DNA of 64,000 nt from Cryptosporidium bovis. Lineage: Eukaryota > Apicomplexa > Conoidasida > Eucoccidiorida > Cryptosporidiidae. The notes beneath the pieces are model-generated. The model made no database searches and was not told where the DNA came from. It worked only from the letters and a program-made list of their open reading frames with translations. Shown in pieces: positions 1-64,000 of this stretch. The stretch covers positions 1 to 64,000 of the forward strand of contig VHIT02000049.1 of NCBI GenBank assembly GCA_009768925.2, in the 5' to 3' direction. A program made the translations under genes and the position numbers. How positions within the stretch are numbered: the first letter of the stretch is position 1; each line of letters begins with the position of its first letter.

Positions 1-1
1 A

Positions 2-919
2 GTAAAACTGTCCAGAAATAAATCTAGAAAAGTAAAATCATCCAGAGGGAGGTATAGAGAAACTGAATCATCTAGAGATGAATCTATAAAGGTAGAACCA
101 TCCAGAGGGAGGTATAGAGAAATTGAATCATCTGGAGATGAATATACGAAAGTAGAACCATCCAGAGAGGGGTATAGAGAAACTGAATCATCTAGAGACG
201 AATCTATGAAGGTAGAACCATCCAGAGAGAGGTATAGAGAAACTGAATTATCCAGAGATGAATCTATGAAAGTAGAACCATCCAGAGATGAATATACGAA
301 GGTAGAACCATCCAGAGATGAATATACGAAGGTAGAACCATCCAGAGATGAATATACGAAGGTAGAACCATCCAGAGATGAATATACGAAGGTAGAACCA
401 TCCAGAGATGAATCTAGAAAAGTAAAACCATTTAAGAAGAGGTATAAAGAAGGATATAGAGCGATGGAATTGTCAGGAGAAAGGTATAAATCAAGATTAA
501 AATCGATTCAAAACAGAAAAAAATCCGAGTTAGAATCAAAATTAATACCAACAATAAAAAGACCAGAATTAGAAATATCAGAGGGAAGATTGGAATCTAT
601 ATCCAAATCAGCTTTGAATATAAAACACCAACAATATGAATCATATATTAATAATATAGCAATTAATAACACCTGCTATTACCAGGAAGATAAAAATATA
701 GACAAAGAAATAATAAATAGTATAATTAAATTAAAAGAACCACAAATATTTACAATGGGAATGCAAAACATTGAGAATAAAGTTTTATTTTGGAAAAATG
801 GAGATAATAAAAAATTAACTAGGGAAGTAAATGATGAAATAGTAGATCTGTTTATAGGAAAAAGTAGCTTAACTAAATCAATAGGTATAATAAGTGATAA
901 TGAAAATAGTGAAAATTGA
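2..919 (+). CDS. Lys/Glu/Arg repeat protein, 5' end outside window
   Basis: The reading frame is open from base 2, so this is the 3' part of a longer gene. The first ATG inside the window (206) is just an internal Met within the repeats. The visible 305 residues begin with tandem repeats: first 20-residue units ending in SSRDES or SSGDEYT, then five 10-residue units KVEPSRDEYT encoded by nearly identical 30-bp copies. After residue ~140 the repeats stop and a non-repetitive Lys/Ile/Asn-rich tail runs to the stop. No domain or transmembrane segment is visible in this part. The next genes all encode secreted proteins, so a surface or secreted repeat protein is plausible, but its N-terminus cannot be checked here. 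I do not recognise the family. Confidence 0.8.
   Translation, partial: VKLSRNKSRKVKSSRGRYRETESSRDESIKVEPSRGRYREIESSGDEYTKVEPSREGYRETESSRDESMKVEPSRERYRETELSRDESMKVEPSRDEYTKVEPSRDEYTKVEPSRDEYTKVEPSRDEYTKVEPSRDESRKVKPFKKRYKEGYRAMELSGERYKSRLKSIQNRKKSELESKLIPTIKRPELEISEGRLESISKSALNIKHQQYESYINNIAINNTCYYQEDKNIDKEIINSIIKLKEPQIFTMGMQNIENKVLFWKNGDNKKLTREVNDEIVDLFIGKSSLTKSIGIISDNENSEN
269..418 (+). repeat. Five tandem 30-bp coding repeats
   Basis: Five in-frame copies of a 30-bp unit encode KVEPSRDEYT (the last ends DESR). The copies are almost identical at the nucleotide level. They follow older, more divergent 60-bp units between bases 2 and 268, so the short unit seems to have expanded recently. Confidence 0.93.
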
Positions 920-1242
920 AATATAATAATGGATAACAATAATCTAAATCTAACTTCCTTTTTTCAACTAATTTTAAGCTATGTTACAAAGATATAATAA
1001 TAATTAGAATACATATAAATATATATGATGTTAAAGTGCTATATGAAAGTGAATGTAGATGAAAACAAATGGTTTTTATTAAGAAAAAATAAAGTTTCAA
1101 AAAAACGTTATTTAATTAACCATAAGTATACTATGAAACAGATATTAATGTTCTAAAATAAGGGGTTTCATTTTTCACTTTCTAAAAGAAAGTAAAACAA
1201 AGAAAAAATGACAAAATAGGATGTATTTTGTTTTGTTTCATC
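920..1242. other. Intergenic, convergent gene ends
   Basis: AT-rich spacer between the end of the repeat-protein gene and the 3' end of the minus-strand gene at 1243. It has A- and T-runs suitable for polyadenylation and nothing else I recognise. Confidence 0.6.
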
Positions 1243-2408
1243 CTAATCTCGGTTTTTCATTGAGAATATAATGTCTTTAATAGCTTGATCTGGATATAGT
1301 ACTTTATAACCAAGCATTCCTACCGGAATACTTGTACAATTTATGGATAAAAAAGGCTTATTATAGTTGAATTTAAAAAGTCCAAAATTATAATTTGAAC
1401 TAATGGGATTGAATGTAGCAATTCCAGTACATAAGGATCTTATAACATCTCTATTTATTACTCTTTGATAATTATTTTGAGTTGTAGAATTTTTATTGTA
1501 AATTTTAGTTTGACAAGTAATTGTTCCTATAATAGAAAATCCAATAACCTCAAATGTTTTCCCAGAATATAATCTGCTTATTATACATTCTGAATCGAAA
1601 TGTTTTTTCTTAAGATGATAATTAATCACTGTTCCATTATCAATGAATGGATTAAGGTAGTTGAGATCTTTTTGATTGTTCGTATTGTTATTATATATAT
1701 TAGCTTGAGTGGAGTTTGAAGTAAAGTTTGAGATAAGTTTTGAATCAAATATAGTGCTATTAAATATATTTAGTTGATTTTCCGGTATTTTTGGATATTT
1801 ATATGGTATTCCATTATAATCAGGATATTTAACAATGCAATTTTGAATTAAAAAAATATCATTTTTTTTTAAAGATATATAGTTACTTGGATAAAATGGA
1901 TAAGCTATTTGTATTTCACCAAAACAAAATGAAAATACCGGAAATTCACCTTTAATCTCTTTATATTTACATATCAATGAGCCTATAATCTATTTATGGA
2001 CAAAAAATAAAAGGACAAAGAAGTGTTTTTCAATTAGTTATTTTATTGAAAAAGGGAAATTTAAATTTAACTCACCTCTTTTCTTTTAACTAACATGGGA
2101 AACGCCACTTTATTATATTTATATTTAAACCCACAATATTCGATATATTCCATAACAATATAAGTGACAAGTAGTCTCCCAAGTATTGTATTGTTCAAAA
2201 TTGTGTCATAAACCTGAATATCTGAATTTAATTTTAAATTGCTGAAGTCAGGAGGCTTGTTCAATCCTAAATAGTCAAGTAATAAAGGTTTTGAAAGCTC
2301 CATTATAAGTTGCTCCTGCGATATATCACTGTTATTACATAATACCAAAATTTTAATCGATATTATGAAGAGTAAACATATTAAAAATGACTTCACTAAT
2401 TTAAGCAT
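1243..2408 (-). CDS. Secreted Cys-module protein, two exons
   Basis: Exon 1 is 2408..2076 (ATG at 2408) and exon 2 is 1989..1243. The 86-bp intron (2075..1990) has a GTGAGTT donor directly after a GAG codon and an AAATAG acceptor, and joins the exons in phase 0, giving about 359 residues. A nearer TAG at 1983 would break the frame. Residues 1-24 form a signal peptide (basic start, then SFLICLLFIISIKILVLC). Exon 2 has a CFGEIQIAYP...C stretch that matches the PCIGKVEYP...C stretch of the divergently transcribed neighbour at 3228, and a second possible module, CTGIATFNP...C. There are several Asn-X-Ser/Thr sites, and the even spread of Cys suggests disulfides. There is no C-terminal TM, so it is probably secreted. 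Function unknown. Confidence 0.8.
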
Positions 2409-3227
2409 TTAGGTACTAAGCGTATATTTATAAATCTATTTGTTTATTATCTTTAAATATATTTAAAGTAACTGCAAATGAAGTGATGTGAAACTCAAGA
2501 TCATTTAAAACAGAAAATAATTAAAAACTGGAATTGAGAAATAGACATTGAATTTGTAATTATAATTTTATAAAATACAGGATAATTTCCAGTAAATCAC
2601 ATTTCCTTGTAAATGAATATATATGGGTATCGGTTAAATGTGTCAATAAATCTTGTAAACTTGCCAAAAAAAGGACAAAAACGTAATTCTTTAGATATGG
2701 TTTAACATTAAACTATAAATTATATCTGTAAATAAGGTATTTCAAAAATATTAAATAAAAAAGATTTTTTATTTAATCATTCATTAATGCAAAATAACCG
2801 AGAGAAATGCAGCGGCAAAATAGCTAATGGTAACTTGATTTTTTTAAAGATAAACCGGAATATGTAAAGTTTGCTTGTATATCTAATATACGTAAAAAAA
2901 TAAAAAGATATCAAAAATAAAGCAATACATATAATTTAAATTATAACTGGGTCTTTAATTGTATTCAAAGTGATAAATTAGATCCCTAGTTCCAGATATA
3001 TAAGTTATCTTAAATTTATTTACATATTACATACAAATATTATGCTGGTACCTTTTTTTCATAAGGAAAAAAAGAATGTTTTTTGTCAAGTAGCATAATA
3101 ATTTGAGACAACAGTTTTTGGATCAAAAGTTTTTTAATGAAAAACAGACATGATCTAAAAAAATAATGATAGTTTGACGTCGAAAAGAACCAAAGGAACG
3201 TTAGTTTTTAGAACAAAGAAAGTCAGA
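2409..3227. promoter_or_regulatory. Divergent promoter region of the paired secreted genes
   Basis: This 819-bp spacer separates the start codons of two head-to-head genes, so it must hold both promoters. It is AT-rich with T- and A-runs. I see no TGCATGCA or GGCGCC-type site. The ATG at 3167 opens only a three-codon frame and is not the downstream start. Confidence 0.5.
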
Positions 3228-5039
3228 ATGTCACTTGAAGTCATAATAAGTAAAAGCTGTAGAAAAGTTAGAGTGTTGTGTATACTTCTATTTCTGACGT
3301 TATTTACCATTAGTATAAGAGAATCATATTGTTCTGTTACAGGAAGTATAATAGAAGCAGTGAAGAGACAAAGGAACAGATTAAAACCATATGAAGAAAG
3401 AAAACCAAAGTTAGGTTGTCAAGATAGTATATCCCCATATGTAAAAAGACAGTTATATTGGTACTATAAGAATTTAGTGGCACAAAAAGAGATTAACAAA
3501 ATATGGAATAAAGGTGAAAAGTTTTCAGTAGACAATATCACAGATGATAGTATATTTTTGTCAGAATTTCTTCTGCCAACTAGTTCAGATACTTTAAAGT
3601 TTGGTAAATTTTTAGACAGTGGAAAAAAAGAGGAAATAAACGGTACTGAAAAATTATATGTAGACTATTCAACGCCATTATTGTACAATGTATCGCAATT
3701 AAGACAAGGATTAACTGGAATAGTACTAGATGGAATGGTAGGAAAACAAATTAAGGTCGAAATAAACGATTTTGGGAGAATATTAGATAGAAACGAAACA
3801 GATATTAAGTCTGTGGATAATAGTGGAACTAAATCAGACTTTTCTCATAATAGTAATTATATATGGGGAACTTTGGTTTCTCCTTGTGATGGGCAAGTTC
3901 AATTTAATTTAGCACTTGACAACTCGACTCAATACGAAGAAAATGTGTCTTTATACATTGTTTACTGTGATTCTGGTGGAGTCAGAGAAAGATATAGTAA
4001 ATTTGGGGGAAGGGTAACAGAATTCTTAAATGGTAGATACGGAGTAAGGAATTTTAAAGAGAATGAATGTGTTTACAAGGAAATGAGTCATGAAAAAAAT
4101 AATGGTTATGTATTTAGAAAAGAGAAAAATTCAGTGAATAAAAACACAATTATAGACTTAAAGAAAAGATATAATGTCAACAGAGGGGACGTATTAATGA
4201 AAATAGTTGAGTATTACAACCCTCCAATATTTGAGGAGGATTTAACAATAATACCAATATTTATGCCTTGTGAAGGAACGATAGCCTGGGATAAGAAGCA
4301 AAAGCATATTTTTACGAAAGGAGAAAGAATATTAGAGTTTAGATGTCATGGAGAGACTAAAATTAGACAGTTAATCTCACCTGGAAGGGGTTATACAGAG
4401 TTCGTGAATGAAGAGGACAAAAGAATTATGGGACTAATAGAGTCTATAAAATCTCAGGGGTTTCCTGGTGGTTATCTAAGCAATGGAGATGAATTGGAGT
4501 TAGATTCAACTAATAAATTGAGTACAAGAACAATACCTATTGGTTACTTGATTGGTTTAATGAAGCTTGAAGTAAATTATGGAAAAAAATATGAAAAAAA
4601 TATACACAAATTTGATGATGAGCCAATTCTAGTTAAAATGCCATGCATAGGAAAAGTCGAATATCCAATTTTAAAAGACAATTTTATGCTTAGAGACGAG
4701 GTAAGTTGAAAATAAATAACTTTTTTTTAGAAAAAAATCACAAAATAAATTATTGCTTCTAAAATATTTATTTGTCAGGTATTATACCTAGTAAGATGTA
4801 AAGATAGTAAAACCAAAATTATTGTTGAAACAAACAATGTACAGGGAACTGTGCAATTGCTAGTTGATAACCAGAATTTGGTAGAAAAAGACGTCTATAT
4901 TTTAAGAATTATTCCGAAAGACTTGTCTGAAATAGATCTAAACACTAATAAAGAGTTTCCAAATTGCAGAAATGATTTATCACTTTCAGAAACAGATCCT
5001 ATTACGAATTTATATTTGGAAAGGAACAGGGATGGGTAA
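3228..5039 (+). CDS. Secreted protein with three lipoyl-like modules, two exons
   Basis: Exon 1 is 3228..4700 and exon 2 is 4779..5039. The 78-bp intron has a GAG/GTAAGT donor and a TTTGTCAG acceptor, in phase 0, and the product is 577 residues. The ATG at 3228 is the first in-frame Met. A hydrophobic signal segment (VLCILLFLTLFTISI) follows within ~30 residues. Three units about 125 residues apart begin at residues ~219 (SPCDGQVQF), ~347 (MPCEGTIAW) and ~472 (MPCIGKVEY). Each has a second Cys 25-30 residues later and then a GxV-type strand. Unit 3 lines up by eye with the two halves of a biotinyl/lipoyl domain, and a Lys (KDSKTK) falls near the attachment position, but the DKA or MKM signature is absent. 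Splicing is needed to complete unit 3. Function unknown; a structural sandwich-barrel fold is inferred. Confidence 0.85.
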
Positions 5040-5322
5040 TATGATTACTATTTTACTTTGAAGCGAGCATCATGCATTTAACATTGCATTAGTATTTGAA
5101 ATGAATCTATAATGTGTTATTAAATGTTATCTGAACAACTATTATCAGGATGTGATGAAGTAAATAGGGTTAAATAAAAAAAAAGCGAATTAATATGCTG
5201 CTATTTACAAAGATCCTAGTACATTAAAAATGCATAGTTACCTAATGAATTACAAATAAACTAGATTATCAGTATATTTTGCAAACCTTTTAAGATATAT
5301 TTCATATACAACTTTTACATTG

Positions 5323-6627
5323 TCAGGGATGCTTGTTTTGCATTTCCCTTAGATACCAAGAAATAATAATGTAAAAGAGTATTATGAAAGATGAGAACAT
5401 AGTTATAAGTAGTAGCGTGACAATCATGATTTTTTTACTTCTTGATTTTTCCTCTTCTGATGAATCATTATCATTTACAGGATCATCACTTGCTTCCTGG
5501 TGAGTTTGAATCGCTTTTATGTGTAACTTTGGCAAAACTATATTTCCTTGTGAATTGCTTGAAAAGTATAACTTTGTGTCATTATGTGGCAAATACATAA
5601 ACGATAGTTTGTGTTGATCTATATTTATTTTATTATCATTAATGTATATGTTACTGTCTCTATAAATACTACTAATTTTATTTATACTAGTATTACCATC
5701 TCGATCAACATTTTCTTTAGAACCGTGTTCACAAGTTAGTTTATCCTTAAATGTAGTAATACCGTATCTAGCATAGTACTGATTTGCATTCTGTCTAGAG
5801 AGGGTAACATTATCTCTAAAAACTGGAACAAACTGTCTTATGTCTCGACTCTTAATTCCCTTATATTTATTAGCTATTCTCCTTGCAACGCCACTTTTAC
5901 CCGTACCTCTAGTTCCAGTTAAAAGTTCATCATTATCTTTAAAGTAACCTGCCACTAACAAAAAGCTTATGCTTTGGTATTGCCTACTTGAAAGCAAAGA
6001 CGAGTCTAAGTCCTCATTTATTGTATCATTCTCATAATTAATCTCACTCTGGATATTTTCTGAAAACGACATCGGTGACCCTCCACTTTTCCCTCTTATA
6101 TTCTTCAGTGTAAAAAATGCAAATTTATCTCTAGTTCTGGTTTTCATAATATTCTCATCAAATTTAAGATGCATTTCTATTTCCACTTCAACTATTCTCG
6201 ATATAAATCTAGAGAAACTCGTTAAATTATACTCGACTAACACACCCTCATACGGCTTATAAAGATCTATGCCACTATCTTTCTCGCTAAGTATTGATTC
6301 AGATATAATTTCATCCGATTCTCCAAATGAATCAAGCCCTATTATTGGTATTTTACCATTGGTCAAGTTACCATTATAATCAATAGTATCTATTTTATCA
6401 TTGTGTATTGTCCACACTTTACATGGTTCGAATAATCCATCTCTTAGTCTTTTAGAACGATCCAAATTAGAATCTGGTTCAGAACTTGGATCATTGATTC
6501 CTATTCCAGGTTGTTTTATATTGTTATTTCCTAAAGATTCGACAAAAATATACCTCAAGTCTCTCTCATTTAACAAAACGTTGAATGAAAATAATGCTAA
6601 TAACACCAATTTAAATTTTTTTGTCAT
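5323..6627 (-). CDS. Type I membrane protein, unknown
   Basis: 434 residues, single exon, ATG at 6627. It starts with a signal peptide (KFKLVLLALFSFNVLL) and ends with one strong transmembrane helix at residues ~400-424 (IMIVTLLLITMFSSFIILFY), followed by a short tail YLREMQNKHP. The ectodomain is Asp/Asn/Ser-rich with many N-glycosylation sequons and few Cys. One stretch, YKPYEGVLVEY, recalls the CxGxV strand of the two neighbouring secreted genes but lacks the Cys, so a relation is only possible. A run of acidic and Ser residues precedes the helix. Next to the other secreted genes it fits a surface or secretory-organelle protein. I recognise no family. Confidence 0.82.
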   Translation of the reverse strand: MTKKFKLVLLALFSFNVLLNERDLRYIFVESLGNNNIKQPGIGINDPSSEPDSNLDRSKRLRDGLFEPCKVWTIHNDKIDTIDYNGNLTNGKIPIIGLDSFGESDEIISESILSEKDSGIDLYKPYEGVLVEYNLTSFSRFISRIVEVEIEMHLKFDENIMKTRTRDKFAFFTLKNIRGKSGGSPMSFSENIQSEINYENDTINEDLDSSLLSSRQYQSISFLLVAGYFKDNDELLTGTRGTGKSGVARRIANKYKGIKSRDIRQFVPVFRDNVTLSRQNANQYYARYGITTFKDKLTCEHGSKENVDRDGNTSINKISSIYRDSNIYINDNKINIDQHKLSFMYLPHNDTKLYFSSNSQGNIVLPKLHIKAIQTHQEASDDPVNDNDSSEEEKSRSKKIMIVTLLLITMFSSFIILFYIIISWYLREMQNKHP

Positions 6628-6990
6628 TATTTTCTATTTTTGGGACAAATTTTATGATAAAACCAACTAATAATACGTAAATAATGTAAACATATATACA
6701 TTAATACATAAATACGATATCGTACGTTTTAAAGTTGACTAAAAATATATACTCGACGACCCAATCTGAATGATGTAAACATGCATATAATAGTGCTGTA
6801 CGTTTGCGTTTAAATTCAACTCTAAACAACCGACTTTGGGTATTTTCACTGAAAATAAGTCAAATTCCACAGAAAAAAACGATGTAAATAATAAGCTCAC
6901 CAGGAACCAACTAATTTATTTATTTTTTTCCAAAAAAAGTCTGAGACCAATTACTTTCTTTTATTATTACTATGCCTATAAGTAAGTAAT

Positions 6991-7070
6991 CTGACGTGTT
7001 TTAAACAAACAAAAGGAACTCGCAAAATTAACGGCCTCCCGTCAGAATTATGCCCTCTGGAACACGTCAG
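6991..7070. repeat. 80-bp element with 10-bp terminal inverted repeats
   Basis: CTGACGTGTT at 6991-7000 and its exact reverse complement AACACGTCAG at 7061-7070 bracket a GC-elevated 60-bp core. The core has another CGTCAG at 7040-7045 that could pair alternatively with the first arm. It may be a hairpin RNA, a small mobile remnant or a protein-binding site. Confidence 0.55.
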
Positions 7071-7364
7071 CTATTTATGTGTTTTATTGTCTAACTCATA
7101 AATATTCTGCTTCAACTATTCATTCCCATTACCACCTTTTTTAAATGCATTACTAATCCTCGAAAAATAGTATTGCCGCCTACATAAGATTCTATTATTA
7201 TCCCATTATTTATGCTAAATTTGCATGGGAAGAGGCCTAAGCGCCAATATAATTTATTGCCCGCGCAGTGCCGAAGGTGTAAAAGTGGTCAAACAGCTAC
7301 TCGTTAAATGTAAGTAGGTAAGTATTTCTATATCAGGGCATAAAATGTTGTATAATAACTTGAC

Positions 7365-7607
7365 TTAGAAAGATAGACCACTTATAAGGACATGAACACC
7401 GAACGTAGTGGGAATGGAAAAAGACGCACTTGTTAATTGGGGAGTAATAGTGAGAATGAAGAATGTACAGAGTAGACTAAGGATGGGGAGTACGAAAAAT
7501 GAGAGATAGAACATAGAACAGAGTGTGCGATTTATACATTCTCCAGTATAGAAGACAAAATTCTGCGAGTAAATCGTATTTTTTGAATTTAATACAAAAT
7601 GTTGCAT
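7365..7607 (-). CDS. Candidate small membrane protein
   Basis: An 80-codon frame from a true ATG at 7607, on the same strand as its neighbours. Its base composition is less AT-rich than the surrounding spacer. The middle of the product is hydrophobic (MFYLSFFVLPILSLLCTFF), so it could be a single-pass membrane protein. There is no homology I recognise, and a chance ORF within a GC-elevated non-coding block is equally possible. Confidence 0.25.
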   Translation of the reverse strand: MQHFVLNSKNTIYSQNFVFYTGECINRTLCSMFYLSFFVLPILSLLCTFFILTITPQLTSASFSIPTTFGVHVLISGLSF

Positions 7608-7818
7608 AAGGCGTTTTTAATTAGAAGTGCAAACATTTACACAAACAAGGAAAACATTTAAAAACAAATAAACTTTTCAAAATGTTGTTTATGGATAATA
7701 TTTTGCCTATTTGTTTATTCTCCGGATAAATCCATCAATATGGGGAATAAATGAAATCTAAAAACGGCAAATGGATTCCTAAACATTAATATAGAACAAT
7801 TTTTAAAGTACTTTGTCC

Positions 7819-9201
7819 CTAGACTTTGTTACCTAGAAGAGGCACATTCTCAATTTTTTGAGATGATTCTTTATTCTTGTTTTGGAAGTAAAGAGCAATA
7901 GAAACACCAATAATGACGAAAATAATAGCAACTCCAGTAATAGTGTACATCCATGTTGAATTTGACTCGATTGTTTGTTTAAGTCCAATCTTAAGTATTG
8001 GTCCAACTTGATCTAAATTTGACAATATACCAAACTGCGTTCCAGTGTCACCTGGCTCTAACAGTATCCTAAAATTGCTTGTATTAAATTGTTGCAATAT
8101 TACTGGAATTTGAGAGGAAATTGCACCCAATGAAATCGTGTCAGACTTAGATTGAGCCTTTTTACCCAATTTGCTTTCTATTGAATCAAATTTTGATATT
8201 TCTGTCAACCTTACTTGTGAATTCTCTAAATTTACAGTTGGATCTAAAATAGTTATTTTTATATTTTGTGGTGTTATTCCCGTATATCTGGTTATTACTA
8301 AGTCTGATTCTGATATTAGTGGTATTTTATTTGAAAGTATATTAGTAGATAGGTCAAATGTCATTATTACAGACTTTTCTTGCTTATTATCATCCATATC
8401 ACTTTCATTTTCGGTTTCCTCTTTCATTTCTATTTGAAATTGCTTCTCATCACTTGAAAATGGTTTTATTATCGTGTTTACCAACTGATTTATACTTGAT
8501 ATACCTATTGAATACTCATTTTCTCCTGTAATATTCACACTTGCTTTGGATCTGTCATCATCAATCGTCTCACTCAATATATTATATTTACTCTCGTCTT
8601 CCTCATTATTATTCACGTCAATCGATTTTTTACTCCCACTTAGACTGTGGTGGTTTACTGATCCTTTTTCCATCATTTCTCCTTGTTTAAACTCTTCTAA
8701 TATCTTTAATTCGTGTAACTCATCCTCCTCCTTTATTTTGTCTCTTCCTTTGTTGTTTATTTGCAGTTCATCAGTCTGAGTTGACTTCTCATCCAGAATA
8801 GCTGATTTTTCCTCATTTCTTGTTTCATAAGTACCCTCGTTGATATCTGCCATGGCCTTTGCTTCTGGTTTGTCGTACTTCGATTCAGCCTCTGCGTCTG
8901 AATCAGATTCTGTTTCAATCATTTCTGATTTGACATCTTTTTCAGACTCTAGCATACTTGAAATTGTATAGTTCTCAGGAGGTACTTCTGTAGCATTTGC
9001 TGAAATTAAATCTGCAGTAGACTCAGTTTTTGAGTTTTCATACAGTGGCTCGGAATCCTCCTCAATCATGGTTTCATTAACTTCACGAGATGATGCATCT
9101 TCACTGCTTGCCCTTATTGCAGTTACACCACAATCTTTCGCACATATTATTGTTAATGAACAAAATAAAAATAATCGGATAAATAACAATGCTATTCTCA
9201 T
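7819..9201 (-). CDS. Acidic type I membrane protein, unknown
   Basis: 460 residues, single exon, ATG at 9201. An N-terminal signal peptide (IALLFIRLFLFCSLTIICA) is followed by a very acidic region to residue ~270, rich in Glu, Ser, Asp and Thr with almost no Cys. Residues ~275-415 are less biased and could fold into beta strands. One transmembrane helix lies near residues 427-447 (ITGVAIIFVIIGVSIALYF), followed by a short cytoplasmic tail ending LLGNKV. The layout (signal, acidic ectodomain, one TM, short tail) resembles other apicomplexan surface or microneme-type proteins, but no adhesive domain is visible. Function unknown. Confidence 0.83.
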   Translation of the reverse strand: MRIALLFIRLFLFCSLTIICAKDCGVTAIRASSEDASSREVNETMIEEDSEPLYENSKTESTADLISANATEVPPENYTISSMLESEKDVKSEMIETESDSDAEAESKYDKPEAKAMADINEGTYETRNEEKSAILDEKSTQTDELQINNKGRDKIKEEDELHELKILEEFKQGEMMEKGSVNHHSLSGSKKSIDVNNNEEDESKYNILSETIDDDRSKASVNITGENEYSIGISSINQLVNTIIKPFSSDEKQFQIEMKEETENESDMDDNKQEKSVIMTFDLSTNILSNKIPLISESDLVITRYTGITPQNIKITILDPTVNLENSQVRLTEISKFDSIESKLGKKAQSKSDTISLGAISSQIPVILQQFNTSNFRILLEPGDTGTQFGILSNLDQVGPILKIGLKQTIESNSTWMYTITGVAIIFVIIGVSIALYFQNKNKESSQKIENVPLLGNKV

Positions 9202-9817
9202 TGTTCATGTATTATAAGTTCAATAAATGCTTTTAAAAAATATCTTTAAAGTTTCTGTATTAACCAATTATTTCTCCTTATCATATATTCAACTATATAT
9301 ATAATATTATATTTATTGAACTATTTGCTTACTAATGAACCACAAATTGCTCCTACTATCCTCTAAATCCCTCTCGATTAAATATTAAAATAATATATGT
9401 ATATAAAAATTTACTTTTTTATTGTATTTGTACCCTTTATGTGATTTTATGTATTTGGGTGAGTGACACTAATGTAATTTACACCCTTTTTTTTGCTCAT
9501 AAAATATATATTAAAACATAATCAAATTATGTTCCACACAACCCTAAAAAATGATCAAATTGGCCAAAACATATGTTATTAACATCTGTATTTCGATTGC
9601 CCTGTCCTGTTAACTGTTACACTGTTGTGTATTCTTTAAAAAATATATAAAAGCTACGACTTACTTTTTATTTGTTTAAAATATATCTTGCCGCCGAAAT
9701 ATTGATACTTTGGCACACTTGAAATTGATAAAGGGAGGAAATAAAGAAGAAAATGGATGTAAATATATACGAATTATACCTAGTCACTCAGTAAATTATA
9801 TCACTTGCATTTTCTAT
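9202..9817. promoter_or_regulatory. Upstream region of the 9201 gene
   Basis: 616-bp spacer between the 3' end of the gene at 9818 and the start of the gene at 9201, both minus strand. It is AT-rich, with one GC-rich element (9687-9699) about 490 bp upstream of the 9201 start. A 60-codon frame at 9710 overlaps the end of the 9818 gene and looks spurious. Confidence 0.5.
9687..9699. promoter_or_regulatory. E2F-like CTTGCCGCCGAAA element
   Basis: A GC-rich word in AT-rich spacer. Reverse-complemented it reads TTTCGGCGGCAAG, matching the TTGGCGGCAA words at 12025-12039 and 50415-50424. It resembles E2F/DP sites (TTTSSCGC-type). Binding is inferred from sequence only. Confidence 0.35.
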
Positions 9818-11803
9818 TTATGTTTTCCTCCTAATAACCCTCTTTATTTTTTCATCTTTTTTTTTGGGGACTTCTACAACTGGTGGTTCTAACACTTCAT
9901 GGGAAATTGGTGTTCTAAATCGTGTAAAATTTCTATACATTCTTTGGTTTCTTTTGCTTGTTTTTGCAGATTCCTCTTGCTCACCTTCATCTCCCACAAA
10001 TTTAGTTTCCGTGTATGCTTTTTTCAATGGGAATTCTGATTTAGGTTCAAAAGGAGCATGAAATGAGGGTCTTGCATCTGCCTTTTTTGATATAATAAAT
10101 TCTTTTGCAGCATCAATGTCATATTCTTCTGTGCTTTCAGGAGAATCTCTAACTCGCATTTTATCATTAGTAGTTGCTCTTGAGGGTGATTTCAATCTTC
10201 CAACAGTTGCTTTGGGTTTCACAGCCATTGGCTTGCTTGAACCTAAAGATGAATTAGAAACAAACTCTCTGCTCCTTCCTATTCTTCCAATAGATGGTGA
10301 CCCCTTCTTTAGCATACTTCTCGTTTCGTGAGTACCTGGAAAGTTCAAGTCCTCAAGTTTCGGAGTGGTTACTTGAACCGGAGTTAGTCTTCCAAATGAA
10401 CTGCTCTTTTTCTCAATTTTTTCACCTTCTACATCCGCACTTTCAAACAAATTTACTAATTCTGAACCTAATGCTAATTTTGGATTATCTCGATAACTTG
10501 TTTTCAAATCAACTTTTTTTGGAATATGTTGACCTTGTTCATATTTTACATCGTCCTCTTGTTCCATTTCAAAATCCTTACTACTATGTGTCCTTTTTTC
10601 GTGTTTTTCACTTTCAGCTTGATTACTATGTTTCGTTTCGTCATGATCGGATAAAAATTCCGTTTCTGTGCTTTTTGTCGAAGTCCCGATATCACCAAGT
10701 TCTGTTGTATAAAGTGGATCATGTTGAGTGCCTTTACTACTAAATTTACTACCTATTGCAAAACCTTCATCTTTCGGTCCCATTTTTCCTTCGTAAAAAA
10801 GAGTAGTATCAATCTTACCTAGTGGTGGTTTAAATAATTTTTTCATATTTGCAATCTGCTGAAGTTCAGTTGTTAATTTTAAAAGATCCTCTTCATGACC
10901 TTTCTTCTCAAATGACTTATGCTGTTTCTCTAATACTTCTTTATAATAATCATTAGTAATCATTGTTGGAAACTCATCAATTTCAGATATATATTGATTC
11001 TTTAACACAGCTTCAATTGTTTTCTTTTCTACAGGCGGATTCTTCTGTAGCGAACTAATAATAGACTCCAATCTATTCATCATAAATTCCTGATCCTTTA
11101 ATATTTCTTCTCTTCTTTCCATTCTCTCTTTGTTTAGTCTTTTGACTTCTTTTCCAGCTCGCTTGTGTAACATATGTAACACCTGGTCTACTTGTTCTAT
11201 TCCTTCTCTAGATCGAGAAAATTTATCGATTCCAACTGGAATTTTGCTTTCTTCTGAACTAGTTTCACTGTCTGATTCTTTGTTCGAGCTTTTATCTGTA
11301 CCATTATCTTCGCCGCCTCCACTTGAAGTCTCAACTCCGGAAAATCGATATTTTTCTGAACCTGTACTTGTCTTAACTTCGTCTCCGCCTTTTGTATGAG
11401 TTTCATGATCAGTGTCTGTTTTAAAGTCATGTTCTTTTGATTCAATGTATGTTTTGTCTTCGGGTTTCGTACTTACCTCCAACTCGGAATGGGATTCAGG
11501 GCTTGATTCAATTGAACTGGTTTGATTTGAATCCACTCTTTTTTGTCTGTATCTTTTAGTGTCTTCGTCGGAAGAAAGTGAATCGTATTTATTTTTACTG
11601 TCTCCAAGTGTATTCCAGATCTTATTAAAGCTAATAAATTCTACTTCACCCTCTTTTACTGGATAGTTATTGGAATTAACACTTTCTTGATCATTATCAC
11701 CCCCTAGCTTTTCCGTGCAATTTATAAATACAAATTGATACTCAACGACCATAAAACAGACAATCAGGAGAAATTTAATGTAATTTCCACATTTGATCTC
11801 CAT
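9818..11803 (-). CDS. Lys/Glu-rich secreted protein, unknown
   Basis: 661 residues, single exon, ATG at 11803. It has a signal peptide (YIKFLLIVCFMVVEYQFVFI) followed by a highly charged low-complexity region (Ser/Glu/Asp/Thr/Lys). Residues ~200-325 are richer in Lys, Glu, Leu and Met and are probably helical or coiled-coil (ERMERREEILKDQEFMMNRL). The C-terminal ~200 residues are Lys/Pro/Ser-rich and very basic at the end (KKKDEKIKRVIRRKT). Apart from the Cys in the signal region the protein is nearly Cys-free, and there is no TM near the C-terminus. It resembles disordered secreted or exported proteins. No family recognised. Short frames on the opposite strand are mirrors of its biased composition. 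Confidence 0.82.
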   Translation of the reverse strand: MEIKCGNYIKFLLIVCFMVVEYQFVFINCTEKLGGDNDQESVNSNNYPVKEGEVEFISFNKIWNTLGDSKNKYDSLSSDEDTKRYRQKRVDSNQTSSIESSPESHSELEVSTKPEDKTYIESKEHDFKTDTDHETHTKGGDEVKTSTGSEKYRFSGVETSSGGGEDNGTDKSSNKESDSETSSEESKIPVGIDKFSRSREGIEQVDQVLHMLHKRAGKEVKRLNKERMERREEILKDQEFMMNRLESIISSLQKNPPVEKKTIEAVLKNQYISEIDEFPTMITNDYYKEVLEKQHKSFEKKGHEEDLLKLTTELQQIANMKKLFKPPLGKIDTTLFYEGKMGPKDEGFAIGSKFSSKGTQHDPLYTTELGDIGTSTKSTETEFLSDHDETKHSNQAESEKHEKRTHSSKDFEMEQEDDVKYEQGQHIPKKVDLKTSYRDNPKLALGSELVNLFESADVEGEKIEKKSSSFGRLTPVQVTTPKLEDLNFPGTHETRSMLKKGSPSIGRIGRSREFVSNSSLGSSKPMAVKPKATVGRLKSPSRATTNDKMRVRDSPESTEEYDIDAAKEFIISKKADARPSFHAPFEPKSEFPLKKAYTETKFVGDEGEQEESAKTSKRNQRMYRNFTRFRTPISHEVLEPPVVEVPKKKDEKIKRVIRRKT

Positions 11804-12024
11804 TTTTGGTTATTTCACCAATATTTAATATTTAGATTCCTTCACTCATCAAATTGCATTCGATTTCCAGTAAAAATAGGTTATGGACAAAACTTATCAC
11901 GAGTTGCAGTTGAAAACTTAATCATCACTCATAAATCACAGTTATTAATTTTGTTGACAATAACTTATACTGCTCACAATTTTTTTTCTCTTTAACTAAA
12001 TCTTAAAATTAATATTATTAATTT

Positions 12025-12039
12025 CTTTTGGCGGCAAGG
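12025..12039. promoter_or_regulatory. E2F-like TTTTGGCGGCAAG element
   Basis: GC-rich word about 225 bp upstream of the 11803 start codon. It shares GGCGGCAA with the sites at 9687 (opposite orientation) and 50415. An E2F/DP-type factor is the likely reader, from motif resemblance only. Confidence 0.4.
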
Positions 12040-12078
12040 ATTGTAGCTGGATTTTGTGGGTCTGCAAACTAAAAAAAT

Positions 12079-12092
12079 TTTGGTGCACCAAA
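12079..12092. promoter_or_regulatory. 14-bp palindrome TTTGGTGCACCAAA
   Basis: A perfect 14-bp palindrome around GTGCAC in the divergent spacer, 40 bp from the E2F-like word. A dimeric DNA-binding protein site is plausible. An ApiAP2 factor reading a GTGCAC core is one candidate. Confidence 0.4.
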
Positions 12093-12379
12093 TTGAGATA
12101 AAAGTAAATAGTGGAATTAAAAAAAACTAAATGGTGGGAACTGGTGCAATAGTACCTGATGTATTTGCACATTTGAGAATATTATCAAATTTATATGTTT
12201 ACTCACTCAACCAATCATTAGGTGACTTCAAACGACGTAAATTTAAATGATGCTGCTTTTGGTTATTAGAAAGAGAGATGAGAGAAAAAAAGAATGAAAG
12301 CAAATAAATATTTCGCTTTTATAAAATGTTTTCATTTTCTTAGTCAAAAATAAAAGTGCGCACATGCAAAATACAAAAA

Positions 12380-12387
12380 TGCATGCA
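12380..12387. promoter_or_regulatory. TGCATGCA (ApiAP2-type site)
   Basis: The octamer TGCATGCA, a known binding motif of conserved apicomplexan AP2 factors, lies 756 bp upstream of the 13136 start and 577 bp upstream of the 11803 start. A nearby GTGCGCAC palindrome sits just before it. Confidence 0.45.
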
Positions 12388-13135
12388 GTTTTGTTTATTT
12401 TGACAGTTGAGGAGCAGATAAAAGGTGGTCATTGTTTAATATAATTTTATATGCAATTAAGATATATTAAATGATTATTATAAAAATATTCTTTGGTTTG
12501 TGAGTTAGGAGAAAACAACACATCAAGGAAAAATGGGAATATTTACTATTAAAAAAAAGATTTAACAAGACTTTAATGTGTAGGAAAATGGATGAGTAAT
12601 AAAAAATTGCTTAAGTTAGCAAGACTTCACAAATAGACAACAAAATTAATAATAAAATAACTATTTGAAAGAAAAAACAAAAGAATGATATAAGTTAAAA
12701 AAATTTGAATGTTAATAAGAGTGTGTAATTACTTTAACACACGGAGTACACAACACACAATGCAAAAACTCAATATAAACTAAACAGGATTCAAGAGTAT
12801 ATTGAGTATGAATTATAGTGGAAGTAATACTTGACGTAAGTTGAGAATAACGATAAGTGCAAGAAAATATTTATTCAAGAATATTTGTAAAGTGCACTAA
12901 ATATACATTTATTGGCGTTATATCTAAAGTAGATAAATATTCATATGAAAAATAAATATATATTATTTGATAAACAGAGAAATAAAGACATTATGTTTAA
13001 CATTTTTTAATGAATGTGCTACATCTATCAAGTATAAACAAAGGTTTCAGAACACAAGTAAGAGTCATATATAGGAAAATAAAAACCGTATCAATAATAT
13101 TGATTTTAATATAAATAAAAGAGAAATAAGTTATT

Positions 13136-16100
13136 ATGAAATTAGTTCCAAAATACAGCAGCTTGTTGCTGCTGCTGTATTTGTTCAACAATGTAGAAAG
13201 TAACAATTTGATTGTAAGACCAGGAATAACTACGAGAAAGTCATCTGAGGGTCTCGGAAGGACATATGACAAAGGTGTGCAAGACACGAACCAAATGTTG
13301 GAGAGTTATTATGATGGTGATGATAATTGGAGACATTATAGAGTAGTCACTCCTGATATGAATTATAAAGATAATAAATTAATTTCAGATGAATTCTCAG
13401 AACCTCAAGATACAGATAAAAGCGAAGAGTCAAAGTTTACTGAACCACCCGCAATAGCACAAACTCCAGCAGATTACAAATTTCCAGAGATGGTGTTACC
13501 TCAAATAAAAGGAAAAATCCCAGCCACAATTAATAAGGACATGAAAGTTGAAGAAAATATAAAAGAACAAGAGCCACAAGTGGAGAATGATTTTTCAGAC
13601 GTTGCTCCCTCAGAGGATGAAACCGAAGTATTGAAAAGCCATGAGGAAAGCGAGGGTGGAACAGAATATGAATATCAAGGTCAATCAGAAGGTTTTGGCC
13701 CATCAAATATGGGTTTTGAAGCTCTTGATGAATTCAGTGACCCTCCTACTGAAAATTATAGTTATGAGGAGATTGTTAAAGATGTGGAAAATAAAGAGGA
13801 AATGGGTGATTATGGCATTCAGTATTTAAGTGAGTCAGGAGATACAGATAACGGAATGAGTTATATATTGAGAGATGAGAAAGACAAAATGAGTGATGGC
13901 AATTATGATACTCAGTATATTATTGGAGGTGATGGTAGTGAGAGTTTTTCAGATAAAACAGGGGACAATGATAAATCAAAACATATTAAAGAAACAAGAT
14001 ACATAAATGAAAGCGAGGGCGACTTTAATCAAGAATCAGTTATCTATAAAAGTGAGGGACCGGACTCGGAATATAGTGATAAGTATGTGTATGAGAGTGA
14101 AAGAACAAAATCAGGTGATGGATATTCTGAGAAATATATTGAAAATAATTCTGAAGAAGGTACTGAATATGATTATATTTCAGAAGTAGATAACAAGAGG
14201 AAAAAACATAGAAAAGATGGTAAGAAGAATAAGGTTAAAATTAAAAAGAGAATAAACAGAAAAGATCTTCCAAGGGACTGGGAAACTCTCATCGATGATG
14301 AAAGTGAAGCATGGATCGACAAGAATATGAGAGATAAAGGTAGTAAAGGGGGTGAATATGGTGATGAAGGTGATTTAATAAACAGATCTAGAAGAAGAAA
14401 AGCTGTGAACAATAATGATATTTCTGATGATGAATTCGAGTTCAAAGGAAGAAGGAAAAGATATACAAAAGATAGAATAGATGATGATTTATTGGATGAA
14501 TACGACATGATTGAATCTCGACCCAGAAAAGGAAAGAGAAGAGTTAAAGCAAAAAGAGATCCTGATTATGTCAGATATATAAATAGAGGGAGAAGAAGAG
14601 GATATGATAGAATTAGAAAAATTAATGGAGAACCATATATGATTACAGTCGGAGATAGAATTCTATCAAAGTATCCAAATAAGAAAAGAGATAATATACT
14701 GAGATTAAGGGATGTATTGTTAGAATCAATAAACAATGGTAAAATACCAAAAAATAACTTTGAAGACTTAATTGACCCTGTAGATTTAATGCTTTTATAC
14801 AAGAATAGACGAAAAATGCCAATATTATCAGTAAAAGAAAAAGGAAATATTCCATTAGAGTTTTTATTAAAATTACCAAAAGGTATATACAGATGGGAAG
14901 AATTAGACCCAAAAGAAAGGAATAGGCTTAAGAAAAAATGGAAAGAGGAAATAGCTAGTGGAACATTTTGGGATGAAGATAAAATTCACGGAGATTGGGG
15001 AGATGAAATAAGACTCCTTGGTGAGTGGGGAGAGGAGGAATCATTGAGAGGTTTTCTAGATAGAGAAACAAAAGATGTTGATGATATGGGCTCATATTAT
15101 GTATTTGACCCAAAATTTACAGATTTAAAGAATAAAGGAGTATTCAGTAGTGAGTATCCTGAGGATATAGAGCATTCAATTTTAGTTGGAAATTTATATC
15201 CTGAGAGGAAGATAGACAAGGAATTTAGACTTCCAGAAAGGCAAATACTAATGTATCACCCAGAATTCATATATCAGGGTGACGATTTAATAAATAATTT
15301 CAATGTAGAAAACTTACAGTCAGCGAGAAATGAAAATCCCTTCTATTGGAAAGATTCACAAATAAGGGGAAAATTTGGAAGAGCTTATCCAGAGGACAAA
15401 TATTCATGGATAGAGTCGTTAGATATGGATGATGCAATTAATTTAATTAGGGATGCACAATATAATGACCCAGAATTTGCAGAGAGGTTAATATATACGT
15501 ATCCGTGGTTGAGAGAAAAACTAGGCAACTCTTTAAGATTTGATGACGATATTATACTCCCTATTCAGGTACTAAATGAATTTATTCCAAGATCAGTTGG
15601 TTCTAAAGTAAGTGATGATTCAAAACATCCAGGAGGAAGGTGGTATTTTTCTGAAATTCCAGATGACCAAAATTTGGACAGATATTTCACCGATATATAT
15701 AGATATCTAGAACCTCGAAGAAAAGGTGGAAGGGTAGCAAAAGGCAGAGGATTAAGAGAAGAAGTGGGATTTATGGATGGAGATATAAAGAATATGTATA
15801 ATCTAGTTTATGATGAACACTTAAATTCAGGTTGGGACAGAGAGACAATAAATTATCTCAGAGAACTCTTTAGAGATGCGGAAAACAGAATCCTTGATAT
15901 AGATGAAAGTGAAAGACGTCCAAGAATGGGGAAGGAAAGAAAAAAAAGAAGACATACGTTAAATTCGACCCCGGATACACCAATTTGGTATTTTGGCACA
16001 GATGAACAAATAAATCGTGAGAAACAACTGGAATTTGCGATAGAAACAGATTCTTTAGGAGGAATAATTGAAAATCGTCCTATAGCAAGACAAGTATTTG

Positions 16101-19100
16101 TGAATCCAAGAGGAATTGATAAAGGTGAAGTGCTTGGACTAGATATTCAAGAATTGGGAGGTGACTATGAATATGATCTTGAACCCTTATATTTGAACAC
16201 TGACTATATGGATAGTGATGACTTAGACGAACTAGATTTGGAAACAATGGTAAATTATAGAACTAGTAGGTTACCAATATCATTACGGTCGATAAAGAGA
16301 GGAGGGAAAAGAAGTGATAACGAGAGGGACCATCCATTTGAATACAGAAACGGCATGTTATTGAATAACTTTAAGCCAATAAGAAGAGTAATATACGGTG
16401 ATGATGATATAGATGATATGTGTCCACTAACTATATCACAGACAGAGTTTCTCCATGGTGATTCAGGATTTAATTCTAGAAATCCATTATTAATAGACAG
16501 AATTAATTTAAATAGAAGAGGATCGGGGAATAATAAAGATAGAAATAAAAGGAAAATAAGGGAATACAAAGTAAATGAGTTCGGTCATGAGGATCCCATG
16601 GATATTTTGATGAGTTATTATGACTCAAACGAAAATAGCATTTTAGATGTTTTTGATGACAGAGGAATTTATAGACCAACAAATAAAAGAAGAGTAGGTT
16701 ATGGAATGAACGATGTTGATTACATCAGGAGATCGAATGATGATGATTGGAATTATTTAAAACTTCTAAGAAATTCATCGAAAAAGGCAAAACTTGGTAA
16801 AAGAGATGACAAAAAGCCACTTTGGTATTATTATGATAGTATTGGGAAACGTTGGGATGATACTTTGAAAAAAGATGATGATGAAGCTGGCTCATCGATT
16901 GACTTAATCATAAAAGAAATAGAAAGAGGTGGAAATAAGAGGAGAAACAGGAATAAAGTGGCAAAAAGTAGGAGAAACAAAAGAATTAGCTCAGGTGGTA
17001 AAGATAAGAATAGAATTATGAAAAATCAAAAGAACAGAAAGAAAGGTAGAAAGCAAAAAAGAGTTCATTTTAAGATGAATCTAGAAGGTGAAGATTCCAA
17101 AAGCGACTTTGTTTCAGATATCACAAATGATCCTTCAGACTATTCTAGCCAAGAAACTAGTGAAAGTGAAGAAACTGTATATAAGGATGATGACTCTGAC
17201 GAAAGAGAAGAGGATGATGATATTGAAGAATTAAGTCCATTGGGTAAAAGATTGCTTATGGCTGCGGGATACGATGACGATTTAGATCCTTCAAAGTCAC
17301 TTTCCATTGAGAGTGAGATATTGAATGTTATAGATACAGGAAAAAGGAGTAAAGGTAAAATTAATAAAAAAAATAAAAAAAAGGAATTGAGTTTGGATGA
17401 TATGTTTGATTTGAATGCTAAAATAAAGTTGGATAATCACGATTTATCAGAAATAAGACGTATAAGAAGAGATATGGACGATGAATCTGGAGATTTAGAA
17501 GCACTAAAGAATTTGGTCAGAAAACTCCATTTGAAGGACTATATAAACTTGGATGACGACTCCAAAGAAGAAATCGAAAAGTCTGAAGTAGTTGATGGAA
17601 GTGAATCTGGAGTTGATTTCTTATTTGTTGGAGAAAAAGAATCGTCGGATGTTTCTTCAACTACGCAAGAGAACGAAGATGCAACTGAATCGAAAACCGA
17701 GTTTTCGAATATTGTAGAGGACACAAAGTCTAGTGATGGATACCCAATGAAGTTGATTAAATTTAAAAAAGGAGGCAAATCACAGAATAATAGCGATGAG
17801 AATTCATCATCCTCTTCTCAGGAAGGTAAAACAGAATTGGATTCACAATTTGACGAAGAATTATCTATAAGTGAATGGGATTCCTTGTTTGAGGATACAT
17901 TGAAGGAGATTAAGAAAAAAAATGATAAGAAAAAAAGAAAAGGCAACAAAAGGAGTAAAATTAAATCAAGAAAGAATATTAAAAAAACGAATGACGAAAG
18001 AAAGGCTTTAAATGAATTAGGTATAACACCAAATGTAATAAGAAGAGTGAATTTAATGCTTAAAGATAATGGAGTAAAGAATGCACTAGATTATTTATTA
18101 AACGAGTTGGAGGATAACATTGGAAGTAATGGAGATAGAAATGAAAAAAAGATCAGAGGAAAAAATAAGAGAAAAGAAAATAATAAAAATAACCGTTATT
18201 ATGAGCGTAGCCCATATGATTTGGAACCAGTGACTCCGTCTTTTTCTCGTTATATAATCAAATTAAATGATGTACTAGGCCCAAAAGAAGCATTAGAGGA
18301 GTTATTAGATAATTTGGGAGTAGATTTGTCATCGGGAAGACCAGTAAGAAAGGAATTAAGAAGATACTTAACACCGAATATTATTAATGAGGTAAACCGA
18401 CTTAGGAAAAAGAAGAACGGGGACGAATTGGCCTTAAATAGATTAATGAATGTTCTTAGAATTCCAAGAAGAGGAAGAAATAAGGGTAAACGTTTATCTA
18501 AAAGGGATAGAAAACTTCCAGCATTACTTAATGAAGATGATATTAAGACAGTGAATCGCTTATTAAGAAGGAACAAAACACCACAAGCACTAGAATTCTT
18601 TATAAAAAACACTGGAATGGACAAGGACATGGAAGACTTAAAGAATGGATTTTATAAGATGAATGATTCATATTCTGGCTTAAATTTGCCTGCGGAGACC
18701 TTGGTTAAAATAGATAGATTGAGAGACATGGGACCTCATGGATGTAGGGAGGCACTTTCTGATATATATGACGATTTACGCATACCAAAACAAAGGCATT
18801 TGTTTGATGGCAGCCTTGAGGGTAGAAATGGAAGTGTTTTAAGATTGCCAGACAGAAATTATCAAAGAAGAATGGTGAAATCACCAAGTGTTATGATAAA
18901 TAAAAGTAGGTACTATCTTGATGATGATTTAAATGATGATAACGATTTTGGTGAGGGAGAGACAAGTGAATACTCTCAGTATGATGACTTTTCGACAATA
19001 ATACCAAGAAACGATATATATAGATTAATAGGTCGAGATATGGACAAAAGAAATAATGATTTAATTTCAGTGCTAGAATCTCCTTTAAGTATGGTAAAAG

Positions 19101-21562
19101 GAAGACCAGTAGAGTCGGGGGTTGATTATTACCATAATAATTATGATAATTTAGGAGAGGCAGGATTGGGAATGTTAGAGCACCATCCATCACCAAGATT
19201 AAAATACGCACCATTAACAACGAAATATGACGATGATATAAGAAACTATGTAAATTCAAGAAGAAATAGCTATGGGATGCCAGATATACCATCATATCAC
19301 TATTGGAATTATTATCCAGAGATAACCGGGAGATCAAAATATAGTGATCTAAACAACAATTCAGATAAAAGAATGATATTGGAAAGGAAAAGGAAATTAG
19401 GCGACTATTTAAATAGGGAGCACAGTGTTCCAGTTCCTGTTGAAACTGGTGGTAAATCGCCAAAAACAATGATATTAAAGTCTTATGTGGATGACGACTT
19501 GCCGGTAAATAAGGAAGAAATGATGCTAATTCAGAGGCCCGATCATTATTCGGAAGAAGAGCTCTATGAAATAGGTCAAAGACTAACTGGAATAAAGGAC
19601 AATATGGAAGAAGGTAAGCTAAAAATAGGAAAAGGTGATTCAATAAACTCATCATCAAATTTGTTCGGAGAAGGAATTACTGGGGTGGATTTAGAAAGAA
19701 AAGGATCTAAGGAAGAGATAATATCGAGTCTAGTATCTGATCCATTGAATAAAGAAGCATCTAAGAAAGAATTGATAAGGGATATTGCCGATAATGATGA
19801 TTCTGTTGTTAGAAAGTTGAATAACTTGATTATCGATAGACCAATGATGAATAAGGATGGCATTCCAAATCCAATTAAGACATTAGAAAAACTGAAGGAG
19901 CTAAAGAATGAAGATCCAAATGACAAGGGATTAACGTGTTATACATATTTAGACACAACATTAGATGATTATGATAAGAAAATACTTTCAGATGACTATG
20001 TTAATCACTTGGAGAATTTGGTAAATGAGGACAACATTAAACTGGAAAAATCGTTAAATCTCATGGAAGAGGATTGCAAGGACATAAACAGTCAAATAAA
20101 ATTAAAGGAGTTAAACTGTGATGGTTTATCGAGGGAGGATACAGTATCAAGAACAAAACCTCTAGATGCAAGAAAACTTTCAAGATCAGTTTCTAAAATA
20201 AAGAATATATATGCGAGGTCGTTTCTAAAGCAAATTAACTTAGCTTGTGACGTGGCGAGATTATTCTTCCGAAACTTTTCCGATTTTAAAGCTTGGAACA
20301 AGGCAATGGACAAGCATCGTTGGGTAGCACTACCACTGGTTTCACCGCAAAGCTATGTTCCAAATATGGGTGGTTTGAATATATTCCAGAGGATAATGTA
20401 CAATCAGGTGACTAGAAAGTATCCCAAACATTCACCAAGGAGAGTTCTTATAATAGCAATTTCAAGTAAGAGCTTTTCAGATAGGAAGCTTCCAAACAGT
20501 TTTACAAACATAGAATTTAATTCAAAAAATTATCCCGTTGAATACGTTATGAACGTGGAATATAACAAAGATGGAATGATGATAGTACCTTTGGTTGATT
20601 TGGCTTTGTGTATAAAAGGAGGGCTCCAGTTACACAATTTAAGTATAAAAAAGTTAAATAAATCATCAAAACCAAGATTGGGTACTTGTTTAATTGGTGG
20701 TGTTAAAACCCATTCAGCTGCCCAGAAAGTATATAGAACTGCACTCAAGTATCTAGAAATGAGTTCAGATTTAACACTGGCTAAGTTTATGATTATTCCA
20801 ATTAGAATTGGTAGTGAAAATTTATCAGAGCAGCTTAAACTTGCGCAAAAAAACAATATTGAAAAGAATTTTGATACAAAAATACCGGAAGATACAATAT
20901 CCCCGATGATATCTGATATGGAATTTAGCAAAATGCAATTTGAGATGACGCATGAAAACAATAAAAAAATTAGAGAAAGGTACAATAAGAAGTTGATAGA
21001 TTTAAATGAGTCCATATTCAAAATATACCTAATGAGTTCGAGAGAGCTTGACATTAGGTCCTTAAAAGCAAACGGTCCCAGGGTCATTGTTATTCCAATG
21101 TCTTTTCCACAATTGTATATCAAAGGCTACAATAACGCAATGAAATTAGTGGAAAGAATACAGAAAAGATATAAACCAGGTAGATTAAGTAATAGAGCTT
21201 ATAGGAACAAATTAAAACCAGGTTTTATATTGTTAATTAACGATAAAACAGTCAAAAATGATAAACAATTTTTAAGAGAACAAATAAAAAGAATACAAAG
21301 TTTCTTCACTAATCCTTATAGTTTTAAGAACTTCAAATCCAAGAAATACGAGGGGCCTGTATTCGAGATTCGTGGTGTTAATGATCTATTAACAAGAAAA
21401 TATTTATTGGATGCTATTACTAGGGCCTCTAGACAACCTTCTGTTGTTCCAATGATTATTTTACCTATTTTTGTTGACAATAATGAAAGATCCCAAAAAT
21501 CGGATAGGAGATCCATGAAAAAATCATTAAAAAAGGCTATTAAACACTCAGCAAATGTTTGA
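13136..21562 (+). CDS. Giant secreted protein, 2808 aa, with strand-Pro C-terminal domain
   Basis: Single exon from the ATG at 13136. There is a signal peptide (SSLLLLLYLFNNVES), and then ~350 residues that are strongly acidic with Ser/Glu/Tyr repeats. Much of the centre is charged and Arg/Lys/Asp-rich, with likely folded segments at ~480-900 (WEELDP, WIESLDMDDAINLI). Helical repeats of ~46-73 residues occur at ~1625, 1698, 1744, 1797 and 1850, with an outlier at ~1435. From ~2390 to the end is a compact, less biased domain made of hydrophobic strands often ending in Pro: WVALPLVSP, MMIVPLVDLAL, KFMIIPIRIGSE, VIVIPMSFP, MIILPIFVDN. The same motifs in the same order occur in the next gene (22665). 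There is no C-terminal TM. It is a secreted orphan and neither domain is one I can name. Confidence 0.88.
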   Translation: MKLVPKYSSLLLLLYLFNNVESNNLIVRPGITTRKSSEGLGRTYDKGVQDTNQMLESYYDGDDNWRHYRVVTPDMNYKDNKLISDEFSEPQDTDKSEESKFTEPPAIAQTPADYKFPEMVLPQIKGKIPATINKDMKVEENIKEQEPQVENDFSDVAPSEDETEVLKSHEESEGGTEYEYQGQSEGFGPSNMGFEALDEFSDPPTENYSYEEIVKDVENKEEMGDYGIQYLSESGDTDNGMSYILRDEKDKMSDGNYDTQYIIGGDGSESFSDKTGDNDKSKHIKETRYINESEGDFNQESVIYKSEGPDSEYSDKYVYESERTKSGDGYSEKYIENNSEEGTEYDYISEVDNKRKKHRKDGKKNKVKIKKRINRKDLPRDWETLIDDESEAWIDKNMRDKGSKGGEYGDEGDLINRSRRRKAVNNNDISDDEFEFKGRRKRYTKDRIDDDLLDEYDMIESRPRKGKRRVKAKRDPDYVRYINRGRRRGYDRIRKINGEPYMITVGDRILSKYPNKKRDNILRLRDVLLESINNGKIPKNNFEDLIDPVDLMLLYKNRRKMPILSVKEKGNIPLEFLLKLPKGIYRWEELDPKERNRLKKKWKEEIASGTFWDEDKIHGDWGDEIRLLGEWGEEESLRGFLDRETKDVDDMGSYYVFDPKFTDLKNKGVFSSEYPEDIEHSILVGNLYPERKIDKEFRLPERQILMYHPEFIYQGDDLINNFNVENLQSARNENPFYWKDSQIRGKFGRAYPEDKYSWIESLDMDDAINLIRDAQYNDPEFAERLIYTYPWLREKLGNSLRFDDDIILPIQVLNEFIPRSVGSKVSDDSKHPGGRWYFSEIPDDQNLDRYFTDIYRYLEPRRKGGRVAKGRGLREEVGFMDGDIKNMYNLVYDEHLNSGWDRETINYLRELFRDAENRILDIDESERRPRMGKERKKRRHTLNSTPDTPIWYFGTDEQINREKQLEFAIETDSLGGIIENRPIARQVFVNPRGIDKGEVLGLDIQELGGDYEYDLEPLYLNTDYMDSDDLDELDLETMVNYRTSRLPISLRSIKRGGKRSDNERDHPFEYRNGMLLNNFKPIRRVIYGDDDIDDMCPLTISQTEFLHGDSGFNSRNPLLIDRINLNRRGSGNNKDRNKRKIREYKVNEFGHEDPMDILMSYYDSNENSILDVFDDRGIYRPTNKRRVGYGMNDVDYIRRSNDDDWNYLKLLRNSSKKAKLGKRDDKKPLWYYYDSIGKRWDDTLKKDDDEAGSSIDLIIKEIERGGNKRRNRNKVAKSRRNKRISSGGKDKNRIMKNQKNRKKGRKQKRVHFKMNLEGEDSKSDFVSDITNDPSDYSSQETSESEETVYKDDDSDEREEDDDIEELSPLGKRLLMAAGYDDDLDPSKSLSIESEILNVIDTGKRSKGKINKKNKKKELSLDDMFDLNAKIKLDNHDLSEIRRIRRDMDDESGDLEALKNLVRKLHLKDYINLDDDSKEEIEKSEVVDGSESGVDFLFVGEKESSDVSSTTQENEDATESKTEFSNIVEDTKSSDGYPMKLIKFKKGGKSQNNSDENSSSSSQEGKTELDSQFDEELSISEWDSLFEDTLKEIKKKNDKKKRKGNKRSKIKSRKNIKKTNDERKALNELGITPNVIRRVNLMLKDNGVKNALDYLLNELEDNIGSNGDRNEKKIRGKNKRKENNKNNRYYERSPYDLEPVTPSFSRYIIKLNDVLGPKEALEELLDNLGVDLSSGRPVRKELRRYLTPNIINEVNRLRKKKNGDELALNRLMNVLRIPRRGRNKGKRLSKRDRKLPALLNEDDIKTVNRLLRRNKTPQALEFFIKNTGMDKDMEDLKNGFYKMNDSYSGLNLPAETLVKIDRLRDMGPHGCREALSDIYDDLRIPKQRHLFDGSLEGRNGSVLRLPDRNYQRRMVKSPSVMINKSRYYLDDDLNDDNDFGEGETSEYSQYDDFSTIIPRNDIYRLIGRDMDKRNNDLISVLESPLSMVKGRPVESGVDYYHNNYDNLGEAGLGMLEHHPSPRLKYAPLTTKYDDDIRNYVNSRRNSYGMPDIPSYHYWNYYPEITGRSKYSDLNNNSDKRMILERKRKLGDYLNREHSVPVPVETGGKSPKTMILKSYVDDDLPVNKEEMMLIQRPDHYSEEELYEIGQRLTGIKDNMEEGKLKIGKGDSINSSSNLFGEGITGVDLERKGSKEEIISSLVSDPLNKEASKKELIRDIADNDDSVVRKLNNLIIDRPMMNKDGIPNPIKTLEKLKELKNEDPNDKGLTCYTYLDTTLDDYDKKILSDDYVNHLENLVNEDNIKLEKSLNLMEEDCKDINSQIKLKELNCDGLSREDTVSRTKPLDARKLSRSVSKIKNIYARSFLKQINLACDVARLFFRNFSDFKAWNKAMDKHRWVALPLVSPQSYVPNMGGLNIFQRIMYNQVTRKYPKHSPRRVLIIAISSKSFSDRKLPNSFTNIEFNSKNYPVEYVMNVEYNKDGMMIVPLVDLALCIKGGLQLHNLSIKKLNKSSKPRLGTCLIGGVKTHSAAQKVYRTALKYLEMSSDLTLAKFMIIPIRIGSENLSEQLKLAQKNNIEKNFDTKIPEDTISPMISDMEFSKMQFEMTHENNKKIRERYNKKLIDLNESIFKIYLMSSRELDIRSLKANGPRVIVIPMSFPQLYIKGYNNAMKLVERIQKRYKPGRLSNRAYRNKLKPGFILLINDKTVKNDKQFLREQIKRIQSFFTNPYSFKNFKSKKYEGPVFEIRGVNDLLTRKYLLDAITRASRQPSVVPMIILPIFVDNNERSQKSDRRSMKKSLKKAIKHSANV
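18013..18830 (+). repeat. Degenerate helical repeats inside the giant protein
   Basis: Five protein repeats with the pattern (T/N)P..I..(V/I)(N/D)RL....G..(E/N)AL..LL..L.I: TPNVIRRVNLMLKDNGVKNA (~residue 1627), FSRYIIKLNDVLGPKEALEE (~1701), TPNIINEVNRLRKKKNGDEL (~1745), EDDIKTVNRLLRRNKTPQAL (~1799) and ETLVKIDRLRDMGPHGCREA (~1852). Each looks like two helices. The copies are divergent at the DNA level. Confidence 0.6.
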
Positions 21563-22664
21563 AAAGTGTTAATCACAATATAAAAAATTTTTAATTAATT
21601 ATTTTATTGTGCACATTAAATGCATCTATAAAATTATATTTAAACGTTTTAATAGTAGTTTACATCTTTGTTTCGGATATTTAAAGTTTTTAATTTAACA
21701 TGTACTACATCCTTCACCAATTTTTGCTTTTTATGCAATTTGCATTGTTTGCATGCAAAATAAAATAATTCGCATGCATGCATTGTGTTGTTTTTAAATA
21801 CTTCAAGTGATTATTTGAATGTGGACAAATAAAACGACTCAATATAAAATATACTTAGATTAGATATTACGATTTAGTTTTTGAGAAATATGGATATGTT
21901 TTTTCATCTTGGACCGGCTAATGTATTTAGTGTTACCGTCAAAATAAACAGCAACTACATAAACTTGCATGAATTTCTTTGAATTAACAGAAACAGCATT
22001 ATCTGTACTATTGGATGGAGGCAAATGGTGTGCAAAAACGGGGGGTGGCGACTGTTAGTAAGTAGGAGGTTGCGAAACTTACAGTAAGAGCAAGGCGTGG
22101 AAAAAATGAGAGTATGAAGTTCTACTATGTATAAACTTTTTTTGTGGAGTGAGATGGATATTTGATTTATGTGTATATTTTTATATGCATTTCTGGTTTA
22201 AAATGGGGGCAAAAAACTACAAACTGGACAAATGTGCAAAATACCGTAGTGTTAGATTACATAACTACATAAATGAGAACATATAAGAAACAAGTGAATA
22301 TGGTTTCATTTGTATACAAAATTTTAAAATAAAAATCAAATATTTAACATTAGTGAGTATGTGCAAATTGTGTAATTTATAGTAATAAAATAGATTATTG
22401 TGAGAGTATCACACACGGAAAAATATGTGATAATAAAAATTATTAAAAAAATAACAAAGGTGGTTTCGGTTGTCTTGAATAATATCGAAGGTAATAAAGA
22501 AGTAAAATTCTCAGACACATAGAAGAAAGTTGAAGAGTAATAGCAATTATTGAAGGATAATATACAAAAATTGGGAATAAGGTCAAACAAATTGCAAAAA
22601 ATTGTTTGTGATGAATAGTGACTATATAAGGCAATAACAGTGACAAGTCAAGGATATATATACA
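21563..22664. promoter_or_regulatory. Upstream region of the 22665 gene
   Basis: 1.1-kb spacer between two same-strand paralogous genes. It has GCATGC at 21751 and TGCATGCA at 21775-21782, a GC-elevated G-rich block (about 22010-22100, with GGGGGGTGGCGACTG and ACTTACAGTAAG) and ACACACGGA at 22411-22419. Short ORFs here are AT-rich and unconvincing. Confidence 0.5.
21775..21782. promoter_or_regulatory. TGCATGCA (ApiAP2-type site)
   Basis: TGCATGCA within CGCATGCATGCATTG, preceded by another GCATGC 20 bp upstream. It lies between the paralogous secreted genes, about 890 bp upstream of the second. Confidence 0.45.
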
Positions 22665-25010
22665 ATGAAACCATTGTACATATTTTTGCTGTTACTAAAC
22701 TTTGACATAGCCTTTGTAAGCAGTAAAGCGTTTGGGGAAATTGATAATAGACGCAACAAAAATGGTGGTTTCTTGGAGGAGTATGTAGATATGAGTTCTG
22801 AGTCACAGGAGGATAACGAAAACGCTGATACTGGCGTTACAGGAATAAACAAAACGGTAAAAGGAACAACTAACGATCAAAAACAGGTAGAAATGGATAG
22901 GTTTGAGGGGGAAAGGATAAGTGGCGAAGATAAAAAAAGAAGTGATAAAGGAGCTTCTGAGGATGGATTTACCGAGTCCAGCGAAGGGTTTACATATTTC
23001 GAGGAAAAACCGAGGGCGATGATGAGGTATGAATACAAGAATTATGAAAATACACCAATAAACATATTGGTTCAAGATAGTAATGTTAAATACGATGAAT
23101 CAGAGTACGGCAGTATAGGTTCGCCAGTATTAGTGGAAGAGGATGAAAAAAACAACAAAGGTCTGAGAGTTGAATATCATAAGAAGATGCCAAAGTACGA
23201 CATTGAACAAAGAAGAGCAGCAATTGATATGATGTATTTTGTGCCGAGGTCACTGGTCCACTTTGAACCAATAGAAAAAATACCAGTAAGGGAAAAGAAC
23301 ACATTTTTGCCTATAAGAGAAAGGCCAGCAGCAACAGTGTCACCAAATGGTAAATATGTATTGGTAACAGGTAAATCAGAAAGCGAGTGTCCGGAGAATA
23401 AATATGATATATTTATAAGGAGAATAAAAACAAATAAAAGGAAAAGGGGTGGGAGTACTGTTGATTTGAAGTATTTGTCAAGGCTGAAAAAAAGTAAATT
23501 ATTGAAAAAATTTAAAAAACTTGATTTGGAAAATAGGAAAAGTGGTTTGAAGGTAGATAAAGATGACCAGGTAAAATTAGATAGATACCTGTTGTTGGGA
23601 ATGAGTGAATACTATTCAAAAAGGAAATGGAAAAAATATAGCGATAATGTTAAAGAAGTTGTATTATATATAGATAGCATGAATAAGATATTGGAATTAT
23701 GTTTTCTAAACTACCAAACATATTCGAAATATGCATCAACGTCAAGATATTACGATAAATTACCAAAGAGGATAAAGAAAGAGTCGAATGCAATACAACA
23801 AAAATTTAATGCAATACCGTTCACGGCATTAGGTAGTTACGTGCCTACGGAGGAGGATTTTAGCATATTAATAAAGTCTGTGAAGAAAAATATAAACATA
23901 AATAGAAGAAATTTAAAGTTTTCAAGAGGTAAGAGAGTATTTTTTGTGGGTTACCAGAAGGCACCAGTGAAATCAATAAACTTGCCACTTGATGATTCAG
24001 ATATAGAGGAAATAACAAACAATCAGGTGTCCCAAAATAAAAGATATAAATACTCTAGCTTTAAAAAAATATTTAAATCGATTAAAAAGTCACAGTATAA
24101 GAAAGAATCACGCTTTAACTTGGTATATGCAGATTCAATTAATTCATATATTGGAGTATTAAAAAATTTGTGGATGTGTCTAGTATCAGGTTTATTCAAA
24201 ATACTTAAATACAAGCAAAAGGTAACTGTTTGTATAATAGGCAATGTTCCAAACTACACCGTGGCAAATGTAATAAATAGAATAGTTATTGCAATGCTAA
24301 AGTCGTCTAAAATAACGAATGTATCGAAATATATATTATTTCCAATATCAATAGGAAATGAGAGATATGGCTGTAAACAATATAATAATGATCACTTATT
24401 CGGACATATGGTAGAAAGATGGGATCAACCTATATTTACATTAAATGGCTATAGAATACTCAAAAGTATATGGTACGGTTCCAGATTATATAAATACAAT
24501 CTTTCAATAATAAAAAACTATGCATCTGCATTTAATTCAATCAAGTATCGTTTTACAAGAACTTTTAATAATTCTCCAGTAATTATTCTGCAACAATCAT
24601 TTCCTTTTGGGTTTTTAACTAGAGTTAGTGATTGCAATAAATTGTATAATGATATCAAGAAAATCAAGCTGCTAAGAATAACAATCTTATGTTTAAAAAA
24701 AAATGGTGGTACAGATACCGTTGATAGAAATGAATTATTACTTAAGGAAAACGAATTATTGTCTTCAAATAAATACAAAAAACAAAGTAAAAAAGGCGAG
24801 AAAAAACTAATTACAATTAAAAATGTCAATTCTCCTAGAGATATGGACGTTATTAATGAATGGTTAAACTCATTTAGGATTAAAATACTAAATAACAATA
24901 TTCAAATGCTTATTGTACCCATTATGGTCATAGAAAAGAAGTCATTTAGAAAAAATTATAAAAAACTAAAAAAAGTACTAAGGTTACAGAGAAAAAATAA
25001 AAATAATTAA
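22665..25010 (+). CDS. Secreted paralogue of the giant protein, 781 aa
   Basis: Single exon, ATG at 22665, with a signal peptide (LYIFLLLLNFDIAFVSS). An acidic, Ser/Glu/Lys-rich region runs to ~residue 180, then Lys/Arg-rich sequence to ~380. From ~386 to the end it carries the domain seen at the C-terminus of the upstream giant gene, with motifs in the same order: SYVP (386), RVFFVGY (423), TVCIIGNV (519), YILFPISIGNE (555), VIILQQSFP (636), ITILCLK (671) and MLIVPIMVIE (746). Spacings match the giant protein closely (36 residues between the third and fourth motifs in both). The two genes are adjacent and on the same strand, so tandem duplication followed by divergence is likely. Secreted, basic C-terminus, function unknown. 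Confidence 0.87.
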   Translation: MKPLYIFLLLLNFDIAFVSSKAFGEIDNRRNKNGGFLEEYVDMSSESQEDNENADTGVTGINKTVKGTTNDQKQVEMDRFEGERISGEDKKRSDKGASEDGFTESSEGFTYFEEKPRAMMRYEYKNYENTPINILVQDSNVKYDESEYGSIGSPVLVEEDEKNNKGLRVEYHKKMPKYDIEQRRAAIDMMYFVPRSLVHFEPIEKIPVREKNTFLPIRERPAATVSPNGKYVLVTGKSESECPENKYDIFIRRIKTNKRKRGGSTVDLKYLSRLKKSKLLKKFKKLDLENRKSGLKVDKDDQVKLDRYLLLGMSEYYSKRKWKKYSDNVKEVVLYIDSMNKILELCFLNYQTYSKYASTSRYYDKLPKRIKKESNAIQQKFNAIPFTALGSYVPTEEDFSILIKSVKKNININRRNLKFSRGKRVFFVGYQKAPVKSINLPLDDSDIEEITNNQVSQNKRYKYSSFKKIFKSIKKSQYKKESRFNLVYADSINSYIGVLKNLWMCLVSGLFKILKYKQKVTVCIIGNVPNYTVANVINRIVIAMLKSSKITNVSKYILFPISIGNERYGCKQYNNDHLFGHMVERWDQPIFTLNGYRILKSIWYGSRLYKYNLSIIKNYASAFNSIKYRFTRTFNNSPVIILQQSFPFGFLTRVSDCNKLYNDIKKIKLLRITILCLKKNGGTDTVDRNELLLKENELLSSNKYKKQSKKGEKKLITIKNVNSPRDMDVINEWLNSFRIKILNNNIQMLIVPIMVIEKKSFRKNYKKLKKVLRLQRKNKNN

Positions 25011-25351
25011 CCTTTTACTTATACAAAATTTTTCTACTGTAAAATATAAATTTTTAATCATCAATTAAAATCTCAAAATAATGGCTTCATTATTAATTAT
25101 ATTTATGAAAAAAATAAAATATAGTCAATAATGAACGTAGTAAATAAGTTAATAATATATTTTTTTTTAATATTATATGTTAGACTGAATAAATACTCAG
25201 AATTAATTAGTTATTGGGTAATTTTCCCTGTTTTTGTTCTTGTTTATAAACTTTAATCACAAAAAACTAACTTGTGCAAATAAATAACCAAATGATATAT
25301 ATATGTATAAACAACTAGATAGTACGGCAAATGACAATAATTTTGTTATAT
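25011..25351. other. Intergenic, convergent gene ends
   Basis: 341 bp of AT-rich sequence between the convergent 3' ends of the genes at 22665 (plus) and 25352 (minus). I see only A/T runs suited to 3'-end formation. Confidence 0.6.
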
Positions 25352-28300
25352 TCATTCTAATACTGCCTGTTCTTGGCTATTTCTGCTATTTTTAATTGTT
25401 TCTATTAAATAGGGTGATTCATTTGGTCTCAAATCCAGTAGCGTTGGATTTATTGCAGTATTTTCGGGTATTAAATCACTTGTCCTTAATAATAACAATA
25501 TACCTGGTATCACATTATTTTTTTTATCAGTGTTATTAGTATTGGTATCTATATTCATTTTTTCTTGAACTGTATTTATTATAGTGTTTAATAAACCACT
25601 ATTATTAGTGTTATTATCTTCAGTTGTTAAATTATCTTTATTGTAATAATTAATTGAATCTAATATACTTAAAATTATTTTTTTTGCCATCTCATTACTG
25701 AAATATAAACCATTTCTCAGTAATCTCTTGTTGGTCAAATAATCCATTAGTGAATTACCCATCCAATTATTAATTATATCACTATTGTATGACAATCTAA
25801 TACCTTCTGACTTCCATTCTTCCAAATTAACATAATTATCATTTACATACTCATCTTTTGAATTTGTAGGTACTATCATTAATCTAATTAACGAATTACT
25901 ATTTTTGAATTTATTTGCTCTCCATTCCATATTATTTATTTTTATGAATAAATCAATTATATATTTTTCACAATAATGCGTTGTAAATTGATTATTCAAA
26001 TCATATGGTATTATGTCTTCAAACGTAAATATAAATAAGTTACTATCAGCATTATCTATTTTTAACCTTTCCTGTAACTCTTTTTTCTTCATTAATAAAC
26101 CATTTATTTCAGACACTCTTTGTTTTATCCTTTTTATTAATCTTATACAAGGTTCTTTATCCGGTCTTGGTGTTACTTCAATATTACCTATATACATTGG
26201 TGGATGATCTTTAGGCAACATATGACTATTAATATTACCATTTCCACTACTAGTTCCCAATCCCAGTCCAAATACTTTACCCAATCCCATTACATTTTTA
26301 TAAATCGATGATGATGAAGACATTTTTGTTATTGACTCTAAACTCGTACCTGATATTAGATCTTTACATGTTCTTATATGTTCGTGTATCCATTCTGATG
26401 GAAAATTATTTACTACAGTTTCTATTCTCCCATTATTTGTATTTTCCTTTTTCATTATTGTATCACTCAACACTCTATATATCAATTTTGGTATACTACT
26501 CATTTTATACCCTGTCTTACTTAAATCACCTATCATTAATGTATCCTTAAAATCTGTAAGCAATACAAATAGTTTTATATAAATTCCCTTATCTTGTATT
26601 AATTCTTGAAAATTTTCGAATGCTAATATTGTTGAATTGTAACATTCATCATATTGCATACCTGGCAAAACAGTTCTTGACATTACTTCTGAGTAACTAA
26701 TTACATCAGAACCTTTAGATGACCTAAATTTTTCCTCATACTTACTTAAATACTGATCCAGGTTTCTATTTATTGATCCTACTATATTATCACACGTTAT
26801 TAACTTAGATGGCTGCCTTTCTTTTTGTACATCATGCAACATATACACATTGTTGTTTTCATTTTTATATTTATCTTCTGATAATGAACCTTTTGTACCC
26901 ATTTCTTCTAATATTGGGTTGTCGTGCTTATTAACAACTAACTCATATTTCGTATTTCCAACAAATGTGTCTTTTTTATCATAATCTATTGTTTCGTGCA
27001 TTATCATTTTTTGTATTGTCGATGTTGGTGATGTTGAATGTTCCATTCTTCCTAAATTGTTATTAGTACCAATAACTTGACTTTTTTCTTGTACTGAATT
27101 CTTTTTAACATCTGTATCTGTCTTTTCCTTATTTTCTCTCTTTACTTCAATCTCTTCTTTTTCATCATTAATTACAGTACCTTCTTTTTCATTCATTTTA
27201 CTTAATTTATTTTCTAATTCTTTCATCAATAACATTGGTGCTTTTTCCTTATTCATATCAACACTTTCATCAATATTGTTTTTTACTACACTCTCTTCTT
27301 CAACTGCCATCATTATGTCATTACTCATCTCATCTCCAAAAATATTCAATTCTTCGTCCTTACTTTTGTTAATACCATATATCTGTAATAAATTATTATT
27401 GTTGTTATTACTTTTATTACTTGCTTCTTCTGACAATTCTCTTTGTAATAATAATTGTTTATTTAGTTCAGTTATTGTACTTTGTGTTTCTTCTAATAAA
27501 TTTTTCATATTTTGTATTGTGTCTTCTTGTCCTTGTATTTTTTCTAAAAGTATATTACCTATTGAATTCTCCAATTCCATTCTATTTATTTTTGTATCTG
27601 ATACTTGTTCCCATAATATGTTACTCTTTTCCTTCTCTTCTTCATCTAATACTTCCGCTACTTGATTATTCAATTCATTGAATGTGTTTACTACTGATAG
27701 TTCCATTGTTGCTAATTGTCTTTGACCCAACATTACTAATCTCTTTTTCTCCTCATCTTTTAACTCGTCTAATCCTAATCCCCTCAATCTATTTAATTCT
27801 TTTATTTCTCTAGCATTTAATGGCTTTATTTCATCCTCTTCGTCTTCTTTTAATGTTGATTTTAATGCATTCTTATTTACTTTATATCTTTTATCGATTT
27901 CATTCTTTAATTCATTCTCAAAAACTCTCTGTTTATCAACCTTATTTCTCATATTATCTAGTTTACTTAAAGCCATTTTCATATTCCTATCAGTATTATC
28001 ATAATTTACTTGAGCATTTCTTACTATTTCTAATGCTAATCCCTTTTCCTCTTCTGCTAGTTTTAATGATTTTTCTAAATGCCTTAATATCTCATCAGAT
28101 GGTGTTCCATTCTCTTTTATATCTCTTAACTGTTTTTTTAATCTATCTTCTACTTGTCTTATATCATCCAGTTTATTTTTTGCTATATTTAATTCTTCCA
28201 ATGCTGTCTCCTTCTGCACTTTCATGTTCTCCGATTTTTTCATTAAATTTTTTAAATTTATATTCTGATTTTCTACAGTTTGTATCAAGTCATCATTTAT

Positions 28301-31300
28301 TAATTCTAGTTCCTCCCTTGTATGATTCAATTCATCCTGTTTTTCTTCCAATTCTAATATCTTATTTTTTAGTTCATCGATTACTTTTTTTGCGTCCTCA
28401 GACTCTTTTGACTCCAATAATTCGATAACATAATTAATGTACTCTGTATCCCTATTTTTTTGTTTTTGATATGCTAATTCTAATTGCTTCTCTCTTTCTT
28501 TTAATCTTAATTCTATCGATTTTTTAATTCTATCTTCATTCAATGCTATGTCATCTATTTTTTCCAATTTTCTTTTTGCTTCGTTTTCTAAATTGTTCAA
28601 CATATTATTTAATCCTGTTATTGTATCATCTTTATTTAGGTTCTTTCTTAATTCATTCAACTCTTTCTCATAATTTTCCTTCATTTCTTTTATCTCCAAG
28701 GCTTGCTTTGATTCTAAATCTATACGTTCTTTTTCTATTTTATTAATATAATTATCCTTCATATTTATTAATGAACTTATGTGCTTATTATCACCTTCTA
28801 ATACCTTTAATTTATTATTTAAAAACGCCTTCTCCTTCTCGATCTCTTTTATTGTATTAGATGCTGTATCTAATGCCGTCTCCATTTGATTTATTGCACC
28901 TTTCATTGCATTTTTTGTATCCTCGCTTTTTTTATGCTCCTCCTCCATCTTTACTCGCATTTTTTCCTGATTTTTTTTCAATAAGTCCAATATTTTTGCA
29001 TGCTCTTCTAAATTCTTTTTATACTCCTCCTCCAATCTATCCCTATTTTTTCTTTCGTTATCCAATGTTACCTTTAAAATTTTCCCATCTTCTATCTTTA
29101 CCATTTTTTTTTCCTTATTTTCTATATTGTTCATTCTTTTCTCTATTTCATCCTTCAATATTTTATGATATCTCTTTAGTCTTTCTTTCTTCAATATATT
29201 TTGAAAATCATACTTATCATTCATCGCATCTTTAATAAATATATCTTTTGGTATTCTTCCTAATTCTTCACTTTCACCCTCACTGTCACTTACTTCTGAT
29301 TCTTTTGATGATGATGGGAATTTATTATTCTTTTTTTTTGACCTATTACTATTATTTCTTTCTAACTTCTTTTCTCTTGCCTTCACATTTCTTCTAGATA
29401 AAGGTGAATTCATTATATTACTCCTATTTTTATTCATCCTCCTTCCTATTTTACTCACATAAATATTATATTTATCATTTCCTCTACCATTTCTTCTCAT
29501 TTCTGATAATATGCGATCAAAATTTTTATCCTTTAATTTACCTAATCTCATTATATTTCTCACAATATAGTCGTCACCTCTATTTATATATTCACTATAA
29601 TAATCTGGGTCCACTTGGTCTATGAATGTAAACAACTTTTTCAATATCCTTCTATCTTTACCTGTTAAACGTGTTTCACCGCTATTATTCTCATCTACAT
29701 ACCACTTTACTATAGCATTCCTTGCTACATCTCTGAATTTTGAAAACGAAACTCCACTATTCCCCATATCGCTTGCTTCATTTCCTTCTTGTAAATCAAA
29801 TTCATCGTCATAAATCATTGATTCATCTTCTCCATAAGTAAATGATGGTTGCTTTATTATTTTTTTACCTAATAAACCTTGATAATCTAATTTTAAATCT
29901 GGTTGACGATCATAATCGTCAATTGCATTCATTCTCTTATATGGAAAATATGTATCGAATGCTTTACCACCGTCTATTATTTCGCTTCTTTCATCTTCTG
30001 GTAGTTCATCATTATCATAGTATGCATATCTTTGTATTTGTGGGTAGTTATATATTGAATCATACTCATATCTATCCATATTTTCCGAAAATTGATGTGG
30101 CCTAACTACTGGAACATTATCATCATATCTACTTGTGTCGGTTACTTTATTCACACTCAACACCCTTTTATTGTTTGGTTTTCCTATTTGCAATATATAA
30201 TCCCTATAATTATTTCTTGGGTACACTCCAAATACATCATCTTTAAACTCGCTCATACTTTTTCCTGTTCCGAATAATTCCATATTTTCAATATCTATTA
30301 TATTTGTTAAATCAGCTTTTGGCCAATTTAAATGAGTCTTTTTCACTAAGTAATTTCTAAGCTTATCACTATTGCCATATTTATTAACGTAATCTGGCTT
30401 CATCCAAAAATTCCTATATTCATTCACATCAAAATCTGCTCTATCCTCTGGTCTTATTCGTGTATATATAAGCTTTTCTACCTCATTATTGGGTGGAACC
30501 ATTATTGAATTATAATATCTACCACCATTATCAGTATATGGGATTTTTTTGTATCTAGACAGTCCAGGAATTTCCTTTGTTTCAACTTCCAAACATACCT
30601 CTGATGAGACGGAATTAGGTATCTCAAATACCGGAAGTTTGTTTGGTGAATAAACAACTTTGTTTTCGTCATTCGATTCACGTTTTTGTGGTTTTATCAC
30701 TTCCTCAATCTCAATAACAGAATCCATATCCTTGTTACTATTATCATCAGGAATCTCAAATTCCACCACCTTTCTTCCACTTTTCTCGCTAAAATTCACA
30801 CTCTTTATATTTTCCTCGTCCATATCAAATATTAATTCTTCCTTACTTATTTTATCTGATCTTCCTTTCCATGCATTTTCGTAATCTCCAAATATATCAT
30901 TGTTTACAATATGTTCCACTGAAGCTAATATTGTAAATAAATAACCATTTGAAGACTGATATATATGTTGTGCGCAAGTAGATAGCAGCTCAACCACTCG
31001 ATGCATCCACACTTTCTGAAACCCTATTATATTGGCAATGTAAGGGTGGTATCTTGCACCTGAAATAGGCCATCTCATTCTTGGTTTTTGAGATAACAAA
31101 TTCTTACATGCAATTTCCAAAAATTCAGGTATCTCTGCAATGTCCCTCGGTTCTTTGTCTTTCTGATTTGGAGACATACCAAGCAATAATAATCTCACCG
31201 GGACTATATCCTCGTAATTCTCAATGCTTGGGTCGCTCTTTATCAATTCAACCTTCTCATAGTGCCATAGTATTAATCTTTTAAGACAATTCCCAGAGTC

Positions 31301-31615
31301 ATCTAATGGCATAGGCCTTAATAATGATATTAACATTAAATTATTTTTCGCTTCATTAATTGATCTATTATAGTCACTTTCCAACTTTTTCATTATTAAC
31401 CTACATTTCTCCTCGGAGCTTAAATCGTTCCATTTCTCGCTAGCTATTTTATCATACTCATCTCTAGTAGTGTCTATCTGAAATATTTCCTGATCTGCTA
31501 ACTTATTACCCACCAATGACGATTCTGTTCTTGCTTCGTCTAACTGTGAAGAATCACATCTCCTTATTTCAAATAAACCACCCAGTAATAAAATAAGTAT
31601 TACTCCAAAATTCAT
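25352..31615 (-). CDS. Secreted coiled-coil protein, 2087 aa
   Basis: Single exon, ATG at 31615, with a signal peptide (NFGVILILLLGGLFEIRRC). Residues ~50-250 look folded (RWPISGARYHPYI), followed by charged and Tyr/Asn-rich sequence to ~770. A very long coiled-coil, rich in Glu, Lys, Leu and Asn, spans ~790-1450, with an Asn run (NKSNNNNNNL) soon after. An acidic linker leads to a more globular C-terminal ~450 residues with hydrophobic strands (IKLFVLLTD ~1680, LFIFTFEDI ~1861, LMIVPTNSKDE ~1910, GILLLLRTSD ~2033). These resemble the C-terminal domain of the two plus-strand neighbours, but more weakly. Coiled coil alone would suggest an SMC or myosin-like protein, but the signal peptide and missing ATPase argue against that. 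Function unknown. Confidence 0.86.
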   Translation of the reverse strand: MNFGVILILLLGGLFEIRRCDSSQLDEARTESSLVGNKLADQEIFQIDTTRDEYDKIASEKWNDLSSEEKCRLIMKKLESDYNRSINEAKNNLMLISLLRPMPLDDSGNCLKRLILWHYEKVELIKSDPSIENYEDIVPVRLLLLGMSPNQKDKEPRDIAEIPEFLEIACKNLLSQKPRMRWPISGARYHPYIANIIGFQKVWMHRVVELLSTCAQHIYQSSNGYLFTILASVEHIVNNDIFGDYENAWKGRSDKISKEELIFDMDEENIKSVNFSEKSGRKVVEFEIPDDNSNKDMDSVIEIEEVIKPQKRESNDENKVVYSPNKLPVFEIPNSVSSEVCLEVETKEIPGLSRYKKIPYTDNGGRYYNSIMVPPNNEVEKLIYTRIRPEDRADFDVNEYRNFWMKPDYVNKYGNSDKLRNYLVKKTHLNWPKADLTNIIDIENMELFGTGKSMSEFKDDVFGVYPRNNYRDYILQIGKPNNKRVLSVNKVTDTSRYDDNVPVVRPHQFSENMDRYEYDSIYNYPQIQRYAYYDNDELPEDERSEIIDGGKAFDTYFPYKRMNAIDDYDRQPDLKLDYQGLLGKKIIKQPSFTYGEDESMIYDDEFDLQEGNEASDMGNSGVSFSKFRDVARNAIVKWYVDENNSGETRLTGKDRRILKKLFTFIDQVDPDYYSEYINRGDDYIVRNIMRLGKLKDKNFDRILSEMRRNGRGNDKYNIYVSKIGRRMNKNRSNIMNSPLSRRNVKAREKKLERNNSNRSKKKNNKFPSSSKESEVSDSEGESEELGRIPKDIFIKDAMNDKYDFQNILKKERLKRYHKILKDEIEKRMNNIENKEKKMVKIEDGKILKVTLDNERKNRDRLEEEYKKNLEEHAKILDLLKKNQEKMRVKMEEEHKKSEDTKNAMKGAINQMETALDTASNTIKEIEKEKAFLNNKLKVLEGDNKHISSLINMKDNYINKIEKERIDLESKQALEIKEMKENYEKELNELRKNLNKDDTITGLNNMLNNLENEAKRKLEKIDDIALNEDRIKKSIELRLKEREKQLELAYQKQKNRDTEYINYVIELLESKESEDAKKVIDELKNKILELEEKQDELNHTREELELINDDLIQTVENQNINLKNLMKKSENMKVQKETALEELNIAKNKLDDIRQVEDRLKKQLRDIKENGTPSDEILRHLEKSLKLAEEEKGLALEIVRNAQVNYDNTDRNMKMALSKLDNMRNKVDKQRVFENELKNEIDKRYKVNKNALKSTLKEDEEDEIKPLNAREIKELNRLRGLGLDELKDEEKKRLVMLGQRQLATMELSVVNTFNELNNQVAEVLDEEEKEKSNILWEQVSDTKINRMELENSIGNILLEKIQGQEDTIQNMKNLLEETQSTITELNKQLLLQRELSEEASNKSNNNNNNLLQIYGINKSKDEELNIFGDEMSNDIMMAVEEESVVKNNIDESVDMNKEKAPMLLMKELENKLSKMNEKEGTVINDEKEEIEVKRENKEKTDTDVKKNSVQEKSQVIGTNNNLGRMEHSTSPTSTIQKMIMHETIDYDKKDTFVGNTKYELVVNKHDNPILEEMGTKGSLSEDKYKNENNNVYMLHDVQKERQPSKLITCDNIVGSINRNLDQYLSKYEEKFRSSKGSDVISYSEVMSRTVLPGMQYDECYNSTILAFENFQELIQDKGIYIKLFVLLTDFKDTLMIGDLSKTGYKMSSIPKLIYRVLSDTIMKKENTNNGRIETVVNNFPSEWIHEHIRTCKDLISGTSLESITKMSSSSSIYKNVMGLGKVFGLGLGTSSGNGNINSHMLPKDHPPMYIGNIEVTPRPDKEPCIRLIKRIKQRVSEINGLLMKKKELQERLKIDNADSNLFIFTFEDIIPYDLNNQFTTHYCEKYIIDLFIKINNMEWRANKFKNSNSLIRLMIVPTNSKDEYVNDNYVNLEEWKSEGIRLSYNSDIINNWMGNSLMDYLTNKRLLRNGLYFSNEMAKKIILSILDSINYYNKDNLTTEDNNTNNSGLLNTIINTVQEKMNIDTNTNNTDKKNNVIPGILLLLRTSDLIPENTAINPTLLDLRPNESPYLIETIKNSRNSQEQAVLE

Positions 31616-32483
31616 TACTGAGTGGAATAATTTTCACACATAAATGAATACGTTTTTATTGAAACTATATTAGCCTTCCTTGTTCACAACAAAAAAAACT
31701 CTTTTGAAACTTTACTTTTTAGCACAAATTGAAGTATGTTATCCTTAAATTTAATAATATATTCCTTTCAATGTTTTGTTATCTCACACGTATAAATTCA
31801 TTTCTACATGTACCGAATTATTTTTTTATCATATTGGCACTATTAGACCTATTTTTATTTCATATTGAGACGTGACGCCAATCACTATCATGCATAACGT
31901 CCAATGCAGCCTTTAGTGTAGACTGATGCAGAATTATTCAATATAATGTTATTTTAATGTGAGTCAAATGTAAAAATTGGTTTTAATTGGCTTGTTTATC
32001 TAGTCTAGTTGGCGTCTTATATGTACATAATAGTATTTTAAATATTTGTAATTCCTCACCCCACAACCATTTTTTTGAATGCTTTTCCATCTCTTGTGCC
32101 TTCAGTGTAGAATGAATAAAGATAATTATGTGTGTAAATGTAATACTACAATAACTCAGTACAACCACTTTATATTTACAAATTATTTATTATCTTGTTT
32201 GTTCTATCTAACCAACTTCACAAATCATACTGTCATTTTCAATTAAAAATGGGTATCCTATTTCTCTCTTTAATTCTGGTTTATTGCATTGAAATTTTTT
32301 AATTTATCTATCCACATGCAAAAATTGTGTTTATTTTGTGAGCATAAATGCATTTTTTTTGTTGCAAGTACCGGTATTTATCCATAGCGGGTTTTGCTAT
32401 GAATAAAGTATTGTGGGTAAAAGTGGGAATAGATAGAATATATGTGAGATGAACAAAAATAAAATTAAGAATCAAGTAAACGA
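31616..32483. promoter_or_regulatory. Divergent promoter region, coiled-coil gene and VPS53
   Basis: 868-bp AT-rich spacer that separates the secretome island from the housekeeping half. It contains GTGACGCCAAT (about 31870) but no strong motif. The small minus-strand frames here overlap the VPS53 start or lack credible composition. Confidence 0.5.
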
Positions 32484-35400
32484 ATGCAGCCGCACAAGAA
32501 CGAAGATGAATGTATGTTACATGAAAGGATGGAGAAGGCAAAAAAAATAGATACAGATGAAATATATCAAGTATTCGGAGAAAATGAGCTAGAAAAAGAT
32601 CATTTTTGTTTGGAGTATGTGAATAGTAAATTCCCAGATGAACATAGTTTGTCGAACATCGAAAACATAATAAAAGAATTGCAATTAGAGGAAAAAAACA
32701 TAGACAAAGAAATAGAATTTGATCTAAAAGAGTTGTGTTCAAGTAATACAATCGGTGATTTTGTGAATTATTTGGTTGAAATAGAAAACAGTTTGATACC
32801 AAATATAAAGTTAATAGATAAACATGGAAAATCATCTCTAAACAATATTGAGTATATGTTAAACAACTTACAAAGATTAGATGAGCAACAAAGTAATTTA
32901 ATAGGAGCGAAAAAACTATTGGAAGAAGTTTATGTTTATATATTAGTGCTAGAGGAAATGAAAAAGTATGTTAAAATTAGGGATTACAGCGAGGTAATAC
33001 TATTGTTGGTGTTGGAGCATTACCAACAAAGTAAACTAACTGACTCAATAGATGATGTTAATTTAAGTAAGGTAATTAGATTCGAGTTAAGTAATGCCGG
33101 TCTTGGTGAACATAAGGTATTTGAATTAATAAAAAAGACAATAGCCGAGTATGAGGCGTTAAAGAAAACATTTAAAGAACAAATAATGGATGATTTTATG
33201 TCGTTAATAGATCCGTGTGTATTGTTTTTGAATATTATTGGAGATGAGAAAAATGACGAGTTGATAAAAACAAACACAGTAATAACGCCACCACAATATT
33301 TAGAAGCACCTGAAAAATATATAACGCAAATGAGATCATGTTGCTACTGTGTAGATTTAGTAGGAGGATTCGAATTTAGAAATGAAATAATAAATAAATT
33401 TTCAGAAAGATTACTGGAGCCGTACAATAAATTATTTGGTACAATACATCACAATAACATGAATCGCAGAAACAAGGTGGTAATAAACGGAGACAAGGCA
33501 TCAATTAGTAACACATTCGGACTAGAATTACTGGAAAGAAGATTCTCATGGTATAAAAGATTTATGAAAGAGTATGAGCAACAATTCGGTGAAATATTTT
33601 TAACAACTTGGGAAATAATGACGGTATTAACGGAAAAGTACTTCATATACACTAGAAAACATATAATGGAAGTATTAGGTGATAACGGAAACAACATAGA
33701 CTACTCATTTATAATAAAATACAGTTTGTTATGTCATCAATTTGAATGTTATGTAATATCAAAGTTTGTGCAGGTATATGACCAAAATATGTTAATGTGT
33801 GAGTTGGAGGAATACAAGAGTGATGGATCGTTTGTCAACAATAGTAACATATATAATTTGAAAAATCATGTAATAAGAAATTACTATGAGTCAAATGAAG
33901 TTGAAATAAGAAAAACTATATTTAATGACAGGAGCAACGGTGGTTTATTTCTTTTCCAATCTCCTTTTTTGGCCTCATTTGAAAATAAGGATTCAGAAAT
34001 GGAATTTTCCAAGAGTGTTTATCCAAATATAAGAAATTTATTAACGGAATGTTTTATTCCATATCTAACATCCTACTTTGATGCAAAAAAAGAACTATTG
34101 AGAAAAAAAATGAAAGAATTGACTGCAAATGATAACATGATGGAAAATTCACAAATAAAAAAGGAAATTTATATGTTAAGCAACAACGAAACAATACCAT
34201 TAATATGGAACTCTTGTATGGAATTATTTAAGTTAATAAATACTTTATTTATTGAAATAAAACATTTACTGAGTTATGATGATGTTTACTTTCAATTTAA
34301 TAGCTTGATAATGCAAATGTGTAGTTTTTACTTAAACATAATCACCCAAACTTGCAATATACAAATAAATGGTATTACAGAAAAGTGTGTTCAGTTGAAA
34401 AACATGTCTTCAGGAATAAATTCTTTGGAAAATTTTGTGGAAACAGTTGTAAGCACTGTCTCTAATCAGACAAGCAAAGTGGTTGCGGCAGCAACTACAG
34501 GAATTGGGGAAGCTTCAATTATAACAGGGGAGACAGGAAATTCGAATAACGCACCACAAAGCAATAAGTATATTGGAAACGGGAGTTCTATGATAATGTC
34601 TAATATATTTGGATCAGGAGGAAGTATATTTAAGTACGATCCAAAAAAAATTGGAGCGACTTTGGGTTCTATTGATTATATGGAGTGGATGTATGATAGA
34701 TTAGACAAAATGGTGATGAAAGAGCGAAATAAAATGATAATTGAACAAGAGGGAAGCAATGAAAGTTGTGAATTTAGAAATGAAATTAATTTAAATGGTA
34801 ACGAGGACAACATGAATGATGAAAGTCACAACTATATAACAAATCACAATATAATGTTTAATAACAACATGTGGGTCATAAGAAGAGTGATTTTGAAAAG
34901 CATAATAAAAGATATTATGCGTAGTGTAGCACCAATTATGGCAGATTGGTATACTAAAAAAATGCAAAAATATAATGACACTTTATTGAATAACTGTAAA
35001 AGCGGAAAAACAAGGAATTTTAGCGTTGTAAATGCCATATCTGACTCAAATTTAACAGGTATTTCATCACTAACTGATAATTTGTATGACATATTGCTTG
35101 GTACAAAGAATAATAACAAGGAAAATAGCTATTTTCAATACATCAAATATATAGCCGACATCTATAAATATAAGGTTATAAACCAGACAATGGTTCAAGT
35201 ATTAACAGACAGCTTAGGTCATATTAACAACTTTTTTAAGGGACAAAAAGTAGATGACGCAGTTGTCAATATCTTATCACAAGAGATAAACAAATTATCA
35301 TTACTTTTCTTGGAACTACCCTCTTATTATCCGAATATATATATTCCAAAAGCCTATGTTGGTACAATAAATAAGTTAACAAACAAAAGTTTAAAATATA

Positions 35401-35531
35401 TTAATTTGCGAGATATTTACGCCTTTAATGGCGATAATATAAGTACTACATCAAACACAGTTTTTAATGAATATAAAATCATACATGGAAAAACGAATTG
35501 TAGTGGTGGTCAAACAGGTGGAAACAAATAA
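32484..35531 (+). CDS. VPS53: VPS53, GARP/EARP tethering complex subunit
   Basis: 1015 residues, single exon, ATG at 32484. The N-terminus carries the VPS53 signature: EYVNSKFPDEHSLSNIENII corresponds to the family's motif around a Phe-Pro-(Thr/Asp)-Glu-x-Ser-Leu core, followed by a predicted coiled coil and an all-helical rod typical of the COG/exocyst/GARP superfamily. VPS53 acts with VPS51, VPS52 and VPS54 to tether endosome-derived vesicles at the trans-Golgi network. In an apicomplexan this would serve Golgi retrieval and secretory-organelle traffic. Length is somewhat above the human protein. Residues ~650-800 contain a Gly/Ser/Asn-rich insert and the end (CSGGQTGGNK) is low-complexity. 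There is no signal peptide, unlike the genes to its left. Confidence 0.85.
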   Translation: MQPHKNEDECMLHERMEKAKKIDTDEIYQVFGENELEKDHFCLEYVNSKFPDEHSLSNIENIIKELQLEEKNIDKEIEFDLKELCSSNTIGDFVNYLVEIENSLIPNIKLIDKHGKSSLNNIEYMLNNLQRLDEQQSNLIGAKKLLEEVYVYILVLEEMKKYVKIRDYSEVILLLVLEHYQQSKLTDSIDDVNLSKVIRFELSNAGLGEHKVFELIKKTIAEYEALKKTFKEQIMDDFMSLIDPCVLFLNIIGDEKNDELIKTNTVITPPQYLEAPEKYITQMRSCCYCVDLVGGFEFRNEIINKFSERLLEPYNKLFGTIHHNNMNRRNKVVINGDKASISNTFGLELLERRFSWYKRFMKEYEQQFGEIFLTTWEIMTVLTEKYFIYTRKHIMEVLGDNGNNIDYSFIIKYSLLCHQFECYVISKFVQVYDQNMLMCELEEYKSDGSFVNNSNIYNLKNHVIRNYYESNEVEIRKTIFNDRSNGGLFLFQSPFLASFENKDSEMEFSKSVYPNIRNLLTECFIPYLTSYFDAKKELLRKKMKELTANDNMMENSQIKKEIYMLSNNETIPLIWNSCMELFKLINTLFIEIKHLLSYDDVYFQFNSLIMQMCSFYLNIITQTCNIQINGITEKCVQLKNMSSGINSLENFVETVVSTVSNQTSKVVAAATTGIGEASIITGETGNSNNAPQSNKYIGNGSSMIMSNIFGSGGSIFKYDPKKIGATLGSIDYMEWMYDRLDKMVMKERNKMIIEQEGSNESCEFRNEINLNGNEDNMNDESHNYITNHNIMFNNNMWVIRRVILKSIIKDIMRSVAPIMADWYTKKMQKYNDTLLNNCKSGKTRNFSVVNAISDSNLTGISSLTDNLYDILLGTKNNNKENSYFQYIKYIADIYKYKVINQTMVQVLTDSLGHINNFFKGQKVDDAVVNILSQEINKLSLLFLELPSYYPNIYIPKAYVGTINKLTNKSLKYINLRDIYAFNGDNISTTSNTVFNEYKIIHGKTNCSGGQTGGNK

Positions 35532-37148
35532 TGTTATTCTTCAAGTAAATTAAATTCAAATTCATTTCTAAAATGTTCTGACAAATAATTCGAAACTTTA
35601 GAAATCTTGAATATTACAGCTAAAAACAAAACCTATTTATAATGCAATTTTAGAAAATAAGTTATTTTTACATGTTATTTTCAAATTAACGAACTCAATA
35701 ATAAATATCGAACGTTTTTTTAAATTGATTCAGAAGTATGTCAAGTTATGAAATTAATATATGAACATAAATCGAACTAGTACAAATTAATGTAAATGCC
35801 AACAATTATAATTTCAAAATATGCGAAATAAAGATTAATTGGCGAATCAATACATGTGCCTACATATAACCTCAAGCCTAAATGGCGTATTATTAAACTA
35901 GTTAAAAATCGGTCATCATCCCAAATATTAGAAATGAGGTAAGGACGGTGAAATTGCGAAAAGCAAACATTAGATAATAAAAAAATTAATAAAAATAGTA
36001 ATAATATGAATCAGGGAGGTAATATATATACATATATACCTACATACATACATATATACATACGTACATACATATATATATTCATTTTTCTATATAATGA
36101 TGTGAGACATTATATCTACATAATAATTCTAATTTATTACTATTTATATCTAATAATGGTATTAATAATTCCACAATGTTTAAAGGCAATGAAAATACAT
36201 ATATTAATTTAATTTACTTTCATTCCATTATTGATAATTAATTTATGTCGTTAATGATATCACCAAAATAACGAATAAGTATAAAGAAATAATAATCCAT
36301 ATTATTTGTATTCACAACAACTAAGTAAATAATACTAGTACAGTTAATATTATATAATATTAATATTATAATTTTCACAATAATTAATACAATAATATAT
36401 GGATATGTACATGTGTTTTATGGTAATTGACAACAAAACTTTAATCACAAATCACGTTTCTTTTCTTCATTAATTACATTCATATTCTCCATCTTAAAAT
36501 AGCTTCTCTACTATTTAATAAGGACACCACTATTATGCACACACCTACATGCGTGCATTTATACACAAAATTGCATGTAATTATTTAATACACAAACATT
36601 ATACAATTTATTTACTGGTATTACTAACATCATAGTGTTAGTAATCACATATTTGCCATGTATTTATATAATAAACCATAGAAATATTGTAAATAAATAC
36701 AAAGAAAAAAATTATTATATAATATCCAATAGGCACTAGTATTTAACATACTTTAAAATAGAATATATACAATATTGAATATTGTGTATATTAATCCCAC
36801 AAACCACAAACTCTTTTTTTTTATTTTTTAATTTTTTTAATTTTTTTTTATTTTTAATAATTTTAACCCCGTTTTATATAAATCCCCTTTTATACCCCAT
36901 AACACATACAAATCTATATACATTAACATGTACAGATTATCTGAAACTTTTTTTATTATTTATCTTAAAAAGTTATATCCCCTTTTAAACCCCAATTTAA
37001 TTATCCCCAGTAAAACATTTAATTCGTTTTTTCCACTAAAATAATATTACCCAATAATTGTTCATAAATATTGCCAGTAATTTACTATTTTGTATTAACA
37101 TGTTACAACTCAGGTTATCACAGAGAAAACATAACATATTCTATTTGA
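35532..37148. other. Intergenic, convergent gene ends
   Basis: 1.6 kb between the 3' ends of VPS53 (plus) and the CELF-like gene (minus). It is extremely AT-rich, with a (CATA)n-type tract near 36028-36080, long T-runs at 36811-36870 and many direct A/T repeats. No gene or RNA recognised; the 68-codon frames are compositional. Confidence 0.6.
36028..36080. repeat. Degenerate (CATA)n microsatellite
   Basis: Interrupted tetranucleotide repeat of CATA/TACA type in AT-rich spacer. Confidence 0.75.
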
Positions 37149-39947
37149 TCACCCAGCATCTTTGTCATTAATACATTCTCTTACCAACAATACCTCATTA
37201 TCTTTAGTACAAGTTCCATTTTCATCAAATAAGTTATCATTACAATTGTGATCAGTATTAGTATTGATATTGTCATTGGGTTTAGTATCAGTAGTATTAA
37301 TTTCAGTATAATTAGCACCAGTGTTACTCTTTTCAGTATCGCTGCGATTATCTTTATCTGTGTGATTGCTTTCAATTCCCTTTTTATGTGTAAAATCGGT
37401 GTAATTGGTATTTTCATTATCATTTCTTTCTTGAATATCATTAAGACAATCAATGTTGCTGCCGGTAATTTGGTTACCATTTATAAGATGTTGAACAAAC
37501 CGTTCTTGCCCTTGTTTAATGGAAACCTTAAGCCTCCTTCCTTGTTCAGTCATAAAGCCGTTCATACAATTTACAGCTTCTGCGGCAGAATTAATGTTAT
37601 CGTATGAGACAAATGCAACACCTTTATTTCTTTTGTTACCCTTATCAAGCATAAGATGTACAGATAATATGGTTCCAAACTTATAAAATAAGGCAAAAAG
37701 GGTCTTTTTATTCCACTCATATGGAACGTTGAATATAAATATATTTGCTCCTGGAGGACCGACCACTTCCTTATTTGAATAATTTGATATTAAATTAGCA
37801 AATTCACTCGGAACTTCCCACTGTGTTATCTTAGTCAATTCGTTGTAATAATATGGTCTTCCATCAAAAGTAAAATATTCCTTCCATACTCCTATGCATC
37901 TCGGCATTAAATTGGCCTTCATTGTTGATAATGATAATTTAGTTGAGTTCATGTTTAGTTTTGTATTTCTGCCACCAATAATTACACTATTAATGGCACT
38001 ATTACCACTACCACTTGCGCTAGTACCTGTCGCAATACTGCCATTATTAATATTTATGCCAACTGTTGTCAGTACTTTTGGCCTTGTTAATATATTACCC
38101 AAAGTAACTTTCCTTTCTAATTCAGTAGACAAAACGTCATTGCCATTACCACTGCTATTACCACCATTACTATTATTACTGCTACTACAGCTACCATCTG
38201 CGCCTGTACCTGTAATATTACTAGTACTAGTGTTTTCTCCCTCTAATACCAATAGCTTTTGTCTTGAATGCATTAAGTTATTAATTATACCAGATGAATT
38301 CGTTGAAGATGAAATTGGAACTCCATTTTTATCTAATAGTGAACTTATTCTACGATTATTTTGATTTTGGTTGTAACTAACACCCATTTTTCTTCCATTC
38401 AAGGTATTTTGTTTTGTTTTTGGAGAAGATAATACATTTAAGTAATTATTATCGGTTTTCTTTTGGCCAGTTTGAAATATATTATTGATGTTTTGATTGT
38501 AGTGAAAATATTGTTTATTGTTGCTATTATTGTTGTATTGGTTAGATAATAATTTTGAAACACTTTTACTATTTCTATTTGCTACTCCAGCTCCTAAACT
38601 TTTGTTATTGTTCTTGTTGACAATTTCATTTAATAGTTTTATATTAGATGAAAAATTCTTTTTTTGTTGAAAAGATGAAGCAATAACATTATTTTTAGAA
38701 TCCAAAGGAATATGACTTTTGTTAATTCCAGATGATAATGTTTGATTTTCAAGGTAAAAACGAATATTATTGCTATTGATTTTGTTTTTTGAGGCAAACC
38801 TAATTTCAATTGGCCTGTTTACACCACTCATAGTTAAAGAGCCATTTAACAATTTAATAGCAAAAATTCCTTGCTCCTTATAAGAATACTTAATAAAAGC
38901 ACATCCTTTTCCAATTCCAGTTTGATGCTCCCTCATAATGTGTATTTCGTCTATATATCCATATGGTGAAAAGATATTTCTTATTTCGTCTTCCGTTATA
39001 TTTTTTGGAAGAGCTCCTACAAATAATTTAACCTGATCTACACCTGGAATACACGATTCAGTCTCAAATCCAAGTCTATCTGATTCACCTACTGAATATT
39101 GTACCTTTAAAGGGCCCCTTAATTCATCTAACACTTTTACAGAATTAAGTTCTCTAATTGCAAAATCAGCCTGTGCTATTGACTCCATAGTTACTACAGC
39201 TGCTCCTTTGTGTATTCCAGTATTTTTCTCGTGTATTATTGTAATATTAACTACTTTACCATACAATATAAATAACTTACGCAATCCTTCTTCATCTATA
39301 TTTGTTGGTAATCTACTCACGAATAGTTTTATCTCAACGTTTGGAGCTGGATATGCGGATGGTATTAAACAATTCATATTTACATTACCACTTCTTGCAT
39401 GTCCTATATGGCGTAGTCCATGATAAATTCCTGGATTATTGGCTACATTCAAGTGGTTGTATTGATTGAAATCATTATTATTTCTAATAGTATCATTTGT
39501 GTGAGGATATTTCTTTCTATTTAAACCAGTAGCAATATTATTAATCTTATTATCCTCCCTTTTGCTCAAATTATTATCAAAATTAACTGATTTATCGTCA
39601 TCCTTATTTTTTGAATGTGAATTAGATCCACTGGAACAAGAACAGGATGAAAATGAAGATTCTGCAATTGTACTCTCCCTTTCAGTATTTCCGATACTTT
39701 TACTTGTCATACCATCTTTCTTACTATTTGAAGTCGAACAAGACTTATTTCCTGTCTTCTTTTTATTCACAATTAAAGTCTCAGTTATACTTGACGTGGG
39801 AAAAGACGTTTTTTCCTTCCCTTCTAGACTAGAATTCCCATATTCGTCCTCCTTCAAATCACTAATACACGCTCTTATTGTCAAATTCTCTTCATTTAAA
39901 CTCATCTCTTCCTCTATAATTTCTTTTGTTGCTATATCTTCTTCCAT
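37149..39947 (-). CDS. CELF-like RNA-binding protein, three RRMs plus WW
   Basis: The first true ATG is at 39947 (a TTG two codons earlier is not needed), giving 932 residues. An acidic, Ser-rich N-terminus precedes RRM1 (~207-283; RNP2 LFVSRLP, RNP1 KGAAVVTM) and RRM2 (~304-385; RNP2 LFVGALP, RNP1 KGCAFIKY). A long Asn/Ser/Gly-rich linker follows. A WW domain (~684-715; GVWKEYFTFDGRPYYYNELT) lies just before RRM3 (~732-812; RNP2 IFIFNVP, RNP1 KGVAFVSY), and the tail is acidic and Asn/Thr-rich. RRM1-RRM2-linker-RRM3 is the CELF/Bruno layout, and CELF proteins control splicing, stability and translation of mRNAs. RRM1-RRM2-WW is also the plant FCA layout. There is no signal peptide, so it is nuclear or cytoplasmic. 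Asn-rich linkers are common in apicomplexans. Target RNAs cannot be inferred. Confidence 0.88.
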   Translation of the reverse strand: MEEDIATKEIIEEEMSLNEENLTIRACISDLKEDEYGNSSLEGKEKTSFPTSSITETLIVNKKKTGNKSCSTSNSKKDGMTSKSIGNTERESTIAESSFSSCSCSSGSNSHSKNKDDDKSVNFDNNLSKREDNKINNIATGLNRKKYPHTNDTIRNNNDFNQYNHLNVANNPGIYHGLRHIGHARSGNVNMNCLIPSAYPAPNVEIKLFVSRLPTNIDEEGLRKLFILYGKVVNITIIHEKNTGIHKGAAVVTMESIAQADFAIRELNSVKVLDELRGPLKVQYSVGESDRLGFETESCIPGVDQVKLFVGALPKNITEDEIRNIFSPYGYIDEIHIMREHQTGIGKGCAFIKYSYKEQGIFAIKLLNGSLTMSGVNRPIEIRFASKNKINSNNIRFYLENQTLSSGINKSHIPLDSKNNVIASSFQQKKNFSSNIKLLNEIVNKNNNKSLGAGVANRNSKSVSKLLSNQYNNNSNNKQYFHYNQNINNIFQTGQKKTDNNYLNVLSSPKTKQNTLNGRKMGVSYNQNQNNRRISSLLDKNGVPISSSTNSSGIINNLMHSRQKLLVLEGENTSTSNITGTGADGSCSSSNNSNGGNSSGNGNDVLSTELERKVTLGNILTRPKVLTTVGININNGSIATGTSASGSGNSAINSVIIGGRNTKLNMNSTKLSLSTMKANLMPRCIGVWKEYFTFDGRPYYYNELTKITQWEVPSEFANLISNYSNKEVVGPPGANIFIFNVPYEWNKKTLFALFYKFGTILSVHLMLDKGNKRNKGVAFVSYDNINSAAEAVNCMNGFMTEQGRRLKVSIKQGQERFVQHLINGNQITGSNIDCLNDIQERNDNENTNYTDFTHKKGIESNHTDKDNRSDTEKSNTGANYTEINTTDTKPNDNINTNTDHNCNDNLFDENGTCTKDNEVLLVRECINDKDAG

Positions 39948-41468
39948 TTTCAAATACTTGAAAAAATTACATCAATAATACAATTGTTTCACAAGGTAAA
40001 CTTTAGATTAAACTCTTAATTCAACAATATTTTTTGCTCCAATTATAAATAATCGTAGAATGATATGATTTATATCTTATTTCGAATAATATATATTTAT
40101 ATTTAAACATACATTCATACATATTATATATATTTTTATTATTAATAATCCCAAATAACTTTATTAACATAAAACTCAGAATATAAAAAGAAGAGTTTCT
40201 GAATTATCCTTTTATTTATATTGAAAAATAAATCAATTCAATTACTATTCTGTTGTTTCGAATCTTTGATTTTCTAAAAAAAGAAAATCCCTTTCTGAAT
40301 TTCCTATATTACATCTTAATTATTCAGTAATGAAGTTGCAAATAAATAAATAAACAAATATATATATTTGTTTATTACTATTTGTATATATAGGTCTGCT
40401 CTATTTTTCTGTAAACTAATATTTTTCTTGAGTTCTTATTAAAATGAAGTAAATAACCAAAAAACAGCAGGTCCGTATTACTAGAATAAGCGAAATTTTA
40501 ATCTCACCTTTTTTTGGTGGTATTATTACTTTATGTTAAAAAAAGTCTTTATTATTGATTATTAATTTTTAAGTTGTACAGAAAATTTATATTATTATTG
40601 CTTTTGTTATTTTAACAATAAATACAATTTTATTTGCGATTTAAAGATTATTGACTGAAATGAGACAATTCAAAGCAAGGAGGTTTTATTAATATAAATA
40701 TCTCAATTTTTCTTTCTTCTGGAAATATTTTATTTATATTTTCAACTTCCAATATGATATTTCACTCCAGCTTGTCTAAAAACTAATGTTATGTAAAGTA
40801 ATGTAATAAAACCAACGATAAGTAGTAGTAAAAACGAAGTATTCTCTATTATTTTACTGTTACCTCTCACTCCTAATTACTGCTTTTTCTTTTCCCCGTG
40901 TGAATGTATGTAGATATTTATATTTATGTTTAACATTCACATAAATAGAATAAATATGCATTTATTTTTGTAATTACATATTACATAGATATGACTTCAC
41001 ATATATAGATATATGTAAATATATCTATATTCGTTAATAGTGTATATACACATAAATGTTAATCAAATATATATATCCGTACATACATATATAATTCACA
41101 GCAACGCTTTCCTTCTCTATCTCCTCTACTTTTTCACTGTATTTTAACTTGAGTACCTGACTCAACTCATTTCCATTCTTTCCAGCCAATTGGTTAGTTA
41201 ATTTGCTTCTCTTTCTCTACTTTTTTAGAAGAAATATAATATTAATTTTTTTTGTCAGATACCGCCTTTTTTTTCCTATTTTGATTTGCTTTATTCATAA
41301 ATATCGTTGATCTACCATTTATTATAGATTTAAAAATTAATAATTGACTCTATTTGTATTTATTATAATCTTAATTAGCATTATTTATATTTATTATTTA
41401 ATTTTTTCTATCTACCTATATAATTTGACTTATTTTTTGGTTTTGTCATCATTTACAGATAAACCGTC

Positions 41469-41490
41469 TTCCCGCCTAAATTCCGCCAAA
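41469..41490. promoter_or_regulatory. Tandem E2F-like sites TTCCCGCC / TTCCGCCAAA
   Basis: Two GC-rich words four bases apart in an AT-rich spacer. Reverse-complemented they read TTTGGCGGAA and GGCGGGAA, close to the classical E2F consensus. They lie about 50 bp before the structured block and 1.5 kb upstream of the CELF-like start. Confidence 0.5.
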
Positions 41491-41521
41491 TTTTTTTATC
41501 TACCTACACCTTGAAGTTGTT

Positions 41522-41716
41522 CTCACTGTTATATTGACTAGAAAAGTGATATCGGAAAAATTTCCGCTCCTGGGGACAGTTAAACGTTTCATTCTAGCAC
41601 TTTTCAAAATCAATGTAGATTGTGGAATAGCGTTGTATTTACGCGTACTACAAATACCGCTATTCACCTCTTCTTTCTGGAGTCAGCGTACAAAACAAAC
41701 TTCGCCTAATAAGTAG
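41522..41716. ncRNA. Candidate structured non-coding RNA (strand uncertain)
   Basis: GC-elevated relative to its surroundings and dense in pairing segments. Stem 1 is GAAAAGTG (41541-41548) with CACTTTTC (41598-41605), enclosing a hairpin CGGAAA/TTTCCG (41553-41566). Stem 2 is GAATAGCG (41625-41632) with CGCTATTC (41658-41665), continued by TTGTA (41633-41637) with TACAA (41649-41653). The block follows two E2F-like words. A 60-codon frame crosses it from a TTG but has no ATG and no protein-like pattern. I found no match to tRNA, U1-U6, U3, SRP or 5S signatures I know. The pairing is strand-neutral. Confidence 0.35.
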
Positions 41717-42748
41717 TTGAATATTGACAAGTTCAGCCTCATTTCTCTTCTTCTTATTTCCCCACTGCATAATTTTTGTTATCTATCCCACAGCTTAGAT
41801 GGTCATTTTACGTTTTAATTAAAATTTTTTTTGACATTCAACTTGATACACTATGCCCCCATTTAACCTATCAGTTGGATTTCTTCTTCTAAAACAATAT
41901 GTATTTCTGCAATAATATGCATGTAACAGTGCCACATTAAAGTCGTAACTGCGAGACTTATGCGTATTAATACCGTTCTGTTAAGGTGATTGCATACATG
42001 TAAAAACATAGGTGTGTGTGGAGCACTCAACACGAATAAGACATACCTATAAACTTCTAGTAGTTCATTTGGGTCCTAAAATGGAGAAAAAATAAATAAT
42101 TCGAGTTTTGTAGCTTGGCAGTTAATATTTTTGTTTGAGTTCGTTTATTGCTATTTCAATTAGAAGATGACAAATCATTTACAAAAATCAAATGGAAATA
42201 ATAGTCATTCAAAAACGCATTTCCCGAGTTAACTTTTAAATACAGAAAATGGATCAACGCAAAATAATACAATAAAGTGCAATGAGTATTTGCGTTTTTG
42301 TTTATTCTACAAAGTTGAGTTATTATGACCAGATAATAGAAAACAGAGTAAATATGTTTTTTTTGGAATCGAAATGCTATATAAATTTCTGGCAGCTATT
42401 ATTCATGCATTTTATATTCAAACAACGGAGATTTAGGATTTAACTTATGCGTAATCAAACTCATTTACAGGAAATTAATGAACACTCCTTATGTTGTTTC
42501 GGCTCAAATTAATCTCTACTCACAACATTTGAATAGTTTAATTAATTGAACAAGTAGTAAACACTGTGTGCATGAAAATAAACAAAGTTTAACCGTAAAA
42601 TAGTAATTTAGTCTGAAACATACAGTGCAGCGAATCAAAAATTGAATAAAAATATGACAGAATTTCACACCAAGTTCATTTGTATTTGTATAACTAAATA
42701 CAGATATCTATTTAAATATTGCCAAAGAAAAAAAACCAATACATACCA

Positions 42749-42756
42749 TGGCGCCA
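42749..42756. promoter_or_regulatory. TGGCGCCA (E2F-like palindrome)
   Basis: An isolated TGGCGCCA in AT-rich spacer 654 bp upstream of the acyl-CoA synthetase start. The same octamer occurs at 54602. It resembles E2F-type motifs reported upstream of Cryptosporidium genes. Confidence 0.45.
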
Positions 42757-43226
42757 AATATTATGGTACCTATCTATGGACCAAGTGAATGGCATTTAAT
42801 AAAATATTAGGCGCACTAATGTTGCGGTACCATGAAACTTAAATATAATTATAATGGTTGGATTTGAGCATAAATAAATATCACAAGTCTATATCCATAA
42901 GTTAAATAATCATTAGAAGTGGACAAAAGCGCAGAAAAAATAAAAAAGAAATGGGTATTGTATACTATAGTTAAATAAGTGCATAAAGATACATAAATAC
43001 ATCAAAACAATAATATCTATTTTCGCTCCTAAAGGGTATTTAATTTATTTGTGAATATTTATGCATATTTATACATAATTAAGCAAGTGAAATAAAACCT
43101 TTATTCTGAGCGAACCCTAAAACAAGAGTCCAGGTTAAATAAAAATATTTGTGAAACTGTTCTATATTGAATATATTTGTTCAATTTAAAAATCAATAAT
43201 CTGGCGTTGTGAAATTTCAGGAAACA

Positions 43227-43246
43227 TATCTATCTATCTATCTATC
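43227..43246. repeat. (TATC)5 microsatellite
   Basis: Five perfect TATC units plus a degenerate sixth, about 165 bp upstream of the acyl-CoA synthetase start. Confidence 0.9.
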
Positions 43247-43409
43247 CATCTGCACTTTGATAAAGAAGTACTGAGCAAAGATAGTACTGTGTTGCAAAAA
43301 GGGCATTTTACAAGAATACATAAAAGGAGTAATTTTTGGAGGGGGAAGAAATTTTTAATTGTTATCAACTTCTCTCTACAAAAACAATAATTATTTGAAT
43401 ATTATAGAC

Positions 43410-45722
43410 ATGAAGGTTCAAAAACTATCGCTTTTAGTGTTTGTGTTTATAATGTCGATTACTTTGATAGGTTGCAGCAAGAAGAACAAGTATCACTTGG
43501 GAAATTGGAAAAAAACGGTTCACTCTGTGGCATTAGAAGGTACAGATGACAACCCTTTAATGTCCTCAATTTACCGTCACTGGGAGCACAAGGGAGCATT
43601 AATAGGTAATTTTGAGAATGAGATATCTAATTTAATTGAGTTATTGAAAAGAGGAATGGTAGCAAGTTCAGATGGTTACCTATTTGGAAGAAGAAAACAA
43701 AAAGAATCGAAACACTATGATCCAATTACGAGACTAAAAGAGGATGATGATCAAAAGTTAGCAAAGAAGAAAAAGAAAAAGAACATACCTATCTTTGAAT
43801 GGTACCGTTACTCGTCAGTATTAACACTAGCGAGTGAATTCGGTTCGGGTCTACTGGCTCTTAAGGACGCGGTTCCATTTGTAGATCATTCACCTGACAT
43901 TGAGAAACCAGTTAGAGTAATTTCTATATTGACTAAAAATAGGTTAGAGTGGAGTCTTACAGAAATAGCATGTTCCACATTTGGCATTGTACTGAGTCCA
44001 ATGTACGACGCTTTGGGTACGGAAGGAGTGGCACATAGCATTAACTTAGTTAAGTCATCCACTGTGGTTGTATCAATGGAGGCACTCAAAACTATTCTTG
44101 GTGTTTTGCACGAAACACCTGCAATTCGTTACGTTGTCTTATTGAGGCCGGATAACGGAGGTGATCCTGATTCCCCTCTACACAAGGTAGAAAAAACAAA
44201 GGAATACTTGCGTGCATATGGTGAGGAGGTGTCATTAGAGCCATATAGCATTCCAGATCACGTCAAATTTATTACATTTGAGGCTGTCATGATTCTTGGG
44301 TTCAGTAATCCTCAACAGCCAACCCCCTCAGGATATAATGATATAAATTCTATTTACTTTACATCTGGTACCACTGGAGTTCCGAAAGGTGCTATACACA
44401 CAAACGGTAACTGGATTTCCGGAGCGGCATCTTCACTGAGGTCATTTTTAAACAGATCTGATTGTTCATTAGGCCCGACCGATAGGTACCTTAGTTTTTT
44501 GCCTCAAGCCCATATTTTCGAGCGTGAGGTTCAACATATTCTGACATATTCAGGAGCGACGATATGTTTTTACGGCGGTGACATACTTAAGATAGGGGAG
44601 GACATGCAGGCAGCCAAGCCAACCGTGTTTATTGCAGTTCCGAGGCTTTTTACGAGAATATACAAGGGTAAGATTCTTCCAGAAGTTAGAAAGAAGAGCG
44701 ATTTCACTCAGAGATTCTTCTTCAAGTTGGTTAAGCGCAAAACTGAGAGCAATCACCCTGTTAAACATTGGTTATATGATACGCTAGTATTCAAGAAAAT
44801 AAGTTCAGTTTTGGGCGGCAAGATCAAATTTACCCTTAGTGGTGCAGCACCTCTGGACAATGATACACAAAGGAACATGCGCGCGGTTTTGAGAACAAAC
44901 TTAGTTCAAGGTTACGGTACAACAGAGGCATTGGCTGCATTTTGCCCTGAATTTACGGATTTACGCGTAGATAATGTTGGAGGTCCAATTCCGTGCATAG
45001 AATACAGACTGCTGAGTATTCCTGAGATGGAATACGACTCTAAGGCTAACCCACCACGCGGTGAATTGCTCATTAGAGGTGCAACCATATTTAAAGGATA
45101 CTTAAAACAACCAAAAGAGACAGCCGAGGCTATAGATAGCGACGGTTGGCTGCACACAGGTGATGTAGCAGAGATAACCGAAAATGGGACCGTTAGGATT
45201 ATTGACAGAAGAAAACACTTATTTAAGCTTTCACAGGGTGAGTATATCTCTCCAGAGGCTTTGGAAAACATATACCTTGCTCATTCTCCATTTGTTTCGC
45301 AAATATTCATCACAGCTTTGACAACAGAATCGTCAATAGTTGCATTCATTGTTCCGGATCCAGAATACACAAAGACCTGGATTAAGAAAAACATCGCGTC
45401 GGATTCCGTGGTGGATAATTCGTTGGTTAAAGAGCTTTGCGAAGAGGCAAACAACGTTTATCTGTCTTCATCAGGTTCAAAGAGCACTGAATTAAGAAAA
45501 GCCATAATTTATTCTTTAAAGGAGGTTGAATTAAAACAGGGAATAAAAGGTTTTAAAAAAATCGGGGACTTTTTACTTGAGTGTGAAGGATTCACCATTG
45601 AGAATGGGCTCCTTACTCCCACCAACAAACTCATGAGACATAAGGCTGGAAAACATTACTCTAGTTTAATTGAAAAAATTTATAATATCATTAATGGCAG
45701 GCAGGACGCCAAAAAAGACTAA
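43410..45722 (+). CDS. Long-chain acyl-CoA synthetase with signal sequence
   Basis: The ATG at 43410 is preferred over an upstream in-frame TTG at 43359, giving 770 residues. It converts fatty acid, ATP and CoA to acyl-CoA via an acyl-adenylate. ANL-superfamily motifs are present: the P-loop TSGTTGVPKG (~residue 319), the gate-type GYGTTEALAAF (~501), GWLHTGDVAE (~579) and a linker/fatty-acid signature ending RRKHLFKLSQGEYISPE (~598). A hydrophobic N-terminus (SLLVFVFIMSITLIGC) directs it to the secretory system or anchors it in a membrane, as known for some apicomplexan ACS enzymes. Cryptosporidium lacks de novo type II fatty acid synthesis and depends on activating scavenged lipids, so this is a central enzyme. 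Codon usage is slightly less AT-rich than in the secreted orphans, in keeping with a conserved enzyme. Confidence 0.93.
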   Translation: MKVQKLSLLVFVFIMSITLIGCSKKNKYHLGNWKKTVHSVALEGTDDNPLMSSIYRHWEHKGALIGNFENEISNLIELLKRGMVASSDGYLFGRRKQKESKHYDPITRLKEDDDQKLAKKKKKKNIPIFEWYRYSSVLTLASEFGSGLLALKDAVPFVDHSPDIEKPVRVISILTKNRLEWSLTEIACSTFGIVLSPMYDALGTEGVAHSINLVKSSTVVVSMEALKTILGVLHETPAIRYVVLLRPDNGGDPDSPLHKVEKTKEYLRAYGEEVSLEPYSIPDHVKFITFEAVMILGFSNPQQPTPSGYNDINSIYFTSGTTGVPKGAIHTNGNWISGAASSLRSFLNRSDCSLGPTDRYLSFLPQAHIFEREVQHILTYSGATICFYGGDILKIGEDMQAAKPTVFIAVPRLFTRIYKGKILPEVRKKSDFTQRFFFKLVKRKTESNHPVKHWLYDTLVFKKISSVLGGKIKFTLSGAAPLDNDTQRNMRAVLRTNLVQGYGTTEALAAFCPEFTDLRVDNVGGPIPCIEYRLLSIPEMEYDSKANPPRGELLIRGATIFKGYLKQPKETAEAIDSDGWLHTGDVAEITENGTVRIIDRRKHLFKLSQGEYISPEALENIYLAHSPFVSQIFITALTTESSIVAFIVPDPEYTKTWIKKNIASDSVVDNSLVKELCEEANNVYLSSSGSKSTELRKAIIYSLKEVELKQGIKGFKKIGDFLLECEGFTIENGLLTPTNKLMRHKAGKHYSSLIEKIYNIINGRQDAKKD

Positions 45723-46000
45723 TTTTTTAACATTTTTAGACTTTGTTTATTAATTATTTCTCAAAGAGCGAGTTTTTTTGTGTTGCTCAAGTTATTGTTT
45801 TGTGAATTTGCGAGTGAGTTAGTTTATCTTAGTTCCATATTAATTTTTTTATATTTTTGTTTCCTTGAGTCAGAGTTTGAGTCATTTTTTTGTTTAATAA
45901 TTGAGAATGAACTGAGAGACCGTTAATCACTCCTTAAATGTCGATAGATTAGTCCAGTATCTCGTAAATTCTGGTCAACTACAAGACAACGAGAAGAAAG

Positions 46001-49000
46001 TCAGTTAACAGTTAATACAAACAAAGATTTGCAGTTATTGCCGTGTAGAATTATGTTATTTCTCGTACATTTTATGGACAGTTTGTTTTTATAGTCATTA
46101 AATGATATAAGTGAGTTAAAATTGGGATTATTCTCAGCATCCAACAAAATAATATCAGAATTGTTTCTGTTTCTCCCACTCAGATTCCATACATTTTGTG
46201 ATATAAAATACATTCCTCTCTTTCCGTCCTTATTGTTAACACCACTATTTTCAGTTATCGTACCTACCAAAACGATTCCTTTTTTGTGATTGTCCCATGA
46301 TACACAAGAGTTACTATTATCATCAACTTCAAATCCAGAGACTATTAATACTCTTTGAACTTTAACATTACAATTGCCGTTACAACTCCAAACTATAATT
46401 ATTGTTGTCCCTATTTTTAATTCATCATCATCTCCAAGTCCTGCAAATTGAGAAACAACTTTCCCAAAGTAAACGATAAGATCCCCCTCTTTTTTCCTGT
46501 TTTTACACTTTAATTTAATCCATGAAATTGATTTTGAATTTTGTATTTGTTTAATTACACTATTGCCGTATTCGTACTTTGTTATTAATAAGTTTAACAA
46601 CATATCTCCAAATAAATCGACAGAAAACACGCCATTCTCATTTAAACACCAAAAAACTCTGTTATAGTTATTATTTTCCAGTATAAATGATAATATAAAA
46701 CCCTCAGTATCAACATCTTTTGTTATTTTTGCGTATCTAGACTTCTTTTTTTCATCTTTATTTCCGCCTAATAAATTTGAAAAATTGTGTTCTTTAACAT
46801 CTTCTACCGTCGCTAATTTGTTTATATTTAACATGTCATCTACTCTAATTGAATTCAAATCATCATTGTTTGTTTCTTGTTTCAAACCAAAGTGCAATAC
46901 ACCATTTACCTTTTTATTTTTCATTGGAATATCTATTAATGGAAACCAGGTGGTTTTTTTAAAATCATCCTCTTCATTACAATTTTTACAAAGTAGTAAT
47001 GAGCCGTTTGAAGATATAACCGATACTGCTGAAGTCATGCCATAATCAATACTATAGATGAATTTAATTCCACTGTCCATGTTATTTTGAATAACTCTCT
47101 CGTCTTTTAGTACCACTAAGTATGTATCTTCGTCTTTATTATCGGTTTTTATCAACAATTTATATTTCAAATAATAAACATCTCCAGATAATGTTCCTAA
47201 AGTCAAATAAACACAGCTGCTTTTTATATTGTTGTGTTTGAATTTACTTATTTCACACAACAAAACATTCATACTTGTGATTTCACCTTCATTAAAGTTG
47301 TTTTTTTTGCCATTTACGTAACCTGAGTATATTCTCATAAATGGTTGTTTTTTTGCACAATTTCTCTTTACATAAAAATTCAAGTAACCATTTCTCACGA
47401 AAAGTGTACATAATAGTGTAAAATCTAGGTTTTCATGCGCATCCACCAATAGTGAATCCCTAAATTCATTTTCGTCACCTAACGTCAAGGAGTTGCTTAT
47501 TAACTGGAACAAGTTGTCTTTTCCAGATTCTACGGAACCATATAAATGAATTCCTCTTGTTATTGTCTGTTCGCTCTTTATATTCAATATATAACTTTTT
47601 TCAAAATCAACAATTAGCTTGTTGAAATTCAAATCCTCGTCCATTCCACCTTTTTCACCCCATTCCTCTTCATATTCCTTTTCACTTTCACCGTCATTAT
47701 CACCTGTTTTGAATTCATAATTCAACATACTATGTTTGTTCCAATTTTTTGGACTACTTAAATCTATTTTCTCGTATACAGGTCTATTTATACCTTTTTC
47801 ATAGTTTCGTGTGTTATTGGTTTGACACTTTCCCGTACTTTTATAAGTTTCGTTGTTCTCACCTTTATCTTCTCTATACAGGCTATGATCAACACTCGCA
47901 TTATTATATTCGGAATTAAAATCAAACTCAGATCTAATAAGCATAGGATTGTTTTTGAGCAATACGAACCAGGGTGAATTGGAGTAAATGTCGTCCAACT
48001 GCGATAAAATATAATTATTATCTATATATTCACAGTTCCTTTTTGGATGTGGATCACTAAACAATTGTATAGGAACCTGACCAAACTCCTCAACTTGGGA
48101 CTTAATAGCCAGATCATTTTCAACACCACAATTAAATATTGAATTTATGGGAGATTTTTTTTGAAGGTATATTGAAGAATTAATGTATGTTATTGGATGA
48201 AATAAATTGTTGTGTTTGGCTGCTTCTTTTCCTCTTTGTTTATATCCAAATATGAGGTCTATCCATTCATTTATAGTCTTACTCACAACTCTCCCCTCCA
48301 ATGAATATCTCATTAATCTTAAAAAAGCCTCCGCCTTTTGGTGTTCTGATGCTCCTATTGTTTTGATGTTGTCCAAAGAAGAACCAGTTCCTTTCAAATA
48401 TATACTAGATGCGGAAATCACCCAATTTGGTATTTGAACATTCAATAATTTACCCTGATTCGTTCTAATTGATAATCTATCATTAAGTAAGAAGTCAGGA
48501 TTTTGCTCGTAAAATTGAGGTATTAATTCCATATATGTAGTCTTTCCCTCTAATACTGTCTTCCAAGTATCGTTTATTGAATGAAACATTCTATTCCAAA
48601 CATCGAAATCGCCACAGTGTAGCTTTAACTGATATTCTGGGTATTTTCTGATCAAAAAATAAGAAATGTAACCTGGATTGGAGTAATGAGATCCATATAA
48701 AAATTGTTCTTGCAATGGCAGATCTCTCATTCTTTGCTTGAGTATTTCCAAGTTGCTCTCATTAATACTTCCAAGGGGCTTGGATAAATCTCTATAATTC
48801 GATTCTAATTCGAATTCATCTATGTTATTTCCCAATTTACTGTCATCATCAAAATTGATTACAGTCCAAGGAAAAACAGGATATTGCGTCAAATCTCCTC
48901 TAGATCTTCCTCCTATTCCATTTAAATAGTCTATATAATGGTAGGTTGATATGGTACCATTTACCCAGAGGTTTTGCATATGCTTTCTAAAACACAAACT

Positions 49001-50083
49001 CTGCCCAGCATATAATGGATCTATAAATAACATTGGAAGACAAGATGGAGCTTTATTATCGAAACAACAATCACATGATGCATATGAAATAGAACCATCG
49101 TTAATTATGCTCTCCTTATTTTTTATCAAAAACGATTGTAAAAAGGATACAAAATGCTCTCTGTCACCGTCTGTTTGAAATTCAATAAATATACTTCTCC
49201 ATGTATTTTTTTTAGCAGAAATTTTTCCGGAAATATTTCTTTTTCCTTCCTTTTCATATATAATCTCAACAGAATTAGGCTTTGTTGAATATACTCTCTT
49301 GAAAATAAACCATATATTGTCAAGTGGTATTCTTTTAAATCTTTTATTTGAAAAATTTGGAAGAAACTTAAAACATATACCTGATGAAAGAATATGCAAG
49401 ACACCTCTTAATTTTGAAAAGGGCTTTATTCTGTTCACTATAAGTGGTTTTTCAAGCAAGAACCTATCTCTATGATCTAACAAAAATTCGTATTCCACAT
49501 TTAAAACTTCATTGTCATACAGTCTCCCCAGCCAGTTACTAATCATTAAACTCATGTCTTCCATGCAATTTTCATTTTTCGATAAATTTCCTCCTTTTTT
49601 TTGGGATCCATAAAGCTCCAAGCATAAATCCATCAATTCCAATCCCTTGTCCTCTGATACCTTAATACATAATTCAAACTCAGGTTCAGCTTCCTTTATA
49701 TCATCAGGATCCCTTTTTGACATCCTCAACTCAACACCCTCTCCAGATGACAAAATTTCACTTGGAGTTACTGTTCGCGATTTTCCCTCTATTATTTGTA
49801 CACTAATTAGCCTTAGTGACCTGCAATTAATTATCATCATTCTATTAACTTTCTCCACCCTAATCCTACTTATTTGCGCAAAAAGAACCTTTAAAAGACT
49901 CATATTGGAATCATCCGGCTCTATAATTATACTCTTGCTTCCTATTCTAATTCTCCCCTTGAAACTCCGTCCGTTAACTCTTTTCTTTATATTGCTTGTG
50001 CATATACACGAAAAATCTCCAATATACTCCTCATTCTCCTCCAATAGTAAATGCGAAAACTGTCTAACACCACTTACTGTCAT
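46001..50083 (-). CDS. PH-BEACH protein, FAN/NSMAF-like
   Basis: 1360 residues, single exon, ATG at 50083. The N-terminus FSHLLLEENEEYIGDFSC resembles the start of FAN (NSMAF). A GRAM/PH-like region follows (~224-340; LRGVLHILSSGICFKF). The BEACH domain spans ~365-640, with the hallmark segments YIDYLNGIGGRSRGDLTQYP, VFPWTVINF, YGSHYSNPGYISYFLIR, IPQFYEQNPDFLLNDRL and EWIDLIFGYKQRGKEA. The remaining ~700 residues correspond in position to the WD40 propeller of FAN, but clear WD repeats are not visible and this part is divergent and Asn/Lys-rich. BEACH proteins work in membrane traffic and vesicle fusion, and FAN couples receptors to neutral sphingomyelinase in animals. The exact role in a parasite is not known. 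Confidence 0.87.
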   Translation of the reverse strand: MTVSGVRQFSHLLLEENEEYIGDFSCICTSNIKKRVNGRSFKGRIRIGSKSIIIEPDDSNMSLLKVLFAQISRIRVEKVNRMMIINCRSLRLISVQIIEGKSRTVTPSEILSSGEGVELRMSKRDPDDIKEAEPEFELCIKVSEDKGLELMDLCLELYGSQKKGGNLSKNENCMEDMSLMISNWLGRLYDNEVLNVEYEFLLDHRDRFLLEKPLIVNRIKPFSKLRGVLHILSSGICFKFLPNFSNKRFKRIPLDNIWFIFKRVYSTKPNSVEIIYEKEGKRNISGKISAKKNTWRSIFIEFQTDGDREHFVSFLQSFLIKNKESIINDGSISYASCDCCFDNKAPSCLPMLFIDPLYAGQSLCFRKHMQNLWVNGTISTYHYIDYLNGIGGRSRGDLTQYPVFPWTVINFDDDSKLGNNIDEFELESNYRDLSKPLGSINESNLEILKQRMRDLPLQEQFLYGSHYSNPGYISYFLIRKYPEYQLKLHCGDFDVWNRMFHSINDTWKTVLEGKTTYMELIPQFYEQNPDFLLNDRLSIRTNQGKLLNVQIPNWVISASSIYLKGTGSSLDNIKTIGASEHQKAEAFLRLMRYSLEGRVVSKTINEWIDLIFGYKQRGKEAAKHNNLFHPITYINSSIYLQKKSPINSIFNCGVENDLAIKSQVEEFGQVPIQLFSDPHPKRNCEYIDNNYILSQLDDIYSNSPWFVLLKNNPMLIRSEFDFNSEYNNASVDHSLYREDKGENNETYKSTGKCQTNNTRNYEKGINRPVYEKIDLSSPKNWNKHSMLNYEFKTGDNDGESEKEYEEEWGEKGGMDEDLNFNKLIVDFEKSYILNIKSEQTITRGIHLYGSVESGKDNLFQLISNSLTLGDENEFRDSLLVDAHENLDFTLLCTLFVRNGYLNFYVKRNCAKKQPFMRIYSGYVNGKKNNFNEGEITSMNVLLCEISKFKHNNIKSSCVYLTLGTLSGDVYYLKYKLLIKTDNKDEDTYLVVLKDERVIQNNMDSGIKFIYSIDYGMTSAVSVISSNGSLLLCKNCNEEDDFKKTTWFPLIDIPMKNKKVNGVLHFGLKQETNNDDLNSIRVDDMLNINKLATVEDVKEHNFSNLLGGNKDEKKKSRYAKITKDVDTEGFILSFILENNNYNRVFWCLNENGVFSVDLFGDMLLNLLITKYEYGNSVIKQIQNSKSISWIKLKCKNRKKEGDLIVYFGKVVSQFAGLGDDDELKIGTTIIIVWSCNGNCNVKVQRVLIVSGFEVDDNSNSCVSWDNHKKGIVLVGTITENSGVNNKDGKRGMYFISQNVWNLSGRNRNNSDIILLDAENNPNFNSLISFNDYKNKLSIKCTRNNIILHGNNCKSLFVLTVN

Positions 50084-50715
50084 CCTCTTTTCGCAGTGTA
50101 TTCATCCTTTTCATTTCATGATTACTACTATTATTTCATTTTGTTACCCACAATTAGATTATACCCATATACAACTCTTTCCCTCTATTCCCGCTAGAAT
50201 AACTCACGGAGCCGCTTCCCACCTCTGAATTGTTAAAATAATACTCTACTTCTTACCATTATTCCCGAAGTTATTTAAAATAAGTCCTTACTCATTGTGT
50301 ATATTACTCTGAAAATACATTGAGAATATTCTATTTAGTGGCCACTGGTATCCTCTATTTTTAATCAATATGCAAAAGATGCAGGCATGCATGCGCAAAA
50401 TGTGCACACCGTAATTGGCGGCAAACTGGTGTGTACATTAGTCACTATGGGACCTTAAGTGAACAATTTCAAGACAAATAAACAAGGCAGTGTAATTGGT
50501 GAGAAACTAGAAGATTATATATGAAAAGGCAATAAGAAGGCACAAATTTCCATTGACTTTGACGCCACAACAAATTTTATGATAATCTTATTTTGATATA
50601 GTTAGAAAAAGGTGCTAAAGTCCAAATTCTAAGTTAGTCTAAACAAGTAGTTCATTTTTAAGAAATAATAATAGTTTAATGTATAAGATTGTTTACTAGT
50701 CTACATATTGTTAGA
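50084..50715. promoter_or_regulatory. Divergent promoter, BEACH and HNH-like genes
   Basis: 632-bp spacer between divergent genes. A compact cluster at 50385-50437 contains GCATGCATGC followed by TGTGCACACC...GGTGTGTACA arms around TTGGCGGCAA. The remainder is AT-rich. Confidence 0.55.
50385..50437. promoter_or_regulatory. Composite AP2/E2F-like element
   Basis: GCATGCATGC (50385-50394) is followed by near-inverted arms TGTGCACACC (50401-50410) and GGTGTGTACA (50428-50437). These flank a TTGGCGGCAA word at 50415-50424. Three motif types within 53 bp, roughly 300 bp from each start codon, suggest a shared bidirectional control site. Confidence 0.5.
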
Positions 50716-51438
50716 ATGAATTCAAAAACGAGAGATAATGTAAATAATAGATCTGTGAAAATAACCGTCCCAGATTCAAACTTAAGGAGGACAGATGGCG
50801 AAGTAAGAGAACTTGTGACATCAATGAAGGAAAGAATTTTTTTGGACCATGAATTATCAAGTAGGTTGAGATACTTCTGGCCAACAAATGAACTGCAAGA
50901 TCAACTTTTATATTCAATAGGAAAGGATGTACCAAGAGACGACAGCCCTGTCGAAGACTCCCCACATTTTAAACTCCAGTTTATGATGGATCCATCTAAG
51001 TATGGAGGAGCATTTAATGAATGTTGTGAGTGGCTTGGACCCATAAATAAACATAATTACTGCCCAGTAATAAAATTACACCTTCCAAATACATATGAAC
51101 CTTGGATTACATATACATCTAATGTTTTGGCCTACCTTTTTGGAAAAATAGTAGGCTGTGACTCTCCTTCTGATTTTCTTAAAATGTCAACTATTAAGAC
51201 AAATGAACCTTTTCAAATGTCATGTGGGAATAGAAAGTGTATTAGAGTCTCACATATTGCATATAAAGAAGGTATTAGAGGATATAATGTATCCGATAAT
51301 GTAAATCCTTATCCTGAGTATGTTAATATTGACGAACCAATTAAACAGTCTTTCGAAAACATTGGTAATCAAACTGGAATCCAAAATGGAAATGACAATA
51401 ATCAAACTTCTTCTATTGTAGCACAACTAAAGTATTGA
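50716..51438 (+). CDS. His-Me-finger (HNH homing-endonuclease)-like protein
   Basis: The ATG at 50716 gives 240 residues; an earlier in-frame TTG is unnecessary and the ATG at 50679 closes quickly. Residues ~100-195 fit the layout of HNH/His-Me-finger homing endonucleases: CCEWLGPINKHNYCPVIKL (family: C.EW.GP....GYG.I), TSNVLAYLFGKIVG (family: AHR.AYELF.G.IP) and SCGNRKCIRVSHI (family: H.CDNP.CVNP.HL). The Cys and His that would bind structural zinc are kept. The catalytic His before the CxN motif is Met here and the Asn-Pro of the last motif is Arg-Val, so nuclease activity is doubtful. It may be a DNA-binding remnant. Homing-type HNH domains are known fused to AP2 domains, but none is seen here. 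The assignment is by pattern, not search. Confidence 0.6.
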   Translation: MNSKTRDNVNNRSVKITVPDSNLRRTDGEVRELVTSMKERIFLDHELSSRLRYFWPTNELQDQLLYSIGKDVPRDDSPVEDSPHFKLQFMMDPSKYGGAFNECCEWLGPINKHNYCPVIKLHLPNTYEPWITYTSNVLAYLFGKIVGCDSPSDFLKMSTIKTNEPFQMSCGNRKCIRVSHIAYKEGIRGYNVSDNVNPYPEYVNIDEPIKQSFENIGNQTGIQNGNDNNQTSSIVAQLKY

Positions 51439-51675
51439 TTTTTTTGAAATAATAAATTTTATCAAAAAACATGGATTACGTAAAAGAACTATTTAAGTTT
51501 ATAACTATAAATTACTATATAAATAAAAAACTAACTGAACTATTTTTACTACTAAAATCAAAGTGTTGCATTGATGCTATACAAAATAATACTAGAAATA
51601 TGTTCGAATTTCGGTAAAGCTGTATAACAGAATGGGAAAGAAATACCATTTTTTTCCATAAAAACATTACATTAT

Positions 51676-52311
51676 TCATACATGCTTGTATTTGTGCCAC
51701 GATTTAAAACCGAATTTACCATCTACTTCTGAGTCATTATGGTAGTTAATAAATTTAATATTATTATTGTTGTATCTATAAATGTGGAGATGAGAAATCA
51801 ATGAATTAACTACATGCTTACTCTCTGACGGGATATCAGCCAATAATATTTCATCCCCTCTCGGATGTTTGAAGTCCAACATTAGAATTTCTTCTTTTTT
51901 TGTTGTTTTATCTTTAATTTTTATTTTTAACGGAAATTCCATTTCATCGAGTTTAGAGGTCAAATTTTCATTGAATACTTTGTCAATTATTTTGTTTATC
52001 ACAGTTACATGGTCTATCTGAATGCTATTATCTATTAATACTCTAATCCAACTCGTTTCACCGTCTGATCCATCTATATTAAATCCCAGATCACCACCCA
52101 AGATATTTCCACTCTCTGCGTTACCACTCTCTATCTTATCCAAAATTTTTTCTCCTATAACTGTCAGTCCATAGACCTCCCTTGTCTCTTTGTTTCCAGT
52201 AACTTCTGAATATTCATCGTCCAACTCATCCTCATACTCCCATTCATCCTCTTCTGATGTGATATTCCTCTCAGAATCCTCAGAATAATAAGATGAATCT
52301 TCCTCAGTCAT
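51676..52311 (-). CDS. Acidic N-terminus protein, unknown
   Basis: 211 residues, ATG at 52311. The first ~40 residues are a Ser/Glu/Asp/Tyr tract (SSYYSEDSERNITSEEDEWE). The rest looks globular, with alternating beta-like and helical segments (VTVINKIIDKVFNENL, FPLKIKIKDKTTKKEEILML) and a basic end (FKSWHKYKHV). There is no signal peptide, TM or Cys pattern. The acidic head recalls nuclear chaperone or ribosome-biogenesis proteins, and its neighbour GRWD1 is one, but this is weak context. It lies on the same strand as GRWD1, 401 bp downstream of that gene's stop. Confidence 0.72.
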   Translation of the reverse strand: MTEEDSSYYSEDSERNITSEEDEWEYEDELDDEYSEVTGNKETREVYGLTVIGEKILDKIESGNAESGNILGGDLGFNIDGSDGETSWIRVLIDNSIQIDHVTVINKIIDKVFNENLTSKLDEMEFPLKIKIKDKTTKKEEILMLDFKHPRGDEILLADIPSESKHVVNSLISHLHIYRYNNNNIKFINYHNDSEVDGKFGFKSWHKYKHV

Positions 52312-52712
52312 TTATCTTTAGAATAACCTAAAATGGAAACAAAAACTTTGCGTTTCTTTTCTAAGAATAATCCTAGTGATTTATTCTCAAATGTCAATTT
52401 AAACCATTTATGTATTTCCCGCCCTTTTAAAGCTGTTTTCACAGTAACACAAAGTTGATCCGTTTCATTGAGAAATGCATATATAACATGAATATCTTGT
52501 TTTTCAACTTTTAATATACTAAGATAAAATCAATTTTATATGAAATTTTCAGAGTTACATGATATAAAAGGGGCCCACCGAAGGCAATTAAATCACAAAA
52601 GGCAACAGAAAAGTTGGGATAGCAGTGTTTTATAAAGGCGAGGTTAAAAACGCGAACAAGTGAATTGTTTTTACTATTATTAATAGTTTTACATTACAAT
52701 GAGGCTAAATAT
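52312..52712. promoter_or_regulatory. Upstream region of the 52311 gene
   Basis: 401 bp between the GRWD1 stop and the 52311 start on the same strand. It has GGGGCCCACCG near 52570 and CCCGCCC near 52420 in otherwise AT-rich sequence, and no ORF. Confidence 0.45.
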
Positions 52713-54450
52713 CTACAAGTTTCTCGGAATAAACACATTAAGAGAATCCTGAGCAGTAGAAATGGCTAACCCAGGTATTTGTTTGTGCCATTTTGCTTCT
52801 GCAATATGCTCCTGCCCCATGTGCAAAAACAATAGCTTGTTTGGGATATCAATGTTTTCTTTAACAACCTTAGTTGAATCATTGTCTTCTTCTATTCCGA
52901 TATCCCAGAAACTAATGGAATTATCTAAAGATGCCGAGAGGAATACGTCTTGATCTTGTTGGTGCCAATCAACGGATAGAATAGGCTCTCTGTGGAAGTT
53001 GAACAGTTCAGCCGGATCTTTAATATTTCTTATATCCCATAGTTTAACAGTACAGTCATCGCTACCACTTAGTAAAAGGTTTTCAGAAAATGGATTCCAG
53101 GAAAGACAATTAACATCGCCCTTATGAGAATTATTAATTGTAAGTATGTCAGAATTACTTCTGACATCAATAATACAGATGTTAGAATTGACCAATCCTG
53201 CGGCAAATATATCACAACTATCTTTATCATTCTTCCATTTTAGTGCTTCTACACTTGACTGAAAGTGGTCTCTGATAGTAACTACATTCCATTTTCCTCC
53301 CTGAATAGGTTGCCAATAGCATATATTACCTTTTCTATCTCCAGAAACGAAATAGGCAACCTTGTTTGGATTCCAGTCCATTGAAAATCCCTCATCAAGA
53401 TGACCATCGTAGGTAAATTTTGGCTTTATTGTTGATTTTTTAGCAAGATTAGATGGTTTTTTTTTATTAGAACCTGATTTACCAGTATTGTTTAAATTGT
53501 CTAATGGATTTGAAATATCCCACATACTCACATTTCCAAGTTCAGACCAGGTCGAAATTAAATTAGGAATCTGTGGACAAACTCTAATTCTATTGACTGT
53601 TCCTTTGTGAGGAATGGCCTCTACATCCACTATTGGATCCTCATCTACATAACAATCATCTGAATCGTTGTCCGAATCAGTGTCACTGTCAGAAAAATTA
53701 TAATAATCATTGTCATCACGATCTCTTTTTGTTTTATGCATTCTAGACCATTTCATAAGTAATATGTTGTTATTTTCGTCAGAATTTGCCTGGGTACCAG
53801 CAGCTACAAAACAGGTATGAGGAAATTGGGTTCTGTTTTCACCAAGTTTATCTGGTATTACATCTAAAGTTAAACAACTCCACTCTACTAAACACTTGTG
53901 GTACATCTTGTATGCTTTTGGCTCGTAAACTAACTCTTCATTATTAATGTTATCATTCATTCCTGGAAGCCAATATTGCTCCATTATTTCACTTTCATCA
54001 TATAAATAACCACCCTTTTTATCGTTATTACTGCCTTCATTTACCATTTCTTCGTCACCGTTTTCGCCGATTACTTCTTCCTCAGTCTCTATTTCGTCAT
54101 CAAACTCTTCCGCAAAATCACCCTCTACATTTAAAAATCCCTCTTGTTTTTCATACATTTCTGATTTTGTTTTGTCTGGGGTGAATTTACTCGGAAGACC
54201 ATCCTCCGATATGTCTATGTGCTTTCTACCCTATTTTTTGTTTTAGGAAAAAGTTAACACATGTTGTTAATACTTAATTAGGAAAGAATTACATTATATC
54301 TGTCACTCGTCTTTATATTATAATTATGATATAATTTAATTTTTGGTTTATCTTGCATTTTGTCAAAACGTGACAGATAAGTAATAATCGATAAAAGTAA
54401 AACCCATTCTTTCCGTTTAATATGAAACTCACCTTAGATTTATCTCCCAT
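52713..54450 (-). CDS. GRWD1: GRWD1/RRB1 WD-repeat ribosome assembly factor, two exons
   Basis: A six-codon exon 1 (54450..54433, MGDKSK) precedes a 202-bp intron (donor GTGAGT, acceptor AAAAAATAG), and exon 2 is 54230..52713, in phase 0, giving 511 residues. The frame upstream of the ATG at 54158 (GRKHIDISEDGLPSKFTP) is open and looks coding, which supports splicing. Family features are present in order: an N-terminal Tyr-His-x-Cys segment, a CAF1C_H4-bd-like segment (CLVEWSCLTLDVIPDKLGEN, then FPHTCFVAAGTQA), an acidic Asp/Ser stretch, PHKGTVNRIR, then WD repeats (HLDEGFSMDWNPN, DVNCLSWNP...LLLSGSDD, PILSVDWHQQD) and a terminal HIAEAKWHKQIPG. Yeast Rrb1 chaperones ribosomal protein Rpl3, and human GRWD1 also acts in chromatin. 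It acts in the nucleolus or nucleus. Confidence 0.88.
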
Positions 54451-54601
54451 TTTACATCCTTTAATTGGCTCAAAACTAATTAAAACTCTGTCCGTTAAAC
54501 AAGCCTAACCTCTAAAAAAAGAAGAAAAAAGGACACTAACTTAAACTTTCCTCCACTTGTAACCATCGTACCGCATTAAATTTAATATTTTTTGAATTAT
54601 C

Positions 54602-54609
54602 TGGCGCCA
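54602..54609. promoter_or_regulatory. TGGCGCCA (E2F-like palindrome)
   Basis: Identical octamer to the site at 42749, 152 bp upstream of the GRWD1 ATG and within its likely promoter. Confidence 0.5.
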
Positions 54610-54934
54610 TAAAACATCAATATTTACTTTTGAGTAAATTCCTCCCACATTTCCAATGTAATGTTTTTAAAATGACACTGCAAGACAAACACAAGGAATT
54701 GACATTTTTACTTTGCTTTAATCTCGAGCATTTAATAACTCATATCTTTTCTAAATAATTGAATTCAAATATTTATGTCATTCTTTGTCTCGCCGCAATT
54801 TCTTGGTTGAATTAAAATAGCTTTATCTTTAAAATAAAAAGTAAATATTTTTTTAGTTTTATTCATAAATATTTTAGCATCGACTTACTTTTAATCAAGG
54901 ATCCTAATTAAATAGTTAATGTGGATATTAAATT

Positions 54935-54966
54935 TGCATGCATGTAATTTGAAAAATATGCATGCA
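54935..54966. promoter_or_regulatory. Paired TGCATGCA sites
   Basis: Two exact TGCATGCA octamers 24 bp apart, upstream of the MOB gene. TGCATGCA is the known target of conserved apicomplexan AP2 factors, and paired sites are typical of functional use. Confidence 0.55.
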
Positions 54967-55374
54967 ATAACGGTAATTCAGATAAGTACAAATGTGTATT
55001 AGGTAATAATATAATGAGAATATGTTTAAAATATAAAGGATTTATCATTCTCGTAAATTAGTTTATGTAAATTAAATATAAATGGCAATTTAATCTCAGA
55101 GTAAGAAGTTAAAAATATGTTGAAGTGTAATGTTAAAGAGAATTAAAAAAAAGGAAAGTGAACTAAATAAAATATTGGCTTGTTTATTTGATTATTATTA
55201 TGATAAAAAAGAAGTTGAAATGCCATTTACCGTTTCGAGTAAACTATATAAAATAATATATGTGAATACAAATAACGACTTAAATTAAAATTAATTCGTG
55301 AACTATTATTGAATATATATGTACATTTAGTAAATAAATCAAAAGTCCGGAATCGATATTACCTATAAAAAATA

Positions 55375-56693
55375 ATGGAGGTCAATAAGAGACTTTCAGG
55401 TGATACTTTGAAGGCACCTATATCATGTACTGTACTCAACAATGTATTTGACACATCTTTATTATATGAAGCTGTAAAGGTACCAAAAGGTGTTCCAGAA
55501 AATGAATGGACTGCTCAGAAAGGTAGGTTTAGTGAATAAAACATTAATTTTCAAACCATCAATTAATTTTGAATTAATTATATTACTATTTAGTAATGGA
55601 TTTATTTAAGGATGCACAGATGGCATGGGGATTTGTATGCAATGTGTGTCATTGCCCACTAATGAGGGCTCATTTTATGGTTTTCAAATGGCAAGAAGAT
55701 CCAAAAAAGGCAGCGTTACCGTTACCAGCAACAGTTTATGTAAAATCATTATTTTTGTGGGTAGATTCGCAGATATCAGATACAAGTATATTCCCATTAA
55801 AGCCAGGTAAGCTTCAACAATTAACAATTTACTCAGTTTATATTCACTTACTGCCAATTAAATTTGAAATAGGAATTCCATTTTCCAATGAGTTTCAATC
55901 AATAGTAAGAAATATATTAAGAAGATTATTTAGGGTGTATAGTCATATTTATTGCCATCATTGGCCTCATATAGAGTCGATAACAGCAGTTTCACATGTA
56001 AACTATTGTTTAAAACATTTCGTCTACACAGTATCACTAAATGGTTTACTTGAATATAATGAATTAAAGCCATTAGAAGAGTTGGCGAAATACATCATTG
56101 AAGAAGGTCAAAACAATGAAATAGGGCCACAGGATTATAAAGTCGAGTCAATAGAAAATTCAGAATTGGAATTAAATAGTAGTGATGAAGCCGAAAAGAA
56201 AACAATTACTATTGAAAAAAATGAGCATGGCAAGAAAGTAAAAGGTGAACGAGTGAAAAACAAAATTAACGTCAAAAGTGATATTAATTCTCCAGATACA
56301 GACATACCATCAACCAATAGTCTTACAGCGGATTCACCAATATCAGAAGATAAACTTGATGCAAGTAGTTCTCGTCAGTCCGGCGAGGAGGCGAGAGCCT
56401 CAAAAAACATTAAAATACAGGTTTCGTCATACGTGAACAGAATTCATAATGTGGATACAGAACGGTTTGTTCATTCAACTTGCAGCGACAGTTTAATTGT
56501 AACTAAGAAAAGAGTTCAAATAGGTAATAATATAAAAGAGGCATCTGTATATTCAAGAAAAATTAAAACTTATCCATGGACTGAATTAGCGAGGAAATTG
56601 ATACTTTGTACAAAAAGAAAAAAGAAGGAGGTTAAGGACGTTTCATGTTCTGGAATAACTACTCCACCGCAAGTAAAATTTGAAAATATATGA
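55375..56693 (+). CDS. MOB kinase activator, two exons
   Basis: Exon 1 is 55375..55522 and exon 2 is 55594..56693. The 71-bp intron (donor GTAGG, acceptor TTTAG) splits the Val codon in KVMDLFKDA, and the product is 415 residues. Mob1/phocein proteins bind and activate NDR/LATS kinases in mitotic exit and cytokinesis. The Mob fold is clear: EAVKVPKG and NEWTAQKV at the N-terminus, then LFLWVDSQISDTSIFP, FRVYSHIYCHHW and NYCLKHFVYTVSLNGLLEYNELKPLEEL. The predicted zinc ligands are all present (two Cys in VCNVCHCPLM, two His in SHIYCHHW). Beyond ~240, a Ser/Lys-rich tail of roughly 170 residues is extra to the usual ~215-residue family length and looks disordered. TGCATGCA sites upstream may time its expression. 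Confidence 0.9.
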
Positions 56694-57730
56694 TTCATCA
56701 CGTGAATAAACAGAAAAGATAAGGGTAAAAAGAAATACTAATGGCAATTTCTTATTTATTTGTTTGTTTCGTTTAATTTCTTTTTTTGTTTTATTATATT
56801 TAATCTACATTCCATTCATTCAAATTATTGATTAAAAATTAACATTTAAAGGAAAAAATAATATATTACAGTTAAACACCGATATGATTGCGTTTAAAGA
56901 AATATTAACATTCGAGTACAACTGAGGCGAGAGGTGGTTAAATAAGAAAATGAATTAAAATATGAAATAACTTATTTAGTTCAAAAAGGCAAATGATAAT
57001 ATTAAGTTGGTACAACATAATGATGAAAAAGAATTTTCGCGATACTTTACAAGTTAGACTTTGAAATGCTCTTGATTTATTACAGTTAAAACTATTGTAG
57101 TACCAAAATACAACTGCATAAATTGATAAAAGGAATTGCTATCTAATTCTTTTTATTTATTTAAATTTACAATTATTATTTGATCGCTCTTTTTTATGTG
57201 GTAATTAACTTTGGAGTTCATAAAAAACACGAATTATCATTTTGCGTCAATAATTTAATATATAGCTACATCCAAATCATAAAATAGAATGCCAACTATT
57301 CCAAGAAAGGCTGAAATAGACGAAGGTAATGCAACTTATGAACTATGAAATGATTGAATAAATAAAATACAAAATTAAGGTCAAATATAATGTGATATGA
57401 AGAAATAATCATATTTAAGATTGATTCATTTTTTTATTAAAGCTGAAATTTACACTTAAAATTATGATAAAAAACGTATATAATATCTTATTTTGTGTTG
57501 ATTGATATATTATTAAATTAAAAAAATAATCATTAATATTTACATATATGAAGTAAATTACAATAGAATATTGAATTAATGACAATAATGAGTGAATTAA
57601 TAAATATATTAATTTTTTTGGGACAATATTGAATATTGTGTTTATAAAGACAGTATAAAACATCACATAACTGCAGCATATTTGTGCTTTTTATTATTTC
57701 CCTTGTATCGAACTATGATCTCCTTGTCTG

Positions 57731-57823
57731 ATGAAAATAAGTCCCAAAGTTAGCACTATGGCCAATCAAGTTGTCGACAAGACAAACGAGTCCAAGGCTG
57801 AAAAAAGGAATCTCATAAAATGA
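57731..57823 (+). CDS. Candidate 30-aa ORF
   Basis: ATG to TGA, 30 residues, starting MKISPKVSTMANQVVDKTNE and ending in Lys/Arg-rich sequence. Composition is richer in G+C than the flanks. No homology recognised. It may be a chance frame in an unannotated RNA. Confidence 0.2.
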   Translation: MKISPKVSTMANQVVDKTNESKAEKRNLIK

Positions 57824-57852
57824 ATCATCTAGTCTATTTCTAGATACAATTG

Positions 57853-58000
57853 TTTCTAGTTGACGAACAAAATATACACGGATATATAGTCACATCTGCA
57901 CAAAAATGGTAACATCCAGTTTTATACCTAAATGATCTGATAACATTAGTATTTCACTTCAAAACTACGGACTATGCACTTTAATGATTTCAACTAGAAA
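57853..58000. repeat. 11-bp inverted repeat with 127-bp spacer
   Basis: TTTCTAGTTGA (57853-57863) and TCAACTAGAAA (57990-58000) are exact reverse complements. A shorter pair, ACGAAC/GTTCGT, lies beside them. The arms would close a long stem-loop, so a non-coding RNA is possible. Confidence 0.4.
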
Positions 58001-58340
58001 TGGAGTTGTCTTCAATTAGTTCGTAGTAGCTAGGTGAATATCAGTTGAAAATACAACACAAGTTTTAAATAAAAAGACCAAAGTACATTAAATTAAAAAT
58101 ATTAAAGAAACAAAGCAACCTAGGCCTAGTTTTAACCATAAAAATGTGCTTTTGTTTGTATATATATATTGCAAACACATTTATGCCTTAAATTTTGCAT
58201 TAAATGCAGCCTTAATGTCTGGTTACACAAATACTAAATATAGTTTCAAAAAAACGATATCAAAGTATGTAAAATTTCGGCATAAAAAACACCAAGTACA
58301 ATCAATAGTGTAATCATAAATTTAATATAGCAACAATTGA

Positions 58341-58592
58341 TTAAAGGAGTTCGCATTCACTGTTTTGATGCCAACGTATTACCGTATGAATTACCATGAG
58401 TATAAAAAGAGACAAACCAATATAGACTCCCATATATTCCCAACAGCCAACCACACCAAAGCAAAAAGCCGTCTCTTCGCCATCCTTTGTCCCTTCAAAT
58501 ACACACAAAATATAACAATAAAATGATACTTTTTTCTCTCTCCAATTACAATGCCGTAGTTTTATATGTGTAACTACTCGACTAGCGTCCTG
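58341..58592 (-). CDS. Candidate small membrane-protein exon(s)
   Basis: Minus strand, open from 58592 to a TAA at 58341-58343. The C-terminal part reads like a TM protein: CWEYMGVYIGLSLFILMVIH, then RWHQNSECELL. From ATG 58433 this is only 30 residues. A second overlapping frame, ATG 58483 to TAA 58391, gives 30 other residues (MAKRRLFALVWLAVGNIWES, then another hydrophobic run). A possible upstream exon starts at ATG 58682 (MTSHSYSTFSCKRGHFGGAR), and joining it at GTAAAT/TTGAAG would keep the second frame. Both frames are hydrophobic, so they cannot both be trusted. No family recognised. Confidence 0.25.
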   Translation of the reverse strand, partial: QDASRVVTHIKLRHCNWREKKVSFYCYILCVFEGTKDGEETAFCFGVVGCWEYMGVYIGLSLFILMVIHTVIRWHQNSECELL

Positions 58593-58692
58593 TTATTAAT
58601 AATAATTTACGTTGATCAACTTCCTTGCTCCTCCAAAATGTCCTCTTTTACAAGAAAACGTGCTATAAGAGTGGGAAGTCATTCACCACCTG

Positions 58693-61600
58693 TTAGTGTC
58701 TTTTGATTCTAATATTTGATATTTCCCTTCTATAGTTAATCAGACGGTGTCCATTACTTGTTCTTGCACTGCTGCTAGCAGTAGTTGTGAGTGTTGGACA
58801 CGAGTCAAAATAATGGCATTGGCGCTCTTTTGTACATGTGTCCTTTTCATTTGCGTATCTACCTCTTCCAGAAACCATCTTTCCTCCGGGACCTGTGGAA
58901 GACTTCTGTTCTACAACTGAACTTGAGTTGTTGTTTGAAGTGGAAGTGGAACAACCGGAACTTGAGCACGAATTTGAGTGAATTTTTTTGTTTGAATCAA
59001 CCGACATTGAGTCAACTAATTTGGACTTTCTGACAACAATAAGAGAATATCTCCAAGCACGTGCGTCTCTCCAGGACCTTGTACAGAACTCTATGGTTAT
59101 AGGAACTAATGTTTCAGAACTACGCGGTTCAGAAGAGTAATTTGATACGCTAGAATTGTCTCCAATGCTGTAGCATTCACCCCTATCTCCAATAGTTACT
59201 CTTCTATACTCATTATAGGAACTCATCGCACTCCAATTCCCCTTACCATCACTTGGTTGGCAATTACAATTAGAAAAACCACCTCCATTTCCATTTTGTA
59301 ACTGAAAGTTGTTATTGTATATAGACAAGTCATCTTTGGTATAGCTGCTGCTGTTTTGTGTTTGAGTGTGAAGATTACTCAAAGTTTCTATAGCAGTAGC
59401 ATAAGATGAGACGCCTCCACCACCGTTGGTATAACTACTACTATTGACAATAAAATTTGACAGTACTGCGTTTGAGTTCGAGTTTGAACTTGAATTTGGA
59501 GTTAAGGTTGAGTTTGAAACGTGTGGTAGGTGCGTTTGAGACTCAAAATTGTGACAAATATAGGAATTTGTATCGTTAAATTTTCCGTGATTACCTCTCG
59601 TGTCATTAGAAGGAAGACAAAATTGCGAATGGTACTTGTGATTGTTTTGTTGTTTATATTCATAAGAACTATTTACAATCAACTCATTGCAGAAAGGTAC
59701 ATTAGAGGGAGAATCATTAATGTATTCAAGGTCACATGCTATCACATCCTCCAAAGCGGGACTACCCATAAATGTGACAGTAAATGTAAATCCTTTAGTA
59801 CTTTCCGAAATGGGTCCAATAGAGATAATCTTTCCAGGATCCAGCATGTAAATTGGATTTTTAGATTCATTTCTTGAATGGTAAAGATAGAGCGTATCTA
59901 GTAGAAAACCGTACGGATCTATTAATCGGTTGTTGCCAATAGGTCTGAAAATACTGCTAAATCCAACATTACTACCTTCTCCAGACGCACCACCAATATT
60001 AACTGGAAATATATTATTAATTAAATTATGTCTAATCGACGAAACTAGTGTATTGTTAATTTCATATCTATGGTCAAAAGTCTTAGGTATTTTCTTAAGT
60101 CTACCTTTTCTATCGTTAATTACAGGATTATTGTCGGTCCGTACTCCCCTATTGTCAATTTTGTTATAATCTGCTATAATTCTATAACTAGATGTTTTAC
60201 TTAACCCTGGAAAGCCAATACAATCATTGTTATTTACGTTGTTTGTCCCACTAGATACGAAAACGAAGTTGTCCCTACAAGTGTCTGTATCTAAGCCGCC
60301 CCTTGAAACGTGGGTTTGTCTATCTGTGACTCCCTCGTTAACTTCCATAGAATACGCACTGGTTCCATAATATTTATTTTTTTGAATGTCGCTCCCTATA
60401 CATTCATTAAACTTGTCATTATTCTGTTTTGACTTAAGCAAAAGACCCAAGTCAATATCTCTATAGCACTCAAGGCTGTCACCAAAAATAATCCTCTCAC
60501 CCAATATTGGGGATGGATAAGCGTGGTGAGCCTCTCCTAATGATCTAGAGGACATCATGAGGCCCCAGTATATCCCACTGTTTTTAAGAGAAGACATTTC
60601 TGGATTGCTTCTAGTAATGTACACCAACCCAAATATGCAATTGTCCAAAAATAACTCCTTTTGAGGAGTGCGGAGCTGTTCAAGCATAATTTCAGTAAGT
60701 TGAAGGCTATATTCGTGTTGTTTACATCTGGAATACTCTTCTTCTTCCTCAACAGTGAGTGGGCATCCCTCGTCATAAATGCAATATTTGCTACTTATAG
60801 GTACCATTATCTCGTCCCCCTCATCTACAAATACATCATCTATATCCCATGTTACTGATGGAGTTTTTCCATCAACGCTAACTTTAATTTCGTTTTTACT
60901 GTCATTATTGTTGGAAACCACAGGTTCGCTTCCCAATCCTTCTTTGACAAGAAAACATGGAGAATCACTTGTAGGTTCCATAAGACCATTAAAACTGGTT
61001 TGACTACGGGTTGAGGCCCTATTTTCTGTGGGGCGAGGAGGAACATCTCCAAGGATATTGCTTGAATCGTAGTTGCACTGAATTACCTCAAATAATCTTC
61101 TCAAATCCTGACTGTTACCACTAAAAGGTACTTTGTTACCAATATTGGTACATATTTCATTGCTAGGATTGGTATTTAAACTAACCATCACCGTGCCATC
61201 CCTCGCTTTAAATAAACTTAAATTTTGTCGAGGCAACTTCTCACGCGAAGGAGGATCACTCTCAAGTGAGTACATCGAAATAGATCTACTGTTGAGCTCA
61301 GATGAATCTTTAATGTATAGATAATTGTCACCCGTAGTATTCTTGTTTATATCATTACTACTAAGTTCACCACAAAAATTTTGTCTACGGTTGTTCGTGT
61401 AATCCTTACTATTACTGTTACACTCCATACTGTTCATATTTCTTCTCTCATCCCTGATTTCCTTGGATATAAGCCAAGCCTTGTAAAGAACATAATAAAT
61501 ACCTCTATCTTTAAGAAACTTTTTCTTATTCGAATTTGAAAGAGTCTCAGGTCCAACTTCCGGAGCTCTAATTGCCGACTTTTTATACGGTTTGAGAAAA

Positions 61601-62097
61601 CTCTCAAAAATGTAATTTAAACATGACTGTGTTGATTCTATAAGCATATTGCTAAAACGAAAATTCTTTAAATCCTCTGTTTTAGAACGGTACTTCCTGC
61701 TTTTTATAGTCCAAAGGATTATTGCATCCATCCACTTGTCTTTTTCTGTTGGCGTAGAAGCTCTTAGTTGGTAGTCCCTTTGAGGTGTGCTTAATGTAAT
61801 TCCCAATGGACCATCTGCAAATATATTCTCAACTATCTTTAAATTTATTGAACCCAATGGCTGCTCATCCTTGTAAGTTGGTTTCTTTTTCCAATATACA
61901 AGTGTTCTGTCATTCTCCAATAGCGAAAAATAACGATTTTGCCATCCCCTACCTATTACAGGACTCCACTTTTTTAAATAACCTGATACATATTTTTTTT
62001 CTATCAAGTCCTGAACTATTGAGGCCGCTCTCCTTTCAAATCTGTAACTTACAATTGAATGGCTCCGGTGATCACCGTGATTGTTTTTATAGTCCAT
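58693..62097 (-). CDS. Large PH-domain protein, 1134 aa
   Basis: Single exon, ATG at 62097. A pleckstrin-homology domain occupies ~38-130: GYLKKWSPVIGRGWQNRYFS, TLVYWKKKPTY, and the closing helix with its conserved Trp, TEKDKWMDAIILW. PH domains bind phosphoinositides or proteins at membranes. The middle is Asn/Ser-rich with short ordered segments (LTEIMLEQLRTPQKELFLDN). Two widely separated segments, SIGPISESTKGFTFTVTFMG (~750) and ITIEFCTRSWRDARAWRYSL (~1000), look like the first and last parts of a second PH domain interrupted by a ~200-residue low-complexity insert. There is no signal peptide or TM. No kinase or GEF domain is visible, so it looks like an adaptor. Several short opposite-strand frames are mirrors. 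Confidence 0.83.
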   Translation of the reverse strand: MDYKNNHGDHRSHSIVSYRFERRAASIVQDLIEKKYVSGYLKKWSPVIGRGWQNRYFSLLENDRTLVYWKKKPTYKDEQPLGSINLKIVENIFADGPLGITLSTPQRDYQLRASTPTEKDKWMDAIILWTIKSRKYRSKTEDLKNFRFSNMLIESTQSCLNYIFESFLKPYKKSAIRAPEVGPETLSNSNKKKFLKDRGIYYVLYKAWLISKEIRDERRNMNSMECNSNSKDYTNNRRQNFCGELSSNDINKNTTGDNYLYIKDSSELNSRSISMYSLESDPPSREKLPRQNLSLFKARDGTVMVSLNTNPSNEICTNIGNKVPFSGNSQDLRRLFEVIQCNYDSSNILGDVPPRPTENRASTRSQTSFNGLMEPTSDSPCFLVKEGLGSEPVVSNNNDSKNEIKVSVDGKTPSVTWDIDDVFVDEGDEIMVPISSKYCIYDEGCPLTVEEEEEYSRCKQHEYSLQLTEIMLEQLRTPQKELFLDNCIFGLVYITRSNPEMSSLKNSGIYWGLMMSSRSLGEAHHAYPSPILGERIIFGDSLECYRDIDLGLLLKSKQNNDKFNECIGSDIQKNKYYGTSAYSMEVNEGVTDRQTHVSRGGLDTDTCRDNFVFVSSGTNNVNNNDCIGFPGLSKTSSYRIIADYNKIDNRGVRTDNNPVINDRKGRLKKIPKTFDHRYEINNTLVSSIRHNLINNIFPVNIGGASGEGSNVGFSSIFRPIGNNRLIDPYGFLLDTLYLYHSRNESKNPIYMLDPGKIISIGPISESTKGFTFTVTFMGSPALEDVIACDLEYINDSPSNVPFCNELIVNSSYEYKQQNNHKYHSQFCLPSNDTRGNHGKFNDTNSYICHNFESQTHLPHVSNSTLTPNSSSNSNSNAVLSNFIVNSSSYTNGGGGVSSYATAIETLSNLHTQTQNSSSYTKDDLSIYNNNFQLQNGNGGGFSNCNCQPSDGKGNWSAMSSYNEYRRVTIGDRGECYSIGDNSSVSNYSSEPRSSETLVPITIEFCTRSWRDARAWRYSLIVVRKSKLVDSMSVDSNKKIHSNSCSSSGCSTSTSNNNSSSVVEQKSSTGPGGKMVSGRGRYANEKDTCTKERQCHYFDSCPTLTTTASSSARTSNGHRLINYRREISNIRIKRH

Positions 62098-63898
62098 TAT
62101 TACATTTACCTTCCACTTTTTTCACCAGAACTTACTCTGGATAGTCCAAATTACACGATATACTTCTCAAGCTAATTGCCCTGACAAACAAAAAACGATA
62201 TACATATACATCTATAATAAATGTACGTCTTGACATATGGTTCCCTATATTAATTCAACCAGCACATATGTGCCTCTTGTACATTTACCTTCAAAAAGAC
62301 AAATCACCACCTCAAATATTAGCTCCCAAACTTTCTATTACCGTCAGTATTTAAAGCTATTATTTGTATACCTAGAATTTTTTTCCTTTTTCTATTTATT
62401 TTACAAGCAACTACCTCTCAATTTCTGTTTATTCACTGCTTAGTAGTTTGATATCCAATGCTCCTTAGGCAACTTGTTTTTCACTACTCTTTAAGTGTTT
62501 TCTCCGTCCTGTATGAAAAAAATAATAATTTCAAAATAAACAAAAAAAAAGGAAGGTCAATTCCTCTTTCTATTTATTATTAATTTTTTTCCAATATCTA
62601 CCTTTTATTTTTGCTTAGCTGTTTGATTTTTTTACCCCTTTTTATTTATACTTGTAAATATTAATATACGTGACCTTTAATACTGTTTCTGCATCTAGGC
62701 GCCCTCATATGCCGCCTAAACCCACGTTCATTTCTGTTTAGATTATCCCATGCAATGATGAATCGTGAATTAGTTACTTCGGTTTAATTAAAGATAACAA
62801 AGAAAATAAAAAGAATGTGGGTTAATAATGAGTATCCTTTTACGTAAATAAAGTATAACTCCTTCATTAACGAAATTATTGTTGTTTGTTTTCACTTTTC
62901 CTTACAATTTCCATTCCATGAAAGCATTCAACACAAGGTCTCTCCAATGAACTTATGCTACTTTCCAGACCTATTGTAGATTATTACGTTCTCCAACTAT
63001 CCCTTTTCTTTCTCTATACCAATAGAAACCTAAATCAGAATCCACCTTTTGACTATATTCACTAAAAAAGAATAAAAAAAGGTAGCACTATCTTTACTAC
63101 TTAGATATGTTTATTTTACATTTGTACCACTTACTCGTCAAATAGTCAGTTTTGCCTAACATTTTTTAGCGCAAGTACGAGTGGTATGATATTTATGAAC
63201 TATATTCCGGGAATAATCAACTAATTCACAGCTATGAAGAAATAACAGAAATGTACTGCACAAAATTTAACCACAATTACTATTCTACGAGAAATCTACT
63301 TTGTCTATGTTAACACCTTGGCGAATAAACAAATACATTGCTCAGTCTTTTTTTATGCAATTTGTTATTTGCCTCATTTATGTCATAGGTGCCCATATTA
63401 CGACCGCCATAATCACATTTACCTTTTTCCTGCCATTTCCCATTTATTACTACCTTTTCACCCCTCTCCCTTTAATAAGTTAAAAATATGCTACAGCTTA
63501 TGCGGGAAAGGGACTGGCGGTTAGGGCGGTAACATGCGAAATAAATACAAAATTGCATGTCATGGTATGTAAAAATGTAAAAAAATGGATTGTAGAAAAA
63601 AAACAAGAGAAAAAAAATGTAAATAGGGACAGGTAACCAAGCATATTAAAAAATAATAATAAATAATTAGGGGTGAATAACGGTAACATCTGATAAAGTT
63701 TAAGTTAGTAAGAAGGAAAAAAATATAAAAGGATATCTAATGCAAATAGGCAAAATAGTATACAATTTCATAATTAATTGGCTTATGAGTTAATATTCAA
63801 TAAAATATAATATTAAGAGTATAATAATAGTTTAAAAATAACAAATTTTCTTACTCTGACAGAAGTAACAAGTGTTAGTATTTACACATTAGCATATA
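62098..63898. promoter_or_regulatory. Divergent promoter, PH-domain gene and last gene
   Basis: 1.8 kb, mostly AT-rich. GGCGCC with a nearby GCCGCC lies near 62698-62717, and a cluster of GCGGGAAAGG, GGCGG and GGGCGG at 63501-63528 is about 375 bp upstream of the 63899 start. The 60-68-codon frames at 63301-63524 are unconvincing. Confidence 0.5.
63501..63528. promoter_or_regulatory. E2F-like GC cluster
   Basis: TGCGGGAAAG, ACTGGCGGTTAG and GGGCGG within 28 bp of AT-rich spacer, upstream of the gene at 63899. The first word resembles an E2F half-site (TTTCCCGC reversed). Confidence 0.4.
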
Positions 63899-64000
63899 AT
63901 GAATGGAGATTACGAGGCATACAACTATGGAGAAGATGGCATGGGAAACTATGAATATAGTGGAGACTCTGAGCAGACAGTAAGCAGTTTAGAATTAATA
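63899..64000 (+). CDS. Start of an unknown gene, 3' end outside window
   Basis: ATG at 63899 and open to the window edge (34 codons). The visible residues, MNGDYEAYNYGEDGMGNYEY and on, are acidic, Gly/Tyr-rich and low-complexity, with no signal peptide. Too short to assign. Confidence 0.6.
   Translation, partial: MNGDYEAYNYGEDGMGNYEYSGDSEQTVSSLELI

Follow-up and report, generated by a model that had tools for sequence, protein, structure and literature searches.

A Cryptosporidium protein with three cysteine-paired repeats and a possible barrel-sandwich hybrid fold

Close to one end of a contig of Cryptosporidium bovis, a cattle gut parasite, lies a gene whose product starts with a signal-like hydrophobic stretch and then repeats a cysteine-marked motif three times. 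Which fold do these repeats adopt, and what could such a protein do? The window analysed here spans the opening 64 kb of a contig of 181 kb, and the gene lies about 3 kb from the contig end. It occupies positions 3228-5039 of the forward strand, where the first-pass annotation had placed it, and consists of two exons separated by a 78-bp intron, giving a product of 577 aa. The exon junction is supported by the C. ryanae protein FG386_003298 (P0002), which aligns through it.

3228..4700, forward strand: exon 1, residues 1-491, covered by C. ryanae P0002
4701..4778, forward strand: intron, 78 bp, GT..AG (GTAAGT...TTTGTCAG), phase 0, interrupting unit 3 immediately after E491
4779..5039, forward strand: exon 2, residues 492-577 and the stop codon
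3228..3332, forward strand: probable signal peptide, residues 1-35, its final Cys and the following Ser kept in all four sequences; placed by hydropathy and alignment, with a guessed end point
3333..3851, forward strand: N-terminal region, residues 36-208, without known family or Pfam match, containing sequon N103

Four sequences of this protein are known in all: the C. bovis window protein and three relatives, namely C. ryanae P0002 (578 aa, 65% identity overall with the C. bovis protein), ELE39_000552 from C. sp. chipmunk genotype I (P0003, 445 aa) and a further relative, P0004 (456 aa). P0003 and P0004 leave the alignment exactly at the end of exon 1 and terminate within about 20 residues; their gene models appear to enter the intron, lacking exon 2. 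Protein searches retained 4 of 4944 candidates with the full protein and 4 of 5414 with the alignment, the window's own protein counted in both, so a deep alignment could not be built. The same database yielded phosphatidylserine decarboxylase (PSD) sequences from C. hominis, C. canis and C. felis and no relative of this protein from C. parvum or C. hominis; since relatives annotated with a length not within 0.55-1.75 times that of the query, or too diverged to share 5-mers, would escape the search, this absence does not demonstrate loss. Exon 1 recovered a single copy, itself, among the best candidates scored in the C. bovis genome (9.06 Mb, 43 contigs), and an HMM search of 1184 six-frame stretches within the window found no second clear copy. 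Whole-Pfam scans of exon 1, P0002, P0003 and P0004 returned nothing above cut-off. Residues 94-204 of P0003 gave a sub-threshold match to DUF1139 (E 0.0071, 16.2 bits against a cut-off of 25) that is absent from P0002 and P0004. Our search of the open-licence PMC literature found no paper on this fold in Cryptosporidium or Apicomplexa, or on the C. ryanae locus tag; one report describes three genes specific to chipmunk genotype I, two of them with function unknown (PMC6532270). The stretches SPCDG, VRERYS (C. bovis spelling, all six residues invariant), EFLNGR, MPC and GYTE are invariant across the four sequences and likely form the core.

The dipeptide PC stands at residues 219-220, 347-348 and 472-473 of the C. 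bovis protein and is followed by a second Cys at 247, 373 and 498, the pairs being 27, 25 and 25 residues apart. Each unit consists of two half-motifs, with the consensus P-C-x-G-x-V ... G-E-x-L ... C for the first and x-x-x-G-x-V ... G-D-x-L-x-x-I for the second, degenerate in places.

3852..4232, forward strand: unit 1, residues 209-335, first half SPCDGQV..C247, second half GGRVTEFL...VNRGDVLMKI, separated by a variable insert
4239..4592, forward strand: unit 2, residues 338-455, first half MPCEGTI..KGERILEFRC373, second half SPGRGYTEF...IGYLIGLMKLE
4611..4934, forward strand: unit 3, residues 462-543, intron inside, first half MPCIGKV..C498, second half VQGTVQLLV..VEKDVYILRI

Inserts of variable length separate the halves in units 1 and 2, and unit 3 has none. 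When nine unit sequences are aligned (four sources each for units 1 and 2, C. ryanae for unit 3), the columns without variation are P, C and G of the first turn, one Glu, the second Cys and, in the second half, one Gly and one Glu; a V-x-x-G-D/E-x-I-like strand closes most rows. By BLOSUM62 local alignment, 5 of 1000 shuffles reach the score of units 1 and 3, 5 of 1000 that of units 2 and 3, and 625 of 1000 that of units 1 and 2. Profile-profile comparison gives 28.9 for units 2 and 3 (0/200 column shuffles), 18.1 for units 1 and 2 (3/200) and 17.4 for units 1 and 3 (3/200); the likeness of units 1 and 2 thus appears non-significant by simple alignment and weak by profile. The strongest single result is a leave-one-out test, in which a profile built from units 1 and 2 scores 35.3 against unit 3, with an HH probability of 86% and none of 200 shuffles reaching it. 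Together these comparisons support the three repeats as genuine and bear out the first-pass proposal of three PCxGxV units, each with a second Cys.

The barrel-sandwich hybrid is the best available reading of the unit fold, supported rather than proven by profile and model scores that are modest. Against each of four hybrid-fold families, a profile pooled from the repeats outscores every one of 100 shuffles; its match to the biotin/lipoyl family spans both halves of the domain, in a loose alignment whose raw score is near the control-pair range. An AlphaFold model of a single repeat (pLDDT 60) gives Foldseek rows that include biotin carriers, a lipoyl domain and RNA polymerase beta' chains, whose matched SI3 and jaw regions we take to be sandwich-barrel hybrid domains, together with unrelated folds such as CS domains. 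Structure prediction failed at full length, where a model of P0002 with four rows reached a pLDDT of 32.6 and was discarded. PF00364, which the first-pass annotation had proposed as a check, matched none of the five units searched, with E allowed up to 10. Sequence searches of the PDB produced nothing convincing, the best hit (E 0.026) being an engineered protein. An HlyD alignment proved unusable, as shuffled profiles also scored about 134.

The repeats could be genuine and yet adopt another small all-beta fold, the hybrid signal reflecting a generic combination of P-x-x-G-x-V turn and beta-hairpin. In raw score, the profile comparisons with biotin/lipoyl and M23 lie near or inside the range of control pairs, the control fold S1 passed one test, and both the modest confidence of the unit model and the mixed Foldseek rows point the same way. 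Because the raw scores overlap those of control pairs, we lowered our confidence in the overall explanation given below and raised that in a different fold, an outcome that deserves serious weight and is nevertheless unlikely: the profile-versus-shuffle tests and the model comparison, two largely independent routes, converge on the hybrid class, and the biotin/lipoyl alignment covers both halves.

If the units are barrel-sandwich hybrids, do they carry biotin or lipoate? The first-pass annotation had pointed to a Lys (KDSKTK) near the attachment position of unit 3, and this suggestion finds no support in the comparison with C. ryanae. Lys 499, 502 and 504 lie near the hairpin in C. bovis; in C. 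ryanae K499 is replaced by Q and K502 by E, and the K504 that is kept falls one residue beyond the biotinyl lysine in a loose alignment. The biotinyl-lysine position itself is Thr in both species (a loose alignment, with gaps nearby). Lys is absent from the hairpin loop of unit 1 in all four sequences and present in that of unit 2 in three of them, and the carrier-lysine context E-A-M-K-M is missing; the protein has no conserved attachment lysine. A PF00364 search of the C. bovis genome found one place, on contig C4, different from the triple-repeat gene. A prosthetic-group carrier is not supported by these sequences. The three Lys of C. bovis unit 3 would be the argument for a functional biotinyl/lipoyl carrier relocated to the secretory pathway, an idea made very improbable by the replacement of two of them (K499 and K502) in C. 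ryanae, the offset of the third from the biotinyl-lysine position, the Lys-free loop of unit 1, the absence of the E-A-M-K-M residues and the lack of a PF00364 match.

Unit 1 also raises the question of a link to PSD. The protein might be a degenerate, non-catalytic PSD descendant in which unit 1 retains the S-P-C-D-G entry motif and the remainder was remodelled and duplicated. Of the single families, PSD (a 32-sequence alignment) matches unit 1 best (37.5, E 4.5e-5, probability 69, 0/200 shuffles), the C. bovis PSD has SSPCEGRI at the entry position, and the Foldseek list for the unit model includes 8zia, presumably a PSD-family decarboxylase. However, the PSD scores of units 2 and 3 are reached by 11 and 14 of 200 shuffles, respectively, and PSD scores 36.0 against EIIA, similar to unit 1 against PSD, so a shared fold class fits better than descent. 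G-S-T/S is absent from three of the four sequences, the fourth having one at 146, outside the units, and Y-H-R and H-x-x-H are absent from all four. The PSD of C. bovis is encoded by a gene of its own on contig C28, the sole match of an own-genome PF02666 search, and in the Pfam scan PF02666 matched none of exon 1, P0002, P0003 and P0004. Over the 267 residues queried, this PSD shows 100% identity to the database protein assigned to C. bovis. Descent from PSD is, on this balance, improbable. The entry motif of the C. bovis PSD (L002:1408-2211, contig C28) is SPCEG, as in all six Cryptosporidium rows of the 32-row alignment; SPCDG occurs in three other rows and the rest have no Cys there.

Outside the signal peptide, only six Cys are present in every sequence that covers them, and they are those of the three units; other Cys vary.

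3885..3968, forward strand: Cys pair of unit 1, Cys220-Cys247, identical in four of four sequences
4269..4346, forward strand: Cys pair of unit 2, Cys348-Cys373, identical in four of four sequences
4644..4799, forward strand: Cys pair of unit 3, Cys473-Cys498, Cys473 identical in four of four sequences and Cys498 in the two that reach it

The earlier claim of a conserved Cys pair per unit agrees with these data. The claim of a signal peptide is backed by a signal-like N-terminus: all 19-residue windows with a mean hydropathy above 1.2 fall within residues 3-37, and no hydrophobic stretch follows. The N-glycosylation sequons N103 and N239 are kept in all four sequences and, with the conserved Cys, appear compatible with an oxidising, glycosylating compartment. 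Hydropathy and sequons together suggest that the protein enters the secretory pathway. The same annotation had described carriers of this fold as normally cytosolic, mitochondrial or plastid, which overstates the case: the hybrid fold also occurs in M23 peptidases and HlyD/RND adaptors, which use it beyond the cytoplasm of bacteria, and in the thylakoid lumen cytochrome f includes a small domain of this type.

In each domain the first Cys would sit in the first turn and the second directly ahead of the hairpin that holds biotin or lipoate in carriers. The first turn and this hairpin are close neighbours at one end of the barrel in carrier domains, so the two Cys would meet there and a disulfide is probable. 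By this analogy and from Cys conservation, the pair would close the tip that accommodates the prosthetic group in a carrier, in which case the protein carries none. It would most likely be a stable scaffold for binding, extracellular or vacuolar, with binding surfaces presented by the three Cys-paired beta domains and the variable inserts. We therefore favour, with a probability of about 0.58, a Cryptosporidium-specific protein of the secretory pathway built from three tandem Cys-paired barrel-sandwich domains that serve in binding instead of prosthetic-group transfer.

Does the triple-repeat gene belong to a family? The adjacent gene upstream in the window offers a candidate.

1243..2408, reverse strand: divergently oriented neighbour, 360 aa, exons 2408-2076 and 1989-1243, intron 2075-1990; possible distant paralogue

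Its protein opens with a hydrophobic stretch and contains four Cys pairs, with spacings of 26, 29, 24 and 31 residues, and its phase 0 intron lies right after a Glu seven residues ahead of a Cys (C118), as in unit 3. Aligned to C. ryanae unit 3, residues 81-180 score 48, a value that 4 of 2000 shuffles attain; against the C. bovis units the corresponding counts are 71/2000 for unit 3, 380/2000 for unit 2 and 534/2000 for unit 1. With unit profiles, the shuffles reaching the score are 0/100 for unit 3, 2/100 for the pooled profile and 20/100 for unit 2. The C133-C162 pair is where the unit 3 and pooled profiles match, whereas the intron lies within the C92-C118 pair; profile matches and intron are out of register with each other. 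The neighbour matched none of the four hybrid-fold families; its second exon was not picked up by the window HMM search (1.6 bits, E 18) and found only itself among the best candidates scored in the C. bovis genome. The similarity is weak and uneven, and the neighbour is a possible distant paralogue. A Cryptosporidium-own secreted module, in which disulfide-closed hybrid domains form a tandem binding scaffold and the neighbour is a second, fast-diverged member of a small family beside the contig end, is tentative and less likely than not; its odds were lowered because match and intron lie at different Cys pairs.

The contig starts with a tandem array of a 30/60-bp unit (11-431), and a forward-strand ORF over part of it (206-919) encodes repeated EPSRDEYTKV-like peptides. 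On the other side of the triple-repeat gene, a run of ORFs (5323-31615) has signal-like hydrophobic starts by eye and no Pfam match over cut-off.

5323-6627, 7819-9201 and 9818-11803, reverse strand: signal-like ORFs, by eye, no Pfam match over cut-off
13136-21562 and 22665-25010, forward strand: signal-like ORFs, by eye, no Pfam match over cut-off
25352-31615, reverse strand: signal-like ORF, by eye, no Pfam match over cut-off

Four ORFs tested beyond that run all have a known domain (Vps53, RRM/WW, AMP-binding, WD40). PSD is 84% identical between C. bovis and C. ryanae, against 65% for the triple-repeat protein; such fast divergence, together with signal-bearing neighbours, would be compatible with a protein that interacts with the host or the surface of the parasite itself.

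If the binding-scaffold reading is right, a fold familiar above all from metabolic carriers and RNA polymerase became a Cys-paired secreted module in an apicomplexan parasite, and a Cryptosporidium protein missed by the searched domain libraries gains a structural class and a testable domain map. Pooling repeats can yield evidence on fold despite just four known sequences.

Among known systems, M23 peptidases and PTS EIIA-glucose are hybrid-fold relatives, of which M23 is extracytoplasmic: the pooled unit profile outscores all 100 shuffles against both, but the matches span only 9-12 columns and the raw M23 score lies inside the control-pair range. The sandwich-barrel hybrid domains of RNA polymerase beta' belong to an intracellular enzyme, and no sequence match between them and the units was found. 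PSD (PF02666) shares the SP(C)DG entry motif with unit 1 and gives the strongest single profile match, whereas the units are without the enzyme's G-S-T and His motifs. Biotin_lipoyl (PF00364), whose Pfam model is blind to the units, differs in that here no attachment lysine is conserved, inserts separate the halves of units 1 and 2, a Cys pair flanks the hairpin tip, and the protein starts with a signal-like N-terminus.
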